From NCBI GenBank assembly GCA_016185205.1, contig JACPOA010000064.1:62001-126000 (forward strand): a DNA stretch of 64,000 bases. The letters run 5' to 3'. A model generated the notes under the pieces. The model had not been told where the DNA came from. It ran no database searches and saw only the letters and a program-made list of their open reading frames with translations. Below are positions 1 through 64,000 of this stretch, piece after piece. Each line of letters starts with the position of its first letter. Position 1 is the first letter of the stretch. Source of the stretch: Hyphomicrobiales bacterium (GTDB taxonomy: Bacteria; Pseudomonadota; Alphaproteobacteria; Rhizobiales; Xanthobacteraceae). Made by a program: the position numbers and the translations under genes.

Positions 1-1
1 G

Positions 2-430
2 CCCGCGATCGCCGCCGACTATCCGCTGGTGCTGACGACCGGTGGAAGGATTTCGCACTTCTTCAATTCGGAGCACCGCCAGATCGACAGACTGCGCAAG
101 GCGCATCGCGATCCGGTGGCGGAAATCCATCCCGAAACGGCGGCGCGCTTCGGCATCGTCAAAGGGGCCTGGATGTGGGTCGAGACCAAGCGCGGCCGCA
201 TGCGGCAAAAGGCCAAACTCACCGACGGGATCGATGCGCGCGTCATCCATGTCGAGCACGGCTGGTGGTTTCCCGAGCAGGCGGCCCCGGACTATGGCGT
301 CTGGACCTCGAACGCCAATCTGCTGACCGACAACCAGCCGCCCTATGACCCGGCGATGGGCACCTACCAGTTGCGGGCGCTGTTGTGTCGGGTTGGGCCG
401 GCCGACGTGCCCACGGTCGACAAGAAATAA
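2..430 (+). CDS. Molybdopterin oxidoreductase, C-terminal fragment
   Basis: Last ~142 residues of a protein whose start lies before the window. The segment LVLTTGGRISHFFNSEHRQ, followed by EIHPETAARFGIVKGAWMWVET, is the molybdopterin-dinucleotide-binding C-terminal domain of the DMSO-reductase superfamily (guanine-dinucleotide-cradling beta barrel). The frame is open from base 2 to TAA at 428-430. The catalytic part, the metal ligand and any N-terminal Fe-S motif are not visible, so the substrate cannot be named. An amidohydrolase starts 38 bp downstream on the same strand, which suggests one transcription unit. It is one of at least four molybdoenzymes encoded in the window. Confidence 0.85.
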   Translation, partial: PAIAADYPLVLTTGGRISHFFNSEHRQIDRLRKAHRDPVAEIHPETAARFGIVKGAWMWVETKRGRMRQKAKLTDGIDARVIHVEHGWWFPEQAAPDYGVWTSNANLLTDNQPPYDPAMGTYQLRALLCRVGPADVPTVDKK

Positions 431-468
431 GTCGGCGTGCCATAAACGCGCTCCCTGGAGGAACCCCA

Positions 469-1488
469 ATGCGTATCGATGCCTATACTCACTTTTTCCC
501 GAAAAAATTCTTCGACAAGATGCTCGAGGTTGCCGGTCAATATAAGGACATGGGCAAGCGCGTGCGCTCGATCCCGCCGCTCTACGATCTCGACGCCCGC
601 AAGAAGATCATCGATACCCATAAGGACTACGCGCAGATCATCGCCTATCCGCAGCCACCGATTGAAAAAATTGCGAAAAGCCCGCAGGAGATCGACGAGT
701 TCCTCCGCATCATCAATGACGGTCTCGCGGAGCTGTGCGCCAAGGAAAGTGCGCACTTCCCCGGCTGGATCGCGCAGGTCTCGCTCGACGCGGCCGACGC
801 CGGCGTCGCCGAGGCGGAGCGCGCCATCAAGATGGGTGCGCTCGGCGTGCAGATCTATACCAACGTCAACGGCAAGCCGATCGACCGGCCGCAATACCTG
901 CCGTTCTGGAAAAAGATGAACGAGCTCGGCAAGCCGATCTGGCTGCATCCGGCGCGCGGCGCCGAGATGGCGGACTATATCGACGAGAAGAAATCGCTGT
1001 ACGAAATCTGGTGGACCTTCGGCTGGTCCTACGAGACGGCGACCGCGATGGCGCGGCTGGTGTTCTCCAAGATCATGGACAACCACCCCAACCTGAGGAT
1101 CATCACGCATCATTTCGGCGGCATCGTGCCGATGCTGGAAGGCCGCATCGGGCCGGGCTGGGACGTGCTCGGTTCGCGCACCAGCGACGAGGATTACGTG
1201 GCGCTGCGCAAGAGCTTGAAGAAGCGCCCGCTCGACTACTTCAAGCAGGATTTCTATGCCGATACCGCGGTGTTCGGAGGCAAGCCGGCGACCAAATGCG
1301 GCCTGGAGTTCTATCCGACCGAAAAGATATTGTTCGCGTCCGACTGCCCGTTCGATCCGGAAAACGGCGCCATGTATCCGCGCGAGACCTTGCGGATCCT
1401 CGAAGAGCTCAATCTCGACAAGGCGACCAGCGACAAGATCTTCTACCAGAATCTGGAAGCCGTCACCGGCCGCAAGCTGGTGAAGTAA
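469..1488 (+). CDS. Amidohydrolase-2 (ACMSD-like) family protein
   Basis: 339 aa. ATG 469 is chosen because GGAGG lies about 7 bp upstream; longer in-frame starts overlap the preceding gene. The fold is the metal-dependent TIM barrel of the ACMSD / gamma-resorcylate decarboxylase family: N-terminal MRIDAYTHFFP, a mid-protein RIITHHFGGIVP (metal or catalytic His) and C-terminal FASDCPFDPENG (conserved Asp). Members decarboxylate or hydrolyse aromatic and muconate-type carboxylic acids. Oddity: the usual N-terminal HxH metal pair reads YTH, so the first His is a Tyr. It follows a molybdoenzyme gene closely, so it may act on that enzyme's product. Exact reaction unknown. Confidence 0.75.
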   Translation: MRIDAYTHFFPKKFFDKMLEVAGQYKDMGKRVRSIPPLYDLDARKKIIDTHKDYAQIIAYPQPPIEKIAKSPQEIDEFLRIINDGLAELCAKESAHFPGWIAQVSLDAADAGVAEAERAIKMGALGVQIYTNVNGKPIDRPQYLPFWKKMNELGKPIWLHPARGAEMADYIDEKKSLYEIWWTFGWSYETATAMARLVFSKIMDNHPNLRIITHHFGGIVPMLEGRIGPGWDVLGSRTSDEDYVALRKSLKKRPLDYFKQDFYADTAVFGGKPATKCGLEFYPTEKILFASDCPFDPENGAMYPRETLRILEELNLDKATSDKIFYQNLEAVTGRKLVK

Positions 1489-1501
1489 ACGCGCTCGGCC
1501 T

Positions 1502-2191
1502 TTAAGATTGCGGTCGGTCCAAGGTCTGGGCGACGGCTTCCGAACGGAAGTCGCCGGCCAAGCCTTGGCCGCTCATCAGGCCCGGATAGGTCTTCAGAAA
1601 CTCAGCCTTGATGGTGTCGAACGGCACGTCGGCAAACGCGCCGCGATCCTTCAGATATTCCATATGCCGGCGCCCGGCCCGATCGAACGGCTGGAACAGC
1701 GAGTCGGACTCGCCGTCGAAGTCGAGCGGCTTGATGCCGGCCCGCTCGCACAGCGCGCGATCGAATGCGGGTGTCGCCTTGACCCAGCGGCCGGACAAAT
1801 AAAGCTCGGTGTATGAATGCCAGAGAAAAATATCGGTTTTGATCTTTTCATAAAGCCGCGGCGAGGTGAGATGGTTGCGCACGTCGGCATATCCCACACG
1901 GCCCGGAACGCCGATCGCGCGCGCGCTGGCGGCCAATAGCGCCGACTTGCCGATGCAGAAGGTTCGCCCGGAGGCCAGAACCCCGCTCGCGCGGTAGTTG
2001 GCCGGGTCGGCGAAATTGACATACGGGTCGTAGACGATGCCGTCGCGGATGGCGGCGTAAAGCCGCAAGGCCGCGGCGCGCTGGTCGCTGGTGTCGCCGG
2101 CGTTTTGTTTGGCGAAGGCGATTACGTTCGCGTGGTCGCTGTCGAGGAAACGGCCGGGCGCAAGATATTGCGTCATTTCCATCGTGTTCAT
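1502..2191 (-). CDS. Transglutaminase-like cysteine protease family protein
   Basis: 229 aa, convergent with the upstream amidohydrolase (13 bp between stops). The transglutaminase-like core is visible: catalytic Cys in ASGRTFCIGKSALLAA, His in FLWHSYTELYLSGRW and Asp in VKATPAFDRALCERAG, in the usual C-H-D order. Bacterial members are mostly peptidases or amidases of unknown substrate, often described as transglutaminase-domain proteins. No signal peptide is seen, so it is probably cytoplasmic. Start uncertain: ATG at 2191, 2182 and 2176 are all possible and none has a strong ribosome-binding site. No evident link to aromatic metabolism. Confidence 0.8.
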   Translation of the reverse strand: MNTMEMTQYLAPGRFLDSDHANVIAFAKQNAGDTSDQRAAALRLYAAIRDGIVYDPYVNFADPANYRASGVLASGRTFCIGKSALLAASARAIGVPGRVGYADVRNHLTSPRLYEKIKTDIFLWHSYTELYLSGRWVKATPAFDRALCERAGIKPLDFDGESDSLFQPFDRAGRRHMEYLKDRGAFADVPFDTIKAEFLKTYPGLMSGQGLAGDFRSEAVAQTLDRPQS

Positions 2192-2312
2192 TCTGTGTCT
2201 CTAGCGGACGGCGCGGCGCGCTGCCCTGATGGATATCAAGACAACCGATGTGGGCAAAGTGCGGCTGAAATGAAAGGCGGATGAGGGCGCGGACTCAAGC
2301 GGCACCATTTTT

Positions 2313-2384
2313 GTCGCTTACGGTGCAGAGCGGAATGGCCGGAACCGGCGTTGAAGGGTCGGTCGCAAATGACCCCGAGGCGGA
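2313..2384. repeat. Dispersed intergenic repeat, copy A
   Basis: This ~70 bp segment shares the core AATGGCCGGAACCGG, then GTTGAA...GGTCGGTCG..AATGACCC, with a second copy at 10673-10748. Its start (GCACCATTTTTGTCGC) also resembles a shorter third copy near 12087-12123. All copies are intergenic. I see no open frame or transposase in them, so this looks like a non-autonomous dispersed repeat. The rest of the 2192-2598 non-coding stretch holds the leader of the next gene, including the short palindrome TTAACGTTAA at 2537-2546, and no gene I can support. Confidence 0.6.
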
Positions 2385-2598
2385 AGTCGCCCAAGCGCGC
2401 GTAAGTGTCCGCCTTCCAGTGCCAAGCTGACCTCGAAAACGCGCTGGAGGTGTTTCCGCCTTGAACTACACGCCCGTTGCCGGTAGGCGCTCGCTGATCA
2501 TACGGCTCAAGCGGCTGATTTGTCTTAATGATCCGCTTAACGTTAACGAAAAGGTAAGGCGGTATTATAATAATCGTTCGGCCATCTCGGGAGCGCCG

Positions 2599-4566
2599 AT
2601 GTTCCAAGTCTTTACCTGCCTCACCGTCGAACACGATTTGCGTCTTGTGGCGCTCGCAGCTTTGGTCTGCGTGGTCGCGAGCTTCACCGGGATCGCCCTC
2701 TTCAAACGTGCCCAAGCGACAGACGGCCGCGCTCGTCTGACCTGGGTGATTGGTGCAGGTGGCGCTACGGGCTGCGGCATTTGGGCGACGCATTTTATCG
2801 CAATGCTTGCATACGGACCCGGTGTCCCGATCGCCTATGATGTACCGCTGACGTTGTTTTCGTTGGCGGCCGCGGTCGGCGTGACGGGGTTCGGATTCGG
2901 GTTTGCTATCTATGGCCCGGCTGCTGGACGCGCGCCCTTCGGCGGCGGGGTGATCGGTGCAGGCGTCGCCAGCATGCATTATCTGGGTATGTCTGCCGTC
3001 GAGATGCCGGGCTACATTAATTGGTCATGGAATTTGGTCGCCGCATCTGTCGCGCTCGGCATGCTATTCGGCATGGGCTCGATGGCTTTGGCGGCAAAGT
3101 ACGACGCTAAGCGTTTTTTGGCCTTGGCCGCGTTGCTGCTGACGCTCGCCATCGTATCGCATCACTTTACGGCAATGGGTGCCGTCGAAATTATCCCTGA
3201 TCCGACGCGTGGGTTTAGCGGTCTTTCAGTCTCACCGACTTCGCTGGCAGCTGTCATTGCCAGCGTTGCCATCGGCGTTCTTGGTATTTGTCTGATCGGA
3301 GCCTTTGCAGACCGCACGTCCAAAGAACAATTATCGCTGCTAAACGATGCCTTGGACCACATGTCGCAAGGACTCGTCATGTTCGACAAGAACAGCCGAT
3401 TGGTGCTGTGGAACCGGCGCTATGCCGAAATGTATTCGTTGCAAGGCAAGATAAAGCTTGGCTGTACGCTCGAGGAGCTTTTGCAGAAGCGGCGAGAGAC
3501 CGGGACCCTGAATGAAGACCCGGATGATTATGCGCGCCGTGCCAAGGCTGCAACTCAGGTCGGCTCCATCTTCAAGGATATTATTGAGCTGCCGAACAGC
3601 CGAAAGGTCGCGAGCTCCAATATTGCCCGGCCGAGCGGCGGATGGGTTTCGACGCACGAGGACATTACCGATCGGGCGGAGGTCGAACAAGAAAGGGCAG
3701 TCATACAGAATGAACAGCAACGGCGCGCCCTGATCGATTCGGCGATTGCGGAATTCCGTCCACAGGCTGCCGCTCTCATTAGCAGCGTCAAAAAGAGCGT
3801 CAGCGCCATGCGCGATACGGCCAATTCGTTGCTCGGAAACTCCAATCAGACATCCGATCGAGCAGCAACTGCCGTCGCTGCGTTTGATCAGGCCGCCGCC
3901 AACGTGAATGCAGTAGCGGTTGCGGCGAATGAGCTGTCGACATCGATTGAGCAGATCAGCAATCAGCTGAAAGACACCACCGAAATGGTCAGAGTTGCCG
4001 CGCTCGATGCCGATGCCACGGATGCTGAAATCGCTGAGTTTTCGAGTGGGGCGGAAAAGATTGGCGACGTTATCAAGCTTATTCGAGCAATCGCGGCTCA
4101 AACGAACTTACTGGCACTCAATGCCACAATTGAAGCGGCGCGCGCCGGCGAGGCGGGTCGGGGATTTTCGGTTGTCGCCTCAGAAGTAAAATCTCTTGCG
4201 GTGCAAACGGCTAAAGCGACCGAGGAAATCGCCAAACATATTCTGAATGTACAAAATTCAACCGCGGGCGCCGTCTCAACCATTCAGCGGATCGCGGCCC
4301 GCATGCGCGAGATCAAAAAAAGTGCGACCGCCGCGTTCGCATCCGTAACGCAGCAAAGCATAGCCACGGATGAAATTTCGCGAAACGTTTCCTGTGCCGC
4401 CCAGGGAACAAGAATCGTGTCGTCCGTTCTTGGCGAAGTTGCCGACGCAACCGCGGGCACACAAGGATCGGCCGGAGTTGTGCTGGATGCTTCGGAAAAT
4501 GTCGAAAAAGCTGTTCTAAATTTAGAATCGCAAGTTGAACGCTTCCTCGTCAAAGTTGCTGCATGA
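2599..4566 (+). CDS. Methyl-accepting chemotaxis protein with MHYT membrane sensor and PAS domain
   Basis: 655 aa from ATG 2599 (CGGGAG just upstream). Residues ~10-240 form an MHYT sensor: about seven hydrophobic helices with three MHYT-type repeats (THFIAM, MHYLGM, HHFTAM), a domain proposed to bind copper and sense O2, CO or NO. A PAS region follows ([28 protein letters not shown]), then an MCP signalling domain (~380-650) with the conserved hairpin tip [22 protein letters not shown], where CheA/CheW bind. It would direct taxis to a gas or redox signal. MHYT is more often fused to GGDEF/EAL; the MCP fusion is less usual. No CheR/CheB-tethering pentapeptide is seen at the C-terminus. Transcribed alone. 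Confidence 0.88.
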
Positions 4567-4590
4567 ACTGATGAATGGAAATATGTGATC

Positions 4591-4612
4591 TTTCGCCTCT
4601 CATCGGGCGAAA
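4591..4612. terminator. Weak hairpin between convergent genes
   Basis: TTTCGCC (4591-4597) pairs with GGCGAAA (4606-4612) across an 8-nt loop, 25 bp after the chemoreceptor stop. A run of six T lies at about 4625-4630. The stem is short and the T-run is not adjacent, so a terminator role is tentative. The rest of the 4567-4818 gap shows no gene. Confidence 0.3.
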
Positions 4613-4818
4613 ATGGGAGATATGTTTTTTGACTTCTATCCGACTAGCGTCCGCTTTTGCGAGTAAAGCCGCCGTCGCGGCCGCCGCCACAGCCAACTTT
4701 GCCAGCCGTTCGCCACTCCATCCTCGAACTTTTCGCTCGACCACCACGCAGCGATGTCCGCATTGCTAAAAATAGATTTGCGAGGAACAGCGGCGTGAAT
4801 AAATCTGCCAAAGTAGTG

Positions 4819-5358
4819 CTAGCCCGCCGGCCGGAACGCCTTGCAGCGGGCCGGGTCGGTTTCGATGCGACCGGCGCCGATCAGGTCCAGACAATAGGGG
4901 ATCGCCGGAAACACCGCCTGCAGTGTGAAGCGGATCGAGGTCGGCCGGCCGGGCAGATTGACGATCAAAGTTGAGCCGCGAATCCCGGCGGTCTGCCGCG
5001 AGAGGATCGCGGTCGGCACCTGCTTCAAACTTTCCATGCGCATCAATTCGCCAAATCCCGGCATCGTGCGGGTGCAGGCGGCGACCGTGGCTTCCGGCGT
5101 GAGATCGCGCGGCGCCGGTCCGGTGCCGCCGGTTGTGAAGATCAACGCGCAGTGCTCGCGGTCGGCGAGATCGATCAGGACGTCGCGTACGGATTCAACG
5201 CCGTCCGGCACCAGCCGCTTGATCGCGCGCCATGGCGTCGTCACCGCCTCCTGCAGGAACTGCTCGATGGCAGGGCCGCTGTTGTCCTCATAGACGCCGC
5301 TGCTCGCCCGGTCGGACACGGTCACGATGCCGATCGCGACGGTTTCGCTATTTGCCAT
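4819..5358 (-). CDS. mog: Molybdopterin adenylyltransferase (Mog/MoaB family)
   Basis: 179 aa. Adenylylates molybdopterin before molybdate insertion in Moco synthesis. Family signatures are seen: N-terminal GIVTVSDRASSGVYEDNSGP, FTTGGTGPAPRDLTPEAT (the GGTG loop with the catalytic Asp-containing segment), MPGFGELMRMESL and LIVNLPGRPTSIRF. Length fits Mog (about 195 aa) and is well short of MoeA. It lies 15 bp downstream of the DUF2478 gene on the same strand, so the two are probably one operon. Location beside many molybdoenzyme genes suggests local support of Moco supply. MoaB-type annotation is an alternative, since the two proteins share the fold. Confidence 0.88.
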   Translation of the reverse strand: MANSETVAIGIVTVSDRASSGVYEDNSGPAIEQFLQEAVTTPWRAIKRLVPDGVESVRDVLIDLADREHCALIFTTGGTGPAPRDLTPEATVAACTRTMPGFGELMRMESLKQVPTAILSRQTAGIRGSTLIVNLPGRPTSIRFTLQAVFPAIPYCLDLIGAGRIETDPARCKAFRPAG

Positions 5359-5373
5359 GAATGGTTCCCAAAA

Positions 5374-5937
5374 TTAGCCGGCTGGCGACAAGTCGGCTTG
5401 CCGCGCGGCCCGCAGCTCGCGCACCGCGTCGTTGCACCAGGCGAGCACGCGGTCGAGATCGGGTGGCAGATCGACCGCAAGACCGCCGTGGAATTCCGCC
5501 CAGGCATCGAGGTAAGGCGGCCGGACCGCGGTCAATATCGGAATGCCGGCATCGATCGCGCGCACAAAGACCGAGCGCAGGCCGCCGCCTTCGGCTTCCG
5601 CCGTGCCAAACCTGTTGAGCAGCAGAAGCTCGATATTCTGGTCGAGGGTGCGGTCGAGCAGCACCCCGATTTCGGACAGCCCGTGCGCGTCGAGCCGGCA
5701 GCCTGCCGACTCCGGTCCAAGGTCTTGTGAAATCGTGAAACGGCGCTGCGAGGCGAGGTCGACAAGGGTCATTGCCGAGCACAGGCCCTCGCCACCGCCG
5801 GTATTTTCCTGCAATGCCCCGCCCAAACTGACATGGTCGGCGCGCAGCCGGTCGACCACGCGGCGCAGGAAATCGTCGATTTTGAAGCCAGTCTGGTAGC
5901 CAATGGCCGCGAGCCGTACGGCCCCCGATGTGGTCAT
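5374..5937 (-). CDS. DUF2478 family protein (molybdenum-associated NTPase-like)
   Basis: 187 aa. The sequence AAIGYQTGFKIDDFLRRVVDRL, then TISQDLGPESAGCRLD and LLLLNRFGTAEAEGGGLRSVF, matches the DUF2478 family as I know it. These proteins usually sit next to molybdate transport or Moco genes and have an NTPase-like fold, but their biochemical role is not established. The usual glycine-rich P-loop at the N-terminus is replaced by IGYQTGFKIDD, so nucleotide binding is uncertain. It precedes mog by 15 bp. The promoter region is divergent from the importer operon and contains the FNR-type box at 6009-6022. Confidence 0.7.
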   Translation of the reverse strand: MTTSGAVRLAAIGYQTGFKIDDFLRRVVDRLRADHVSLGGALQENTGGGEGLCSAMTLVDLASQRRFTISQDLGPESAGCRLDAHGLSEIGVLLDRTLDQNIELLLLNRFGTAEAEGGGLRSVFVRAIDAGIPILTAVRPPYLDAWAEFHGGLAVDLPPDLDRVLAWCNDAVRELRAARQADLSPAG

Positions 5938-6008
5938 CGCCTGGCTCCCGTGAACAGTTTCTCCCTGCGGCGCATGGTCACTAGTCCTTTGGGCGTGCGG
6001 GGTCCGCC

Positions 6009-6054
6009 TTGAGATTTATCAAGTTTGGGTCTTGGCCCGCCTGATATGTATTAT
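6009..6054 (+). promoter_or_regulatory. FNR-type box and promoter of the ABC importer operon
   Basis: TTGAG-ATTT-ATCAA at 6009-6022 matches the FNR/Anr consensus TTGAT-N4-ATCAA at 9 of 10 positions. A -10-like TATTAT is at 6049-6054. The box centre would be about 45 bp before the predicted transcript start, close to a class II FNR activator position. It lies between the divergent DUF2478 gene and the substrate-binding-protein gene, so it could serve either. The call rests on pattern and position only. Confidence 0.6.
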
Positions 6055-6087
6055 AGTCAAAATAAATATCGTAGCCCGGGGGGTCCC

Positions 6088-7245
6088 ATGAGGACATTAC
6101 GACGCGTTACCGTGACTGCTGCTATCGGCCTTGCTGTCCTGCTCAGTGCCGGACAACTAGCATCCGCGCAAATCAAAATCGGCTCCGTCCTGTCGGTGAC
6201 AGGTCCGGCGTCGTTTCTCGGCGATCCTGAAAAGCGAACGCTGGAAATCTATGTCGAGGAAATCAACGCCAAAGGCGGCGTAAACGGCCAGAAGCTGCAG
6301 CTGATCGTCTATGATGACGGCGGCAGCGCCGACAACGCGCGCACCTTCGCCACCCGCCTGATCGAAGAAGACAAGATATTTGCCATGGTCGGTGGCAGCA
6401 CCACCGGCGCCACTATGGCGATGATCCCGGCGTTCGAAGAGGCCAAGATCCCGTTCATCTCGCTGGCCGGCGCCATTCAGATCGTCGAGCCGGTCCGCTC
6501 GTGGGTCTTCAAGACGCCGCACACCGACAAGATGGCGTGCGAGAAAATCTTCGCCGATCTCAAGACCCGCAAGCTGACGACGATCGCGATGATCTCGGGT
6601 ACCGATGCATTCGGCAAGTCGATGCGCGACCAGTGCGTCGCGGTTGCGCCCAAGGCCGGCATCACGATCGCGATCGAGGAAAGCTACGGGCCGCGCGACA
6701 GCGACATGACCCCGCAGCTCACCAATATCAAAAACAAGGCGGGCGTTCAGGCGGTGGTCAATCCGGGCTTCGGCCAGGGTCCGGCGATCGTGACGCGCAA
6801 TTATCGCCAGCTCGCGATCACGCTGCCGCTCTACCAGAGCCACGGCGTGGCCTCCAAGCAGTTCATCGAACTCGCCGGCCCCGCCGCCGAAGGCGTGCGA
6901 TTGCCGGCAGCGGCGCTGCTGATCGCCGACAAGCTTCCGGCCAACGATCCGCAGAAGGCGGTGGTGGTGAACTATTCAAAGACCTACCAGCAGAAGACCG
7001 GACAGGCGGTCTCGACCTTCGGCGGTCACGCCTATGACGGCCTGATGATCCTCGTGCAGGCGATGCAGCGTGCCAAGAGCGCCGACAAGGCCAAGGTCCG
7101 CGACGAGATCGAGAAGACCAAAGGCTATATCGGCACCGGCGGCATCGTGAACATGAAGCCGACCGACCATATGGGTCTCGACCTGTCGGCGTTCCATATG
7201 CTGGAAATCAAGGGCGGCGACTGGACCCTGGTCCCCGGCACCTGA
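6088..7245 (+). CDS. ABC transporter periplasmic substrate-binding protein (branched-chain/aromatic acid type)
   Basis: 385 aa from ATG 6088. The N-terminal ~28 residues (MRTLRRVTVTAAIGLAVLLSAGQLASAQ) form a Sec signal peptide, so the protein is periplasmic. The mature part opens with IKIGSVLSVTGPASFLGDPEKRT and contains VNGQKLQLIVYDDGG and MVGGSTTGATMAM, typical of the LivJ/Leu-Ile-Val-binding type I fold. It heads a complete five-gene importer. In anaerobic aromatic degraders such importers often carry aromatic acids. The location next to a benzoyl-CoA island and the FNR-type box favour that, but the ligand cannot be read from the sequence. Confidence 0.9.
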   Translation: MRTLRRVTVTAAIGLAVLLSAGQLASAQIKIGSVLSVTGPASFLGDPEKRTLEIYVEEINAKGGVNGQKLQLIVYDDGGSADNARTFATRLIEEDKIFAMVGGSTTGATMAMIPAFEEAKIPFISLAGAIQIVEPVRSWVFKTPHTDKMACEKIFADLKTRKLTTIAMISGTDAFGKSMRDQCVAVAPKAGITIAIEESYGPRDSDMTPQLTNIKNKAGVQAVVNPGFGQGPAIVTRNYRQLAITLPLYQSHGVASKQFIELAGPAAEGVRLPAAALLIADKLPANDPQKAVVVNYSKTYQQKTGQAVSTFGGHAYDGLMILVQAMQRAKSADKAKVRDEIEKTKGYIGTGGIVNMKPTDHMGLDLSAFHMLEIKGGDWTLVPGT

Positions 7246-7257
7246 TGCGATGACGAT

Positions 7258-7283
7258 CGGGCAGGTCCGCCAGGGCCTGCCCG
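7258..7283 (+). terminator. Intergenic hairpin after the binding-protein gene
   Basis: CGGGCAGG (7258-7265) pairs with CCTGCCCG (7276-7283), a perfect 8-bp stem with a 10-nt loop, just after the binding-protein stop. A T-run comes only about 14 nt later (7297-7302). Such hairpins commonly lower expression of permease genes relative to the binding protein by partial termination or by stabilising the upstream message. That role is inferred here. Confidence 0.45.
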
Positions 7284-7332
7284 CTTCTCGTCTAAGTTTT
7301 TTCAACCCTAGACTTGCGAGGCCTTCGCCGCG

Positions 7333-8205
7333 ATGGCCGAATTGCTGCAATTTGTTTTCTCGGGTCTGACCGTTGGCGCCATCTACGCGCTGGTCGCCCT
7401 TGGCTTCACGCTGATCTACAAGGCGTCGGATATCATCAATTTCGCCCAGGGCGAGTTCGTCATGCTGGGCGGCATGATGACGGTTTTCGGGGCGCAGGCC
7501 GGCCTGCCTCTGCCGGTGGCGGCGCTGCTCGCCGTGATCTTGACGACCGCCGTCGGCCTGGCGCTGCACCGCTTCGCGGTCGCGCCGGCGCGCGGCGCAA
7601 CCCCGGTGGCGCTGATCATGATCACCATCGGCGCCTCGATCTTTCTGCGCGGCGTGGCGCAGATCGTGTTCGACAAGCGTTTCCACAGCCTGCCGTCGCT
7701 GTTCGGCGGCGACCCGATCAAGTTCGGCGGCGCGGCCATCTTGCCGCAAAGCCTGGTCGTGCTGGCCAGCGCCACCATCATCGTGGTGGTGCTCTGGTTG
7801 TTCATCGACCGCACCATGCTCGGCAAGGCAGTGATCGCGACCGCCGCCAATCGTCTGGCGGCGCGCCTGATCGGCGTCGACACCCGCAGCATTGTCGATT
7901 TCTCGTTTGCGGTGTCGGCCGCCATCGGGGCGATCGCCGGCATTCTCATCACGCCGATCGCGCTGACCAGTTACGACGCCGGCACCTTGCTGGCGCTGAA
8001 GGGCTTTGCCGCGGCCATGCTCGGCGGCATCGGCAGCGCGCCCGGCGCCGTGGTCGGCGGCTTGCTGATCGGCATGATCGAGGCCATGAGCGCGGGATAT
8101 TTCTCGTCGAATTACAAGGACGCCGTGGCGTTCCTGATCATCCTGGTCGTGCTGATCTTCATTCCGCAGGGCTTGTTCGGCCGGGCCAAAGTCGAGCGGG
8201 TGTAG
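7333..8205 (+). CDS. livH: ABC transporter permease, LivH type
   Basis: 290 aa inner-membrane permease. It begins MAELLQFVFSGLTVGAIYALVALGFTLIYKASDIINFAQGEFVMLGG, the hallmark LivH N-terminus, and has about eight hydrophobic helices. The EAA-like loop toward the ATPase is near GFAAAMLGGIGSAPGAVVGGLLIGMIEAM. It follows the binding-protein gene after an 87-bp gap holding a hairpin, and precedes livM by 2 bp. It forms the translocation pore with LivM. Confidence 0.9.
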   Translation: MAELLQFVFSGLTVGAIYALVALGFTLIYKASDIINFAQGEFVMLGGMMTVFGAQAGLPLPVAALLAVILTTAVGLALHRFAVAPARGATPVALIMITIGASIFLRGVAQIVFDKRFHSLPSLFGGDPIKFGGAAILPQSLVVLASATIIVVVLWLFIDRTMLGKAVIATAANRLAARLIGVDTRSIVDFSFAVSAAIGAIAGILITPIALTSYDAGTLLALKGFAAAMLGGIGSAPGAVVGGLLIGMIEAMSAGYFSSNYKDAVAFLIILVVLIFIPQGLFGRAKVERV

Positions 8206-8207
8206 CC

Positions 8208-9152
8208 TTGCGCACACTGCTCGACACACGCTTGCTGCCGGCGATAGCGGTTGCCGCCATCGTCATTGTGCTGCCGTGGTTTTTCCCGTCGGCTTTCTAT
8301 TATCGCATCGGCGCGCTGGTGTTCATTTTCGCGCTGGCGGTCGTCGGCCTCAATCTGCTCATGGGCTTTGCCGGTCAGGTCAGCCTCGGTCACGCCGGCT
8401 TTCTCGGCATCGGCGCCTATTCCGTCGCCATCGGGCCGGTCTATTTCGGCATGCCGTCATGGCTGAGCCTGTTCGCCGGCGCGGTGCTGTCAGGCCTCGT
8501 CGCGTTCCTGGTGGGGCGGCCGATCCTGCGGCTCAAAGGGCATTATCTCGCGGTCGCAACGCTCGGGTTCGGTTTGCTGGTGGCCATCGTGCTCAGCAAC
8601 GAAGCCGGCTGGACCGGCGGACCGGACGGCATGAGCGTGCCCAAGCTCACGCTGTTTAGTTGGAGCGTGCGCAGCGCGGATGCCTGGTACTGGATCGCCG
8701 GCACGACATTTGTCGGCGGATTTATCCTCGCGCTCAATCTGATGCAGAGCCCGACCGGGCGTTCGCTGCAGGCCATTCATGACAGCGAGATCGCGTCGCT
8801 GGTGCTCGGCATCGACGTGGCGAGCAAGAAGCTGACGATCTTCATCATCTCGGCGATGTATGCCTCGGTGGCCGGATCCTATCTGGCGCTGTTCAACGGC
8901 CACGTCACGCCGGATGTCGCCGGATTCCTGCGCTCGATCGAACTGGTCGCCATGGTCGTGCTCGGCGGCATGGGATCGATCGTCGGCTCGCTGGTCGGCG
9001 CCATCGTGCTGGTCGTGCTGCCGCAGGTGCTCACGGTGTTCCACGAATACGAACAGGCCTTGCTCGGCTTGATCGTGATGGTTTTCATGATCTTCTTGCG
9101 CCGGGGCATCGTGCCCTCGCTTGCCGCGATCCTGCAGGGATGGCGCAAATGA
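8208..9152 (+). CDS. livM: ABC transporter permease, LivM type
   Basis: 314 aa. The likely start is TTG 8208, 2 bp after the livH stop; no ATG or GTG lies nearby in frame, and the open frame otherwise runs back through livH. LivM features: NLLMGFAGQVSLGHAGFLGIGAYSVAIG, a conserved GHAGF segment, then LRLKGHYLAVATLGFGLLVAIVLSNEAGWTGGPDG and VVLGGMGSIVGSLVGAIVLVVLPQVL. About nine membrane helices. Its C-terminus overlaps the livG start (ATGA), showing translational coupling. The rare TTG start may tune stoichiometry. Confidence 0.88.
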   Translation: MRTLLDTRLLPAIAVAAIVIVLPWFFPSAFYYRIGALVFIFALAVVGLNLLMGFAGQVSLGHAGFLGIGAYSVAIGPVYFGMPSWLSLFAGAVLSGLVAFLVGRPILRLKGHYLAVATLGFGLLVAIVLSNEAGWTGGPDGMSVPKLTLFSWSVRSADAWYWIAGTTFVGGFILALNLMQSPTGRSLQAIHDSEIASLVLGIDVASKKLTIFIISAMYASVAGSYLALFNGHVTPDVAGFLRSIELVAMVVLGGMGSIVGSLVGAIVLVVLPQVLTVFHEYEQALLGLIVMVFMIFLRRGIVPSLAAILQGWRK

Positions 9153-9937
9153 CGATCCTGGAAACCGATCGGCTGGCCATCACCTTCGGCGGCGTGCGCG
9201 CCATCGATGGGGTGAGCATCTCGATCGCCTCCGGCCAGGTGTTCTCCATCATCGGACCGAACGGTTCCGGCAAGACCACGCTGTTCAATCTGGTGTCGGG
9301 CATTTACCAGCCGAACGACGGCAGCATCCGGCTTGCCGGCGAAACGGTGACGGGCTTGGCCCCCGACCAGCTGGCGCGGCGCGGGCTGTCGCGCACGTTT
9401 CAGAATCTGCAGATTTTTTCCCGCATGTCTGTGCTGGAAAACGTCATGGTCGGCCGCCATCGTCATGAACGCACCGGTGTTCTGGCCGATCTGCTGCATT
9501 GGCCGACGGTGGCGCGCCAGAACCGGGCGACCCGTGAAGCGGCGCTCGCCGCGCTTGCCCGCGTCAGTCTCGCCGACGCGGCCGATCGTCCGGCCGGTTC
9601 GCTCGCCTATGGCGCGCTCAAGCGGCTCGAAATCGCGCGAGCGCTGGCCAGCGAACCGTCAGTGCTGCTGCTCGATGAACCGGCCGCCGGCTGCAATCCG
9701 ATCGAGACGCAGGACATCGATCACGTCATCCGCTCCATCGTGCAGGGCGGCATCACCGTCGTGCTGGTCGAGCACGACATGCGGCTGGTGATGAATATCT
9801 CCGATCGGGTGCATGTGCTGGCGAGCGGCCGCACGCTCACCGAAGGCACGCCCCAGGAAGTGCGTTCCAATCCGGCGGTGATCGAAGCCTATCTCGGCGT
9901 TCACGGTTCGCAGGAGGCCGGCCGTGCTTTCGATTGA
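9149..9937 (+). CDS. livG: ABC transporter ATP-binding protein, LivG type
   Basis: 262 aa if started at ATG 9149, which overlaps the livM stop as ATGA; ATG 9140 in the same frame is an alternative but its ribosome-binding site would be too close. Walker A is GPNGSGKT, the Q-loop region is FQNLQIFSRMSVLENVMVGRHRHERTG, the signature region is SLAYGALKRLEIARAL (GALKRL in place of the usual LSGGQ-type sequence, common in LivG) and Walker B is VLLLDEPAAG. Provides one of the two ATPase halves of the importer. Confidence 0.9.
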   Translation: MTILETDRLAITFGGVRAIDGVSISIASGQVFSIIGPNGSGKTTLFNLVSGIYQPNDGSIRLAGETVTGLAPDQLARRGLSRTFQNLQIFSRMSVLENVMVGRHRHERTGVLADLLHWPTVARQNRATREAALAALARVSLADAADRPAGSLAYGALKRLEIARALASEPSVLLLDEPAAGCNPIETQDIDHVIRSIVQGGITVVLVEHDMRLVMNISDRVHVLASGRTLTEGTPQEVRSNPAVIEAYLGVHGSQEAGRAFD

Positions 9938-10625
9938 GAACGTCAAGAGCGCCTATGGCCGCATCGAGGTGCTGCACGGCGTCACGCTGCATGTCGAGGC
10001 CGGCGAGATCGTCACTTTGATCGGCGCCAATGGCGCCGGCAAGACCACGCTGCTGCACGCGATTTCCGGCGTGCAGCCGATCACGGCCGGCACCATCCGG
10101 TTTGAAGGCAATCCGATCGAGCAGCGGCCGGCGCATGCGCGGGTGGGGCTCGGCATCTCGCAAGTGCCGGAAGGCCGCCAGCTGTTCGAGCCGCTGTCGG
10201 TGAAAGACAATCTGCGACTCGGCGCCTGGTCGCGCCGCGACGACGATCTGGAGCCGGAGCTGGCGCGTGCGCGCGAAATGTTCCCGATGCTGGAAGCATT
10301 TTGGGAGCGGCCGGCCGGGACGCTGTCCGGCGGTCAACAGCAAATGCTCGCGATCGGCCGCGCCTTGATGGCCAAGCCGCGGCTGCTGCTGCTGGACGAG
10401 CCGTCCATGGGGCTGGCGCCCAATCTGGTCGACCACGTGCTGGCGGTGATCCGCGCGCTCAAGGACGATAAGCTCACCATCCTGCTGGTGGAGCAGAACG
10501 CGCGTGCCGCGCTCGCCATCGCCGATCGCGCCTATGTGCTGGAAACCGGCCGCATTACGCTCTCCGGCACCGCCGCCGAAATCCAGGCCGACGCCCGCGT
10601 GCGCGACGCCTATTTGGGAATCTAG
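9924..10625 (+). CDS. livF: ABC transporter ATP-binding protein, LivF type
   Basis: 233 aa from GTG 9924, with AGGAGG 7 bp upstream inside livG; the two genes overlap by 14 bp. Walker A is GANGAGKT, the signature is LSGGQQQMLAIGRAL and Walker B is LLLLDEPSMGLAP, followed by an H-loop region variant VEQNARAALAIADRAYVLETG, in which the switch His position reads QNA as is usual for LivF. Second ATPase half of the importer and last gene of the operon. Confidence 0.92.
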   Translation: MLSIENVKSAYGRIEVLHGVTLHVEAGEIVTLIGANGAGKTTLLHAISGVQPITAGTIRFEGNPIEQRPAHARVGLGISQVPEGRQLFEPLSVKDNLRLGAWSRRDDDLEPELARAREMFPMLEAFWERPAGTLSGGQQQMLAIGRALMAKPRLLLLDEPSMGLAPNLVDHVLAVIRALKDDKLTILLVEQNARAALAIADRAYVLETGRITLSGTAAEIQADARVRDAYLGI

Positions 10626-10672
10626 GGAATGCCAGTGCTGATGGCCCATCGCTGCGTTCGTGGCAGCGCATG

Positions 10673-10748
10673 GTCGCTAACGGTGCATAGCTGACAATGG
10701 CCGGAACCGGGGTTGAATGGGTCGGTCGTGAATGACCCATGGCGGACA
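10673..10748. repeat. Dispersed intergenic repeat, copy B
   Basis: GTCGCTAACGGTGCATAGC, then AATGGCCGGAACCGGGGTTGAA and GGGTCGGTCGTGAATGACCC. It matches copy A (2313-2384) over most of ~65 bp and ends in GGCGGACATTCG, related to the end of copy C (AGCGGACATCG). It lies between livF and the low-GC orphan gene. The surrounding stretch 10626-10897 holds no gene I can support. Confidence 0.65.
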
Positions 10749-10897
10749 TTCGATGGGTTGCTCGCCAAGACGCGGATTTTCTCTCACGAAGCGGCGAACT
10801 TCTTACGGGTCCCAGATCGCAATGTGACGATGCGCGGACAGAAAGCTCAGAACTCGACCCGGCGTAAACTTGAAATGATCCAGCACGAGATATTATC

Positions 10898-11905
10898 CTA
10901 TATCCCGAATCTCTTTTGAGTTCTCAGTATGTAACTTATTTCCTTAGCTGGACTTTTGAGTTCCGCCTCTAGGAGCTTGGCGTGCCTATTCGCAATTTCC
11001 ACTAAGCCTTTTGCCGATTTTCCCCATCTGATTTTAACCAGGTCCTCAATCATTTCAGCTGACGCAACAAAAATCGCGCCAAGTGCGCCCAATCGAAAAT
11101 TGATACCGTGGACTTTGAGATGTTTTTCGTGCTGGAACATTAGCCATTCCAATTTTTGTTCAGCTTCTTTAGCCGTCAGTTGCTGCCGTGTGACATCATT
11201 CATCCACGTTCGGAGGCCAGCAAGATAACCTTGCGCATCGACATCGCTTTTAAAATCAAAAATTTGTTCCCAGGGGGTTAAATCGCTCGGCATAGGCAAC
11301 TTGCCGATAACAACTTGAACTATGCTTTCGGGGATTTTACCGATGTATTCATGCCTAATCCCTTCCGGAATCAATAATTCACCCTCTATCACCGGACTTG
11401 CATTTAATCCGTCGAAACGTTGCATTTTTTTTGCCAAAAGTCGGGCATTAAACTGTTCCAAAGAAACAGCATTCTCTACATATTTTGTTATGATCTTCTC
11501 GAACTCTTTCTCGTGTGCATCCAAAGATGATTTTAGGATTTCAGGGAGTATCTTTCTCAAATCATCAAACGCTTTCATTGCGCTTTCTTGGGCCACCAAC
11601 AAGGTTGCCCATTCAACCATCTCTTCGCGGGGGGACGACACACCCACCATTTTTTTTACGACCCCATCTAGCGTTCCGGGATCGAACGCGATCTCCTTGC
11701 TTGCTAGGTATTCGAGATCATTCGACAAGTTCAAATGATAATCGGCATCGTCAACATATTTTTTGTCCTTCCGTCTGCCATCCTGTATCACCCCATCGAG
11801 TTTCGGCACTGCGATGCGGTCGAACAGCAGTACGGTTTGTTTGAGCGAAGAAGGATATCTGGTGCCAAGAACAGCAATTTTCGCGGACATCGGAGATTTT
11901 GCCAT
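10898..11905 (-). CDS. Hypothetical protein in low-GC island
   Basis: 335 aa from ATG 11905, chosen because GAAGG stands 8 bp upstream; a GTG at 11938 would add 11 residues. I do not recognise the family. The protein is soluble, mostly helical in appearance and charged, with a Lys/Glu-rich middle (KSSLDAHEKEFEKIITKYVENAV) and a hydrophobic patch near GINFRLGALGAIFVASAEMIED. Base composition is clearly AT-richer than its neighbours, and codon choice (TTT, AAA, ATT, GAT) differs, which suggests horizontal acquisition. It is flanked by dispersed repeats (copy B upstream, copy C downstream) and points against the surrounding operons. No transposase, integrase or toxin motif is seen. Confidence 0.7.
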   Translation of the reverse strand: MAKSPMSAKIAVLGTRYPSSLKQTVLLFDRIAVPKLDGVIQDGRRKDKKYVDDADYHLNLSNDLEYLASKEIAFDPGTLDGVVKKMVGVSSPREEMVEWATLLVAQESAMKAFDDLRKILPEILKSSLDAHEKEFEKIITKYVENAVSLEQFNARLLAKKMQRFDGLNASPVIEGELLIPEGIRHEYIGKIPESIVQVVIGKLPMPSDLTPWEQIFDFKSDVDAQGYLAGLRTWMNDVTRQQLTAKEAEQKLEWLMFQHEKHLKVHGINFRLGALGAIFVASAEMIEDLVKIRWGKSAKGLVEIANRHAKLLEAELKSPAKEISYILRTQKRFGI

Positions 11906-12086
11906 TTCATCGACCTTCGACCGAGATTGGCAGTTCACGGCCTGCCACGCAGGTCGTGCTGCTCTAAAGTGTCACCAACTTGCCAGATCGCACAATGCCT
12001 CGGCCGGCGAGTGCCATTACTGGCGCTGGTGACGAGCGTTGGAAGGGTGAAGGTCGCTCTTGGCACTTAGCGTCATTCGCGGCGGC

Positions 12087-12123
12087 GCACCATTTTGGTC
12101 GCCAACGGCGAATAGCGGACATC
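12087..12123. repeat. Dispersed intergenic repeat, partial copy C
   Basis: GCACCATTTTGGTCGCCAACGGCGAATAGCGGACATCG resembles the 5' part of copies A and B (GTCGCTWACGGTGCAKAGC). It lacks the GGCCGGAACCGG core, so it is a partial or diverged copy. It sits on the other side of the orphan gene from copy B. The rest of 11906-12231 shows no gene I can support apart from the hairpin at 12182-12210. Confidence 0.4.
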
Positions 12124-12181
12124 GACCAACTGTTGCTCCGCAACCTGGATTAATGACTACGCGGCCTCGTTTATTTACGCA

Positions 12182-12210
12182 TGATCCCTCGGTTCGAGCC
12201 CGAGGGATCA
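12182..12210. repeat. Perfect 11-bp inverted repeat (hairpin)
   Basis: TGATCCCTCGG (12182-12192) and CCGAGGGATCA (12200-12210) are exact reverse complements around the loop TTCGAGC. The inner 5-bp stem with a TTCGAGC loop looks like a tRNA T-arm, but there is no matching 5' acceptor strand, D-arm or anticodon arm upstream. It may be a transcription terminator-like or repeat-derived hairpin; no T-run follows. Confidence 0.55.
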
Positions 12211-12231
12211 CGCGCGAAAAGCGCTTAGGGA

Positions 12232-12245
12232 TTGACGTTGGTCAA
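12232..12245 (+). promoter_or_regulatory. FNR-type box upstream of thioesterase
   Basis: TTGAC-GTTG-GTCAA is a perfect dyad of the TTGAY-N4-RTCAA type. Its centre at 12238.5 is 71 bp before the thioesterase start codon, leaving room for a class II promoter with a start near 12280. The -10 region (CATTAA at 12266-12271) is weak. Confidence 0.6.
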
Positions 12246-12309
12246 GCTAAGCGCGCCGCAACTGACATTAAAACAGACGATAGCTGAGACGGTGAGGAGG
12301 GTTACGAGT

Positions 12310-12726
12310 ATGAAGGAAAGCCTTCGGCCGGGCGTGTCGCTGGTCAACCGCGTTCAAGTCGATCGCGACCGCACCATTGGATTCATGGGTGAGGAAGGCC
12401 GCGTTTACGGCACCCCCTATCTGGTGCGCGATATCGAAATGACCTGCCGCCAGCTGATCCTCGATCACGGCGATGCCGGCGAGGACTCGGTCGGCACCGA
12501 CGTTTCGATCAAGCATCTGGCGCCGACTTTGCTCGGCATGACGGCCGAGATCACCGCCACCGTCAGCGCCGTGGAAGGTCGCAAGGTCACCTTCGCGGTC
12601 ACGGCCACGGACGATCTCGACCAGATCTGCAGCGGCACCCACGGCCGTTTCGTGGTCGATGTCGGCAAGACCGTCGAGCGCCTGAAGGCCAAAGCTGCCA
12701 AAGTCGCCGCCGCCAAAGCGAAATAA
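12310..12726 (+). CDS. Hotdog-fold thioesterase (FlK-like)
   Basis: 138 aa from ATG 12310, with GAGGAGGG about 9 bp upstream. The hotdog-fold layout resembles fluoroacetyl-CoA thioesterase FlK: Thr in GRVYGTPYLV, Glu in RDIEMTCRQ and His in VSIKHLAPTLLG occupy the positions of the FlK Thr-Glu-His active site. It probably hydrolyses an acyl- or aryl-CoA to free acid plus CoA. Next to phenylacetate and benzoate genes, a role in rescuing CoA trapped as aromatic thioesters is plausible. The C-terminus is Lys/Ala-rich (ERLKAKAAKVAAAKAK). It has its own FNR-type box. Confidence 0.8.
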   Translation: MKESLRPGVSLVNRVQVDRDRTIGFMGEEGRVYGTPYLVRDIEMTCRQLILDHGDAGEDSVGTDVSIKHLAPTLLGMTAEITATVSAVEGRKVTFAVTATDDLDQICSGTHGRFVVDVGKTVERLKAKAAKVAAAKAK

Positions 12727-12792
12727 TCGCTGCCGGCGGGCGCGGAAAAGCCCACAAAAACAGGCGCGCGGGCGCGGTCGCGTGCCATTCGA

Positions 12793-12806
12793 TTGATTTA
12801 ACTCAA
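12793..12806 (+). promoter_or_regulatory. FNR-type box upstream of iorA
   Basis: TTGAT-TTAA-CTCAA matches TTGAT-N4-ATCAA at 9 of 10 positions. Its centre (12799.5) is 76 bp before the iorA start codon. The putative target is the long run of overlapping genes from 12876. The -10 element is not clear. Confidence 0.55.
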
Positions 12807-12875
12807 TTACGTCCGGCGGTATTTCGAGAATGATGGCGCCCTAGGAGAGCAGGGCTCCGCCATCTGGGAGGATAG

Positions 12876-14696
12876 ATGTCCGAAACATTGGAGGCCGTCG
12901 CGCCGTCGGCCGTGAGGCCGAACGATGTGCGGCCGTTGACCGGCAATGAGGCGATCGCGCGCGGCGCCTGGGAGGCAGGCGTCAAGGTCGCCGCCGCCTA
13001 TCCCGGTACCCCGAGCACCGAAATCCTCGAGACCATGGCCGAATTTCCGGCCGAAGACGTGCACGCCCAGTGGTCGACCAACGAAAAGGTCGCGCTCGAC
13101 GTCGCCATCGGCGCTTCCTTTGCCGGGCGCCGCGCGCTCTGTGCCATGAAGCATGTCGGCCTCAACGTCGCCGCCGATGCCTTCATGTCGCAAACCTATA
13201 TCGGCGTGAATGGCGGGCTGGTCATCGCCGTGTGCGACGATCCCGGCATCCACAGTTCGCAGAACGAGCAGGACTCGCGCATCTACGGGATGCTCGCCAC
13301 CGTGCCGATCCTCGAGCCGAGCGACGCGCAGGAGGCGCTCGATTTCACGCGCCTGGCCTTCGATCTGTCGGAGCTGTTCGACACGCCGGTGATCGTGCGC
13401 TCGACGACGCGGCTGTCGCACACCCGCAGTCCGGTGGCGATCGGCGACCGCAACGAGCCGCCGCCGCGCCCGTTCATCGACAAGCCGTCGAAGAACGTCA
13501 TGATCCCGGCCTATGCGCGGCCACGCCATGGCGTGGTGATCGAGCGCGAGGCCAAGCTGAAAGCCTATTTCACCGAGTCCTCGCTCAATCGCTGGGAGAA
13601 GGGCGACACCGGCTTCGGCGTCATCACCGCCGGCACTTGCTATCCGTATGTGCGCGAAGTGCTGCCCGACGCCAACGTGTTGAAGCTCGGCGCCTCCTGG
13701 CCGCTGCCGGATGACTTGCTGCGCCGTTATTGCCAATCGGTCGAGCGCATCTTCGTGGTCGAGGAACTCGAGCCGGTGATCGAAAAGGAAATCCAGGCGC
13801 TCGGCTTCAAGGTCGAGGGTAAGTGTTTCTTCCCGCGCACCGGCGAATTGTCGCCCGAACTGGTGCGCGCCGGTTTCGAGCAGGCCGGTATTTTAGAACC
13901 GCGCCCGCAGCAAAAAACCTGGACGCCGGAACCGCTGGTGCGTCCGCCGGTGCTGTGCGCCGGTTGTCCGCACACCTCGGCCTTCATGGCGGTGCGCGCC
14001 TCGGGCGCGCGCGTCGCCGGCGATATCGGCTGCTACACTTTGGCCTGCCTCGATCCGTTGCGCGGCATGGACACCACCGTGTCGATGGGCTCCTCGATCG
14101 GCAACGCCGTCGGCATGGCGAAAGCCGGCGAGACCAAGCCGGTGGTCGCCACCATCGGCGATTCCACCTTCCTGCATGCCGGCATCCCGCAGCTCATCAA
14201 CGCGGTCTACAATCAGGCCAATATCACGGTGATGCTGCTCGACAACGGCATCACCGCCATGACCGGCGGCCAGCAGCATCCCGGCACCGGCAAGACGCTG
14301 CGGAACGAGCCGGCGCCGAGGGTGGACTACGAAGCGCTGGTGCGCGCGGTCGGCGTCAAGTGGGTGCGCAAGGTCGATAGCTACGATCTTGCCGCCGTGC
14401 ATCAGTCATTGCGCGACGCCATCAATTACCGCGGCGTGGCCGTGCTGATCGCCGACCGCCCCTGCGTGCTCGACCCGGTCAAGATCAAGGGCCCGCCCTT
14501 CACGGTCGTCACCGAGCAGTGCAACGCCTGTCAGGCCTGCATGAACATCGGCTGCCCGGCCATCACCTGGAGCGACCAGTCGTTCGAAGGCCGCCACAAG
14601 GTGCAGATCGACCAGTCGCTTTGCATCGGCTGCACGCTGTGCGCTCAAGTCTGTGCCGTCGACTGCATCAAGATCGTGGCGCCGGTGATGCAATGA
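12876..14696 (+). CDS. iorA: Indolepyruvate/arylpyruvate ferredoxin oxidoreductase, alpha subunit
   Basis: 606 aa. Oxidatively decarboxylates aryl-pyruvates (e.g. phenylpyruvate) to aryl-acetyl-CoA, reducing ferredoxin. Order of domains: pyrimidine-binding domain (GNEAIARGAWEAGVKVAAAYPGTPSTEI), central domain, TPP-binding domain (VLCAGCPHTSAF; GDIGCYTLACLDPL; TIGDSTFLHAG; LLDNGITAMTGGQQHPGTG) and a C-terminal pair of [4Fe-4S] motifs (CNACQACMNIGCPAI; CIGCTLCAQVCAVDC). The length fits IorA. Its stop overlaps the iorB start as ATGA. Placed before phenylacetyl-CoA oxidation genes, it would feed phenylalanine-derived phenylpyruvate into the pathway. Confidence 0.9.
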   Translation: MSETLEAVAPSAVRPNDVRPLTGNEAIARGAWEAGVKVAAAYPGTPSTEILETMAEFPAEDVHAQWSTNEKVALDVAIGASFAGRRALCAMKHVGLNVAADAFMSQTYIGVNGGLVIAVCDDPGIHSSQNEQDSRIYGMLATVPILEPSDAQEALDFTRLAFDLSELFDTPVIVRSTTRLSHTRSPVAIGDRNEPPPRPFIDKPSKNVMIPAYARPRHGVVIEREAKLKAYFTESSLNRWEKGDTGFGVITAGTCYPYVREVLPDANVLKLGASWPLPDDLLRRYCQSVERIFVVEELEPVIEKEIQALGFKVEGKCFFPRTGELSPELVRAGFEQAGILEPRPQQKTWTPEPLVRPPVLCAGCPHTSAFMAVRASGARVAGDIGCYTLACLDPLRGMDTTVSMGSSIGNAVGMAKAGETKPVVATIGDSTFLHAGIPQLINAVYNQANITVMLLDNGITAMTGGQQHPGTGKTLRNEPAPRVDYEALVRAVGVKWVRKVDSYDLAAVHQSLRDAINYRGVAVLIADRPCVLDPVKIKGPPFTVVTEQCNACQACMNIGCPAITWSDQSFEGRHKVQIDQSLCIGCTLCAQVCAVDCIKIVAPVMQ

Positions 14697-15634
14697 GAGA
14701 TCCAGTCACCACCGTGCGTCCCGCCGCCTGGCCGAAAACCCCGGCGCTGAAGGTCGGTCCCGCGGATGATGCCTGCAACGTCCTGATCGTCGGCGTCGGC
14801 GGGCAGGGCGTCATCATGGTGTCCAAGGTGCTGGCGCTGCTGGCGCAGAGCCAGGGCTTCGAAGTCAAGCAGAGCGAAGTGCACGGCATGGCCAAGCGCG
14901 GCGGCTCCGTGTTCAGCCATGTGCGCTTCGGCAAACGGGTCTGGTCGCCGACCATTCCAAAAGGCGATGTCGATATCCTGGTCGCGCTGGAATGGGCCGA
15001 AGGCCTGCGCTGGCTGCCGTTCCTGAAAGCCGGCAGCGGCATCTTCATCTGCGACACCAAACGCATCGTGCCGCCCTTCGCCTGTCTCAACCGCAAGCCG
15101 GGCGCGCCGATGCGCTATTCGAAAGAGACGCCGGCCGAAGTGGTCGCCCATGTCGGCGAAGCCTACGCCATCGACGCCACCGACATGGCCGAGCAGCTCG
15201 GCAATGAGCGCGCGGCCAACGTCGTGCTGCTTGGCGCGCTGTCGACGGCCTTGGATTTCTCGAGCACGGATTGGGAGCGCACGGTCGCCGAATTCGTGCC
15301 GAAGAAGACGATCCCGGTCAATCTGGAAGCGTTCCGCCGCGGCCGCGGCTGGATCGAGGATGCGCGCACCTCAACGCCGGCGGTCGATGTGCCGGCGCCG
15401 ACTCCGGCGACGGCTGCGCCTTATCGCATCCGCCTCGATATCAATCCCGCCTGGTGCAAGAGTTGCGACATCTGCGTGAAGATGTGCCCGGAGCGCTGTC
15501 TGATTCTCAATGCGGAACGCATCGCAGAACTGGCCGCGCCGGATAAATGCACCGGTTGCCGGCTGTGCGAATGGCTGTGCCCGGATTTTGCCATCCGCGT
15601 GAACCTCGACGCGCCGGAGGCGCTGGCCCGATGA
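14693..15634 (+). CDS. iorB: Indolepyruvate ferredoxin oxidoreductase beta subunit fused to a 2[4Fe-4S] ferredoxin domain
   Basis: 313 aa. Residues ~25-215 are the IorB/gamma-type domain (VLIVGVGGQGVIMVSKVLALLAQ; SEVHGMAKRGGSVFSHVRFG; ERAANVVLLGALST). After a Pro/Ala linker (TSTPAVDVPAPTPATAAP) comes a C-terminal bacterial ferredoxin module with two motifs, CKSCDICVKMCPERC and CTGCRLCEWLCPDF. Ordinary IorB is about 200 aa, so the ferredoxin is an added module. It may hand electrons from IorA, and perhaps from the next oxidoreductase, to a soluble carrier. Start and stop overlap both neighbours as ATGA. Confidence 0.88.
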   Translation: MRDPVTTVRPAAWPKTPALKVGPADDACNVLIVGVGGQGVIMVSKVLALLAQSQGFEVKQSEVHGMAKRGGSVFSHVRFGKRVWSPTIPKGDVDILVALEWAEGLRWLPFLKAGSGIFICDTKRIVPPFACLNRKPGAPMRYSKETPAEVVAHVGEAYAIDATDMAEQLGNERAANVVLLGALSTALDFSSTDWERTVAEFVPKKTIPVNLEAFRRGRGWIEDARTSTPAVDVPAPTPATAAPYRIRLDINPAWCKSCDICVKMCPERCLILNAERIAELAAPDKCTGCRLCEWLCPDFAIRVNLDAPEALAR

Positions 15635-16794
15635 ATGCCATCGATCCCACGCTCACCGGCAAGAATGCGGTGAAGCTGATCTCCGGCAACCACGCCTGCG
15701 CGCTCGGCGCTATCGCCGCCGGCTGCCGTTTTTTCGCCGGCTACCCGATCACGCCCTCGTCGGAAATCGCCGAACGGCTGGCGCGCAGTTTGCCCGAGGT
15801 CGACGGCGTGTTCGTGCAGATGGAAGACGAAATCGCCTCGATCGCGGCCGTGATCGGCGCCTCGATGGGCGGCGTCAAAGCGATGACCGCGACCAGCGGC
15901 CCGGGATTTTCGCTCAAGCAGGAGAATATCGGCTACGCCGCCGGCGCCGAAATCCCGTGCGTCATCGTCAATGTCATGCGCGGTGGCCCGTCCACCGGCA
16001 TGCCGACGCGGCCCTCGCAGGCCGACATCATGCAGGCGCGCTGGGGCAGCCATGGCGATTATCCGATCATCGTGCTGACGCCCGCTTCGGTGAGCGAAAT
16101 CTACAGCGAGACCATCCGCGCCTTCGATCTGGCCGAGCAATGCCGCACGCCGGTGGTGCTGTTGTACGATCAGGTGATCGCGCAACTGTCCGAAACCGTC
16201 GCGCTCGACGGCGCCGGGCACGCGAGCGCGACACGCAAATGGGCGAGCGGGCCGCGCGCCGACTACAAGCCCTATGACGGCGGCAGCGACGCCATCCCCG
16301 CCATGGCCAAGCCGGGCGACGGCTATCGCACCCACACCACCGGCCTGACCCATGGCGAAGACGGCTTCCCGACGCAGAACCCGGAAGCGGTCACCCGCAA
16401 TCTGTCGCGGCTCTTTTCCAAGCTGGAGCGCCATCGCGACCTGATCGACTCATCCGAAGCGCTGCACTGCGACGACGCCGACGTGGTCATCGTCGCCATC
16501 GGCATCAGCGCCCGCGCCGCCACGCGCGCGGTCGAGCAGTGCCGCGCGCAAGGCGCCCGCGTCGGGCTGTTCCGTCCGATCACGTTCTGGCCGTTCCCGG
16601 AAATGCAGCTGCGCCAGGCCACGGCCAACGCACGCGCCGTACTGGTTCCCGAAATGAACACCGGCCAGCTCCGGCTGGTGGTCGAGCGCGTGCTCGCCGG
16701 CATGCCGGTCGAAGGCATTCATCTTTTCAGCGGCGAGGCCATTGCGCCTAGCGACATCGCCGCGCGCGCCACGGCGCTCGCGAGGGGGGCGTGA
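15631..16794 (+). CDS. padG: 2-oxoacid:acceptor oxidoreductase alpha subunit (phenylglyoxylate oxidoreductase PadG-like)
   Basis: 387 aa. KorA/PorA-type alpha subunit with the pyrimidine-binding signature GYPITPSSEIAERLARSLPE, FVQMEDEIASIAAVIGASMGG, MTATSGPGFSLKQENIGYA and VMRGGPSTGMPTRPSQADI. With the next two genes it forms an alpha-beta-gamma 2-oxoacid oxidoreductase. The position between IorAB and PadB suggests it is the phenylglyoxylate:acceptor oxidoreductase that turns phenylglyoxylate plus CoA into benzoyl-CoA and CO2, as in Aromatoleum evansii. A different 2-oxoacid is possible because substrate specificity is not readable. No separate Fe-S delta subunit or NADH-linked PadH is present. 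Confidence 0.75.
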   Translation: MNAIDPTLTGKNAVKLISGNHACALGAIAAGCRFFAGYPITPSSEIAERLARSLPEVDGVFVQMEDEIASIAAVIGASMGGVKAMTATSGPGFSLKQENIGYAAGAEIPCVIVNVMRGGPSTGMPTRPSQADIMQARWGSHGDYPIIVLTPASVSEIYSETIRAFDLAEQCRTPVVLLYDQVIAQLSETVALDGAGHASATRKWASGPRADYKPYDGGSDAIPAMAKPGDGYRTHTTGLTHGEDGFPTQNPEAVTRNLSRLFSKLERHRDLIDSSEALHCDDADVVIVAIGISARAATRAVEQCRAQGARVGLFRPITFWPFPEMQLRQATANARAVLVPEMNTGQLRLVVERVLAGMPVEGIHLFSGEAIAPSDIAARATALARGA

Positions 16795-17633
16795 TGTATA
16801 TCGAAACGGCCGCCGATTTCGACGTCACCGACTATCTCCGCAAGGAGATGATGCCGCACTTCCTATGTCCGGGCTGCGGCCATGGCATCGCGTTGCGGGC
16901 CTTGTTGTGGGCGATCCACGATCTCGGCCTCGACAGGGACAAGCTTGCGGTGGTCTCCGGCATCGGCTGCGCCGGGCGCCTGTCGGCCTATATCGACGCC
17001 AACACCTTCCATGTCACGCATGGCCGGCCGCTCGCCTATGCCACCGGCTTGGCGCTGGCGCGTCCCGATCTGCATGTCGTGGTCATCACCGGCGACGGCG
17101 ATTGTCTCGCCATCGGCGGCAATCACTTGATCCACGCCTGCCGGCGCAATCTCAAGCTGACCTGCCTGATGCTCAACAACGAGGTCTACGGCATGACCGG
17201 TGGTCAGGTGTCGCCGACCACGTCGGAAACCCGGCTGACCACGACCACGCCGCTCGGCAACCAGGAGCCGCATTTCGACGCCTGCGCGCTCGCCACCGCG
17301 GCCGGCGCCGGCTTCGTCGGCCGCGAAGTGACGCACCATGTCCCCAAGCTCAAGGAACTGATCAAGGCCGGGCTCGAGCATCCGGGCTTCGCCTTTGTCG
17401 AGGTGCTGTCCGACTGCACGGAAATCTTCGGGCGCAAGAACGACATGGGCTCGTCGTCGGATATGATGATGCGGCAGAAGAGCGAGATCCGCCCGAGCGC
17501 CTATCTCGACACGGTCGACACGCCGTTCCGCTCGAATGCACTGCCGACCGGCGTCCTGACCCGGAACGATCGTCCCGAATACGGCGCCGCCTATCGGCAG
17601 GCGGCTTCGGCGCGCGCGGGAACATCGTCATGA
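16791..17633 (+). CDS. padI: 2-oxoacid:acceptor oxidoreductase beta subunit (PadI-like, TPP-binding)
   Basis: 280 aa. Carries the TPP/Mg site FLCPGCGHGIALRALLWAIHDLG, VSGIGCAGRLSAYI, HGRPLAYATGLALARPDLHVVVITGDGDCLAIGGNHLIHACRRN and LNNEVYGMTGGQVSPTT. Pairs with the alpha and gamma subunits of the putative phenylglyoxylate oxidoreductase. Both ends overlap neighbours by 4 bp, so translation is coupled. The C-terminal ~60 residues after LSDCTEIFGRKNDMG are the usual KorB-like tail. Confidence 0.8.
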   Translation: MMYIETAADFDVTDYLRKEMMPHFLCPGCGHGIALRALLWAIHDLGLDRDKLAVVSGIGCAGRLSAYIDANTFHVTHGRPLAYATGLALARPDLHVVVITGDGDCLAIGGNHLIHACRRNLKLTCLMLNNEVYGMTGGQVSPTTSETRLTTTTPLGNQEPHFDACALATAAGAGFVGREVTHHVPKLKELIKAGLEHPGFAFVEVLSDCTEIFGRKNDMGSSSDMMMRQKSEIRPSAYLDTVDTPFRSNALPTGVLTRNDRPEYGAAYRQAASARAGTSS

Positions 17634-18184
17634 ACACGCGCATCGAACTTCGCCTCGGCGGCACCGGCGGGCAGGGCCTGATCCTGAGCGCCAAGATCCT
17701 GGCCGATGCGCTGGCCGCTGGCGGCCAGCGGGTGGCGCAGTCGCAAACCTATGAGCCGACCTCGCGCGGCGGCTACTGCAATGCCGACCTGGTGATCTCC
17801 GACACCGAGGTGGATTTTCCCATCACGACCGCGCTCGATCATCTGGTGCTGCTCGACCGGCTCGCCATCAAGCCATCCTGGCCGCTGCTCAAGCCGGGCG
17901 CGCTGGTCATCGCCGACACGCGGCTGTGCCCGGAACTCCCGGTGGGCGATTACCGGCGCTATCACCTGCCGCTCAGCCGCACCGCTTTGCAGCTCGGCAG
18001 CGAGCGGGTGACCAACATCGTCGCGCTCGGCGCCCTGGTCGCGCTGAGCGGAATCTGCGACCGCAAACGGATCGAACAGGCGGTGCGCGCGGAGACGCCG
18101 CGCGGTTTTCTCGATCTCAACATGGATGCGCTCAAGGCCGGCTATTCGGTCGCTGCCGCGCCTGTCGCTGCGGTCGCGTCATAG
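17630..18184 (+). CDS. padE: 2-oxoacid:acceptor oxidoreductase gamma subunit (PadE-like)
   Basis: 184 aa from ATG 17630 (ATGA overlap with the beta subunit). Gamma-subunit signature IELRLGGTGGQGLILSAKILADAL, AQSQTYEPTSRGGYCNADLVIS and LGSERVTNIVALGALVALSG. Completes the alpha-beta-gamma set. The length is normal for a free gamma subunit. Last gene of the coupled run 12876-18184; a 234-bp gap with no recognisable gene follows. Confidence 0.8.
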   Translation: MNTRIELRLGGTGGQGLILSAKILADALAAGGQRVAQSQTYEPTSRGGYCNADLVISDTEVDFPITTALDHLVLLDRLAIKPSWPLLKPGALVIADTRLCPELPVGDYRRYHLPLSRTALQLGSERVTNIVALGALVALSGICDRKRIEQAVRAETPRGFLDLNMDALKAGYSVAAAPVAAVAS

Positions 18185-18418
18185 TGCGCAACCCGTTTGA
18201 AACCTGTGTTTGCGTTGCAATCAGTGTGCCGCGCGCGATTGCCTTCGGCTGCAATGGGGACTAGCTTTCGCCCAAATGGGTTCCAAACTGTCTCCATGTT
18301 TCCTGTCATAGGGAAAGGCTGAGCAAGGCGGCATGAACGGGTTGCGATGACCGGCGGCGCGTCAATGCGACGGCCGTTGTCGCGACGCGTGCCGCCTGCC
18401 CAGCATGAAGGTGAGGCT

Positions 18419-21157
18419 ATGCCGGGAAGCAAGCCGCCGAACGAACGCGTCGTTTCGACCTACTGCTACCAATGCGTAGCGGGGCCGGACCTGTTGACCG
18501 TGCGCATCCAGGACGGGGTGGCGACCGAGATCAACCCGAATTTTGCCGCCGCCGCGATTCATCCTGGCGGCGGCAAGGCCTGCGTCAAGGCCTTTGGGCT
18601 GGTGCAAAAATCTTACAGCCCGAACCGCGTGCTCTACCCGATGAAGCGCACCAACCCGAAAAAGGGCCGGCACGAGGATCCGGGCTTTGTGCGCATCTCC
18701 TGGGACGAAGCGCTCGACCTGGTCGCCGACAAGCTCAAGGCCGCGCGCGCGGCGGGCTTGACCGACGCCGGCGGATTTCCGCGGCTGGCCGCGAGCTTTG
18801 GCGGCGGCGGTACGCCCACCGCCTATATGGGTACGCTGCCGGCTTTCCTCTCGGCCTGGGGCCCGGTCGATTTGAGTTTCGGTTCCGGGCAGGGCGTTAA
18901 ATGCACGCACTCTGAGCATTTATACGGTGAACTCTGGCACCGCGCCTTCACCGTCTGTCCCGATACCCCGCTCTGCGATTACGTCCTGTCGTTCGGTGCC
19001 AATGTCGAGGCTTCGGGCGGCGTGTGCGGGGTCAAGCGCCACGCCGACGCGCGCAACCGCGGCATGAAGCGCGTGCAGATCGAACCGCATCTGTCGGTGA
19101 CCGGCGCCTGCTCGGCCGAGTGGATCGCGATCAAGCCGAAGACCGACTCCGCCTTCCTGTTCGCCATGATCCACGTGCTGCTGCATGAACACGCGCGCGA
19201 AAAACTCGACCTTCCGTTTCTCAAGCTGCGCACCTCGTCGCCCTATCTCATCGGTCCCGGCGGATTTTTCCTGCGCGACCCAGCGAGCCAAAAGCCGCTG
19301 GTGATCGATCTCAAGAGCCAGCGCGCGCTGCCGTTCGACACGCCGGATATCGATCCGGCGCTCGAAGGCACGTTCACGGTCGACGGCATCGAGGTCGGCG
19401 CCGATCAGGACACCATCACGCACAAGGCGGTCGCGGCCCGTCCGGCCTTCGCCCATCTGGTCGCCCACGTGAAGACCTATACGCCGGAATGGGCGGCGGC
19501 GATCTGCGATGTTCCGGCCGCCGACATCCGCCGCGTCACCAACGAGTTCCTCGCGCACGCCTGTGTTGGCGAGACCATCGAGATTGAAGGCATGACGCTG
19601 CCGTTCCGGCCGGTCGCCATTGCCTTCGGCAAGACCGTCAATAATGGCTGGGGTGGCTATGAGTGCTGCTGGGCGCGCACGCTGATTCCCTGCCTGGTCG
19701 GCGCCCTCGACGTGCCGGGCGGCACGCTCGGCACCACCGTGCGGCTCAACCGTCCGGCCGACAATCGCTGGTCGAGCGTCACGCCGGGCCCCGATGGGTT
19801 CATGCATTATCCGATGAACCCAACGAGCAAGGAGGAGTGGATTTCGCGCCCGACGGCGCGCAGCGCGCATCGCACGCTGGTGCCACTGGTCGCCAATTCG
19901 GCCTGGAGCCAGGCGCTCGGGCCGACCCATCTGGCCTGGATGATGCAGAAGGAGGATTTCAAGAACCTCCCGCACGCGCCGCCGCCCGACGTCTGGCTGG
20001 TCTATCGCACCAACCCGGCGATTTCGTTCTGGGACACCAAGGCCGTCGGCGAGACGATGGCGAAATTCCCGTTCACCGTTTGCTTCGCCTTGACGCGCGA
20101 CGAAACCAACCACGTCGCCGACGTGCTGCTGCCCGACTGCACCGATCTCGAGGGTCTGCAGCTGCTGCGTATCGGCGGCACCAAATATATCGAGCAGTTC
20201 TGGGATCATCAGGGCTTCGCCTTGCGCGATCCGGCGGTGCCGCCGCAGGGCGAGGCGATGGACTTCACCTGGATCGCGACCGAGCTCGCGCGCCGCACCG
20301 GCCTGCTCGAAGAGTACAATACTGCGATCAATCGCGGCGGCGCCGACGTCAAGCTCAAGGGTGATAATTACGATTTCTCGCTCGACGTAACCAAGGTGCA
20401 CAGCGTTGAAGAGATCTGGGACGCCGCCTGCCGGGCGGCGAGCGCGGAAATCACCAACGGCGCCGAAACGCAGGGTCTCGACTGGTTCCGTGCCAACGGT
20501 TTTCGCGTCAAGCCGTTCTCGCGGCTGATGTGGTACCTCTACCCGAAGCTGGTCGAACAGGGCCTGCGCTTCGAGCAGCCCTACCAGGAGCGGCTGCTGC
20601 GTGTCGGCAAGGAGCTCGAGCGCCGCTTGCACGAGCACGGCATCACCTGGTGGGACAAGCAGCTCGCCGAATACGAGGCGCTGCCGCATTGGCGCGACCT
20701 GAACGGGCTGTGGGAGGACGCGCTCGCCAAGCACTTCAAGGTCGAGATCGCCGACTACCCGTTCTGGCTCGTCACCTCGCGCAGCATGCAATATTCCTGG
20801 GGCAACAATGTCGCCGGTCAGCTGATCAAGGAAGTCGCCGACAACGTCATGGGCCACGGCAGCGTGGTGATGAACGAAAGCGCCGCCGAGAAGCTCGGCA
20901 TCGCCGACGGCGACCAGGTCGAGGTGCGCTCGCCGCTCAACAGCACCAAGGGCAAGGTCATGTTGCGCGAGGGCATCCGCCCCGACACGCTGCTGATCAT
21001 CGGCCAGTTCGATCACTGGGTGACGCCCTATGCCAAGGACTTCAACGCGCCGAGCATGAACGCTTTGGTGCCGATGCTGCTGGATCTGACCGACGCCACC
21101 GGATCGAGCGCCGATCTGGTCAAGGTCAAGATCACGCGCCTAGCGGGGGCAACATGA
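18419..21157 (+). CDS. padB: Phenylacetyl-CoA:acceptor oxidoreductase molybdopterin subunit (PadB-like)
   Basis: 912 aa from ATG 18419 (AAGGTGAGG just upstream; earlier in-frame starts lack a good site). DMSO-reductase-superfamily subunit: N-terminal Fe-S region STYCYQCVAGPD...GGGKACVKAFG (Cys16, Cys19, Cys55; position 23, where a further Cys often stands, is Pro), then YPMKRTNPKKGRHEDPGFVRISWDEALDL, and a C-terminal dinucleotide-binding domain (FWLVTSRSMQYSWGNNVAG; GIADGDQVEVRSPLNSTKGK). No Tat signal is seen, so it probably faces the cytoplasm. With the downstream Fe-S/membrane protein and phenylacetate-CoA ligase, the best fit is the four-electron alpha-oxidation of phenylacetyl-CoA to phenylglyoxylate. 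Confidence 0.82.
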   Translation: MPGSKPPNERVVSTYCYQCVAGPDLLTVRIQDGVATEINPNFAAAAIHPGGGKACVKAFGLVQKSYSPNRVLYPMKRTNPKKGRHEDPGFVRISWDEALDLVADKLKAARAAGLTDAGGFPRLAASFGGGGTPTAYMGTLPAFLSAWGPVDLSFGSGQGVKCTHSEHLYGELWHRAFTVCPDTPLCDYVLSFGANVEASGGVCGVKRHADARNRGMKRVQIEPHLSVTGACSAEWIAIKPKTDSAFLFAMIHVLLHEHAREKLDLPFLKLRTSSPYLIGPGGFFLRDPASQKPLVIDLKSQRALPFDTPDIDPALEGTFTVDGIEVGADQDTITHKAVAARPAFAHLVAHVKTYTPEWAAAICDVPAADIRRVTNEFLAHACVGETIEIEGMTLPFRPVAIAFGKTVNNGWGGYECCWARTLIPCLVGALDVPGGTLGTTVRLNRPADNRWSSVTPGPDGFMHYPMNPTSKEEWISRPTARSAHRTLVPLVANSAWSQALGPTHLAWMMQKEDFKNLPHAPPPDVWLVYRTNPAISFWDTKAVGETMAKFPFTVCFALTRDETNHVADVLLPDCTDLEGLQLLRIGGTKYIEQFWDHQGFALRDPAVPPQGEAMDFTWIATELARRTGLLEEYNTAINRGGADVKLKGDNYDFSLDVTKVHSVEEIWDAACRAASAEITNGAETQGLDWFRANGFRVKPFSRLMWYLYPKLVEQGLRFEQPYQERLLRVGKELERRLHEHGITWWDKQLAEYEALPHWRDLNGLWEDALAKHFKVEIADYPFWLVTSRSMQYSWGNNVAGQLIKEVADNVMGHGSVVMNESAAEKLGIADGDQVEVRSPLNSTKGKVMLREGIRPDTLLIIGQFDHWVTPYAKDFNAPSMNALVPMLLDLTDATGSSADLVKVKITRLAGAT

Positions 21158-22746
21158 CCCGCTGGGCGATGGTCGCTGATCTCGAACGTTGCGTCGGCTG
21201 CCAGACCTGCACCGCGGCCTGCCGGCATGCCAATGCCACCTCGCCGGCGGTGCAGTGGCGCAAGGTGCTCGATGTCGAAGCCGGCTCGTTCCCGAATGTG
21301 AAGCGCACCTTCGTGCCGGTCGGCTGCCAGCACTGCGCCGACCCGCCCTGCATGCATGTCTGTCCGACCACCGCGACGCGCCAGCGCGCCGACGGCATCG
21401 TCACCATCGACTACGACATCTGCATCGGCTGCGCCTATTGCGACGTCGCCTGTCCCTATCAGGCCCGCTTCAAGATCACCAAGGAGGACTTCGCCTACGA
21501 CGCGGGCGCGATGCAGAACGAGATCGAGCGCGAGGACCCCGCGCGCCTCGGGGTCGCGCAGAAATGCACGTTCTGCTCCGATCGCATCGATTTCGGCATC
21601 GAGCACGGCTTGCCGCCGGGCAGCGATCCGCGCGCGACGCCGGCTTGCGTCAACTCCTGCATCGCCGACGCCTTGCATTTCGGCGATGTCGAAGACCCAA
21701 ACAGCAACGTCTCCAAGCTGCTGCGTGCGCACAAGAGTTTCCAGATGCACGCCGAGCTCGGCACCGCTCCGGGCTTCCATTATCTCTACGACAAGGCGGC
21801 GGCCGCGCCGGCGCCGGATGCGCCGCCCGCGGTCTCGGATGCGCAGGCCGGGCGTATCCGTACCCGCGGGGTCGAGCCATGGCATCAGAAACATTGGGAT
21901 TGGAAGGCCTCGGGCAATTTCCTGTGCGGCGGCGCCGGCACCGGACTGTTCGCCTTTACCAGTATCGCCGGCCTCAGTGGCAGCGCGATCATGGTGCCGG
22001 GCCTGGCCGCGCTTGCGCTCATTGCCTGCGGCCTGACGCTGCTGATGTTCAAGATCGGCCGGCCGTTGCGCTTCATTTACGTGCTGCGCCAGCCGCAGCG
22101 CTCGTGGATGTCGCGCGAAGCCTGGGTCGCCGGCCTGCTGTTTCCGCTCGCGCTGTTTGCACTCTGGACCGGCCACCCGATGGTCCTGTTGGCGGCGGCG
22201 CTGGTCGCCCTGCTGTTCCTATTCTGCCAGGGCATGATCCTGGAGCAGTCCAAGGGTATCCCGGCCTGGCGCAACCCGCGTGTCATCGCCCTGATCATGG
22301 CGACCGGATTTGCCGAGGGCTGCGGCTTGTTCCTGCTGCTGGCGGCACTGCTGCCGGACTTGGGCGCGGTCGCCAGGCCGATGGCCTTGGCGCTGGTCGT
22401 ATTGGCTGCGACGCGGGCCTGGACCTGGCGGCGATATTTCAACTCGCTTGTAAGCGACAGCGTGCCGACCCGCACGCTTGAAATCTTCACGGCCTGCCGC
22501 GGCTGGTTCTTTGCCGGAGGCCTGGTGCTGCCGGTGGTACTGGTCGCTGTTGGCCTGGTGCTGCCCGCCGCCGATGCGGCGCTGTTCGCGCTCGCCGGAT
22601 TGTCGGTGTTTGCCACCGGCTGGGCGATCAAATTCATTCTGATCACGCGCGCCGCCTTCAATCAGGGCTTCGCGCTGCCGCACACCCCGATCCGCGGGGC
22701 CGGGCTGCCAGGGCCTGCGGTCAAGCCGGGATGGACCTTGCCATGA
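21154..22746 (+). CDS. Fused Fe-S and membrane-anchor subunits (PadC-PadD fusion)
   Basis: 530 aa. Residues 1-~215 are a DmsB-like four-cluster ferredoxin protein: CVGCQTCTAACRHAN, CQHCADPPCMHVCPTTAT, CIGCAYCDVACPYQAR and CTFCSDRIDFG...CVNSCIADALHFGD. After an Ala/Pro linker (KAAAAPAPDAPPAVSDAQ), residues ~255-520 contain about eight hydrophobic helices of a DmsC/NrfD-like anchor that would transfer electrons to quinone. The two parts are separate genes (padC, padD) in the known phenylacetyl-CoA oxidoreductase cluster. The ATGA overlap with padB indicates one enzyme. Confidence 0.85.
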   Translation: MTRWAMVADLERCVGCQTCTAACRHANATSPAVQWRKVLDVEAGSFPNVKRTFVPVGCQHCADPPCMHVCPTTATRQRADGIVTIDYDICIGCAYCDVACPYQARFKITKEDFAYDAGAMQNEIEREDPARLGVAQKCTFCSDRIDFGIEHGLPPGSDPRATPACVNSCIADALHFGDVEDPNSNVSKLLRAHKSFQMHAELGTAPGFHYLYDKAAAAPAPDAPPAVSDAQAGRIRTRGVEPWHQKHWDWKASGNFLCGGAGTGLFAFTSIAGLSGSAIMVPGLAALALIACGLTLLMFKIGRPLRFIYVLRQPQRSWMSREAWVAGLLFPLALFALWTGHPMVLLAAALVALLFLFCQGMILEQSKGIPAWRNPRVIALIMATGFAEGCGLFLLLAALLPDLGAVARPMALALVVLAATRAWTWRRYFNSLVSDSVPTRTLEIFTACRGWFFAGGLVLPVVLVAVGLVLPAADAALFALAGLSVFATGWAIKFILITRAAFNQGFALPHTPIRGAGLPGPAVKPGWTLP

Positions 22747-22790
22747 CGATCAAGCGCTAGACATAACGATTTCGAGGGGGAGATCAGGCC

Positions 22791-24122
22791 ATGAGTGCGC
22801 AAACCGCGGTGCGTGAAACGTCCGAATACATGTTCGATCGCGCGGCCGAGTGCATGCCGCGCAACGAGCTGAAGGCATTGCAGCTTTCCCGCCTCAAGAG
22901 CACGCTTGATCGCGCCTATAACAAGGTTCCGCATTACAAGAAGAAATTCGACGCCGCTGGCGTCAAGCCGGGCGATCTCAAATCGCTCGCCGACCTGGCG
23001 CGCTTTCCCTTCACGGTGAAAACCGATCTGCGCGACAATTATCCGTTCGGCATGTTCGCGGTGCCGCGCGAACAGCTGCTGCGCGTTCATGCCTCCTCCG
23101 GCACCACCGGCAAGCCGACCGTGGTCGGCTACACCAAGGCCGATCTCAATATGTGGGCCGATCTGATGGCGCGCTGCTTCGCCACCATGGGCGCGCGGCC
23201 CGGCGAGATCGTGCACAATGCCTATGGCTACGGCCTGTTCACCGGGGGCTTAGGCGCGCATTACGGCGCCGAGCGGCTGGGCTGCACCGTGGTGCCGCTG
23301 TCGGGCGGCGGCACCGAGCGGCAGGTGACGCTGCTGCAGGACTTCGGCGCCCAGATCCTGTGCGCGACGCCGTCCTACGCGCTTAACATCGCCGAAGTCG
23401 CCGAGAACATGGGCGTCGATATCCGCAAGCTGCCGCTGCGCGTCGGTATTTTCGGCGCCGAGCCGTGGACCGACGCCATGCGCCGCGACATCGAGGCGCG
23501 GCTCGGCATCGAGGCGATCGACATCTACGGCCTGTCGGAGATCATGGGGCCGGGCGTCGCCTGCGAATGCCGGCAGATGAAGAACGGCTTGCACGGCTGG
23601 GAGGATCATTTCCTGTTCGAGGTCGTCGATCCCGACACCATGCAGCCCAAGCCGATGGGCGAAGCGGGCGAACTGGTGATCACCACGCTGACCAAGGAAG
23701 CGCTGCCGATGGTGCGCTACCGCACCCGCGACATCACGCGGCTGTCGGACGAACCCTGCGCCTGCGGGCGCAGCCATGTGCGCATCCTGCGCGTCACTGG
23801 CCGCAATGACGATATGCTCATCATTCGCGGGGTCAATGTCTTCCCCTCGCAAGTGGAGGCGGTCATGGTCGGCTTCCCGGGATTGGCGCCGCACTACCAG
23901 CTGGTGCTGACGCGCGAAGGCGCGCTCGATACGATGACGGTCGAGGTCGAACAGGCGCCGGAATTCACTGGCGATTGCCAGCGCAAGGCCGAAGAGGTGG
24001 TGCACCACATCAAGTCGCTGATCGGCGTCAGCTGCAAGGTCGTGCTCAAGGCGCCGGGCGAAGTGCCGCGCTCGCAGGGCAAGGCGGTGCGGGTGAAAGA
24101 CGAGCGCAAGAAGGGGAAGTGA
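22791..24122 (+). CDS. paaK: Phenylacetate-CoA ligase
   Basis: 443 aa, the standard PaaK length. AMP-forming: activates phenylacetate to phenylacetyl-CoA using ATP and CoA. Motifs: [20 protein letters not shown] (P-loop), [64 protein letters not shown] and [18 protein letters not shown], with Lys near the C-terminus ([18 protein letters not shown]). GAGGGGGAG lies just upstream. The position next to padBCD supports the anaerobic (PadJ-type) role. Confidence 0.93.
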
Positions 24123-24140
24123 GGCGGTCCTTCGCCGCCT
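24122..24140. terminator. GC-rich hairpin between convergent operons
   Basis: AGGCGG (24122-24127) and CCGCCT (24135-24140) pair around TCCTTCG between the stops of paaK (+) and the ChaN-like gene (-). There is no T-run on either strand, so Rho-independent function is doubtful. Confidence 0.3.
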
Positions 24141-24152
24141 GGTGTGGCCCTA

Positions 24153-25040
24153 TCAGTCGGCCGACGTGTCAGAAGGTGCTCGTGCGGCGTCGTTGTCGTT
24201 CGCCGTCACCCCGAATAACAGATCGGCGATCGCCGGATCGTCCGTCGGCACCTCGGCATCCGCGGGCCAGGGCAGCGCCGTGGCGACATCCCCGACGCCC
24301 AGCGCGGCGAGCTGGAACGCAACGCCGTCGCGATACGCGACATGACCGCTGCCCATGATACCGACGACCAGCCGCCCATCGCGGCGCGCGACAATGGCCT
24401 CGGCCATGGCGCGATCCCAGAACTGCTGCGCGCGCACAAATCGCGCGAAGCGCGGCGAGCTGGCGTCCAGATCGGGGCCGCCCATCGTGCCTTGTCGGAA
24501 CCAGGGCAGCAGGCGGGCGCGATAGGCGGCGGTGGCCGGCGTCGGGTCGCCGACGCCCTCGCGCTCGGAGAGCGGCACGGCCGGATCGGCGGCAAAGCGC
24601 TTCTGGCTGTTGCGCTCGATGTTGAGCGCGATCATGGGCAGCCGGTGCGTGCGGGCGAAATGGAACAGCGGCAGATAGAGCGCCGGGTCAATACCCCAGA
24701 CGCGCTCCCATTCGACCTCGGCGAGGAAGGCGGCCTCGGTCAGTGCGCCGCTCGTCCAGCGCTCGAGCACCGGCTGAAGCCTGCGGGGGAACATCTCGAA
24801 GCCGAGCGCCAAGTCTGGGCGTAGGGCGTGCAGGCCGGCGATGGTTTGCAATTGCCAACGATGATGCTCGGCGTTGTCGTGCGTCTCGCCCAGCAGCGCC
24901 ACCGAATGGCGCGCGAGGCGCGCGGTGGCATCGGTCACGATCGCACCAGTCGCCGGGTCGAACCAGGCCGCTACCAGGATGCGGCGGCTTGCTACTTTTT
25001 CTCCGCCCTGTCCGGTGATCCGCTGGAAAAACTCGGCCAT
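24153..25040 (-). CDS. ChaN family protein (DUF399, haem-binding-type)
   Basis: 295 aa. DUF399/ChaN pattern: LARHSVALLGETHDNAEHHRWQLQTIAGLHALRPDLALGFEMFPRRLQ, WGIDPALYLPLFHFARTHRLPMIALNI and GRLVVGIMGSGHVAYRDGVAFQLAALG. ChaN of Campylobacter binds haem as a lipoprotein; here no lipobox or signal peptide is seen at the N-terminus (MAEFFQRITGQGGEKVASRR), so it is probably cytosolic. It is the last gene of the korA-korB-ferritin-like-chaN unit, 14 bp after the ferritin-like gene. A role in haem or iron handling is inference. Confidence 0.78.
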   Translation of the reverse strand: MAEFFQRITGQGGEKVASRRILVAAWFDPATGAIVTDATARLARHSVALLGETHDNAEHHRWQLQTIAGLHALRPDLALGFEMFPRRLQPVLERWTSGALTEAAFLAEVEWERVWGIDPALYLPLFHFARTHRLPMIALNIERNSQKRFAADPAVPLSEREGVGDPTPATAAYRARLLPWFRQGTMGGPDLDASSPRFARFVRAQQFWDRAMAEAIVARRDGRLVVGIMGSGHVAYRDGVAFQLAALGVGDVATALPWPADAEVPTDDPAIADLLFGVTANDNDAARAPSDTSAD

Positions 25041-25054
25041 GACAAAGATAAATC

Positions 25055-25585
25055 TTATTCCTGCGAGACCGGCGGATCGAGATCGTCGGCCCAGTTGTCC
25101 TTCGGCTTGGGATAGCGCAGCAGCAGCCGGTTCACCAGATTGACGTGCTCGGCTTCCTCTTCGACCAGTTCGGCCGCCATCGCCTTGACCTTGGGATCCT
25201 TGGCCGTCTCCACGATCGACGTGAAATAGGCGAGCGCGCGCTTTTCGCCGCCAAGCGAGAGCTGTAAGGCGTGCCAGGGCGTCATCAGGTAGTGCGCGGA
25301 GCCGAGGTCGGCCTCTTCCGGGCTCTCGCTGCGCTTGAATTTTGCAATCTCGCGCGCATGCGCGACGACGTCGAAATCGCCGGCCAGCCGGCGGATTTCC
25401 TCGCCATGGATGCCCTCGGCGCGGGCCAGATCGCGGAAGATCTTGACCAGTTCCGGATTGTTGTGGGTTTCCATCTGGTCGGCCAGCAGCTTGTAGCGGT
25501 CGACCGCGTCGATCTCGATCTGGTATGCGACCGCCAGCAGATCGTTCAGGCTGGCGACTTTCGGAGCGTCCGGTGCTTTGCTCAT
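25055..25585 (-). CDS. Ferritin-like di-iron protein (rubrerythrin-type domain)
   Basis: 176 aa. Four-helix ferritin-like layout with carboxylate/His metal ligands: AVAYQIEIDAVDRYKLLAD, RAEGIHGEEIRRLAG, LGGEKRALAYFTSIVE and ELVEEEAEHVNLVNRLL. No C-terminal rubredoxin CxxC motif, so it is not a full rubrerythrin. It starts inside the korB stop (ATGA overlap), indicating co-production with the oxygen-sensitive 2-oxoglutarate:ferredoxin oxidoreductase. Likely roles are iron storage for Fe-S assembly or peroxide/O2 removal; this is inferred from fold and position. Confidence 0.8.
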   Translation of the reverse strand: MSKAPDAPKVASLNDLLAVAYQIEIDAVDRYKLLADQMETHNNPELVKIFRDLARAEGIHGEEIRRLAGDFDVVAHAREIAKFKRSESPEEADLGSAHYLMTPWHALQLSLGGEKRALAYFTSIVETAKDPKVKAMAAELVEEEAEHVNLVNRLLLRYPKPKDNWADDLDPPVSQE

Positions 25586-26421
25586 AGCTCGAAATCCTTT
25601 TCCAATTCCGCCAGGTCGATGCTGGTGGTGCCGACCGGCGGCCGATACGGCTTGCGGCTACCGCGGTAGAGAATGCCGAGGTTGAAGCCGTCGTCGGTCA
25701 TCAGCCGGCGTGCCGCCTTGCCCTGATCGCTGGTCTCGGGGACTGGGGCCGTGTGCACCATGTCCTTCCAGGCCGACTCGTCGGGCCGGAAAGTCACGCA
25801 CGGGCTGAGAATTTCGACGAACGAAAAGCCGGGGTGCTTGATGGCTTCCGCCAGCACCGACGCCGTTTCGTTCGGGTCGCCGGAGAAGCAACGGGCGATG
25901 AAGTTGGCGCCCGAGGCGAGCGCGACCACCAGTGGGTGGAACGGCCGCACGCCGGTGCCGCCCGGCGACAGCGCGGTGTCGAATTCCGGCTCGGTTGTGG
26001 GCGAGGGCTGTCCTTTGGTCATGCCGTAGATGTGGTTGTCCATGACGACGTAGGTCATGTCGATGTTGCGGCGGCACGCGTGCAGGAAGTGGTTGCCGCC
26101 GATCGAATAGCCGTCGCCGTCGCCGCTGGCGACCACGACCGTGAGGTCGGGCCGCGTCACTTTCAGGCCGGCGGCGAGTGCCAGCGAACGACCGTGCACA
26201 CCGTGAAAACCGTAGCAGTTCGTGTAAGCCGGAATGCGTGACGAGCAGCCGATGCCGGATACGACGACAACCTCTTCCGGCGGCAGCTTCAATTGTGCGA
26301 AGGCGCGCGTGAACGACATGAGCACGTGGTAGTCGCCGCAGCCGGGACACCAGATCGGCTTCACGTCGGATTTGTAGTCGCCTGGCTTGCAGGCGAGGGC
26401 AGGCGTGCCGATGGCTGACAT
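25582..26421 (-). CDS. korB: 2-oxoglutarate:ferredoxin oxidoreductase beta subunit
   Basis: 279 aa from ATG 26421, preferred over an in-frame GTG at 26433 that would overlap korA; GGAG lies upstream. TPP motifs: KPIWCPGCGDYHVL, VVVSGIGCSSRIPAY, HGVHGRSLALAAGLKVTRPDLTVVVASGDGDGYSIGGNHFLHACRRN and MDNHIYGMTKGQPSPTT. With KorA it oxidises 2-oxoglutarate to succinyl-CoA and reduces ferredoxin. In Thauera and Magnetospirillum this enzyme is the electron donor system for benzoyl-CoA reductase. Being divergent from the bcr operon fits that role. Confidence 0.9.
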   Translation of the reverse strand: MSAIGTPALACKPGDYKSDVKPIWCPGCGDYHVLMSFTRAFAQLKLPPEEVVVVSGIGCSSRIPAYTNCYGFHGVHGRSLALAAGLKVTRPDLTVVVASGDGDGYSIGGNHFLHACRRNIDMTYVVMDNHIYGMTKGQPSPTTEPEFDTALSPGGTGVRPFHPLVVALASGANFIARCFSGDPNETASVLAEAIKHPGFSFVEILSPCVTFRPDESAWKDMVHTAPVPETSDQGKAARRLMTDDGFNLGILYRGSRKPYRPPVGTTSIDLAELEKDFEL

Positions 26422-26423
26422 TG

Positions 26424-28142
26424 TTATTTCCACTCCGCGATCGCACTGTGAATTTCGCCGGCCGTGATCGGCAGCGGGCCGGGCCGGTTGAACACGCGTA
26501 CCGGCGCCGGCAGGTCGTAATGCGCGCGCAGGTATTTTTGGAACTGGGCGCCATGGGTCTGCTCGACCACCAGGATGCGTTTGGCGCCGGCAAGAGCGGC
26601 CTTGAGCCGTTCCGGCTGCACGGGGGCCAGCAGGCGGGGCGCGACCAGGCGGACGTTGATTCCGTCGGCGGCGGCGCGGCTGATAGCTTCGCGCGCCGTG
26701 GTAGTGAGCGAGCCCCAGGTCAAGACCACGAGATCGCCTTTGCCTTCGACGGCCGCCCAGTGGTCGCCGTAGTTGAAGTTGTCGAGCTTGTCGCGGCGCT
26801 TGTCGAGCTGCTTGAGATGATCGGCGGCGCCGCTGGTCGGGTTGGCGTTTTCCGCGTGCGTGAGGCCGTCGGCGGTATATTGGCCGCCGCGGGTTCCCGG
26901 AATGGCCATCGGCGACACGCCGTTGGCCGCCACGGCGTAGCGTTTATAGGGGCCCGAGATTTCGGCCGCGACCGCGCGCGCGCCGATGAAGGCGACATCG
27001 GCCGGCCGTTCGATGGCGGCGCGGGCCTGTCCTATGTATTGGTCGGACAGAACGATCGCCGGGGCCTGCATCGCTTCGGCCAGATAGGTCGCCCATTGCG
27101 TCGTGAACAGGCAGTCGGCGACCGATTGCGGCGCCAGCACGAGATGCGGCGCGTCGCCGTGCAGGCCATAGATCGCGATATTCAGGTCGCCCTGCTCGGA
27201 TTTGGTGGGAATGCCGGTCGAAGGGCCGCCGCGCATCACGTCGACGACCACGATCGGGATTTCGGCCGAGGTGGCGAGGCCGAGCGCTTCGATCATCAAT
27301 GACAAGCCCGGGCCGGAGGTCGCCGTCAGCGACGGCGTGCCGCCATAGGATGCGCCGATGATCATGTTGATTGCGGCGAGCTCGTCTTCGGCCTGCAATA
27401 GCACCCCGCCGACCTTGACCAGGCTGGGCGCCAGCCATTCGAGCACTTCGGTCGCCGGCGTGATCGGATAGGCGGCGGCAAAGCGAATGCCGCCGCGGAT
27501 GGCGCCGAGCGCGGTTGCTTCGTTGCCCGACAGCAACCAGCGTTGGGTGGTGATCGGCTTGGGCGGGGCGAGGTGTTTGTCGAAGCTGAGGCTGGCGGCG
27601 GCGTCGAAGCCGACTTTGATGGCGGCCCGGCTGGCCTCGATGGCGGCAGTCCCCTTGTCGGCCAGCCGTTTCTCGACCGGCACGAATAATTGCTCGGCGG
27701 AAAAACCGAGCAGGCGGGCGGCGATGCCGAGCGCGATCATGTTGGGGCGCCCGTCCGGGATCTTCTTGGCCAGTTCCTTCATCGGGATTTCGATGACGCG
27801 GGCGCCGGACTGGCCGACGATCGGCGGCGGTTCGCCGCCGCGCGGGTCGCTGATCACCAAAGATTGCGGGCCGACCTTGATTTCGGCGCCGAAACGGTGG
27901 GCATTGAGCCAGTCGATGCCGATTAGCAGGTCGAACTGGTCGGGCAGGCTTTCGACCGGTTCGACGGCCAGGCGGAGCAGGGCGGCCGCCTCGCCGCCGC
28001 GGATCTGGGGGCCCATGGTGCGGGTGAAAACCCCCAGCCAGCCGGCGGCACTGGCCGCTTCGAACAGGAAATTGCCGGTGGTTAGCGCCCCGGTGCCGCC
28101 GCTGCCCACGATTGCGATCGAGATACTCGGCGAAGCGCCCAT
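26424..28142 (-). CDS. korA: 2-oxoglutarate:ferredoxin oxidoreductase, fused gamma-alpha subunit
   Basis: 572 aa from ATG 28142. Residues ~1-190 are the gamma domain (IAIVGSGGTGALTTGNFLFEAAS; TRTMGPQIRGGEAAALLRL) and ~210-572 the alpha domain (LLSGNEATALGAIRGGIRFAAAYPITPATEVLEWLAP; LQAEDELAAINMIIGASYGG; TATSGPGLSLMIEALGLA; DVMRGGPSTGIPTKSEQGDL). This gamma-alpha fusion is the usual form of KorA. The gene begins 88 bp from the centre of the shared FNR-type box, and a minus-strand -10 (TATAGT) lies at 28209-28204. Confidence 0.92.
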   Translation of the reverse strand: MGASPSISIAIVGSGGTGALTTGNFLFEAASAAGWLGVFTRTMGPQIRGGEAAALLRLAVEPVESLPDQFDLLIGIDWLNAHRFGAEIKVGPQSLVISDPRGGEPPPIVGQSGARVIEIPMKELAKKIPDGRPNMIALGIAARLLGFSAEQLFVPVEKRLADKGTAAIEASRAAIKVGFDAAASLSFDKHLAPPKPITTQRWLLSGNEATALGAIRGGIRFAAAYPITPATEVLEWLAPSLVKVGGVLLQAEDELAAINMIIGASYGGTPSLTATSGPGLSLMIEALGLATSAEIPIVVVDVMRGGPSTGIPTKSEQGDLNIAIYGLHGDAPHLVLAPQSVADCLFTTQWATYLAEAMQAPAIVLSDQYIGQARAAIERPADVAFIGARAVAAEISGPYKRYAVAANGVSPMAIPGTRGGQYTADGLTHAENANPTSGAADHLKQLDKRRDKLDNFNYGDHWAAVEGKGDLVVLTWGSLTTTAREAISRAAADGINVRLVAPRLLAPVQPERLKAALAGAKRILVVEQTHGAQFQKYLRAHYDLPAPVRVFNRPGPLPITAGEIHSAIAEWK

Positions 28143-28203
28143 GACCAAAACTCCCGGTTTAGAGCCTGCCCGGCAGGCCGGCGGCTCCAATATGTATTTA
28201 AGT

Positions 28204-28243
28204 ACTATAATGCGTTTTTTTGCTTTTCCTTGACCTTGATCAA
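28204..28243. promoter_or_regulatory. Shared FNR-type box of divergent kor and had/bcr promoters
   Basis: TTGAC-CTTG-ATCAA at 28230-28243 matches the FNR consensus at all ten conserved positions (Y/R allowed). On the minus strand a -10 TATAGT (28209-28204) places the korA start ~40 bp from the box centre. On the plus strand the AAGAAT-like element at 28267-28272 places the had start at a similar distance. One site could therefore activate both the electron-donor genes and the benzoyl-CoA operon. Confidence 0.72.
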
Positions 28244-28331
28244 GGACCGCCAGCGGTCGCCGAACGAAGAATGAAAATCAAGGTCGCGCATTTTGGTGAC
28301 GGAACTATCGGCCAAATAGGAGGGCAGTCAA

Positions 28332-29399
28332 ATGGGTGCCAAGGCGGTTCGTTGGATGATGACGGGCGCGGGTAAGCCCATGGTTCCGATGGAATTCGAC
28401 ATCGGCACTCCGGGTTCCGACGAGGTCCTGGTCGAAATCGCCGGTTGCGGCGTCTGCCACACCGATCTCGGCTATTATTACGACGGCGTGCGCACCAAGC
28501 ATGAGCTGCCGCTCTGCCTCGGGCATGAGATCAGCGGCCACGTCATCGAAACCGGCGCCGATGTGCTCTGGTACACCGACCGCGCCGTCATCATTCCCGC
28601 CGTCATTCCCTGCGGCCGTTGCGATGCCTGCCTGCGCGGCAAGTCGACGATCTGCCCGAATCAGAAAATGCCGGGCAACGATATTCACGGCGGCTTCGCC
28701 ACCCACATCATCGTGCCGGCGCGCGGCCTGTGTGTGGTCGATGAGCATCGCCTGGCGGCCGCCGAAATCGACCTCGCCGACCTTTCCGTGATCGCCGATG
28801 CGGTGACCACGCCCTACCAGGCGGTCGTGCAGGCCGGCGTCTCGAAAGGCGACCTCGTCGTCGTCAACGGCATCGGCGGCGTCGGCGGCTATTGCGCCCA
28901 GATCGCGGCCGCCTTGGGCGGCGTCGTCATCGCGATCGACGTGAGCGACGAAAAACTCGCGGCGATCGGCGCGCAGTGCGCCGCGCTCACGCTGAATGCC
29001 AAGAAGTTGACGCCGCGCGACATCAAGGCGGCGATCCAGGCCTACGCCAAGCAGCACAATATGCGCCAGAGCGAGTGGATCATTTTCGAATGCTCCGGCT
29101 CGAAAGCCGGGCAGGAGACCGCCTTCAGCCTGATCAACCACGGTGCGACGCTCGCCGTCGTCGGCTTCACCATGGACAAGGTCGAGGTGCGGCTGTCGAA
29201 CCTGATGGCCTACCACGCGCGCGCGCTCGGCAACTGGGGCTGCCCGCCCGAGCTTTATCCCGCCGCGTTGGAGCTTGTGCTCGATGGTCGCGTCAAGGTC
29301 GGTCAGTTCGTCGAAAAGCATCCGCTGAAAGACATCAACAAAGTATTCGAAGACGTGCATGCCGGCACCGTCAAGCGCCGTGCCGTCCTTGTCCCGTAA
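28332..29399 (+). CDS. had: 6-hydroxycyclohex-1-ene-1-carbonyl-CoA dehydrogenase
   Basis: 355 aa, zinc-type alcohol dehydrogenase. NAD-dependent oxidation of 6-hydroxycyclohex-1-ene-1-carbonyl-CoA to the 6-oxo compound in the Thauera-type benzoyl-CoA pathway. Visible: catalytic zinc ligands [12 protein letters not shown] and [11 protein letters not shown], structural zinc Cys set [15 protein letters not shown], and Rossmann [18 protein letters not shown]. Identity as Had rather than a general ADH comes from its place as first gene of had-oah-dch-bcrCBAD and from the distinctive start [23 protein letters not shown] lies upstream. Confidence 0.93.
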
Positions 29400-29417
29400 T
29401 CTCGAAGGAGCGTGGTC

Positions 29418-30554
29418 ATGACCGCCGAAGCCCCTCGTAGCGCCGCTGCCACCGCCAAGGATCACGGTCTGGTCGCGCCGCAGGTTTGGCTCGCCAACAA
29501 GGGCGTGCGTTACGAAAAGCGCCCGGTCAAAGGCGAAGACGGCAAGCCGGTCGCCGGGCTCTACAATGCCTGGATCACGCTCGACAATCCGAGCCAGTTC
29601 AATTCCTACACCACCGAAATGGTGAAGAGCGTGATCTTCGCCTTCCGCGAGGCGAGCGCGGCGCGCGACGTGGTCGCGGTCGTGTTCACCGGCGCCGGCG
29701 ACAAGGCGTTCTGCACCGGCGGCAATACCAAGGAATACGCCGAATATTACGCCGGCAATCCGCAGGAATATCGCGGCTATATGCGGCTGTTCAACGACAT
29801 GGTATCGGCGATCCTGGTCTGCGACAAGCCGGTGATCTGCCGCGTCAACGGCATGCGCATCGGCGGCGGCCAGGAAATCGGCATGGCCTGCGATTTCTCG
29901 GTCGCGCAGGATCTCGCGCGCTTCGGCCAGGCCGGCCCCAAGCACGGCTCCGCCCCGATCGGCGGCGCCACCGACTTCCTCCCCGTCATGGTCGGCGCCG
30001 AACGGGCGATGGTCGCTTGCGTGCTGTGCGAGCCGTTCTCCGCGCATGAAGCCTATCAGATGGGCATTCTCGCCGGCATCGTTCCGGCGTTGAAGCTCGA
30101 CGGCAAGTTCGTCGCCAACCCGCTGGTCGAGACCGGCCGGATGACCGATGAGTTCGGCCGCATTGTGTTCGGCAAGCCGAAGACCGGCGATGCGTTCAAG
30201 GCCGGTCAGGAACTGATGAAGCGCGGTACGGTCGATCTCAGCCTGCTCGATGACTATGTCGAGGGCCTGTGCAGCAAGCTGCTGTATACCTTCCCCGACT
30301 GCACGACCAAGACCATCGAAGAGCTGCGCAAGCCGAAGCTCGACATCTGGAATCGCAACAAGGAAAATTCCAGGGCCTGGCTCGCGCTCAACATGATGAC
30401 CGAAGCCCGCGCCGGCTTCCGCGCCTTCAACGAGGGCACCAAGGAAACCGGCCGCGAGGTCGATTTCGTCGCGCTGCGCCGCGCGCTTGCCGCCAACACG
30501 CCCTGGTCGAACGAACTCACCGACAGCATCCAGCCGCGGGCGAAAAAGTCATGA
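29418..30554 (+). CDS. oah: 6-oxocyclohex-1-ene-1-carbonyl-CoA hydrolase
   Basis: 378 aa from ATG 29418 (GAAGGAG 7 bp upstream). Crotonase-fold ring-opening hydrolase: adds two waters to the 6-oxo ring to give 3-hydroxypimelyl-CoA. Much longer than ordinary enoyl-CoA hydratases (~260 aa), as expected for Oah. Characteristic segments: WITLDNPSQFNSYTTEMVKSVI, FTGAGDKAFCTGGNTKEYAEYYAGNPQEYRGYMRLFNDMVS, MRIGGGQEIGMACDFSVAQDLARFGQAGPKHGSAPIGGATDFLP. Stop overlaps the dch start (ATGA). Confidence 0.94.
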   Translation: MTAEAPRSAAATAKDHGLVAPQVWLANKGVRYEKRPVKGEDGKPVAGLYNAWITLDNPSQFNSYTTEMVKSVIFAFREASAARDVVAVVFTGAGDKAFCTGGNTKEYAEYYAGNPQEYRGYMRLFNDMVSAILVCDKPVICRVNGMRIGGGQEIGMACDFSVAQDLARFGQAGPKHGSAPIGGATDFLPVMVGAERAMVACVLCEPFSAHEAYQMGILAGIVPALKLDGKFVANPLVETGRMTDEFGRIVFGKPKTGDAFKAGQELMKRGTVDLSLLDDYVEGLCSKLLYTFPDCTTKTIEELRKPKLDIWNRNKENSRAWLALNMMTEARAGFRAFNEGTKETGREVDFVALRRALAANTPWSNELTDSIQPRAKKS

Positions 30555-31315
30555 CATCGCCGCTCAAGGTCTGGTTCGAAGCGGAAGGGCGCTTGCTGCG
30601 CCTGCGGTTGAGCCGGCCGAAGGCGAATATCGTCGACGCCGCGATGATCGGCGCGCTGCGGGACGCGCTCAGCGAGCATCTCAAGAATGCCAGCCTCGGC
30701 GCCATTCTGCTCGATGCCGAGGGACCGCATTTCAGCTTTGGCGCCAGCGTCGAAGAGCATCTGCCGGCGCAGTGCGCGGCGATGCTCAAGAGCATTCACG
30801 CGCTGGTGCTGCAACTGGTCGACTCGGACGTGCCGGTGCTGGTCGCCGTACGCGGGCAGTGTCTGGGCGGCGGGCTCGAAGTCGCGCTCGCCGGCCACAT
30901 GATGTTCGTTGCGCCCGATGCCAGCCTCGGCCAGCCCGAGATCAAGATCGGCGTGTTCGCGCCGGCCGCGTCCTGTCTGCTGCCGGAACTCATCGGCCCG
31001 CAACGCGCGATCGATCTGCTGTTGTCCGGCCGCAGCATCAGCGGCGCCGACGCTGGCGTCATGGGTATGGCCCAGGTCGCGGCCGATCCGGAAGCGGCGG
31101 CACTCGCTTATTTTACCGAGCATCTGAAGACGAAGAGCGCGAGTTCGCTGCGCTTCGCCGTCAAAGCGGCGCGCTTAGATTATGCCGCGCGCGTGCATGC
31201 CAAGATCGAGCGCGTCGAACGCATGTATCTCGAGGAACTGATGAAGTCGCACGACGCGGTTGAGGGCCTTGAGGCCTTTGTCGGAAAGAGGGCAGCGCAA
31301 TGGCAACATCGGTAA
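30551..31315 (+). CDS. dch: Cyclohexa-1,5-diene-1-carbonyl-CoA hydratase
   Basis: 254 aa crotonase-fold enzyme. Hydrates the dienoyl-CoA product of benzoyl-CoA reductase to 6-hydroxycyclohex-1-ene-1-carbonyl-CoA. Segments: LRLRLSRPKANIVDAAMIGAL, DAEGPHFSFGASVEEHLPAQC (typical of Dch), VRGQCLGGGLEVALAGHMMF (oxyanion hole and Glu) and LGQPEIKIGVFAPAASCLLPELIG (second Glu). It overlaps oah upstream by 4 bp and bcrC downstream by 16 bp. Confidence 0.93.
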   Translation: MTSPLKVWFEAEGRLLRLRLSRPKANIVDAAMIGALRDALSEHLKNASLGAILLDAEGPHFSFGASVEEHLPAQCAAMLKSIHALVLQLVDSDVPVLVAVRGQCLGGGLEVALAGHMMFVAPDASLGQPEIKIGVFAPAASCLLPELIGPQRAIDLLLSGRSISGADAGVMGMAQVAADPEAAALAYFTEHLKTKSASSLRFAVKAARLDYAARVHAKIERVERMYLEELMKSHDAVEGLEAFVGKRAAQWQHR

Positions 31316-32493
31316 ACGGTTCGGGTTCGACCGTGTCCGCGATCGTCGGACGGGCGCAGGCCTTGTTTGACGATCTTTCGTTCACCACGGCGCGCGCATG
31401 GAAAGCGGCATCGCCCGACCGCAAGGTCATCGGCTATCTGCCGATCTACGTGCCGCGCGAACTCATTCACGCCGCCGGCATGCTCCCGCTCGGGATCGTC
31501 GGCGGCGGCGACCAGCTCGAAGTCATTCACGGCGACGCCTACTATCAGAGCTACATCTGCCGCATTCCGCGCTCGACCATCGAGCTTGGTGTGACCGGCC
31601 GGCTCGATTTCGTCGACGGCATGCTGTTCCCGTCGATCTGCGACGTGATCCGGAATCTGTCCGGCATGTGGAAGATGATGTTTCCCAAGGTGTACGTGCG
31701 CTATTTCGACGTGCCGCAGAACTACAAGGATGAGATCGGCGGCAATTACTACACCCAGGAGCTGGTCGAGTTGAGGGACGCGCTTGCGGAGTTGCGCGGC
31801 AAGCCGGTTACCGATGACGAACTGCGCCACTCGATTACCGTCTACAACGAAAATCGCCGCCTAGTTCGCGACCTTTACGCTTTCCGCGCGCAAAAGCCGT
31901 GGCAGACCCCGGCCTCGGAAGTCTATCTGCTGATGCGGGCCGGGCTGGTGCTGCCGGTCGAAGAGCATACCGTGATGCTGCGCGAGTATCTCGCCGCGGT
32001 GGCCAAAGAGGAGCGGCCGCGCCGCGACAATTGCCGCGTCGTGCTCACCGGCGTGTTCTGCGAGCAGCCGCCGCTCAATCTGATCAAGTCGCTCGAGCTC
32101 GCCGGCTGCTATGTGGTCGATGACGATCTGCAGCTGGTGACGCGCTGGCTCACGTCCGATTGCCCGATCGAGGGCGACCCGCTGAAGAACCTGGCGCTCG
32201 CCTTCCTGCATCACTCCGAATCGACGGCGGCCAAGTACGAGCCCAATCTCGCGGAAAAGGGCCAGCATCTGGTGCGCGCCGTGAAGCGGACCGATGCGGA
32301 AGGCGTGATTTTCGCCTGCCCGAGCTTCTGCGATCCCGCGTTGCTCGATCGGCCGATGCTGCAGCACGTGCTCAAGGACGCCAATATCCCGTTCATCGCT
32401 TTCAAATACGCGGAAAATTCCGGACAGATGCAGCCGATCCGCGAACAGGCCGGTACCTTTGCCGATTCAATCAAACTGTGGAGCGGAACATGA
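31300..32493 (+). CDS. bcrC: Benzoyl-CoA reductase subunit C
   Basis: 397 aa (about 44 kDa, as for Thauera BcrC). HgdB/BadD-type catalytic-module subunit which, with BcrB, binds benzoyl-CoA and a [4Fe-4S] cluster. Segments: IGYLPIYVPRELIHAAGMLPLGIVGGGDQLEVIHGDAYYQSYICRIPRSTIEL, VDGMLFPSICDVIRNLSGMWK, VLTGVFCEQPPLNLIKSLELAGCYVVDDDL and FACPSFCDPALLDRPMLQ. Starts within the end of dch; stop overlaps bcrB (ATGA), so translation is coupled for complex assembly. Confidence 0.95.
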   Translation: MATSVNGSGSTVSAIVGRAQALFDDLSFTTARAWKAASPDRKVIGYLPIYVPRELIHAAGMLPLGIVGGGDQLEVIHGDAYYQSYICRIPRSTIELGVTGRLDFVDGMLFPSICDVIRNLSGMWKMMFPKVYVRYFDVPQNYKDEIGGNYYTQELVELRDALAELRGKPVTDDELRHSITVYNENRRLVRDLYAFRAQKPWQTPASEVYLLMRAGLVLPVEEHTVMLREYLAAVAKEERPRRDNCRVVLTGVFCEQPPLNLIKSLELAGCYVVDDDLQLVTRWLTSDCPIEGDPLKNLALAFLHHSESTAAKYEPNLAEKGQHLVRAVKRTDAEGVIFACPSFCDPALLDRPMLQHVLKDANIPFIAFKYAENSGQMQPIREQAGTFADSIKLWSGT

Positions 32494-33803
32494 CGGTCAT
32501 CGTTGCGCCTAAAGCCGCGCCGGCCAAGTCGGTCGCCAAAGACGATTCGATGCTCAAGCAGAAGGAGATGATGGCCGCTCATTTCGATCGGCTGACCAGT
32601 TCGGGTGAGACCGGCGCCAAGGTCTGCAACACCTTCGTGCCGGGCAATCTCAACGAACTCATCATGTGCTTCGACCTCCTGAACAATCTGCCCGAGGTCA
32701 ATGCGATTCAAAGCGGCCTGCGCCGCCAGTCGGGCGCCTATGTGCTGGAAGCCGAGAAGATCGGCCATTCCGAGGACGTCTGCACCTATGTGAAGTCCGA
32801 TATCGGCATGATGGCGAAAGGCAATATCGGCCCGAACGGCAAGCGGATGCCGGATCCGAACGTGCTGCTGCTGTCCTATACCGGCTGCTTCACCTTCATG
32901 AAGTGGTTCGAGCTCTTACGCGAGCAGTACAAGTGCGAAACGATCATGTTGCACACGCCCTATATGGGCGACGGCAAGATCACGCCGAACATGATCCAAT
33001 ACATGGTCAAGCAGCTCAAGGAAGAAGTGATCCCGACGCTGGAGCGCGTCTCGGGCGTCAAGTTCGACATCGACCGGCTGCGCGAATACCTCAAGAGGTC
33101 GGTCAAGGCGGAAGATGATCTGGTCAAGGTGCTGCAAGCCGCCAAGACCAAGCCGTCGCCGATCGACGCCTATTTCGGCGGCATCTACTACATCGGCCCG
33201 ATGTTCGGCGCCTTCCGCGGCACCGAAGATGCGGTCGAATACTACAAATTCCTGCGCGCCGAGGTCGAGGATCGCGTCGCCAAGGGCCTCGGGCCCGTCA
33301 CGCCCGACGGCGACATGGGCAAGGAGAAATACCGGCTGGTGGTCGAAGGCCCGCCCAACTACACGAACTTCCGCCAGTTCTGGAAGATGTTCTACGACGA
33401 AGGCGCCGTCGTAGTCGCATCGAGCTACACCAAGGTTGGCGGCGTCTATGACCTGGGCTTCCGCCACGATCCCGACAATCCGCTCGAGACCTTGGCTGAG
33501 TACTGCCTCGGCGTTTACACCAACCGCAACCTGCCGCAGCGCATCGACATGCTGGCCAATTACATCGACGAATACGAAGCCGACGGCCTGCTGATCAATT
33601 CGATCAAGAGCTGCAACAGCTTCTCGGCCGGCCAGCTGCTGATCATGCGCGAAGTGGAAAAGCGCACTGGCAAGCCGGCGGCGTTCGTCGAATCCGACTT
33701 GGTCGATCCGCGCTACTTCTCGGCGGCCAATATCAAAAATCGCCTGGAGAGCTACTTCCAGATGATCGAGCAGAAGCGCGCCGGCGCGAGCGCGGCGGCC
33801 TGA
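32490..33803 (+). CDS. bcrB: Benzoyl-CoA reductase subunit B
   Basis: 437 aa. Partner of BcrC in the benzoyl-CoA-binding module of the class I, ATP-dependent benzoyl-CoA reductase. Segments: [88 protein letters not shown] and [22 protein letters not shown], with Cys residues in the cluster-binding places of the HgdAB family. The C-terminal AGASAAA is a short tail. bcrA follows after 11 bp with its own GAGGGG site. Confidence 0.95.
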
Positions 33804-33814
33804 GGGGAATTCCC

Positions 33815-35149
33815 ATGAAAACATTCGTCGGTATCGATCTTGGTTCTACGACGACCAAGGCTGTTCTGCTGGACGACAACAGCAACGTCATCGGCCGCGG
33901 CATCACCAATTCGCGCTCGAATTACGCGACTGCCGCCCGTGTCGCCGGCCAGGAAGCCAAGGTCGACGGCCAGTTCACGCTGTTCCGGCGCGCGTTGCGG
34001 GGCACCGGCAAGCTCACGACGCAGCTTGACGATTTCCTGGGCGCGCTCGAACGCGCCTTCCGCCTGGAACAGTTCGTCGATCAGCTCGCCGACCTGGAAC
34101 AGACCTGCCTCGGCTACATCCAGGGCGACCGCTTCAAGACGATGGAAGCGGGCATCAAGGACGCGGTCGGTGAAATTTTCAACCGCTTGCGCAGCGAGGC
34201 TCCCGATCTCTACGCACCCGGGGCCAAACGCAAGTCGGATTTCTTTCGCGACATCGCCGGCTCGCGCTATCACATCCACGCCGAGGAAGTGGCCCGCGCC
34301 GCGACGCTGCCCTACGATCTGCTGATCAACCTCTATGACAAGTCGATCATCGAGGTCGAAAACCGGCCGCCGAAAGGCGACCTCAGCGACAAGTTCCGCC
34401 GCGCTTTGGCGCGCGTGTTAAAAACTGAGCCGTCGATCCAATCGTCGGCGGCGGTCGTGCAAAAGACCATCGAGGATACGCTGGCGATCGATCTGGAAGA
34501 GACCTACCTGGTCGGCACCGGCTATGGCCGCGTTACGCTGCCGTTCTCGAAGGAGCACATCCGTTCGGAAATTCTCTGCCACGGGCTCGGCGCCCACATG
34601 ATGTATCCGAACACGCGTACCGTGCTCGACATCGGCGGCCAGGACACCAAGGGCATCCAGGTCGATGCCAGCGGCATCGTCGAGAATTTCCAGATGAACG
34701 ACCGCTGCGCGGCGGGTTGCGGCCGTTATCTCGGCTATATCGCCGACGAAATGAACATGGGTCTGCACGAACTAGGCCCCATGGCCATGAAGTCCGACAA
34801 GCCGGCGCGCATCAACTCGACCTGCACCGTGTTTGCCGGCGCCGAATTGCGCGATCGCCTCTCGCTCGGAGAAAAACGCGAGGACATCCTGGCCGGTCTG
34901 CACCGCGCCATCATCCTGCGCGCGATCTCGATCATCTCGCGCTCCGGCGGAGTCACCAACGAGTTCACCTTCACCGGCGGCGTCGCCAAGAACGAAGCCG
35001 CCGTGCGTGAGCTGCGCAAGCTCATCAAGGAGAACTACGGCGACGTGGTGATCAACATCGATCCGGAATCGATCTATACCGGCGCACTCGGCGCGGCCGA
35101 ATTCGCGCGCCGGGCGCATTTGGGCCAGGCCGACGGGAGTGCACAATGA
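33815..35149 (+). CDS. bcrA: Benzoyl-CoA reductase subunit A (ATPase/activator)
   Basis: 444 aa. ASKHA-fold ATP-hydrolysing subunit which, with BcrD, carries a bridging [4Fe-4S] cluster and injects electrons into BcrBC at the cost of ATP. N-terminal phosphate-1 motif [31 protein letters not shown] (phosphate-2), cluster Cys in [20 protein letters not shown] and [12 protein letters not shown], and adenosine motif [19 protein letters not shown]. It carries the extra ~150-residue insert that distinguishes BcrA from the shorter BcrD. Ends in an ATGA overlap with bcrD. Confidence 0.95.
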
Positions 35150-35994
35150 CCATCGCAGCAGGCATCGACATCGGCACCTCCACCATCAAGGCGGCACTGT
35201 TCAAGGTCGAGAACGGCAAAGAGGAATGGCTGGCGCGCTATTCGTTGCGCATCCGGCAGCGCGATCCCATGGAACTCGCGCGCGTCGCCTATGACGCCGT
35301 GCTGGAAGACGCCAAGCTTAAGCCCGAGGACGTGAATTACGTCGCGACCACGGGCGAGGCCGAAAGCGTGCCGTTCCATACCGGCCATTTCTATTCGATG
35401 ACGACGCATGCGCGCGGCGCCATCTATCTCGACCCGCAAGCGCGCGCCGCGCTCGACATCGGCGCGCTGCACGGCCGCGCGATCAGCACCGACGAGCGCG
35501 GAAAAGTGCTGAACTACAAGATGACCAGCCAATGCGCATCTGGCTCCGGGCAGTTTCTGGAGAACATCGCCCGCTATCTCGGCATCGCGCAGGAAGAGAT
35601 CGGCTCTTTGTCCTCGCAGGCCGACAATCCGGAAGTCGTGTCCAGCATCTGCGCCGTGCTGGCGGAAACCGACGTGATCAACATGGTGTCGCGCGGCATC
35701 AGCGCCCCCAACATCCTGAAGGGCATCCATCTGTCGATGGCGGCACGGTTATCCAAGCTGCTGAAATCGATTGGCATGGTAAAAGGCGTGGTCATGGTCA
35801 CCGGCGGCCTGGCACTGGACAAGGGCCTGGTTGCCGCGCTTGAAGAGGATATCGGCCATATCAAGGATATGACCACCACGGTGGTGCGCAGCCACCCGGA
35901 CTCCATCTACGCTGGCGCCATCGGCGCGGCGCTGTGGGGCGCCTATCGGTACGACAAACTTGCCGCGCAGGGTAACCTGCCGCGAGCGGCCTGA
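35146..35994 (+). CDS. bcrD: Benzoyl-CoA reductase subunit D (ATPase/activator)
   Basis: 282 aa (about 30 kDa, as in Thauera). Second ASKHA ATPase: [39 protein letters not shown], cluster Cys in [21 protein letters not shown] and [19 protein letters not shown], and [21 protein letters not shown]. Forms the BcrAD heterodimer. Followed after 14 bp by the ferredoxin gene. Confidence 0.95.
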
Positions 35995-36008
35995 ACTAGG
36001 AGCAAAAT

Positions 36009-36254
36009 ATGGCACTGCTGATCATCGATACCTGCACGGCTTGCGATGCGTGCGAGCCGGTATGCCCGAACAAGGCGATCACCGCCGGGAATCCGATGTA
36101 CGTCATCGATCCGCTGAAATGCACCGAATGCGTCGGCGCCGAGGACGAGCCGCAATGCAAGCTGGTGTGTCCGGCCGATTGCATCGTCCCCAACCCCGAC
36201 TGGGCCGAAAGCCAGGACGATCTGATGACCAAGTATCAACAGTTGCACGGTTAA
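36009..36254 (+). CDS. fdx: 2[4Fe-4S] ferredoxin, donor to benzoyl-CoA reductase
   Basis: 81 aa. First cluster motif CTACDACEPVCPNKA and second CTECVGAEDEPQCKLVCPADC, where an 8-residue loop separates the second and third Cys; this insert is the Allochromatium-type low-potential ferredoxin layout found with benzoyl-CoA reductases. The acidic/aromatic C-terminal extension (DWAESQDDLMTKYQQLHG) is typical. It would cycle between KorAB, which reduces it, and BcrAD, which accepts the electrons. Confidence 0.94.
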   Translation: MALLIIDTCTACDACEPVCPNKAITAGNPMYVIDPLKCTECVGAEDEPQCKLVCPADCIVPNPDWAESQDDLMTKYQQLHG

Positions 36255-36257
36255 GCC

Positions 36258-36761
36258 ATGCAGTTCCAGAACCGCGTTTGTCAGAAGCTGTACGAGGAGC
36301 ACGCCGCCGTCCAGGCGCTGCTGCAGCGGGTCGAGCAAACTATCGCCCGTCACCGCAACGACGTGCCGGACGCCAAAGACTCGGTGATGGGCAAGCTCAT
36401 GAACGACCTCGCCAGCGAATTGCCGGGTGAGGTCGATCGCCATTTCACCTTCGAGGAGGAGGAGCTGTTCTCCTATCTCGCGGAGGCGGGCAACGCGGGC
36501 ATCGGCCAGCATCTGACCTATGAGCACGGGATCATCCGCCCGATCGGCGCCGCGCTGGTCAAGCTGATTGGCGAGGCGCGCGCGCAGGGCTTCGATGCGG
36601 CGCGCTGGGCCGAGTTCCGCAACCTCGGTCAGCAATTGAGCATGAGCCTGGGGCCGCATGCTCACAAGGAAGACATGGCGCTGCTGCCGATGCTCGAAGA
36701 CATGATGGACGTCGACAAGGAAGCCGCGCTCTACGAGAAATACGTCCTCCAACACGCCTGA
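36258..36761 (+). CDS. Hemerythrin-like HHE-domain protein
   Basis: 167 aa. Helical HHE cation-binding domain: LYEEHAAVQALLQRVEQ, DRHFTFEEEELFSYL, IGQHLTYEHGIIRPIGAAL and SLGPHAHKEDMALLPMLEDM supply His and carboxylate ligands for a di-iron centre. Such proteins bind or sense O2 or NO, or repair iron centres. It is 3 bp downstream of the ferredoxin gene at the end of the benzoyl-CoA reductase block, so protection of the oxygen-labile reductase or O2 sensing is a reasonable inference. Confidence 0.82.
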   Translation: MQFQNRVCQKLYEEHAAVQALLQRVEQTIARHRNDVPDAKDSVMGKLMNDLASELPGEVDRHFTFEEEELFSYLAEAGNAGIGQHLTYEHGIIRPIGAALVKLIGEARAQGFDAARWAEFRNLGQQLSMSLGPHAHKEDMALLPMLEDMMDVDKEAALYEKYVLQHA

Positions 36762-36767
36762 GGGGTC

Positions 36768-37238
36768 ATGGCCAGTAGCACGCGCCCGATCACCGTCGCC
36801 GACCTGGAGCGGGTCATTGCGATCGATAAGGTGAACACCGGCCACAGCCGGCGGCATTTCTTCGAGAAACGCTTCGCAGCCGCCAAGGCGCGGCCGTCCG
36901 ATTTTGTGCATGTCGGCGTGGTCGCCGACAATGCGCTGCGCGGCTTCGCCATCGCCCGCATCATGCACGGCGAGTTTGGCATAAAGGACGCCATTGCGGT
37001 CGTGGACGCGCTCGGCGTCGAGTCGGAAAATCGTGAGCATGGGTTTGGCCAGAGCCTCATGGAAGGGCTGGTCGAGATGGCGCGCCAACGCGGGGCACGT
37101 TCCGTCCAATCGCAGGTGAGCTGGAAGAACGAGGATCTGTTGCGGTTTTTCAAGACCTCGCACTTCGAGCTTGCGCCGCGGCTGGCCTTGGAGCGCCCGA
37201 TGACCGAATTGCGCGAAGACGAGGAAGAAGAATCATGA
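36768..37238 (+). CDS. GNAT family N-acetyltransferase
   Basis: 156 aa. GNAT fold: VHVGVVADNALRGFAIARIMHGEFGIKD, then VVDALGVESENREHGFGQSLMEGLVEMARQRG with the acetyl-CoA pyrophosphate loop (REHGFGQ), and a C-terminal FFKTSHFELAPRLALE. Acidic tail (ELREDEEEES). It overlaps the next GNAT by 4 bp. Substrate unknown. In Rhodopseudomonas palustris the GNAT BadL acetylates aminobenzoates and influences BadM, and protein acetylases control aromatic CoA ligases; either type of role is possible here. Confidence 0.82.
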   Translation: MASSTRPITVADLERVIAIDKVNTGHSRRHFFEKRFAAAKARPSDFVHVGVVADNALRGFAIARIMHGEFGIKDAIAVVDALGVESENREHGFGQSLMEGLVEMARQRGARSVQSQVSWKNEDLLRFFKTSHFELAPRLALERPMTELREDEEEES

Positions 37239-37798
37239 CCGACACGTCGCGGACGACGCCTCCCCAGGCGCGCATGTCAATTCCGGCGCGTGTAGGCGAT
37301 GACGCCGAAATCAACTACGGCAAGGCTCCGCCGGCCGATTTCGGCCCCTTGGCGCGCGACCGGATTCCGGTGCGAGCGATGAAAGAGGTCGACCTGCGCG
37401 CCCTTGTCGATATCGACCGCCGGATCACTGGGCGTAATCGCTCCGATTATTTCAACCGCAAGCTCGAGGAAGCTCTCTACGAGTCGGATGTGCGCGTTTC
37501 TCTGGTTGCCGAGCTGGATGGCAAGCCGGTTGGCTTTATCATGGCGCGTGTCGATTTCGGCGAGTTTGGCCGCGTCGAGCCGATCGCGGTGCTGGACACG
37601 ATCGGCGTCGATCCCGAATATCGCAAGCGGGGTATCGGCCGCGCGTTGATTTCGCAGCTGTTCATGAATTTGATGACGCTGCGGGTTGAGGGCATACGAA
37701 CGGTGATCGGATGGTCTGACGATCAACTTGTCACGTTCTTCGACCGCTGCGGTTTCCGTCCCTCGCAACGACTGTGCCTTGAACTTGCAACCAAGTGA
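37235..37798 (+). CDS. GNAT family N-acetyltransferase
   Basis: 187 aa. An N-terminal extension of ~45 residues precedes a GNAT domain: VRAMKEVDLRALVDIDRRITGRNRSDYFNRKLEEAL, VAELDGKPVGFIMARVDFGEFG, LDTIGVDPEYRKRGIGRALISQLFMNL (acetyl-CoA loop RKRGIG) and FFDRCGFRPSQRLCLEL. It resembles the preceding GNAT in layout (both have a FGEFG- or GEFG-type turn and a C-terminal FF..G/S.F segment), so the pair may be an old duplication. Substrate unknown. The 3' end overlaps the likely SDR start. Confidence 0.85.
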   Translation: MTDTSRTTPPQARMSIPARVGDDAEINYGKAPPADFGPLARDRIPVRAMKEVDLRALVDIDRRITGRNRSDYFNRKLEEALYESDVRVSLVAELDGKPVGFIMARVDFGEFGRVEPIAVLDTIGVDPEYRKRGIGRALISQLFMNLMTLRVEGIRTVIGWSDDQLVTFFDRCGFRPSQRLCLELATK

Positions 37799-38519
37799 CA
37801 GCCAGCCACGGTTCAATTTCGCCGGGCATCGCGCCATTGTCACCGGCGGTTGCCGCGGCATCGGCCGTGCCATTGCCGACGCGCTAGCCGACGCCGGCGC
37901 GGAGGTCGACGTCTTCGACGTCGACGAACCGCGGAGCGGCGACGAATTTCCGCATCGCTTCGTGCGCGTCAGTGTCACTGATCCTGCCGCCGTCGCTCAG
38001 GCGGTCGCCGGCCTGCCGACGCCGGCGAGCCTCTTGGTCAACAATGCCGGCATCACCCGCGATCGCTCGATCATGAAGATGAGCGACCCAGATTGGGCGA
38101 GCGTGCTCGGCGTCAATCTGACCGGCGCGTTCAATATGATGCGCGCCGTCGCCCCGCCCATGACCGCCGCGGGATTCGGCCGGATCGTGAACATCACCTC
38201 GATCAACGGGTTGCGCGGAAAATTCGGTCAGGCCAATTACGCCGCCGCCAAAGCCGGCCTCATCGGGCTGACCAAGACGGCGGCACGCGAGTTCGGCAAG
38301 AAAGGCGTCACCGTCAACGCCGTGGCGCCCGGCATGGTGATGACCGACATGGCCAAGGTGCTGCCGGCGGAGATACTCAAGCGCGCGGTCGACGAGGCGG
38401 CGCTCGCCGAGCTGGCGCATCCCGAAGACATCAGCAGCGCGGTGCTGTTTCTGCTGTCGAATGCGGCACGCGCCATCACCGGTGAAGTGCTGCGCGTCGA
38501 CGCCGGCCAATATATTTAG
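37785..38519 (+). CDS. Short-chain dehydrogenase/reductase (FabG-like)
   Basis: About 244 aa. Start uncertain: no ATG or GTG is in place, and TTG 37785, TTG 37779 or TTG 37728 would all overlap the upstream GNAT, so translation is probably coupled. Classical SDR: cofactor motif VTGGCRGIGRAIADALADAGAEVDVFDVDE, LVNNAGITRD, catalytic Ser in VNITSINGLRGKFGQ, YAAAKAG (Tyr-Lys) and a C-terminal ALFLLSNAARAITGEVLRVDAG. Resembles 3-oxoacyl reductases; in this setting it may act on a beta-hydroxyacyl-CoA of the lower pathway. Convergent with the DUF2249-like gene; the stops overlap. Confidence 0.82.
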   Translation: MQPSDSQPRFNFAGHRAIVTGGCRGIGRAIADALADAGAEVDVFDVDEPRSGDEFPHRFVRVSVTDPAAVAQAVAGLPTPASLLVNNAGITRDRSIMKMSDPDWASVLGVNLTGAFNMMRAVAPPMTAAGFGRIVNITSINGLRGKFGQANYAAAKAGLIGLTKTAAREFGKKGVTVNAVAPGMVMTDMAKVLPAEILKRAVDEAALAELAHPEDISSAVLFLLSNAARAITGEVLRVDAGQYI

Positions 38520-38830
38520 CCCCAGCGCACCATGCGCAGCATGAAGCCGCCCTCGCAGTCGCCACAGTGCGACTCGACGACTTCATGGCTCCAGCCGCGC
38601 TCTTCGAGCTCGGGATAAAGGAAGATCGGTTCCTGGTCGAAATGGCCGACCAGCGCCGCGTCGATGTCGCCGCTTTCGATGGTGCTGAGAACCGTTGCGG
38701 ACGGCTCGGCGAGGCCGCGCAGGTCGATATGCACGCCGTCTTCGCTCCGCCAGATGCGGGAGCCATCCGTCGGTGGCGCGAGGTTGTGATGATGGTGCAA
38801 GGCAGGCCCCCATTTGGCCGTCAGGCTCAT
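38516..38830 (-). CDS. Small DUF2249-like protein with CxxC motif
   Basis: 104 aa from ATG 38830; a perfect -10 TATAAT on the minus strand (38857-38852) supports this start. The N-terminus is His-rich (GPALHHHHNLAPP). The core HIDLRGLAEPSATVLSTIESGDIDAALVGHFDQEPIFLYPELEERGWSHEV resembles DUF2249/TusA-like small domains. The end SHCGDCEGGFMLRMVRWG carries CxxC. DUF2249 proteins often accompany hemerythrin-type and anaerobic respiration genes; function not known. Confidence 0.65.
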   Translation of the reverse strand: MSLTAKWGPALHHHHNLAPPTDGSRIWRSEDGVHIDLRGLAEPSATVLSTIESGDIDAALVGHFDQEPIFLYPELEERGWSHEVVESHCGDCEGGFMLRMVRWG

Positions 38831-38897
38831 AAATCGGTACCACAATGCGTAATTATATGCTATTGATTTCTTCTGCGGAATCGAAAGAGCACCCGAC

Positions 38898-39389
38898 GTG
38901 CCGACAGCGACAAAAGCGCGCGCAGCGAAGGCCGACGCCCTGCGGGTGCGGCGCGTGCGGGCGTCCGACATGGCGAACGTGATCGCGCTCGACGCCCATG
39001 TCACCAAGCTGCCCAAGCCGGACTATTGGGACGACGTCTTCCGCCGTTACGGCAAGCAACGGCTGCACGAGCGCTTCTTTCTGGTGGCCGAGAATCGCGC
39101 CGACCGGACCAAGCCGCGCCTGCTCGGCTTCATCATCGGCGAGGTGCGCGTCTGGGAATTCGGCTCGACGCCCTGCGGCTGGGTGTTTGCGTTGTCGGTC
39201 GATCCGGAGATGCGCTTGCATGGCGCCGGCAACGCGTTGCTGGAGGCGATGTCGGCCGAATTCAAGAAAGCCGGCGTCAGCAAAATGCGTACCATGGTCG
39301 CGCGCGATGCCCGACTGCCGCTGCTGTTCTTCCGCAGCGAAGGCATGATGGCCGGGCCCTATATCCAGCTCGAGAAGGATCTCGATTGA
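38898..39389 (+). CDS. badL: GNAT family acetyltransferase, BadL-like
   Basis: 163 aa from GTG 38898. GNAT motifs: VRRVRASDMANVIALDAHVTKLPKPDYWDDVFRRYG, ENRADRTKPRLLGFIIGEVRVWEFGS, FALSVDPEMRLHGAGNALLEAMSAEFKKAG (acetyl-CoA loop RLHGAG) and LPLLFFRSEGMMAGPYIQLEKDL. It lies 46 bp upstream of an Rrf2 regulator. In R. palustris the badL-badM pair controls benzoyl-CoA reductase genes, with BadL acetylating aminobenzoates. The same pairing here, near bcr genes, supports the call; sequence alone would only give GNAT. Confidence 0.68.
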   Translation: MPTATKARAAKADALRVRRVRASDMANVIALDAHVTKLPKPDYWDDVFRRYGKQRLHERFFLVAENRADRTKPRLLGFIIGEVRVWEFGSTPCGWVFALSVDPEMRLHGAGNALLEAMSAEFKKAGVSKMRTMVARDARLPLLFFRSEGMMAGPYIQLEKDLD

Positions 39390-39435
39390 ACAGGCAACAC
39401 GGCGACGATTTGGCCGGCACAACGATGGCGACGTC

Positions 39436-39903
39436 ATGAGACTGCAGATATCGACCCAGCTTGCCATCTTCGCGGTGCTCGAACTGGCCGCACGCGAAGG
39501 CCAGCAATTGTCGGTCGCCGACATCGGCGAGAAATACGGCGTCTCCAGTCACCATTTGGCCAAGGTCATGCACGTGATGGGCCGTGCCGGTCTCGTGCGC
39601 TCGGTGCGCGGCGCCGGCGGCGGCTATCAATTCGCCGGCAATGCGCGGCGCACGACGCTGCTGGACGTGGTCCAACTGTTCGAAGACGCCAACTCCGTCG
39701 AGCAGGACGGCGGGGCTGCCGATGCAACGCCCGAGGGCCAGGCCTTGCGGCAGGTGCTGAGCGAAATCGACGATATTGCCCGCGCGACGCTGGGCTCGAT
39801 CACCATCGCGACCATGCGCAAGCTGGTGGACCGCCACGCGACCGGCAATGGGCGGCAGTCCAAGGCCGGCCGGCCGCGCCAGCGCGGCTCATTGGCGCCC
39901 TGA
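39436..39903 (+). CDS. badM: Rrf2 family transcriptional regulator, BadM-like
   Basis: 155 aa. Winged-helix Rrf2 N-terminus: MRLQISTQLAIFAVLELAAREGQQLSVADIGEKYGVSSHHLAKVMHVMGRAGLVRSVRGAGGGYQFAG, followed by LLDVVQLFED and a long helix. There are no cysteines at all, so it cannot hold the Fe-S cluster of IscR/NsrR-type members. That agrees with BadM, an Rrf2 repressor of benzoate genes in R. palustris. Targets here are probably the bcr-containing operon; I could not identify its operator by eye. Confidence 0.75.
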   Translation: MRLQISTQLAIFAVLELAAREGQQLSVADIGEKYGVSSHHLAKVMHVMGRAGLVRSVRGAGGGYQFAGNARRTTLLDVVQLFEDANSVEQDGGAADATPEGQALRQVLSEIDDIARATLGSITIATMRKLVDRHATGNGRQSKAGRPRQRGSLAP

Positions 39904-40027
39904 TGCGGGACGCGGGCTGGAGCGGTCCGGCCGTCGCGAAAAACGAGGTTAAAGGCTTGGTTTCGGCTGCTGGGCCATAGCGACTGTGCACTGCAGCATA
40001 AATAGGCATATGACCGCCGGGCAATCC

Positions 40028-40041
40028 TTGATCAAGATCAA
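40028..40041 (+). promoter_or_regulatory. Perfect FNR-type box upstream of the Crp/Fnr regulator gene
   Basis: TTGAT-CAAG-ATCAA matches TTGAT-N4-ATCAA at every conserved position. It lies 59 bp before the regulator start codon. Likely autoregulation or control by another FNR protein. No convincing -10 is visible. Confidence 0.7.
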
Positions 40042-40099
40042 GGCGGCAAGGACTACCACCTTCATCAGTAAGGTAGTTTTGGCTTGAGGCTTTCCACCC

Positions 40100-40825
40100 A
40101 TGTCCTCAAAACTGACAGCCGGCGATCTCCAGATCATATCGCGTATCGCGGTATTCCGGGGACTGAAGGCGGAAACCGTCGAACAGATCATTGCGCCGGC
40201 GACCGCGATGATGTTGCGGCCGCACGAGTGGATCGTGCGGCAGGGCGATCCGGCCACGGCATTTTTCATCATTATCGACGGCTGGGTGAAGCTTTATCGC
40301 AGCGCTCCCTCCGGCGACGACACCGTGATTGAAATCATGACCAAGGGCGAGAGCTTCGCCGAGGCGGTCGCCTTCACCGGCAATCGGTATTTCTCGACCG
40401 CCGAAGCGGTGACCGAAGCCCGCGTCGGCCGCATCCCGGCCGATCATATTGTGCGATGCATCCGGCAAAGTCCCGATATCGCCCTGGCGATGGTGGCGTC
40501 GATCTCGCAGCATCTGCATCATCTCGTGCAGCAGGTCGAGCAGCTCAAGGCGCAAAGCGGCGTGCAGCGGGTGGCCGAGTTCCTGGCCTCGCTGTCGCCG
40601 GCGGAGCAGGGCCACTGCTCGGTGGCGCTGCCTTACGACAAGATTCTGATCGCCGGCCGGCTCGGCCTGACGCCGGAGTCGCTGTCGCGCGCCTTCGCGC
40701 GCTTGCGCACGATCGGGGTCGTCGTCGACGCCTCCCACGTCATGGTCAAAGACGTCGCCAAACTACGGGCGCTGGCAGCCGACGATCGTAGCGCGGTGCG
40801 CGGCACTTTGCGCCCGGTGCGCTAA
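40100..40825 (+). CDS. Crp/Fnr family regulator without Fe-S ligands (HbaR/AadR-like)
   Basis: 241 aa. cAMP-receptor-type sensor domain (IAVFRGLKAETVEQIIAPATAMMLRPHEWIVRQGDPATAFFIIIDGWVKLYR...GESFAEAVAF), long dimer helix, and a C-terminal helix-turn-helix whose recognition helix reads LTPESLSRAFARLR; ExxSR is the residue set that contacts TTGAT half-sites. The N-terminal Cys cluster of true FNR is absent (only two Cys, at VRCIRQ and GHCSV), so O2 sensing through a [4Fe-4S] cluster is unlikely. It is more like HbaR, DNR or NnrR. Position beside the hcr genes matches HbaR, which controls 4-hydroxybenzoate degradation in R. palustris. Confidence 0.82.
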   Translation: MSSKLTAGDLQIISRIAVFRGLKAETVEQIIAPATAMMLRPHEWIVRQGDPATAFFIIIDGWVKLYRSAPSGDDTVIEIMTKGESFAEAVAFTGNRYFSTAEAVTEARVGRIPADHIVRCIRQSPDIALAMVASISQHLHHLVQQVEQLKAQSGVQRVAEFLASLSPAEQGHCSVALPYDKILIAGRLGLTPESLSRAFARLRTIGVVVDASHVMVKDVAKLRALAADDRSAVRGTLRPVR

Positions 40826-40862
40826 TATCAGCCGACACGTCATCACCAGCAGGGATATTCCA

Positions 40863-41264
40863 ATGTCAGTGCAAATTCTCCATCCACCCGGTTGGCTGCC
40901 GGCGATCGGTTATGCCAACGGCATCAGCGTGCCGGCCGGCCGTATCGTGTTCATTGCCGGGCAGGTCGGCTGGGATGCCAATCAGAAATTTCAAAGCGCG
41001 GAGCTGGTGCCGCAATTCGAGCAGGCGCTCAAGAATATCCTCGCCATCCTCGCCGAGGGCGGCGGCCAGCCGAGCCATATCTGCCGGCTGACCGCGTTCT
41101 GCATCGACAAGCCGGCCTATCTCACCGGCCGGCGCGAACTGGGGCGCATTTGGAAATCGCTGATCGGAAATCACTTTCCGGCGATGAGCATGATTTTTGT
41201 CGCCGATCTGCTCGACACGCCGGCCAAGATCGAGCTGGAAGCGACCGCGGTGATCCCGCAATAG
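40863..41264 (+). CDS. RidA/YjgF/UK114 family protein
   Basis: 133 aa. RidA-type fold: NGISVPAGRIVFIAGQVGWDANQKF, LVPQFEQALKNILAILAEGGGQPSHICRLTAFCIDKPAYLTGRRELGRIWKSLIGNHFPAMSMIFVADLLDTPAKIELEATAVI. The catalytic-type Arg of imine deaminase RidA (in the conserved RVE/KIE segment near the C-terminus) is replaced by the KIELEAT sequence, so 2-aminoacrylate deaminase activity is not assured. RidA-like proteins recur in aromatic-CoA clusters. It starts 37 bp after the Crp/Fnr gene and converges on hcrB. Confidence 0.85.
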   Translation: MSVQILHPPGWLPAIGYANGISVPAGRIVFIAGQVGWDANQKFQSAELVPQFEQALKNILAILAEGGGQPSHICRLTAFCIDKPAYLTGRRELGRIWKSLIGNHFPAMSMIFVADLLDTPAKIELEATAVIPQ

Positions 41265-41265
41265 T

Positions 41266-42249
41266 TTAAGCGCTGGCTTCCGCGAACAGGTTCGCGGTCA
41301 GGCGGCGCGCCAGCGCGGCGGCGGCGAGGCGCCGGTAATTGGCCGAGGCCAGCGTGGTCCGCATCGGCTGCACTTGTTTCTGCACCAGCCGATCGATTGC
41401 CTGTAGCAGCTTGTCGTCGAGCGCTTTTCCGGCGAAGGCGTCGGTGCCGTCGAGCAGGAACGGCCGTGAATTGGTGCCGGTCAGCGCGATGCGCAGCGCG
41501 CCGATGGTCTTGCCCTTGACGGTGAGCGCGACCGCCACGCCGGCGAGCGGAAAGTCGATGGCGCCGCGTGTCCGCACTTTTTCATAGCGCGAGGCCGGCG
41601 GCTTTGCCGGCAGATGCACCGCCACGATCAGTTCGCCCTCGGCCAACGTGAGGTGGGCCTTACCGTCCTCGACATAGAGTTCGCTGAGCGGAATGCGGCG
41701 CTGGCCTTGTGAGCCCGCGATGTCGATCTCGGCGCCGAGCACGAGCAAGGCCGGCGCGAGATCGCCGGAAAAAGCGGCGTGACAGCGCTGGCCCTGCGGC
41801 GCGACGTGACAGGTCTCGCCGCGGTTCTTGAGGCAATAGGCGTTGGCGCTGCGCCACCATTCGCTTTGATTGTAGTAGATGCAGCGGGTATCGAGGCACA
41901 GATTGCCGCCCACCGTTGCCATGGTGCGGTGAGAGGGGCCGGCGATCGCCGCGGCGGCTTGCGCCAGCGCGCGATATTTGTCGGCAATGAGGATGTTGCG
42001 GGCCAGCGCGGCGATGGTGACGCCGGCGCCGATGGTCATGCCCTGGGCGTCGGTCGCGAGCGCGGTCAGTTCGTCGATACCGGACAGATCGACCAGCTGA
42101 TCCGGGCTGGTGATGCCGCGCCGCATGTTGACCAGCAGATCGGTGCCGCCGGCAACGTATCGGCTGCCCGGATGCTTGGCACAGGCCGCAACCGCTTCGT
42201 CGACGGTGCCCGGCTGGGCGAGATGGAAATCGGCCAGGGGTGCGGTCAT
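41266..42249 (-). CDS. hcrB: 4-hydroxybenzoyl-CoA reductase beta subunit (FAD, extra [4Fe-4S])
   Basis: 327 aa from ATG 42249. FAD-binding subunit of the xanthine-oxidase family ([43 protein letters not shown]). It carries the loop with Cys123, Cys139, Cys147 and Cys156 (TRCIYYN...AYCLKN...ETCHVAP...QRCHAAF) that holds the additional [4Fe-4S] cluster special to 4-hydroxybenzoyl-CoA reductase and lets it run in the reductive direction. This loop identifies the enzyme well. Last gene of hcrC-hcrA-hcrB; ATGA overlap with hcrA. Confidence 0.93.
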
Positions 42250-44579
42250 GAGGCGGCCTTCACGCTTTTGGCAAGCCGCGCCTGCCGCCGGCGCTGGGTC
42301 AGCGCCTCCATGACCCGGTCCGGCGTCACCGGTATCTCGTTGAGGTCGAGGCCCAGCGCGTTGGCAATGGCATTGACCAGAGCCGGCGGGAAGCCGGCCA
42401 GCGCGCCTTCGCTGGCTTCCTTGGCGCCGAACGGCCCGTAGGGATCGTGGGTTTCGACGATCTGCACCTCGATCGGCGGGGATTCCGCGATGGTCGGCAT
42501 GCGATATTCGAGAAAGCTGGCATGCGCCGGCAGCCCTTCGAGGTAGCGGGTCTCCTCGCACATCGCTTGGCCCATGCCCATCCAGACCGATCCTTCGACC
42601 TGGCCTTCGACCGCCAGCGGGTTGATGGCGTGGCCGCAGTCGAGCGCCACCCATACCTTGTCGACGGTGACCAGACCGGTCGCATCGTCGACGCTGACTT
42701 CGACCACCTGGGCGGCGTAGCTGAAACCCATGGTCGAGCCGACGGCGCCGCCGCGGTGCTTGCCGCCGTGGAAGTCCGGCGGGCAGGTGAACGAGCCTTT
42801 CACGGTGATCGCGCCCTCATCGACCAGCGCGGCGGCAACCACGTCGGCGAACGACAGACTCGATTGATCGCCGCCGCCGACGCGGAACACTTCGCCGCAT
42901 TCAATGTCTTCGGGGTTCGCCTCGAGTTTCTTGGCGGCGGCCTTGACCAGGATGGTCTTGAGATTCTTGGCGGCATCGATGGCCGCATTGCCCACCATGA
43001 AGGTGATGCGCGACGAATAGGCGCCGTTGTCCTTGGGCGTGATGGCCGTATCGGCGGAGATGACGCGGATGCGGTCGAGCGAAATGTCCAGCGTCTCGGC
43101 CACCGCTATCGCCACCATGGTGGAGGAGCCCTGGCCGATATCGGCGGCGCCGGTGAGCGCCGTCACGCCGCCATCGAAGTCGAGCTTGAGGTTCACCACC
43201 GCGTGCGGCTCGCCGGTGCGGTGGATCGGCTTGGCGGCGCCGCTGACGTAATGCGAGCAGGCCATGCCGAGACCCTTGCCCGGCGGCAGCTTGCCGAGGC
43301 GCGCCCGCCATCCGCTGGCGTGCTCGACGCGGTCGAGGCATTCGCTCAGTCCATAACTGTTGACCACCAGGTCGTTCATGGTGCGGGTCGGCGCCTGCAG
43401 CAGATTGGCGCGCCGCACCGCGAACGGGTCGAGCCCGAGTTCGCGCGCCATGCGGTCGACCAGACATTCGAAGGCATGGCGGGTGTTGACGCCGCCGTGA
43501 CCGCGCATGGCGCCGCAGGGCGGCAAATTGGCGTAGACGCGGTAGCCGTCGTACTTGACCGCGGGAATATCGTAGATGCCGTGCAACAGCGCGCCGGCAT
43601 AGAGAATCGTAATGATGCCGTAACCGGCATAGGCGCCGCCGCGCTGCACCACCTGCAATTCGCAGGCGGTGAAGCGTCCGGTCTTGCTCATGCCGAGCTT
43701 GAGCTTGATATCGGTCTGCGGACGGGCACGGTGGGTGATGAAGGTTTCCTCGCGCGTCAACTGCATCATCACTTTGCCGTTGGCGGCGCGCGCCAGCAGT
43801 GCCGTGACGATCTCGAAATTGAGCGCTTCGACGCGCGCCCCGAAACCGCCGCCGATGAACGGCTTGATCACGCGGATGCGCGAGGAATCCATCTCCAGGC
43901 ATTGCGCGAGCATGAGGTGCAGGTAATAGCCGACCTGCGACACGGTCTGCACCGTGAGTCGGCCGGTCGCCGGATCGTATTCGGAGAGGCTGGCGTGCGG
44001 CTCGATCTGCGCGTGGTTGATCTCGGCGCAGCTGAATTGCTCTTCGCGCACCAGATCGGCGGCGGCAAAACCTTGCGCGACGTCGCCGAACGTATGATGG
44101 ACGTCGCGTTCGAGATTGCCGGGTTTGTCGTCGTGCAGAAGCACCGCGCCCGGCGCGCGCGCGTCCGCGGACGTATAATAGGCGGGCAGTGCCTTCACTT
44201 CGAGTTCGATCAGGCCGAGAGCGCGCTCGGCAGTCTCCTCGTCGATCGCCGCCACCGCCGCGATCGGCTCGCCGCGATAGCGCACGCGCCCGCGCGCCAG
44301 CGGATATTCGTTCATGGCTATGGGCAGCACGCCGTAAGTATGCGCGCAATCCGCGCCGGTCACGATCGCCACCACGCCCTCGATCGCGCGCGCCTTGGAT
44401 ACGTCCAGCTGCACGATGTCGCCATGGCTGACCGGGCTGCGCAGGATGCGTCCGACCAGCGCGTCGGCATGGTCGAGGTCGGCGGTGTAACGGGCGCGGC
44501 CGGTGACTTTCTCGATGCCGTCGATCAACGGAACACCGCGACGCGCGAGCTTGCCGTATGGGGTCGGAGCAGCGGTCAT
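42246..44579 (-). CDS. hcrA: 4-hydroxybenzoyl-CoA reductase alpha subunit (molybdenum)
   Basis: 777 aa. Large Mo-cytosine-dinucleotide subunit of the xanthine oxidase family. Removes the para-hydroxyl of 4-hydroxybenzoyl-CoA as water, giving benzoyl-CoA. Seen: [82 protein letters not shown] and near the C-terminus [29 protein letters not shown], where the Glu in ASEG occupies the catalytic base position. Overlaps hcrC and hcrB by 4 bp each. Confidence 0.93.
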
Positions 44580-45067
44580 GTGAGTTGCCCCGCGGCCGCT
44601 TTGACCGACTCGATGATTTTAACATAGCCGGTGCAGCGGCAGAGATTGCCCGAGAGCGCGGCGCGAATTTCGCCGTCGCTGGGGGCCGGGTTGCGGCGCA
44701 GCAGCGCTTCCGCCGCCATGATCATTCCCGGCGTGCAGAAGCCGCATTGGGTGCCGAGCTTTTCGTGGAAGGCGGTCTGCAATGCGCTCAGCCGCGCCTG
44801 CTTGGCCACGCCTTCGATCGTTTCGACGTGGCGGCCTTCGCAACGCACCGCCAGCGTGATGCAGGATGGCACCGCTTCGCCGTCGACCAGCACGGTGCAG
44901 GCGCCGCACTCGCCGCCGTCGCAGCCGGTCTTCACGCCGGTGAGGTGCGCGACGTCGCGCAGATAGTCGACGAGCAACTGCTTTTCGGCGACCGCGTCTT
45001 CACGCCAGCGCCCATTCAGCTTCAATCTCAGCAGACGTTTTTTCGGCTGCGGGCCCGGGGCATGCAT
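44576..45067 (-). CDS. hcrC: 4-hydroxybenzoyl-CoA reductase gamma subunit (2[2Fe-2S])
   Basis: 163 aa. Two [2Fe-2S] clusters: plant-type [21 protein letters not shown] and the second-domain [16 protein letters not shown] with [12 protein letters not shown]. Carries electrons from ferredoxin to the FAD and Mo centres. First gene of the hcr operon; its start lies 48 bp from the FNR-like site at 45115-45128, on the minus strand. Confidence 0.93.
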
Positions 45068-45114
45068 CGGAGCGCTCCTAGACTGAAAAATGCGCCGTTT
45101 AACGGCGTGTTTCC

Positions 45115-45174
45115 ATGACTAAAATCAAGGCTTTGGGCATCGGCGGCATCGGGAGTTCACCTGACCGAAGTCAA
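45115..45174. promoter_or_regulatory. Two imperfect FNR-type boxes between hcr and the ligase operon
   Basis: ATGAC-TAAA-ATCAA (45115-45128) matches TTGAY-N4-ATCAA at 9 of 10, and CTGAC-CGAA-GTCAA (45161-45174) at 9 of 10. Both are in the 169-bp gap between divergent hcrC (-) and the ADP-forming ligase gene (+). The first is nearer hcrC and the second nearer the ligase operon, so each may serve one direction. Confidence 0.5.
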
Positions 45175-45236
45175 GGAGGGCGCTGCGATTAATCAGTAAA
45201 ATTTCCAATGTCGATATTTCATGGGCGAGGCTGACG

Positions 45237-47459
45237 ATGGCGCTTCGCGACATTAATGCCGCGGTCGATTTCGCGAGCAAAGAAGCGGAACAAACAGCGC
45301 AAGACATTGCCGCGCTGAGCGTGTTTTTCAATCCGAAGAGCGTCGCCGTGGTGGGCGCCTCATCGGACCCGAAGAAGCCGGGCAACACCGCGTTGCGCCA
45401 CATGATTTCCATGGGCTACAAGGGAAAATTGTTTCCGGTCAATCCGCGCGAAAAGGGCATTCTGGGGCTGCCTTGCTACAGAAACGTGAGCGACATCCCC
45501 GAACCGGTCGAGATGTGCATTCTGATGGTGGCGGCCGAGCTGACCGTGCCGGTCGCCAAGGAGCTGGTCGAACGCAAACGCCGCTTCAATGACGTCAAGG
45601 GCGCGATCTGCATGTCGGCGGGCTTCGGCGAGATCGACGCGCCTGAGGCCAAGCAGCGGCAGAAGGATCTGATCGACATTCTGCGGTCGGCGTCGATCCG
45701 GCTCATCGGTCCGAACTGCGTCGGCGTCATGGATACGGTGAGCGGCTTCAACACCAATTTCGACATCGGCTCCTATCCGCGCGGCGGCATCAGCGTGCTC
45801 ACGCAGAGCGGCGCCTTCGGCAATTCATTTCTGTTTGCTTCGGGCACGAGCGGCCGGGTGGGCCTGAACAAATATGTCTCCATGGGCAACATGGCCGACG
45901 TTCAGATGGCCGAGCTGCTCACCTTCTTGAAGGACGACGTAACGACGCGCGTCATCGGCATCTATCTCGAAGGCCTGTCCGATCCGCGCGGCTTTTTCCA
46001 GGCGGCCTGCGAAGCCGCCGCGGTCAAGCCGGTGGTGGTGCTCAAAAGCGGCCGCAGCGAATTGGGCTCGACCGCGGCGCTCTCCCACACCGGTGCGATT
46101 GCCGGCGCCGAGGCGATCTACGAAGGCGCTTTCCGCCAGTTCGGATTGATGCGCGTGCGCAGCGTCGCGGAGTTCTACGACACGCTGCGCGCGTTCTCGA
46201 TGCAGCCGGTGCCGAAGGGCAACCGCGTCGCCGTGCTCACCCACATGGGCGGGCCGGGCACGATGTGCATCGACGAGATTTCCGAATTGCCCGGCATCAC
46301 GATGGCGTCGTTTACCGATGAAACCCACGCGGCGTTGAAGGCGATCCTGTCGCCCGCCGCCAATGTCGGCCATCCGCCCGGTTATATCGACCTCACCGCC
46401 GCGCATTTCGAGCGCTTGCACCATCAGGTGCTGCAGATCCTGTTCAAGGACCCGAACGTCGACTCGGTGATCCAGATCCTGGCGCCCAGCGCGTTCCTCG
46501 ATCAGCCGCTGCTTGCCAAGGAAGTCGCGGCGGCGTTCCAGTCGCAAGGCGCGACGCCGAAGCCGCTGCTCAATGTCATCACCTTCGGCGACTTTGCCGG
46601 CGAATTGCGCCGCGGCTTGGAAGCAGCCCACCTGCCGACCTTCGATTACCCGGACACGGTCGCGCGGGTCGCGGCCAATCTGTCGAATTACGGCACGGTT
46701 CGCACGGCGGCGGCGCAAGCGGGCGGACAGACTCAAAGTGCCGGCACGCAAGGGCCGGCGGCGCAACTGATCGCCGCCACGGCCAAAGCGGGGCGTGTCA
46801 GCCTGCTCGAACCGGAAGCCTATGCGGTGTGCAAGCAGTACGACATCCAGGTGCCGCCGTTCAAAATGGTCGATTCGCTCCCGGGCGCCTTGGCGGCCGC
46901 CAGAGAGATCGGCTACCCGGTCGTGCTCAAAGTGGTGTCGGCGCAGATCCTGCATAAATCTGACATCGGCGGTGTTATGCTTGGCATCGGCTCCGACAGC
47001 GCGCTGGAAAAATCCTATGCGCAGCTCGTCGACAACGTCCGCAAGGCGGCGCCCGCAATAGCCAAGCCAAGCGTGCTGGTGCAGAAAATGATGCCGGCGG
47101 CGACCGAGCTGGTACTGGGCGCGATCCGCGACAGGCTGTTCGGCCCGGTGGTGATGTTCGGCCTCGGCGGCATCTATGTCGAGGTGCTCAAGCGCGTTAG
47201 TTTCCGCCTGGCGCCGTTCGGCATCGAGCAGGCGCGCGCGCTCATCCACGACATGCTGCCGCCGAAGATCATCGCCGGCGCGCGCGGCCGCAAGAAACTC
47301 AATGTCGACGCCATCGCCGCCATGCTGGTCTCGCTTGGCCGGTTGCTGGAGGAGCATCCGCAGATCGACGAAGTGGACCTCAACCCCTGCCTGGCGCTCG
47401 ACGACGGCTGCCTGGCGGTGGACGCGCGCATCATCCTCGCCAAGGCCAAGAAAGGGTAA
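45237..47459 (+). CDS. Acyl-CoA synthetase, ADP(NDP)-forming, fused alpha-beta
   Basis: 740 aa. CoA-binding domain (~25-150: LSVFFNPKSVAVVGASSDPKKPGNTALRHMI; GYKGKLFPVNPREKGILG), succinyl-CoA-ligase-like domains (~160-460: GPNCVGVMDTVSGFNTNF; TQSGAFGNSF; LKSGRSELGSTAALSHTGAIAG with the phospho-His segment) and a C-terminal ATP-grasp domain (~520-740: YPVVLKVVSAQILHKSDIGGVMLGI; EVDLNPCLAL). Makes acyl-CoA from acid, ATP and CoA, releasing ADP. Acid specificity unknown. Oddity: its N-terminus LRDINAAVDF resembles that of the next gene, a benzoate-CoA ligase, and the DNA there is nearly identical. Confidence 0.87.
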   Translation: MALRDINAAVDFASKEAEQTAQDIAALSVFFNPKSVAVVGASSDPKKPGNTALRHMISMGYKGKLFPVNPREKGILGLPCYRNVSDIPEPVEMCILMVAAELTVPVAKELVERKRRFNDVKGAICMSAGFGEIDAPEAKQRQKDLIDILRSASIRLIGPNCVGVMDTVSGFNTNFDIGSYPRGGISVLTQSGAFGNSFLFASGTSGRVGLNKYVSMGNMADVQMAELLTFLKDDVTTRVIGIYLEGLSDPRGFFQAACEAAAVKPVVVLKSGRSELGSTAALSHTGAIAGAEAIYEGAFRQFGLMRVRSVAEFYDTLRAFSMQPVPKGNRVAVLTHMGGPGTMCIDEISELPGITMASFTDETHAALKAILSPAANVGHPPGYIDLTAAHFERLHHQVLQILFKDPNVDSVIQILAPSAFLDQPLLAKEVAAAFQSQGATPKPLLNVITFGDFAGELRRGLEAAHLPTFDYPDTVARVAANLSNYGTVRTAAAQAGGQTQSAGTQGPAAQLIAATAKAGRVSLLEPEAYAVCKQYDIQVPPFKMVDSLPGALAAAREIGYPVVLKVVSAQILHKSDIGGVMLGIGSDSALEKSYAQLVDNVRKAAPAIAKPSVLVQKMMPAATELVLGAIRDRLFGPVVMFGLGGIYVEVLKRVSFRLAPFGIEQARALIHDMLPPKIIAGARGRKKLNVDAIAAMLVSLGRLLEEHPQIDEVDLNPCLALDDGCLAVDARIILAKAKKG

Positions 47460-47468
47460 GCCGCAGGA

Positions 47469-49040
47469 ATGACCGCCTTTCGCGACTATAATGCCGCTGT
47501 CGATTTCGTGGATCGCAACGTCGCCGAGGGACGGGGCGAGAAGACCGCGTATATCGACCCGTCGCGCAACCTGACCTATGGCGAACTGCGCGACACCGCG
47601 GCGCGCATCGGTCCGATGCTGGCGCGCATGGGGATCGAGCCGGAAAACCGCATCGCCCTCGTTATGCTCGACACCGTCGACTTTCCCATCCTGTTCTGGG
47701 GCGCCATCCGGGCGGGAATCGTTCCGGTGCTGGTCAATACCCGGCTGACGGTCGATCAATATCGCTATCTGTTCGAGGATTCGCGCGCCAAGGCGGTTTT
47801 TGTTTCGACCCCGTTGCTGCCGATGGTGCAGGAAGCCGCCAAGGATCTGCCGAACGTCAAGGAAGTTGTCGTGGTGGGCGGCGGCCCGCTGTCGGTGCCG
47901 CGGCTGGACACGCTGTTGGCGGCCGAGAACGAAGGCGCGGCGCCGGCGCAAACCTCGGCCGACGAGACCGCCTACTGGCTCTATTCGTCCGGCACCACGG
48001 GGAACCCGAAGGGCACGATGCATGTGCATTCGACGCCGATGAACATCGCGCGCACCTCGGGGCAGACCCGCATCGGCATCCGTGAAGACGACGTGATCTT
48101 TTCCGCGGCCAAGCTGTTCTTCGCCTATGGCCTCGGCACGATGGTCTGTACGACGTGGGCCGGCGCGACCTTGGTGCTCTATCCGGAGCGACCGACGCCG
48201 CAGACCGTGTTCGAGACGCTGCGTGGCTACCAGCCGACGATATTCTTCGCGGTGCCGACACTCTATGCCGCCATCCTCGCCGATTCCGAATGCACGCGAG
48301 AAAACATGTCGAACCGACTGCGGCTGTGCTTCTCGGCCGGCGAGCCTTTGCCGCCACCTGTCGGCATGGACTGGAAGCAGCGCTTCGGTGTCGACATCGT
48401 GAATGGCGTCGGCTCGACCGAGATGGGACACTTGTTCCTGACCAATCTTCCGGATGCGGTGGAATACGGCACGTCGGGTGTGCCGGTCGAAGGCTACGAT
48501 CTCAGGCTGGTCGACGAAAACGGCAAAGACGTCGCCGACGACGAACTCGGTGAGTTGCTGGTGCGTTGCGAATCGTCGGCGGTCGGATATTGGAACCAGC
48601 GCGAGAAATCGCGCCGCACCTTTATCGGCGAGTGGACCCGCACCGGCGACAAATATCTGCGGCGCGCCGACGGCGTCTACTCCTACTGCGGGCGCACCGA
48701 CGACATGTTCAAGGTCAGCGGCATCTGGGTTTCGCCGTTCGAGGTCGAGGCGGCATTGGTCAGCCATCCGCTCGTGCTCGAGGCGGCGGTGGTTCCGGCC
48801 GAAGACGACAACGGCCTGGTCAAGCCGAAAGCCTATGTCGTGCTCAAGGATTTTGGCGGCAACGACGCCGGCCGCGCGATGTACGAAGAACTCAAGGTTC
48901 ACGTCAAACGCTCGATCGGTCCCTGGAAATATCCGCGCTGGATCGAATTCGTCGACAGCCTGCCGAAGACCGCGACCGGAAAAGTCCAGCGCTACATGCT
49001 GCGCGACAAGGCGATCAATGCAAAGGGTGCAGACCGATGA
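47469..49040 (+). CDS. Benzoate-CoA ligase family protein (benzoate / 4-hydroxybenzoate-CoA ligase)
   Basis: 523 aa, the length of BadA/HbaA-type ligases. N-terminal [34 protein letters not shown] is the family hallmark. P-loop [104 protein letters not shown] and the catalytic-Lys region [15 protein letters not shown]. Activates an aromatic acid to its CoA thioester. Divergent hcr genes make 4-hydroxybenzoate a good candidate, but benzoate or another substrate cannot be excluded. The next gene overlaps its stop. Confidence 0.88.
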
Positions 49041-50233
49041 GGCCGCCGCTGTCCCATTATTCCTGGCCGTTCTTTGACGCCAGCCATCGCCAGTTCGGCT
49101 CAACGCTCGCCGACTGGGCCGGCCGCGAAGTTCATAAGCATGTCGATCACGCCGATGTGGATCGCTCCTGCCGCGCGCTGGTGCGCGCCTTGGGCGATGC
49201 CGGCTGGCTGAAGGCGGTGGTGCCGGCGGCCTATGGCGGCCTTAACGAGAAACTCGACGTGCGCACGCTGTGCGCGGCGCGCGAGATCCTGTCCTGGCAC
49301 GACAGCCTGGCCGATTTTGCCTTCGCCATGCAGGGCCTGGGGACCGGCTCGATCTCGCTGTTCGGCAGCGACGATGTCAAAGCCAAATACCTGCCGCCGG
49401 TGCGCGAGGGCCGTCATCTCGCCGCCTTCGCGCTTTCGGAACCGGAAGCCGGCTCCGACGTCAGCGCGCTGGCGACGACCGCGACCAAGGACGGCCCCAG
49501 TCATGTCCGTATCGACGGCATGAAGACCTGGATTTCCAATGGCGGCATCGCCGACCACTATATCGTGTTCGCGCGCACCGGCGAGGCGCCCGGCGCCAAG
49601 GGCTTGTCGGCCTATGTGGTCGACGCCGATACGCCCGGCCTCGAGATCGCCGGCCGCATCGACGTGATCGCGCCGCATCCACTGGCGGCGCTGCGCTTTA
49701 CCGGCTGCCGCGTGCCGCAGACCAACCAGCTCGGCGGCCCGGGCGATGGTTTCAAGGTCGCGATGGCGACGCTCGATATCTTCCGCTCGACCGTCGCCGC
49801 CGCGGCGCTCGGGCTGGCGCGGCGCGGCTTTGACGAAATGACCGAACGTTCGGCCACGCGCATTCTGTTCGGGGCGCCGCTCGCCGATCTGCAGCTCACG
49901 CAGGCCGCGATCGCCGACAGCGCCATCGACATCGACGCCGCCGCCTTGCTGGTCTATCGCGCGGCCTGGGAAAAGGATCGCGGCACGGCCCGCATCACCC
50001 GCGAGTCCTCGACGGCGAAAGCCTTTTCGACCGAGATGGCGCAACGCGTCATCGATCGCGCCGTGCAGATTTTCGGCGGCAACGGCGTGCGCGTCGGCGT
50101 CAAGGTCGAAGCGCTCTATCGCGAAATCCGCGCGCTGCGCATCTATGAGGGCGCCACCGAAGTGCAGAAGCTGATCATCGCGCGCGAAGTCATGAAGGCG
50201 CTTGAGGCGACGCGGCGCCAGGCCGCCGAGTAG
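49037..50233 (+). CDS. Acyl-CoA dehydrogenase
   Basis: 398 aa from ATG 49037 (ATGA overlap with the ligase gene). FAD-dependent: [88 protein letters not shown] and C-terminal [44 protein letters not shown]. Catalytic-base Glu candidate is in the IYEGATEVQ segment. Substrate unknown; in an operon with an aromatic CoA ligase and crotonases it probably desaturates a side chain or alicyclic ring CoA ester. Confidence 0.86.
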
Positions 50234-50238
50234 AGACC

Positions 50239-51396
50239 ATGCTGCTGACCGAGCAACAGGAACAAGTGCGGGACACCGCGCGCGAATTCGCGCAGCGTGC
50301 CCTGGCGCCGCATTCCGCCGAATGGGACATAAAATCCGTGTTTCCGCGCGCGGCACTGCGCGAGCTGGGCAGCCTCGGCTTCATGGGCATGACGGTCCCG
50401 CCGGAATGGGACGGCGCCGGCACCGACTATATTGCCTATGCGCTGGCGCTGGAGGAAATCGCCGCCGGCGACGGCGCGGTCTCGACCATCGTGAGCGGCC
50501 ATAACTCGGTCGGCTGCATGCCGCTGGTCGAATACGGCACGCCGGAGCAGAAGGAAAAATATCTGCGGCCGATGGCGCGCGGCGAGATGTTGAGCGCCTT
50601 CTGCCTCACCGAACCGCAGAGCGGCTCGGATGCCGGCGCGATCCGCACCCGCGCCGAGCGCCGCAACGGCAGCTATGTGCTCAACGGCGTCAAGCAGTTC
50701 GTCACCTCGGGCAAGAACGCCGACGTCGCGCTGGTCATTGCCGCCACCGATCTCGCGCTCGGCAAGCAGGGCATCAGCTGCTTCATCGTCGACACCAAGC
50801 AGTCCGGCTATTGCGTGCGCCGGGTCGAAAACAAGATGGGCCAGCAGGCGTCCGATACCTGCGAAGTGCAGTTCGACCAGCTCAGCGTGCCGGTGGAGAA
50901 CCGGCTGGGCGCCGAAGGGCAGGGTTACCGCATCGCGCTGGCCAATCTGGAAGGTGGCCGCATCGGCATCGCCGCGCAGGCGGTGGGCATGGCGCGCGCG
51001 GCGCACGAGATTGCGCTCGCCTATGCACAGGAGCGCCGCAGCTTCGGCAAGACCATCATCGAACATCAAGCCGTGGCCTTCCGGCTGGCCGACATGGCGA
51101 CGCAGCTCGAAGCCGCGAGGCAACTGGTTCTGCATGCCGCCGCCTTGCGCAGTCAGGGCTTGCCCTGCCTCAAGCAGGCTTCCATGGCGAAGCTGTTCGC
51201 CACCGAAGCCGCCGAGCGCATCTGTTCCGACGCCATCCAGACGATGGGCGGCGCCGGCTACATGGCCGACGCCGGGGTCGAGCGGATTTACCGCGCCGTG
51301 CGCGCCAGCAAGATCTACGAGGGCACCAACGACATCCAGCGCCTGGTCATCAGCCGCGCGCTGGTGACCCAGGCGGGGCAGGAGAGGCGGAACTGA
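50239..51396 (+). CDS. Acyl-CoA dehydrogenase
   Basis: 385 aa, 5 bp after the preceding dehydrogenase gene. MLLTEQQEQVRDTAREFAQRALAPHSAEWD, GAVSTIVSGHNSVGCMPLVEYG, LSAFCLTEPQSGSDAGAIRTRAERRNGSYVLNGVKQFVTSGKNAD, LANLEGGRIGIAAQAVGMARAAHEIALAYAQERRSFGKTIIEHQ and TMGGAGYMADAGVERIYRAVRASKIYEGTNDIQRLVISR, with the catalytic Glu in YEGTND. Short/medium-chain-like family. The two dehydrogenases belong to different branches, so they may act at two steps or form a heteromer. Confidence 0.9.
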   Translation: MLLTEQQEQVRDTAREFAQRALAPHSAEWDIKSVFPRAALRELGSLGFMGMTVPPEWDGAGTDYIAYALALEEIAAGDGAVSTIVSGHNSVGCMPLVEYGTPEQKEKYLRPMARGEMLSAFCLTEPQSGSDAGAIRTRAERRNGSYVLNGVKQFVTSGKNADVALVIAATDLALGKQGISCFIVDTKQSGYCVRRVENKMGQQASDTCEVQFDQLSVPVENRLGAEGQGYRIALANLEGGRIGIAAQAVGMARAAHEIALAYAQERRSFGKTIIEHQAVAFRLADMATQLEAARQLVLHAAALRSQGLPCLKQASMAKLFATEAAERICSDAIQTMGGAGYMADAGVERIYRAVRASKIYEGTNDIQRLVISRALVTQAGQERRN

Positions 51397-51398
51397 GC

Positions 51399-52184
51399 AT
51401 GTTCCTGACCCACACCGCCGACGCCGTGACCACGTTGACGCTGAGCCATCCTCCGGTGAACGCGATCAGCGAGCAATGGGTCGCCACATTCGAGGCCAAT
51501 CTCGACCAGCTCGCCGGCGGGCCGCCCTGCACCGTCCTGCATATCCGCTCCGACCAGAAGGTGTTCTGCGCCGGCGCCGATCTGAAGGAAGTGCGCGAGC
51601 GCATGGACATGGCCGACGGTCCCGACCGCATGTACGCCTATGTGGCCGCCATCCAGCGGTTGTACGCGCGCATCGAGAAACTGCCGCAGGTCACTCTGGC
51701 CGAGATAAGCGGCGCGGCCATGGGCGGTGGCTTCGAACTGGCGCTGTCCTGCGATCTGCGCATCGCGGCTAACGAAGCCAAAGTCGGTTTGCCGGAAGCC
51801 CGCCTCGGCTTGATCCCTGGCGCCGGCGGCACCCAGCGGCTCACCCGGCTATGCGGTCCGGCGCTCGCCAGCCGGCTGATCCTCGGCGCCGAAATTCTCG
51901 ACGGCGCCACTGCCGGCGCGCTCGGCGTGGTGCATTGGGCGGTGCCGCGGGCCGAGCTGCCGGCGCGCGCGCTTGAGATCGTCCGCCGCATCGCCGATCT
52001 GCCGGCCGCGGCGCTGGCCGCCAGCAAAACCTGCATCGCCGCCGCCGGTCAGCCCGGCCGCGGCGGCTATACCGACGAATTGGAATTCACCCGGTCGCTG
52101 CTCACCAATGCGGAGACGCGGAAACGCGTGCAGGCATTCCTCGCCGGCGCGACTGCCAATGACAAACCGGCCAAGAGAAATTGA
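51399..52184 (+). CDS. Enoyl-CoA hydratase/isomerase family protein
   Basis: 261 aa from ATG 51399. Classical crotonase with both catalytic-type glutamates: SGAAMGGGFELALSCDLRIAANEAKVGLPEARLGLIPGAGGTQRLTRLCG. Oxyanion-hole segment HIRSDQKVFCAGADLKEVRERM. It should hydrate an enoyl-CoA. Two bases separate it from the dehydrogenase stop, and 15 bp from the SDR start. Confidence 0.88.
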   Translation: MFLTHTADAVTTLTLSHPPVNAISEQWVATFEANLDQLAGGPPCTVLHIRSDQKVFCAGADLKEVRERMDMADGPDRMYAYVAAIQRLYARIEKLPQVTLAEISGAAMGGGFELALSCDLRIAANEAKVGLPEARLGLIPGAGGTQRLTRLCGPALASRLILGAEILDGATAGALGVVHWAVPRAELPARALEIVRRIADLPAAALAASKTCIAAAGQPGRGGYTDELEFTRSLLTNAETRKRVQAFLAGATANDKPAKRN

Positions 52185-52199
52185 AACAGGAGTAGAGCT

Positions 52200-52946
52200 A
52201 TGATGTTCGACGGCAAGGTTGCGCTGGTGACGGGCGGGGCGTCCGGCATCGGCAAGGCGACCGTAATGGCATTCGCCCGCCAGGGCGCGACGGTGATCTG
52301 CGCCGACGTGAACGCCGCGGCCGGCGAGGCGTTGAAGACGGAAGCTGCCGGCGCCAAGCTGAAGGTCGACTTCGTCGCCATCGATCTCGGTAATTCGGAT
52401 TCGATCCGCGCCGCCGCCGCCGAGGTGCTCAAGCGCTATCCGCGCGTCGACATCCTGGTGAACGCCGCCGGCTGGGGCGACATCCAGCCCTACATGCAGA
52501 ACACGCCCGAGTTCATCAACCGCGTGATCGCCATCAATCTCGCCGGTCCGGCGCATCTGACCCAGGCGCTGCTGCCGCCGATGATCGCCGCCAACGGCGG
52601 CAAGATCATCAATATCGCCAGCGACGCGGGCCGCGTCGGCAGCGGCGGCGAGACGGTTTACGCCGGCGCCAAGGGCGGGCTGATCGCCTTCACCAAGTCG
52701 CTCGCGCGCGAGGTCGCCCGCTACCAGATCAACGTCAACTGCGTCTGCCCGGGCCCGACCGATACGCCGATGCTCGCCACCCGCTCGGAAAAATTGCGCG
52801 AGGCCTTCCTGAAAGCGATCCCGTTCCGCCGCTTCGCCAAGCCGGAGGAAATCGCCGACGCCGTCGTGTACTTCGCCAGCCCGCAATCCGCATACGTCAC
52901 CGGGCAGGTGATGAGCGTGAGCGGCGGGCTGACCTTCGCAGGCTAA
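52200..52946 (+). CDS. Short-chain dehydrogenase/reductase
   Basis: 248 aa; ATG 52200 or 52203 (AGGAG upstream). NAD(P)-binding VTGGASGIGKATVMAFARQGATVICADVN (Asp after the second strand favours NAD), VDILVNAAGWGDIQPY, catalytic Ser in KIINIASDAGRVGSGGE, Tyr-Lys in VYAGAKGGLIAFTKSLA, and CVCPGPTDTPML. The size and placing resemble 2-hydroxycyclohexanecarboxyl-CoA dehydrogenase (BadH) or a 3-hydroxyacyl-CoA dehydrogenase; the choice cannot be made from sequence alone. Confidence 0.86.
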   Translation: MMFDGKVALVTGGASGIGKATVMAFARQGATVICADVNAAAGEALKTEAAGAKLKVDFVAIDLGNSDSIRAAAAEVLKRYPRVDILVNAAGWGDIQPYMQNTPEFINRVIAINLAGPAHLTQALLPPMIAANGGKIINIASDAGRVGSGGETVYAGAKGGLIAFTKSLAREVARYQINVNCVCPGPTDTPMLATRSEKLREAFLKAIPFRRFAKPEEIADAVVYFASPQSAYVTGQVMSVSGGLTFAG

Positions 52947-52982
52947 TTCCAACAACAGCAGTCATCGAGAGGATCAAGAACC

Positions 52983-53840
52983 ATGAACGATACAGCCAAG
53001 CGATTTAGCCCCGCCGGATTGGATTTTTCCACTTACAAGCCGAAGCATTTCCTCTGGAGCGTCGACGGCAAGGTGGCGACCATCACCTTGAACCGACCGG
53101 AACGGAAGAACCCGCTCACGCTCGAATCCTATGCCGAGCTGCGCGACTTGTTTCGCAACCTGCAATATGCCGACGGCATCAAGAACATCGTGATTACCGG
53201 CGCCGGCGGCAATTTCTGCTCCGGCGGCGACGTGCACGAGATCATCGGCCCGCTGGTCGAGATGCAGCGCAAGGACGACATGGCGGGCCTGCTCGCCTTC
53301 ACGCGCATGACCGGTCAACTGGTCAAGGAAATGCGCGCCTGTCCGCAGCCGATCGTCTCTGCCATCGACGGCATCTGCGCCGGCGCCGGCTCGATCATCG
53401 CCATGGCGTCGGATTTGCGTGTCGGTACGGCGCGCAGCAAGGTCGGCTTCCTGTTCGTGCGTGTCGGTCTCGCCGGCGCCGACATGGGCGCCTGCGCCAT
53501 CCTGCCGCGCATCATCGGTCACGGCCGCGCGTCGGAGCTGCTTTATACCGGCCGCATCATGGAAGGCACTGAGGCGGAGCGCTGGGGCTTCTACAACAAA
53601 CTGAGCGAGCCGGAGAACGTGCTCGCCGACGCGCAGGCGCTGGCCAAGACTCTGTCGGATGGCCCGACCTTCGCCAACTCAATGACCAAGAAGTGCCTGC
53701 ACCAGGAATGGAACATGGGCATCGACGAGGCGATCGAAGCAGAGGCGCAGGCGCAGGCGATCTGCATGCAGACCAAGGACTACGAACGGGCCTACGAAGC
53801 GTTTGTCGCCAAGCAGAAGCCGGTCTTCCAGGGCAACTAG
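52983..53840 (+). CDS. Atypical crotonase-family protein
   Basis: 285 aa. Crotonase fold with oxyanion hole [22 protein letters not shown] and C-terminal trimerisation region. Compared with classical hydratases both catalytic Glu positions are changed: [16 protein letters not shown] lacks the first Glu, and [28 protein letters not shown] lacks the second but adds an Asp in the loop. This suggests a hydrolase, lyase or isomerase rather than a hydratase. Similar proteins occur in CoA-dependent aromatic clusters (e.g. 2-aminobenzoyl-CoA type). Last gene before a strong terminator. Confidence 0.82.
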
Positions 53841-53880
53841 CGACGATACGGTACCGAATACGCGGATTGCTCCGGACGTT

Positions 53881-53915
53881 GACGCCACGGCAGTTGTGCC
53901 GTGGCGTCATTATTT
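53881..53915 (+). terminator. Strong Rho-independent-type terminator of the ligase operon
   Basis: GACGCCACGGC (53881-53891) and GCCGTGGCGTC (53898-53908) form a perfect 11-bp stem with a 6-nt loop, followed by ATTATTT. It lies 40 bp after the last crotonase gene and ends the 45237-53840 operon. Confidence 0.8.
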
Positions 53916-53996
53916 GGCGCTCGTCACGCGATCGAATTGTTAGGCATATTTGCGGGTACGTGATAGGATATTTCGATCATCACACGGCGCGCCGAT

Positions 53997-54944
53997 ATGG
54001 TCATGAAGCTCAGTCAACTTCGCAATTTCACCGCCGTGGTCGAGGCCGGCGCGGTCCGCCAGGCGGCCAAGAATCTCAACTTGTCGCAGTCGTCGGTCAC
54101 CAAGAGCATCCAGCAGCTGGAAGACGATCTCGGCGTCGAGCTGTTGCATCGCGGCGCCCACGGCGTCGCCGCGACCGAGGCGGGCAAGGCGCTGTTCGCG
54201 CGCATCAAGACCGTCGAGGCCGAGCTGCGCCACGCCCGCAACGACGTTGAAACCATCCAGGGCGCCGGCATGGGCGAAATCCGCGTCAGCGCCTCGCCGA
54301 GCGTCGCCACCGGCCTGCTGCCGCGCTCGGTCATCGCCTTCCAGCGCACGCATCCGCGCGTCAGTTTCCACATCCTGGAGGGTGTCTATCCCGACATGCT
54401 ACCGGCGATCCGCACCGGCGATCTCGATCTCGCCATTTGCCTGGTGCCCGGCCACCCCCGCGACGACAGCCTGAGTTTCATCAGCCTGGTCAAGGACCGG
54501 CTGGTGCCGGCGGTGCGCGCCGACCATCCCGTGCTCGCCCGCCGCAAGCTGAGCCTCGCCGATCTCACCGCGCTCGATTGGATCATCTATCGCCGCAGCC
54601 ATACCGGGCTCGACGTGTTCGAGCAGACCTTCATCGCCAACCGGCTGGAGCCGCCGAAGAGCACGATCGAATGCACTTCGTTCGCCTGCGCGCTGGCGCT
54701 GGTCGAGAACGGCGACTATGTCACGCTGGTGCCCTCGCAGATTTTCGCCGGCAACCGCAACACGCCGTCGCTCGCCCCGGTGCTGCTCGATGCGCCGATG
54801 CAGCCCTGGCAGGTGGTGGCGATTTCGCGCGCCCAGCGCGAGCTGTCGGCGGTCTGCCTGGCCTTTCTCGCCGAGCTGCAGAAAACCGCGGCCAAGATCG
54901 ATTTGCCGATCAGCGGTGCGCGGCGGCCGCGGCCGCGGTCCTGA
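53997..54944 (+). CDS. LysR family transcriptional regulator
   Basis: 315 aa from ATG 53997, or 313 from ATG 54003. N-terminal winged helix MKLSQLRNFTAVVEAGAVRQAAKNLNLSQSSVTKSIQQLEDDLGVELLHRGAHGVAATEAG, then a periplasmic-binding-protein-like effector domain (GEIRVSASPSVATGLLPRSVIAFQRTHPRVSFHILEG). It is transcribed toward the transhydroxylase operon, and a perfect palindrome lies 15 bp after its stop, so it may regulate that operon with an aromatic or other co-inducer. C-terminus Arg/Pro-rich. Confidence 0.88.
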   Translation: MVMKLSQLRNFTAVVEAGAVRQAAKNLNLSQSSVTKSIQQLEDDLGVELLHRGAHGVAATEAGKALFARIKTVEAELRHARNDVETIQGAGMGEIRVSASPSVATGLLPRSVIAFQRTHPRVSFHILEGVYPDMLPAIRTGDLDLAICLVPGHPRDDSLSFISLVKDRLVPAVRADHPVLARRKLSLADLTALDWIIYRRSHTGLDVFEQTFIANRLEPPKSTIECTSFACALALVENGDYVTLVPSQIFAGNRNTPSLAPVLLDAPMQPWQVVAISRAQRELSAVCLAFLAELQKTAAKIDLPISGARRPRPRS

Positions 54945-54958
54945 AAAGCCATCGCTCT

Positions 54959-54979
54959 GTGATCGATATTATCGATCAC
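54959..54979. promoter_or_regulatory. Perfect palindrome, candidate operator
   Basis: GTGATCGAT (54959-54967) and ATCGATCAC (54971-54979) are exact inverted repeats around ATT. It is placed 8 bp before the FNR-type box of the transhydroxylase operon and just after the LysR gene. Candidate operator for that LysR protein or another dimeric regulator; a terminator is unlikely because no T-run follows. Confidence 0.6.
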
Positions 54980-54986
54980 TCTAACG

Positions 54987-55026
54987 TTGATATGTATCAA
55001 TAAGCGATAGCCGGAAAGCCTATAAT
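54987..55026 (+). promoter_or_regulatory. FNR-type class II promoter of the transhydroxylase operon
   Basis: TTGAT-ATGT-ATCAA (54987-55000) is a perfect FNR consensus, and a perfect -10 TATAAT follows at 55021-55026. The predicted transcript start near 55033 puts the box centre at about -40, the standard class II activation position. The leader to ATG 55116 is about 80 nt. Confidence 0.8.
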
Positions 55027-55115
55027 CGCCCGCGCAAGGCGGTCGCGCCCGTCCGGCTCCGGCGGGCGAGCGACGGCCCATATGCGCATCGATCATACGG
55101 GTGAGGAAGCGCACG

Positions 55116-58100
55116 ATGTTCTCGCAGCTCAAACTGTCCGTCATTCTGTTCGCGCTCACGCTGCTGCTGCGATACGTCCGCTGGCGCCATCCGCATTTCG
55201 CGGCGCGCCTGAAGGAGCGCAATCTGGTGGCGCAGATCAAGGCGCGCGACGAGGGCACCGGCCGCTGGATCGAGATCCGCGACGGCAACATCAACTCGCG
55301 CGCCGGCCAGCATGCCAAGCCCGATATCACGCTGTCCTTCAAGAATGCCGCGACCGGCGCCTCCCTACTGACGCCGCCGATCAACTGGCTCGATCAGATC
55401 AACGCGCAGAAGGATTTTACCCTCGGCGTCGACGGTCCGGAAGACCTGACCAACTGGTTCGCGCAGACCCTCATGAAGATGCAGACCGCGCACTGGACTT
55501 TTGGCACGCCGATGCCGGACGGCACCATGCGCTATTGCAACATGGCGAACGGCGGCCCGCTCTTCGTCACCGTCAAGGACGGCAGGATTATCCGTACCAC
55601 GCCGATCGATTTCGACGAAACCGATCCGCAGCCGTGGACGATTCAGGCGCATGGCATGAATTTCACGCCGCCGCGCAAGACCACGCTCGCCCCGCACGGG
55701 CAGACCAGCCGGTCGACGATCTATTCGCCCGACCGTTTGCTCTACCCGATGAAGCGCGTCGACTTCGACCCGAACGGCACGCGCAATCCGCAGAACCGTG
55801 GCAAGTCGAAATATGTCCGCATCTCGTGGCCGGAGGCGCTCGACATGGTCGCCGTCGAGATCAAACGCGTGAAGCACGATCATGGCCCGGGCGCCATGAC
55901 CGTCTCGCACGGCTCGCATCATACCTGGGGCCATATCGGCTATTACCTCAGCGCTTTGTACCGCTTCAGCAATGCCGTCGGTCACACGCCCGTCCATCAT
56001 AATCCTGACAGCTGGGAAGGCTGGTACTGGGGCGCCGCGCACCACTGGGGCTACACGATGCGCGTCGGCCAGAGTGAAACTTACGGCACCGTCGAGGACT
56101 TGCTGCAAAACTGCGAGATGGTGGTGTTCTGGTCGGCCGATCCGGAAACCAACAGCGGTTCCTATGGTGCCCAGGAAGGCACGGTGCGCCGGCAGTGGCT
56201 GAAGAAGCTCGGCATCAAAGTCGTGCACATCGATCCGCATTACAACTCGTCCGCCCAATTCCTGCCGGGCAAATGGATTTGCCCGAAGCCGACGACCTCG
56301 CCGGCGCTCGCCCTGGCGATCGCCTACGTTTGGATCAAGGAAGGGCTTTACGACAAGGAATACGTCAAGACGCACACGACCGGCTTCGACGCCTGGAAGG
56401 CCTATGTCATGGGCGAGAGCGACGGCGTGGCCAAGACGCCGGAATGGCAGGAGAAGGAAACAGGCGTTCCAGCCAAGGACGTGCGTGCGCTGGCGCGCGA
56501 ATGGGGCACCAAGCGCACTTATCTCGGTTGCGGCGGTTGGGGCAACGGCCACGGCGGCGCCTGCCGCAATCAGACCGGCATCCAATGGGCGCGCACCATG
56601 GTGTGTCTGATCGCGATGCAGGGACTGGGCAAGCCCGGCATCAACATGGGCAATCTGCAATGGGGCTCCCCGGTCGATCTCAACTTCTATTTCCCGGGCT
56701 ACGCCGACGGCGGCATGTCCGGCGATATCGAGAAGACGGCGATGGCGGTCGAGCTTTTCCAGCGCATGCCACAGCTGCCGACGGTGAACACGCCAAATCA
56801 GAGGATTCCGCGCATCTTCCTGCCTGAAGCGATTATCGAAGGGAAAACCGACGGCGGCTACCCGTGGACCGGTAAATCGATCGAGTCGCAGTTCGCCAAG
56901 TTCAGTTATCCGGCGCCCGGTCATGCGCCGGTGCGGATGATGTTCAAATACGGCGGTTCGCTAATCCCGACCATGAACAACACCAACCGCCACGTGAAGA
57001 TGTTCCAGTCGCCGAACCTCGAGTTCGTCGTCAGCCAGGCCATCTGGTTCGAGGGCGACACCAAATTTGCCGACGTCATCCTGCCCGCCTGCACCAATTT
57101 CGAGCGTGCGGACATCAGCGAATGGGCAGGTCTTGGCGGTTACGGCCATCACGGCCAGCAGCAGCTCAATCATCGTGTCATTATCTTCCAAGCGCCGGCG
57201 ATCGAGCCGCTGGGCGAGTCGAAATCAGACTTCTGGATCTTCAACGAGATCAGCAAGCGGCTCGGGCTTGCCAACTACTTCTCCGAGGGCGTCAACGAAA
57301 TCGACTGGGTCAAGCGTCTGTTCGATGCCTCCGACCTACCGAAAAAGATTTCCTGGAAGAAGTTCATGAAGCGCGGTTACTACGTCGTGCCGGCGGAGAA
57401 GGAGCACCTGCGCATACCGGTCTCCTTCCGCTGGTTCTGGGAAAACCGTAAGAAGGACGTTCCGGAGCCGCATCCATTGCCTTCCGATTACTCGGTGGAG
57501 TTCCTCAAAGGCTTGCAGACCCAATCGGGCAAGCTTGAGTTCGAAAGCAACAGTCTCAAGCGCGTGAATGACCCCGAGCGGCCGCCGGTGGTCGAATACG
57601 TGCCGTCGTGGGAGGGCCCGCAGTCGGGCGAGTTGTTCCGGAAATATCCGCTGCAGCTGCTCACGCCGCACAGCAAGTACAGCTTCCACACCCAAAGCGA
57701 CGGCAAGGATAGCTTCCTGCTCAACATCCCGGACCACCGGGTGAAGGTGAAGGATTGGTACTATTGGACCGTGCGCATGAATTCGCAGGATGCCGCGGCG
57801 CGCGGCATCAAGCAGCACGATCTGGTCAAGGTCTACAACGATCGTGGCGCGGTGATCTGCGCGGCGGTGCTTACCGAGCGGCTTTCGCCCGGCGTCGCCC
57901 ACAGCTACGAATCCTCGGCGCTGTACGAACCGATGGGCGAGCCCGGCCGGTCGGTGGACCGCGGTGGCGTGGTCAATCTGCTGATGCCGCATCGCTCGCA
58001 GACCAAGTCGACGCATGCGCTCGCCGGTTCGCAAGGCCTCGTCGAAATCGTACCGTGGGACGGCAAGACCGAACACATCTCGGAGGCTTTCGCCGCCAAG

Positions 58101-58169
58101 ACGAAGGAGACGAAAGCAAAGAAAGTCAGCACGCGGCGCAAACCGTCACCGCTGGTGCCGGCGAAATGA
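55116..58169 (+). CDS. Transhydroxylase-like molybdopterin oxidoreductase with N-terminal SCP2-like domain
   Basis: 1017 aa from ATG 55116 (GAGGAAG 6 bp upstream; GTG 55101 would add 5 residues). Residues ~5-22 are a hydrophobic helix; ~25-125 resemble an SCP2 lipid-binding domain ([15 protein letters not shown]...[13 protein letters not shown]...[23 protein letters not shown]). From ~138 it matches pyrogallol-phloroglucinol transhydroxylase large subunit: [22 protein letters not shown] (His268/269), HNPDSWEGW (Asp298 and Ser299, the latter the expected Mo ligand), [21 protein letters not shown], and a C-terminal dinucleotide domain to VEIVPWDGK. Pelobacter TthL is ~875 aa and lacks the N-terminal part. 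Resorcinol hydroxylase is another relative. Substrate inferred to be a phenol, perhaps lipid-bound. Confidence 0.83.
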
Positions 58170-58242
58170 CGACTGACGTGAATTCCATGGTCCGGTCCCA
58201 TGCCGGGGCCGGGCCGTGGCCGCAACAGGAGGAGACGATCTA

Positions 58243-58656
58243 ATGGCTTATCTGTTCAAGCAAGGAGAGCTGCCGTCGCTGATCGACGCCAAACAGGCGC
58301 GCGAGCGAATTTTCTTCGTCAACCAGGAACTTGCCAACATCGACGACATGCTGGCCGGCGTCATGTACTACAAGAAGGATGCGGCCTCGCCGCTGCATCT
58401 GCACAAGAACTGCGAGCATTTTTATTTCATCATCACCGGCAAGGCGACGGTGGAATCCGACGAAGGCGTGCGCCCGGTCGGTCCCGGCGACATGATCTTC
58501 ATCCCGGCCGAGGAGAAGCATCGCCTGCGCGCCACCGAACCGCTGTTCTATTTCGAGTGGCAGGCGCCCAACCGTTTCAAGACCACGATCCTCGAAGGCA
58601 CCGACGACGACCTGCGCTGGGAGCGCAAGGACGGCAAAACGTGGATCCAGACCTGA
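58243..58656 (+). CDS. Cupin-domain protein
   Basis: 137 aa from ATG 58243 (AGGAGGAG about 8 bp upstream). Cupin motif 1 with metal ligands: SPLHLHKNCEHFYFIITGKATVES (two His, Glu/His), and motif 2: VGPGDMIFIPAEEKHRLRATEP (His). A single-domain metal-binding cupin that could be an isomerase, dioxygenase-like or accessory protein. Lies between the large and small subunit genes of the transhydroxylase-like enzyme, so it is probably produced with it. Confidence 0.82.
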   Translation: MAYLFKQGELPSLIDAKQARERIFFVNQELANIDDMLAGVMYYKKDAASPLHLHKNCEHFYFIITGKATVESDEGVRPVGPGDMIFIPAEEKHRLRATEPLFYFEWQAPNRFKTTILEGTDDDLRWERKDGKTWIQT

Positions 58657-58686
58657 CTTCATCCGGCCATTAGAGGAAAAACGATC

Positions 58687-59031
58687 ATGTCGCTCACATT
58701 CATCGATACCAACAAACTCCCGAAAAAGCCCTCGACCGGCGCAGGCGAGGTCACCGAGGTGCTGAACCAGGCCCTGTGCGGGGCCAAGAACGTGCATGGC
58801 TCGCTGCGCTGGCTCAAATCGGCCGAGACGTTCAAGGCCGATGCCGCCGGCAAGCACCAGCTCATCTACCTGATGGACGGCAAGGGCAGCATCCGGCTCA
58901 ACGATAAGGCTTACGACGTCGAGCAGGGTGGCGGGCTTTATCTCGGCCCGACCGAAAGCGCGACCATCCAGGCGGCCAGCGGCGCGGCACTCAAGTTGTT
59001 TCATCTGGTGGTGCCGCAAATACCGAAGTGA
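58687..59031 (+). CDS. Second cupin-like protein, metal site incomplete
   Basis: 114 aa. Cupin-fold beta pattern: NVHGSLRWLKSAETFKADAAGKHQLIYLMDGKGSIRLNDKAYDVEQGGGLYLGPTESATIQAASGAALKLFHLVVPQIPK. Only one of the usual His ligands (GKHQLIYLMDG) is in place and motif 2 lacks His (GPTESATI), so metal binding is doubtful. Possibly a structural or substrate-binding partner of the neighbouring cupin. 30 bp separate the two genes. Confidence 0.72.
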   Translation: MSLTFIDTNKLPKKPSTGAGEVTEVLNQALCGAKNVHGSLRWLKSAETFKADAAGKHQLIYLMDGKGSIRLNDKAYDVEQGGGLYLGPTESATIQAASGAALKLFHLVVPQIPK

Positions 59032-59108
59032 AGATTGCCCGGCCGGGACGCGGCCCGCGTGGCCCGCGTCTCGGACTGGCGGAGTTCTGAAACCATGCGA
59101 GTTAAGCG

Positions 59109-59942
59109 ATGAAAAAATGGAACCTGATCATCGACGTCGCCGAGTGCACCAATTGCAATCTGTGCACGCTCGCGGCCATGGATGAATATGTCGGCAACGA
59201 CTTCCCCGGCTATTCGGCGCCGATGCCCAAGCACGGCCACAGGTGGATCGACATCCTGCAGAAGGAGCGCGGCCAGCTGCCGTCGATCGACATCGCCTAC
59301 GTGCCGACGCTGTGCAATCACTGCGACAACGCGCCCTGCGTCGCCAAAGGCGGCGGCGCGGTCAGCAAGCGCGACGACGGCATCGTGCTGATCGATCCGG
59401 TCAAGGCCAAGGGCCGCAAGGACCTGGTCGAGTCATGTCCTTACGGTCATATCTGGTGGAACGAAGAGCTCAAACTTCCGCAAGCCTGGACCTTCGACGC
59501 TCACCTCATCGACCAAGGCTGGAAGCAGACGCGCGGGCAGCAGTCGTGCCCGACCGCCGCCATGCGCTCGCTCTGCGTGGAGGACGAGGAGATGGCGAGC
59601 ATCGCAAGCGAGCAGAAGCTCGAGGTCATGAAGCCGGAGCTCGGCACCAAGCCGCGTGTCTACTACAAGAATTTGTGGCGCTACACGTCATGCTTCATCG
59701 CCGGCTCGGTGTCGGCGAAAGCGAAAGGCGCCGTCGACTGCGTCGAGGGCGCCAGCGTGTGGCTGCTCAAGAATGGCGCCGTGGTGGCGCAAGCCACGAC
59801 CGACAATTTCGGCGACTTCAAATTCGACCGGCTGGACGAGAACTCGGGCGACTATGTCGTGGAGATTTCGGCCGGCAAAGCCAAGAAGTCGGTGCCGGCG
59901 AAGCTCGGCGCCAGCCTCAGTCTCGGCGAGATCAGGCTCTAA
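59109..59942 (+). CDS. Transhydroxylase small-subunit-like Fe-S protein with degenerate cluster motifs
   Basis: 277 aa; TthS of Pelobacter is ~274 aa. Strong family signatures: MDEYVGNDFPGYSAPM, HGHRWIDILQKERGQLPSIDIAYVPTLCNHCDNAPCVAKGGGAV, DDGIVLIDPVKAKGRKDLVESCPYG, ELGTKPRVYYKNLWRY, and a C-terminal ~70-residue transthyretin/Ig-like beta domain (VEGASVWLLKNGAVVAQATTDNFGDFKFDRLDENSGDYVVEIS). Cys retained: 13, 16, 19, 69, 72, 77, 110, 147, 156. Compared with TthS, the fourth Cys of motif 1 is Ala23, and the later C-x2-C reads Trp127-x2-Asp130. At least one cluster is therefore probably lost. Partner of the 55116-58169 product. Confidence 0.83.
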   Translation: MKKWNLIIDVAECTNCNLCTLAAMDEYVGNDFPGYSAPMPKHGHRWIDILQKERGQLPSIDIAYVPTLCNHCDNAPCVAKGGGAVSKRDDGIVLIDPVKAKGRKDLVESCPYGHIWWNEELKLPQAWTFDAHLIDQGWKQTRGQQSCPTAAMRSLCVEDEEMASIASEQKLEVMKPELGTKPRVYYKNLWRYTSCFIAGSVSAKAKGAVDCVEGASVWLLKNGAVVAQATTDNFGDFKFDRLDENSGDYVVEISAGKAKKSVPAKLGASLSLGEIRL

Positions 59943-59945
59943 GAG

Positions 59946-60395
59946 GTGCTCGCCGGCCTCTACCAGACGCTCGCGCCGCTGACCGAGGCGCTGCTGCGCA
60001 TCGCCGTCGGGCTGGCGATGGTGCCGCACGGCCTGCGCATGACCTTCGGATTTTTTCCCACCACCGGCCAGCCGCTGCGCAATATCGGCATGCTGGCCGA
60101 CTACCTGAACAAGCAGGGCTACCGCCCGGGCAAGCCTTTGGCGCTGGCGATCTCGGCCACCCAGCTGGTGTGCGGACCGCTGGTTGCGCTCGGCCTGTTC
60201 ACCCGTCCGGCCGCTGTGCCGCTCATTTTGTTTCTGCTGGTGACCAATATCGAGCGCTGGCGCGTCGGCCGCTATTTCTGGAACCAGCTCGGGCTCGAAT
60301 ACACGCTGATGTGGACGATTGCCGCGCTCTTCGTGCTGGCGCATGGCGGCGGCGCCTATTCGCTCGACAACCTGCTGTTCGGGCGCGCGTTCTAG
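59946..60395 (+). CDS. DoxX family membrane protein
   Basis: 149 aa from GTG 59946, 3 bp after the Fe-S subunit stop. Four hydrophobic helices: EALLRIAVGLAMVPHGLRMTFGFF, PLALAISATQLVCGPLVALGLFTRPAAVPLILFLLVTNI, and LEYTLMWTIAALFVLAHGGGAYSLDNLLFG, the DoxX pattern. DoxX proteins are small inner-membrane proteins named after a quinol oxidase subunit; most have no proven reaction. Last gene of the transhydroxylase-like operon, so membrane or quinone linkage of that enzyme is a possible role. Confidence 0.82.
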   Translation: MLAGLYQTLAPLTEALLRIAVGLAMVPHGLRMTFGFFPTTGQPLRNIGMLADYLNKQGYRPGKPLALAISATQLVCGPLVALGLFTRPAAVPLILFLLVTNIERWRVGRYFWNQLGLEYTLMWTIAALFVLAHGGGAYSLDNLLFGRAF

Positions 60396-60419
60396 CGCTC
60401 TACACCCTCTGCAAAACCC

Positions 60420-60461
60420 TTGATTTCGGTCAAACCGGGCGGTGCCGGATGGCCCTAAATT
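60420..60461 (+). promoter_or_regulatory. FNR-type promoter of ubiTUV
   Basis: TTGAT-TTCG-GTCAA (60420-60433) is a full FNR-type dyad; a -10-like TAAATT is at 60456-60461. With the box centre at -41.5, transcription would begin at 60468, which is the A of the ubiT ATG, predicting a leaderless or nearly leaderless message. In E. coli ubiTUV expression is also FNR-dependent. Confidence 0.7.
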
Positions 60462-60467
60462 GCGCCC

Positions 60468-61016
60468 ATGCCAAGGTCCCCACGTGCCGAGCCGCCCGCC
60501 TCCTCATTGCGGGCGCTGTTGCAGAATATTCCCGGCTTCCTGCTGGCGGCCGCGCCGCTGGCGGTGATCCAGCCGATTCTGTCGCGCATCGCCTCGCATG
60601 TGGCGACGGATCGCCCCGAGCTGTTCGCGCGCCTGGGCGTGCACGCGCGCAAGCGCTTCCTGATCGACCCGACCGACCTGCCGTTCGTGCTGGTGTTGTC
60701 GCCCGACAATAACCGCCCGCATCTGCGCGCCTATCGCCGCACCGAAAATCCCGCCCATCACGCGGCCATCTCCGGCAAATTCTTCATCCTGCTCGACATG
60801 ATCGACGGCACGCTTGACGGCGATGCGTTGTTCTTCACCCGCGATCTGCGCGTCTCCGGCGACACCGAAGCGGTGGTGGCGCTGCGCAATGCGCTCGACG
60901 ATTTCGAGGGCAGCGCGCTCGACAGCGTGGTGTCTTCGTTCGGACCGCTGGCCAAGCCCGCCGCGCTTGCGGTCTCGGCCTTGCGGTCCATGCAAGCGAG
61001 TCATCGTCATGCCTGA
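60468..61016 (+). CDS. ubiT: UbiT-like SCP2 lipid-binding protein
   Basis: 182 aa. N-terminal hydrophobic segment LRALLQNIPGFLLAAAPLAVIQPILSRIA, then an SCP2 fold: FLIDPTDLPFVLVLSPDNNRPHLRAYRR, AAISGKFFILLDMIDGTLDGDALFFTRDLRVSGDTEAVVALRNALDDFEGSALDS. UbiT binds quinone-like lipids in the O2-independent ubiquinone pathway. Identity comes from the fold and from the directly overlapping ubiU and ubiV. No Shine-Dalgarno sequence stands in front of ATG 60468, in keeping with a leaderless transcript; a TTG downstream near 60502 is an alternative. Confidence 0.85.
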   Translation: MPRSPRAEPPASSLRALLQNIPGFLLAAAPLAVIQPILSRIASHVATDRPELFARLGVHARKRFLIDPTDLPFVLVLSPDNNRPHLRAYRRTENPAHHAAISGKFFILLDMIDGTLDGDALFFTRDLRVSGDTEAVVALRNALDDFEGSALDSVVSSFGPLAKPAALAVSALRSMQASHRHA

Positions 61017-62019
61017 GACTTACATTCGTCCCGAACTGGTCTGTCCGGCCGGCACGCCGGCGGCCTTGCGCACGGCGGTCGATGCCGGCGCCGACGCGGT
61101 CTATTGCGGTTTCCAGAATGAGACCAATGCGCGGAATTTCCCCGGCCTGAATTTCACGCCGGCCGAACTCGAACAGTCGCTCGGCTACGCCCATGCGCGC
61201 AACGCCAAGGTGCTGCTGGCGGTCAATACCTTTCCGCCGGCCGGCAAGTTCGAGCTGTGGCGCGACGCCGTCGATATCGCCGCCAGGCTCGGCGTCGACG
61301 CCATGATCGTGGGCGACATGGGCGTCGCCGACTACGCCGCGAAGACCTATCCGAACTTAAGGCTGCATCTCTCGGTGCAGGCCGGCGCCTCGTCGCCGGA
61401 AGCGATCCGCTTCTATTGCCAGGCCTTCGGCATCAAGCGCGTGGTGCTGCCGCGCATCCTCACCGTTGCCGAGATCGCCGAGTTGCACCGCGAAATCCCG
61501 TGCGAGATCGAAGCCTTCATCTTCGGCAATATCGGCATGATGGCGGAAGGCCGTTGCAGCCTGACCAATTACGCCACCGGCCTGTCGACTAATATGGACG
61601 GTGTCTGCTCGCCGGCCGCCGATGTGCACTATGAGGACGACAAGGAGGGCAACCTGACCACCCGGCTCGGGCCCTTCATGATTGATTGCTTCGCCGGCGG
61701 CGAAAACGCCGGCTATCCGACCATCTGCAAGGGCCGCTATACCTGCAGTGCCAGCCCGGAGGCCTACTACGCCTTCGAGGAGCCGGTCAGCCTCAATCTG
61801 TCGGCGCTGTTGCCCGACCTCATGCGCGCGGGCGTGACCGCGCTCAAGATCGAAGGCCGCCAGCGCAGCCGCGCTTACGTCAAGGCCGTGGTCGCGGCGT
61901 TCCGCAAGGCGGTCGACGACGTCATGGCGGGCAACGCGCCGGCGCTCGCCAATCTGCTGGCGCTGACCGAAGGACACCGCGAGACGCAAGGCGCCTATCG
62001 CAGCAAGGCATGGAGATGA
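61009..62019 (+). CDS. ubiU: UbiU-like U32 family protein, one cluster Cys changed
   Basis: 336 aa. U32 peptidase-like TIM barrel: PELVCPAGTPAALRTAVDAGADAVYCGFQNETNARNFPGLNF, LHLSVQAGASSPEAIRFYCQAFGIKRVVLPR, EAFIFGNIGMMAEGRCSLTNYATG, GVCSPAADVHYE, IDCFAGGENAGYPTICKGRYTCSASPEAY and LKIEGRQRSRAYV. UbiU and UbiV together hydroxylate ubiquinone precursors without O2. Family members hold a [4Fe-4S] cluster with a C-x6-C-x16-C pattern; here the first position is Gly176, with Cys183 and Cys200 retained, and extra Cys at 227, 240 and 246. Overlaps ubiT by 8 bp and ubiV by 4 bp. Confidence 0.87.
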   Translation: MPETYIRPELVCPAGTPAALRTAVDAGADAVYCGFQNETNARNFPGLNFTPAELEQSLGYAHARNAKVLLAVNTFPPAGKFELWRDAVDIAARLGVDAMIVGDMGVADYAAKTYPNLRLHLSVQAGASSPEAIRFYCQAFGIKRVVLPRILTVAEIAELHREIPCEIEAFIFGNIGMMAEGRCSLTNYATGLSTNMDGVCSPAADVHYEDDKEGNLTTRLGPFMIDCFAGGENAGYPTICKGRYTCSASPEAYYAFEEPVSLNLSALLPDLMRAGVTALKIEGRQRSRAYVKAVVAAFRKAVDDVMAGNAPALANLLALTEGHRETQGAYRSKAWR

Positions 62020-62942
62020 CCGTGCAGGAGCGGGCAGGCAGCGTCACGCTGGGACCGGTGCTGTTCAACTGGCAGCCGGAGAAGTGGCGCGACTTCTATT
62101 TCCGCATCGCCGACGAGGCGCCGGTCTCTACCGTGTATATCGGAGAGACCGTCTGCTCCAAGCGCGCGCCGCTGATCGAGCCGTATTATGCGGCGGTCGC
62201 CGAACGGCTGGCTGCGGGTGGCAAGACAGTGGTGTTTTCCTCGCTGTCGGAAGTGGTGAGCAAGCTCGACCGCAAGCTAGCCGAACAGATCTGCACCGCC
62301 GAAGGTTTCCTGGTCGAAGCCAATGACGGCTCCGCGCTGATGTATCTGAAGGGGCGGCCGCACCACGTCGGCCCGCTAATGAACGTCTATAACGAGGCCA
62401 CGGTTAAGTTCCTGGCCGGCATCGGCGCCAAGAATATCTGCCTGCCGGTCGAGATGCCGGCGAAATCCGTCGGCGCGCTATGCGAGGCCACGCGTGATCT
62501 TGACGTCAGCATCGAAGTGCAGGTATTCGGCCGCCAGTCGCTGGCGCTGTCGGCGCGCTGCTATCATGCCCGCGCCCACGGCCGCACCAAGGACTCTTGC
62601 CGCTTCGTCTGCGAGGAGGACCCCGACGGGCTGACGCTGAGCACGATCGACGACCGCAAGTTCCTCACCGTCAACGGCATCCAGACGCTGTCCTACGAAT
62701 ACCTCAATTTGGTGCGCGAAGTGCCGAGCTTACGCAAAATGGGCGTGTCGCGCTTCCGGTTGTCGCCGCATACGCTCGACATGGTGGGGATCGCCACGAT
62801 TTTTTCCGGCGTGGTCGAGGGCAAGCTTGCCGCCGATGAGGCGGCCGCGTTGCTCGAAGCGATGAAGCCGGACGCGCCGTTCGCCAACGGGTTCTATCAC
62901 GGCAAGCCCGGTTACACCTGGAACACCGCGAGCGTGCACTGA
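62016..62942 (+). CDS. ubiV: UbiV-like U32 family protein
   Basis: 308 aa from ATG 62016 (ATGA overlap). Partner of UbiU. Sequence: [103 protein letters not shown] and [37 protein letters not shown]. The four expected cluster Cys are present: one in GETVCSKRA and a C-x12-C-x3-C set, the spacing of E. coli UbiV. So the [4Fe-4S] site is intact here, unlike in the neighbouring UbiU-like protein. Confidence 0.9.
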
Positions 62943-62974
62943 GCGCGTCGCAGATATTTGAAGGAGAGCAGGCC

Positions 62975-64000
62975 ATGTCGCAGCCGGCCGAGAGGCGCGC
63001 GGGCAAGCCCGCGATGTTGAAGGATTCGGCGTTTGTGTGGGAGGACCCGCTCGATCTGGAGGGCGAGCTCAGCGAAGACGAGCGCATGGTGCGCGACACC
63101 GCGCGCGGTTTTTCGCAGGATTATCTGATGCCGCGCGTCGTGGCCGACTATCGCGAGGAGACGTTCGACGCGCAGATGCTGCCGGAGATGGGCGAGCTCG
63201 GCCTGCTGGGTGCAACCATTCCGGAGGAGTATGGTGGCGCTGGCTTGGGTTACGTCAGCTACGGCCTGATCGCGCGCGAACTCGATCGCGTCGATTCGGG
63301 ATACCGCTCGACCATGTCAGTGCAGTCGTCGCTGGTGATGTATCCGATCTATGCCTATGGCAGCGAGGCGCAGCGCAAGAAATATCTGCCGAAGTTGGCG
63401 GCCGGCGAAATGATCGGCTGCTTCGGCCTGACCGAACCGGATTACGGCTCCGATCCCGGCTCGATGGTCACGCGCGCCGAGAAGGTCGCCGGCGGCTACA
63501 AGTTGAACGGCGCCAAGACCTGGATCTCCAACGCGCCGGTCGCGCACATCGCTATCGTGTGGGCCAAGCTCGACGGCGTCATCCGCGGCTTCATCGTCGA
63601 GCGGGCTACCCAAGGCTTCTCCACGCCCAAGATCGAGGGCAAGCTCAGCTTGCGCGCCTCCATCACCGGCGAGATCGTGCTGGAGGACTGCGTCATCCCG
63701 GAAGAAAACATTTTGCCGAATGTGAAAGGGCTGGCCGGTCCGTTCGGCTGCCTCAACAATGCGCGCTACGGCATCGCCTGGGGCGCCATGGGCGCGGCGG
63801 AATTCTGCTGGCACGCGGCGCGGCAATACACGCTCGACCGCAAGCAGTTCGGCCGTCCGCTCGCAGCCAATCAGCTCATTCAGAAGAAGCTCGCCGACAT
63901 GCAGACCGAAATCGCGCTCGGGCTGCAAGGCGTGCTGCGGCTCGGCCGCATGCTGGAGGCCGGGCGCGCGGCGCCGCCGTCGATCTCGCTGATGAAGCGC
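62975..64000 (+). CDS. gcdH: Glutaryl-CoA dehydrogenase (5' part, runs off the window)
   Basis: First 342 residues from ATG 62975 (GGAG about 8 bp upstream); the frame is open to the window edge. FAD-dependent decarboxylating dehydrogenase: glutaryl-CoA to crotonyl-CoA and CO2. Signature [66 protein letters not shown] contains the substrate-binding Arg-Ser typical of glutaryl-CoA dehydrogenase; then [21 protein letters not shown] and [48 protein letters not shown]. The catalytic Glu would lie beyond the edge. It completes the route from 3-hydroxypimelyl-CoA. It may be transcribed with ubiTUV (32-bp gap). Confidence 0.9.

Follow-up and report, generated by a model that had tools for sequence, protein, structure and literature searches.

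Gene layout of the locus

The window (the whole 64,000-nucleotide stretch analysed here) contains a run of genes that all point in the same direction: a LysR-type regulator, an SCP2-fused transhydroxylase large subunit, two cupins, a small subunit, DoxX, ubiT, ubiU, and ubiV. The regulator (53997..54944, + strand; Pfam LysR_substrate and HTH_1) has a homologue in several relatives, where it likewise lies upstream of the fused-enzyme gene. A perfect match to an FNR-type box (54987..55000, +) starts 129 bp 5' of the ATG of the large subunit, a 1,017-residue molybdenum enzyme of the DMSO reductase family (55116..58169, +; PF21423, Molybdopterin, and Molydop_binding). Downstream lie cupin 1 (58243..58656, +; Cupin_2), whose start was set from homologue comparison, cupin 2 (58687..59031, +; AraC_binding, a cupin-type family, 27 bits against a cut-off of 21), a TthS-like small subunit (59109..59942, +; 267 bits to 4v4c_B), and a DoxX-family membrane protein (59946..60395, +; PF07681).

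A second FNR-type box (60420..60433, +), which starts 48 bp 5' of ubiT, precedes ubiT (60468..61016, +; NF047962), ubiU (61009..62019, +; NF047963), and ubiV (62010..62942, +; NF047965), each of which scores over its NCBIfam cut-off. This layout and the separate FNR box of each unit agree with the preliminary description of the locus. An acyl-CoA dehydrogenase gene (62975..64000, +) extends past the window end; it scores 228 bits with the FadE model and 219 bits with the glutaryl-CoA dehydrogenase model NF045552, both below cut-off, and is kept after ubiV in two genus members. The wider window encodes benzoyl-CoA reductase subunits A and D (33815..35994, +; TIGR02259, 784 bits, cut-off 578; TIGR02261, 458 bits, cut-off 313), 4-hydroxybenzoyl-CoA reductase alpha and gamma (42249..45067, − strand; TIGR03194, 1,295 bits, cut-off 995; TIGR03193, 280 bits, cut-off 258), and a member of the benzoate-CoA ligase family (47469..49040, +; TIGR02262, 817 bits, cut-off 375).

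The order TthL-TthS-DoxX-ubiT-ubiU-ubiV is common to the window and two other species of the genus (G683 and G669), and block identity to the window is even along its length (84 to 95% in G683, 76 to 88% in G669). Because both species repeat the gene order and diverge to a similar degree throughout the block, we rejected chance adjacency of the transhydroxylase and ubiTUV. A single pathway operon was also rejected: the second FNR box falls between DoxX and ubiT, and in various relatives DoxX comes after the small subunit, including at loci that show no ubiTUV. Both gene sets also occur in two further members of the genus (G618 and G695), but apart. Sites with at most one mismatch to the FNR box were found in 12 of the 14 ubiT loci examined and in 2 of the 30 fused-enzyme loci examined, namely those of the window and G683. 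The ubiTUV genes of the window thus have an FNR box as in most relatives and differ in being placed in an aromatic island next to a transhydroxylase.

A probable subfamily of transhydroxylases with an SCP2 domain

Residues 138 to 985 of the large subunit, the whole catalytic part, are homologous to 4v4c_A (955 bits). The N-terminal extension (residues 1 to 125; 55116..55490, +), previously described as SCP2-like, indeed has the SCP2 fold and resembles UbiJ-SCP2. Its top Foldseek match, the SdsA1-type alkylsulfatases, are likewise enzymes with an SCP2-like domain; however, their catalytic domain is unrelated, and their own SCP2-like part lies near the C terminus (residues 533 to 654).

In the numbering of pyrogallol-phloroglucinol transhydroxylase (TH), we take the active site to comprise H144, R153, D174, W176, W354, Y404, C557, and Y560, with the Mo-ligand serine at position 175; these assumed numbers agree with the residues of 4v4c_A. 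The window protein retains H144, D174, W176, Y404, and Y560, but carries Tyr for Arg153, His for Trp354, and Leu for Cys557. H144, S175, W176, and Y404 are identical in all 100 fused and all 10 non-fused enzymes, so that Ser occupies position 175 in 110/110, and D174 is present in 99/100 and 10/10, respectively. Position 153, by comparison, is Tyr or Trp in every fused enzyme (100/100) and Arg or Lys in every non-fused one (10/10).

The reference small subunit has 12 cysteines, which we presume to bind three [4Fe-4S] clusters in the ligand assignment used here. In the window small subunit, positions 23, 127, 130, and 143 are not Cys, and these are all four cysteines that the presumed pairing assigns to one of the three clusters. 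At least two of the four ligands of one cluster are missing in 90 of 107 small subunits, while positions 13, 19, 69, 72, 77, 110, and 147 are Cys in 107/107 and position 16 in 103. Both subunits are homologous to those of pyrogallol-phloroglucinol transhydroxylase; in the large subunit the homology covers the entire catalytic part, with the Ser ligand and catalytic residues in common. The window enzyme differs by its added SCP2 domain, the exchanges at 153, 354, and 557, and the lost cysteines of one cluster. The large-subunit homology and the Ser ligand place it with the RhL/PgtL enzymes, which excerpts of PMC10100899 treat as one group with Ser as the Mo ligand. Resorcinol hydroxylase RhL/RhS of Azoarcus anaerobius belongs to the same group, a likeness drawn from the description in those excerpts and not from sequence.

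In a tree from which fused sequences shorter than 960 residues were left out, the 100 fused and 10 non-fused enzymes form separate sides, with a split support of 1.0 (FastTree local support on the unrooted tree, the sole support estimate). Support for this split is also 1.0 when rooted on the window enzyme and 0.585 when rooted on the Pelobacter enzyme; because the unrooted tree gives 1.0, we attribute the lower value to the way the script re-roots the tree. Fused enzymes are also found in Moorella and in Dehalococcoidia MAGs, lineages in which ubiquinone synthesis is not known. Queried with the non-fused L060 enzyme, a survey of the class matched 5/250 genomes, its own included, in frames that were all 993 to 1,047 residues long. 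A PF21423 survey of 398 genomes of the phylum gave 2 matches, the window's own included, and was not used as a count because a model of 55 residues is apparently too short to pass the initial screen. We found no description of an SCP2-fused Mo transhydroxylase subfamily among the open-licence papers that our searches listed.

Co-occurrence and gene neighbourhoods

The preliminary description proposed that the enzyme may hydroxylate a quinone-like or other lipid phenol or supply a hydroxyl donor, and opposed ubiU to polyphenol genes as its expected genomic partner. Across the family, the polyphenol genes prevail. DPGC, the phloroglucinol ring-opening enzyme, is present in 20/28 genomes with the fused enzyme and 15/121 without it (p = 1.2e-9; 149-genome family sample), and by genus in 11/16 carrier genera versus 3/31 (p = 6e-5). 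In contrast, ubiU is not associated with the fused enzyme in this sample (9/28 carriers versus 33/120 others, p = 0.65) or among 391 genomes (14/46 versus 87/345, p = 0.47), and the association is absent in the family at both genome and genus level. The genomes are not independent samples. Three family samples of 149, 148, and 149 genomes were treated as one draw because their genome handles agree. Carriers exclude three genomes with DMSO-reductase-like matches of 31 to 35% identity (G037, G046, and G082) and include G049, a 131-residue fragment, without which the result is unchanged.

Within the genus of the window organism, the proposed ubiU link holds: ubiU is present in 6/8 enzyme carriers versus 2 of 20 non-carriers among those listed (p = 0.002), the genus having at least 20 non-carriers. 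DPGC does not track the enzyme there (7/8 carriers versus 14 of 20 listed non-carriers, p = 0.63), and in G683 (88% complete) the fused enzyme is present and no DPGC was seen. The link to ubiU thus stands inside the genus, with adjacency in two more species, but not across the family. More distant relatives of the enzyme are instead accompanied by genes for polyphenol breakdown.

Excerpts of PMC10470551 report a four-enzyme phloroglucinol pathway (PGR, DPGC, TfD, TAL) that is biochemically proven in Clostridium scatologenes. At least three of these four genes adjoin the fused enzyme in 9/80 named loci, from four broad groups, whereas ubiTUV is seen beside it in 0/80. In the remaining 71 loci fewer than three phloroglucinol genes are seen; just 35 loci have 5 kb on either side. 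Homologues with the SCP2 extension therefore do occur beside phloroglucinol genes, but not mainly there. With the tree rooted among the non-fused enzymes, 6/9 phloroglucinol loci fall in an early-branching fused group and 3/9 in a late Xanthobacteraceae group. Some of the pathway matches, such as those at locus L131 (37 to 40%), are to large enzyme families and are weak as names; the L123 lyase reaches 416 bits with NF053538, slightly below the cut-off of 430. Two burkholderial plasmid copies of the fused enzyme adjoin an FAH-type hydrolase and a VOC protein, which is another route and not the phloroglucinol pathway.

The window genome has homologues of PGR, DPGC, TfD, and TAL, the first three named by homology only. 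Clustered on contig C109 are homologues of the cyclohydrolase, cupin, reductase, dehydrogenase, and amidohydrolase (50 to 60% to L123 proteins), and a lyase on contig C38 scores 491 bits to NF053538 (cut-off 430). The transhydroxylase, on contig C29, is not adjacent to either set. Homologues of the pathway enzymes thus occur beside fused enzymes elsewhere and in the window genome, where they are spread over contigs, unlike in C. scatologenes.

Proposed role and alternatives

We consider it moderately probable that the locus encodes a two-subunit, Ser-ligated Mo enzyme of the same kind as pyrogallol-phloroglucinol transhydroxylase, with a part in polyphenol catabolism, and that ubiTUV form a separate FNR-controlled unit. 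Our best reading is that it belongs to a Mo transhydroxylase subfamily not described before and that, in this organism, it was recruited into an anaerobic aromatic island under FNR control in which ubiTUV also lie. The enzyme probably moves polyphenol hydroxyl groups without oxygen, and it is probably cytoplasmic. Its substrate is perhaps hydrophobic; this part of the preliminary description is a fair guess because the SCP2 domain is real, whereas a role in quinone hydroxylation or as hydroxyl donor for UbiUV is unsupported. The SCP2 domain would capture a hydrophobic or membrane-partitioned phenol, or dock the enzyme at the membrane, and the Mo site would, with no need for O2, shift a hydroxyl group within one phenol ring or from one ring to another. 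The product would then be processed by the reductase, cyclohydrolase, dehydrogenase, and lyase. The neighbouring ubiTUV genes would serve O2-independent ubiquinone synthesis in the same anaerobic lifestyle; with the transhydroxylase unit they would share an island and a type of regulator but no pathway.

A special form of this explanation, compatible with it, is that the substrates are phenolic lipids (such as alkylresorcinols or alkyl phenols) loaded by the SCP2 domain, their rings being opened by phloroglucinol-type or other cleavage enzymes. We put this forward only tentatively. The SCP2 fold and the split at position 153 are consistent with it, as are an acyl-CoA synthetase (B. stagnalis) and OmpW proteins next to the burkholderial copies and the three genomes in which fused and non-fused enzymes lie 7 to 14 kb apart; however, the window has no gene specific for lipid side chains, and SCP2 may merely dock the enzyme to membranes. 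Equally tentative is the corresponding picture of a ring hydroxylase that depends on Mo, not on O2, and acts on phenolic lipids of the membrane: SCP2 might extract the lipid and present its phenol head group to the active site, remodelled at residue 153, enabling anaerobic ring cleavage. Anaerobic Mo hydroxylation is absent from the titles and abstract openings of the alkylresorcinol papers listed (20 of 60).

Net oxidation of the resorcinol hydroxylase type, with oxygen from water, electrons reaching the quinone pool via the small subunit, and SCP2 or DoxX as the quinone contact, appears unlikely. Ubiquinone would then be the electron acceptor, not the product, and would come from ubiTUV; RhL serves anaerobic respiration according to the excerpts of PMC10100899, and the recurrent position of DoxX after the small subunit would fit. 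But losing every cysteine assigned to one cluster is odd for an electron exporter, and the unit has no further candidate quinone-binding membrane subunit.

A role in hydroxylating a ubiquinone precursor or in making a hydroxyl donor for UbiUV is very improbable, despite the conserved gene order, the within-genus association that speaks for it, the likeness to UbiJ-SCP2, the FNR boxes before both units, and an oxygen donor of UbiUV still unidentified in 2019 (excerpts of PMC6747719): co-occurrence, neighbourhood, and taxonomic range led us to reject it as the best reading, the gene sets lie apart in G618 and G695, and UbiT, UbiU, and UbiV serve anaerobic ubiquinone synthesis in E. coli (same excerpts), in which an insensitive PF21423 search gave no match. 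A quinone-related phenol may nevertheless be among the substrates in the genus of the window organism.

The subfamily is distinct, spans several phyla, and carries a fused lipid-binding domain, whose purpose is cleanly testable given a solved relative, a removable domain, and a residue swap to explain. If our reading of polyphenol catabolism is true, O2-independent polyphenol chemistry would extend to many soil and marine bacteria.

Locus organization and predicted FNR control

Within the window, genes for a LysR regulator, a large subunit of 1017 residues, two cupins, a small subunit, DoxX, UbiT, UbiU, and UbiV follow one another on one strand (53997-62942), and an acyl-CoA dehydrogenase gene 3' of ubiV extends beyond the window end. 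The large subunit matches pyrogallol hydroxytransferase (4v4c_A) over residues 138-985 (955 bits), the small subunit matches 4v4c_B at 267 bits, and UbiT, UbiU, and UbiV each score above the NCBIfam cut-off. Gene models, homology, and NCBIfam scores agree with the preliminary description, in which transhydroxylase genes and doxX lead in one direction into ubiT, ubiU, and ubiV. The separate FNR box that it proposed for each unit was also located by site search: one with no mismatch starts 129 bp upstream of the large-subunit ATG, and one with a single mismatch starts 48 bp upstream of ubiT.

FNR-type sites with at most one mismatch number 9 in the window, versus 1.0 expected. Across loci, such a site lies in the 250 bases upstream of the gene at 12 of the 14 ubiT loci examined and at 2 of 30 loci of the large subunit fused to an N-terminal SCP2 domain (the window and genome G683 only); two-mismatch sites occur at 3 further loci among these 30. 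For the transhydroxylase, predicted FNR control seems to have been acquired locally, within the window's clade. Separately, a perfect FNR-like box (40028-40041) stands directly 5' of a gene at 40100 that is Crp/Fnr-like by eye and has no NCBIfam match at 1e-40; six other sites lie elsewhere in the window.

By annotation, the surrounding genes form an anaerobic aromatic island: benzoyl-CoA reductase subunits A and D (33815-35994), 4-hydroxybenzoyl-CoA reductase alpha and gamma (42249-45067), a benzoate-CoA ligase family member with acyl-CoA dehydrogenases and an SDR (47469-53840 region), and enoyl-CoA hydratase genes. The best model for the SDR is BadH, with a score under the BadH cut-off. The window also encodes a 936-amino-acid Mo enzyme with a weak likeness to PhsA (18347-21154).

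Association with phloroglucinol cyclohydrolase and with ubiU

We surveyed 391 Xanthobacteraceae genomes, calling the fused enzyme at E values up to 1e-150 and ubiU at up to 1e-60. The enzyme was found in 46 and ubiU in 101; ubiU is present in 14/46 carriers versus 87/345 non-carriers (P = 0.47, this and all co-occurrence P values being descriptive and no proof, because related genomes are not independent). In a 149-genome sample of the family, the phloroglucinol ring-opening cyclohydrolase (DPGC, called at E values up to 1e-60) occurs in 20/28 carriers versus 15/121 non-carriers (P = 1.2e-9), and ubiU in 9/28 versus 33/120 (P = 0.65). Counted by genus, DPGC accompanies the enzyme in 11 of 16 genera versus 3 of 31 without it (P = 6e-5), and ubiU in 9 of 16 versus 14 of 31 (P = 0.55); with the window's own genus excluded from the sample, P is 4e-9 for DPGC and 1.0 for ubiU. 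Within that genus, ubiU is present in 6/8 carriers versus 2/20 listed non-carriers (P = 0.002), and DPGC is widespread regardless of the enzyme (7/8 carriers versus 14/20 others, P = 0.63). Whether the SCP2-transhydroxylase goes with ubiU or with polyphenol genes is thus answered differently at the two levels: family-wide the link is to DPGC and not to ubiU, whereas inside the genus ubiU tracks the enzyme and DPGC does not.

The fused enzyme adjoins ubiTUV in the window and in genomes G683 and G669, where gene order is the same and an acyl-CoA dehydrogenase comes next in both. The G683 block (84-95% identity to the window) is split over two contigs, with the large subunit cut between them; the G669 block (76-88%) lacks the cupins. 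G618 and G695 encode the fused enzyme and ubiTUV apart, and in G069 23 kb separates them. At L060 (G111:C34), a non-fused transhydroxylase, one without SCP2, lies near ubiTUV with TRAP-transporter-like genes (by eye) in between; this locus also holds homologues of three genes from window 1505-5937 (1505-2191, transglutaminase-like by eye; 4822-5358, MogA; 5374-5937, DUF2478-like by eye). In G069, ubiTUV adjoins 4-hydroxybenzoyl-CoA reductase and CoA ligase homologues, and in G049 a 63% homologue of the 936-amino-acid Mo enzyme lies directly 3' of ubiTUV (L168, 11664-14435). Compared with the window genes, 6/14 ubiTUV loci have a Mo or aromatic neighbor and 8/14, several on short contigs, do not. 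A quinone-related role for the transhydroxylase, as first suggested, gains no support from ubiU co-occurrence across the family, and we read the adjacency as clustering of O2-independent functions rather than a shared pathway.

The fused enzyme and phloroglucinol genes in other bacteria

A scan of named genomes gave at least 573 relatives, of which we examined the best 80 (59-90% identity to the window enzyme). The match begins at query residue 25 or earlier in 78 of these 80, and contig ends cut the other two (L092, L103). Hosts of the best 80 range from Hyphomicrobiales and Rhodospirillales, almost all of them MAGs, through Beta-, Gamma-, and Deltaproteobacteria to Dehalococcoidia, Moorella sulfitireducens, and Gracilibacter. 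At E 1e-10 with 60% cover, ubiT, ubiU, and ubiV are all absent from the 80 loci, 45 of which extend at least 5 kb downstream. With the proteins of locus L123 as queries, at least three of four phloroglucinol-pathway genes were found at 9 of the 80 (L074, L080, L106, L115, L117, L123, L128, L131, L132). L123 itself reads cyclohydrolase, cupin, lyase, reductase, and dehydrogenase, then the fused large subunit and the small subunit; its lyase scores 416 bits against NF053538 (cut-off, 430), and its reductase and dehydrogenase, from large families, are named by gene company, not score. The pathway is biochemically established (PMC10470551). The window genome encodes the rest of it on two contigs: C109 groups homologues of DPGC, the cupin, the reductase, the dehydrogenase, and an amidohydrolase with a gene that by eye is an IclR-type regulator, and C38 carries the lyase (491 bits, above the cut-off).

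Four plasmid copies of the fused enzyme were viewed (52-57% identity; three in annotated records). Two burkholderial ones adjoin a VOC protein, an FAH-type hydrolase, and an OmpW protein, with an annotated acyl-CoA synthetase also near the B. stagnalis copy; the VOC protein has no Pfam match at E 1e-8, and we therefore do not call it a dioxygenase. On a Sinorhizobium terangae plasmid (L033, 15001-19439), residues 2-141 and 145-981 match separately, about 1.5 kb apart; the break, either an insertion or a split gene, coincides exactly with the border of the SCP2 and catalytic parts. Fused and non-fused transhydroxylases lie 7-14 kb apart on one contig at L131, G1002:C9 (41957/58017), and G1006:C85 (5179/19625). 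Eight loci have a second Mo enzyme near the fused one (L057, L065, L095, L100, L108, L109, L131, L134); where scanned, at L065, it is formate-dehydrogenase/PhsA-like.

A distinct subfamily and its likely mode of action

A tree built from 100 fused and 10 non-fused sequences splits the fused from the non-fused with FastTree support of 1.0, consistent with a single fusion event. H144, S175, W176, and Y404 (transhydroxylase numbering) are identical in 110/110 and D174 in 109/110; position 153 is Arg/Lys in 10/10 non-fused and Tyr/Trp in 100/100 fused enzymes. Small-subunit cysteines 23, 127, 130, and 143, ligands of one cluster by the usual pattern of such ferredoxin-like subunits, are all kept in 17/107 sequences (8 partners of non-fused enzymes, 9 of early-branching fused ones). 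Cysteines 127 and 130 are lost together in 90/107, 23 and 143 variably, and all four in 52/107, the window included. Because these residues are lost, one [4Fe-4S] cluster is probably gone from the depleted subunits, stepwise across the alignment, which argues mildly against an enzyme obliged to export electrons.

We found no description of an SCP2-fused transhydroxylase in the open-licence literature, judged by titles and abstract openings. Its homology, fold, co-occurrence, and residues are observed; what it acts on, the direction of its reaction, and what SCP2, the cupins, and DoxX contribute are inferred. Most likely, it is a Mo transhydroxylase with SCP2-assisted phenol capture or docking: the SCP2 domain would capture a hydrophobic phenol or dock near one, the Mo site would transfer a hydroxyl without O2, and the product would pass to ring reduction and cleavage. 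The ubiTUV unit would provide ubiquinone for the same anaerobic physiology.
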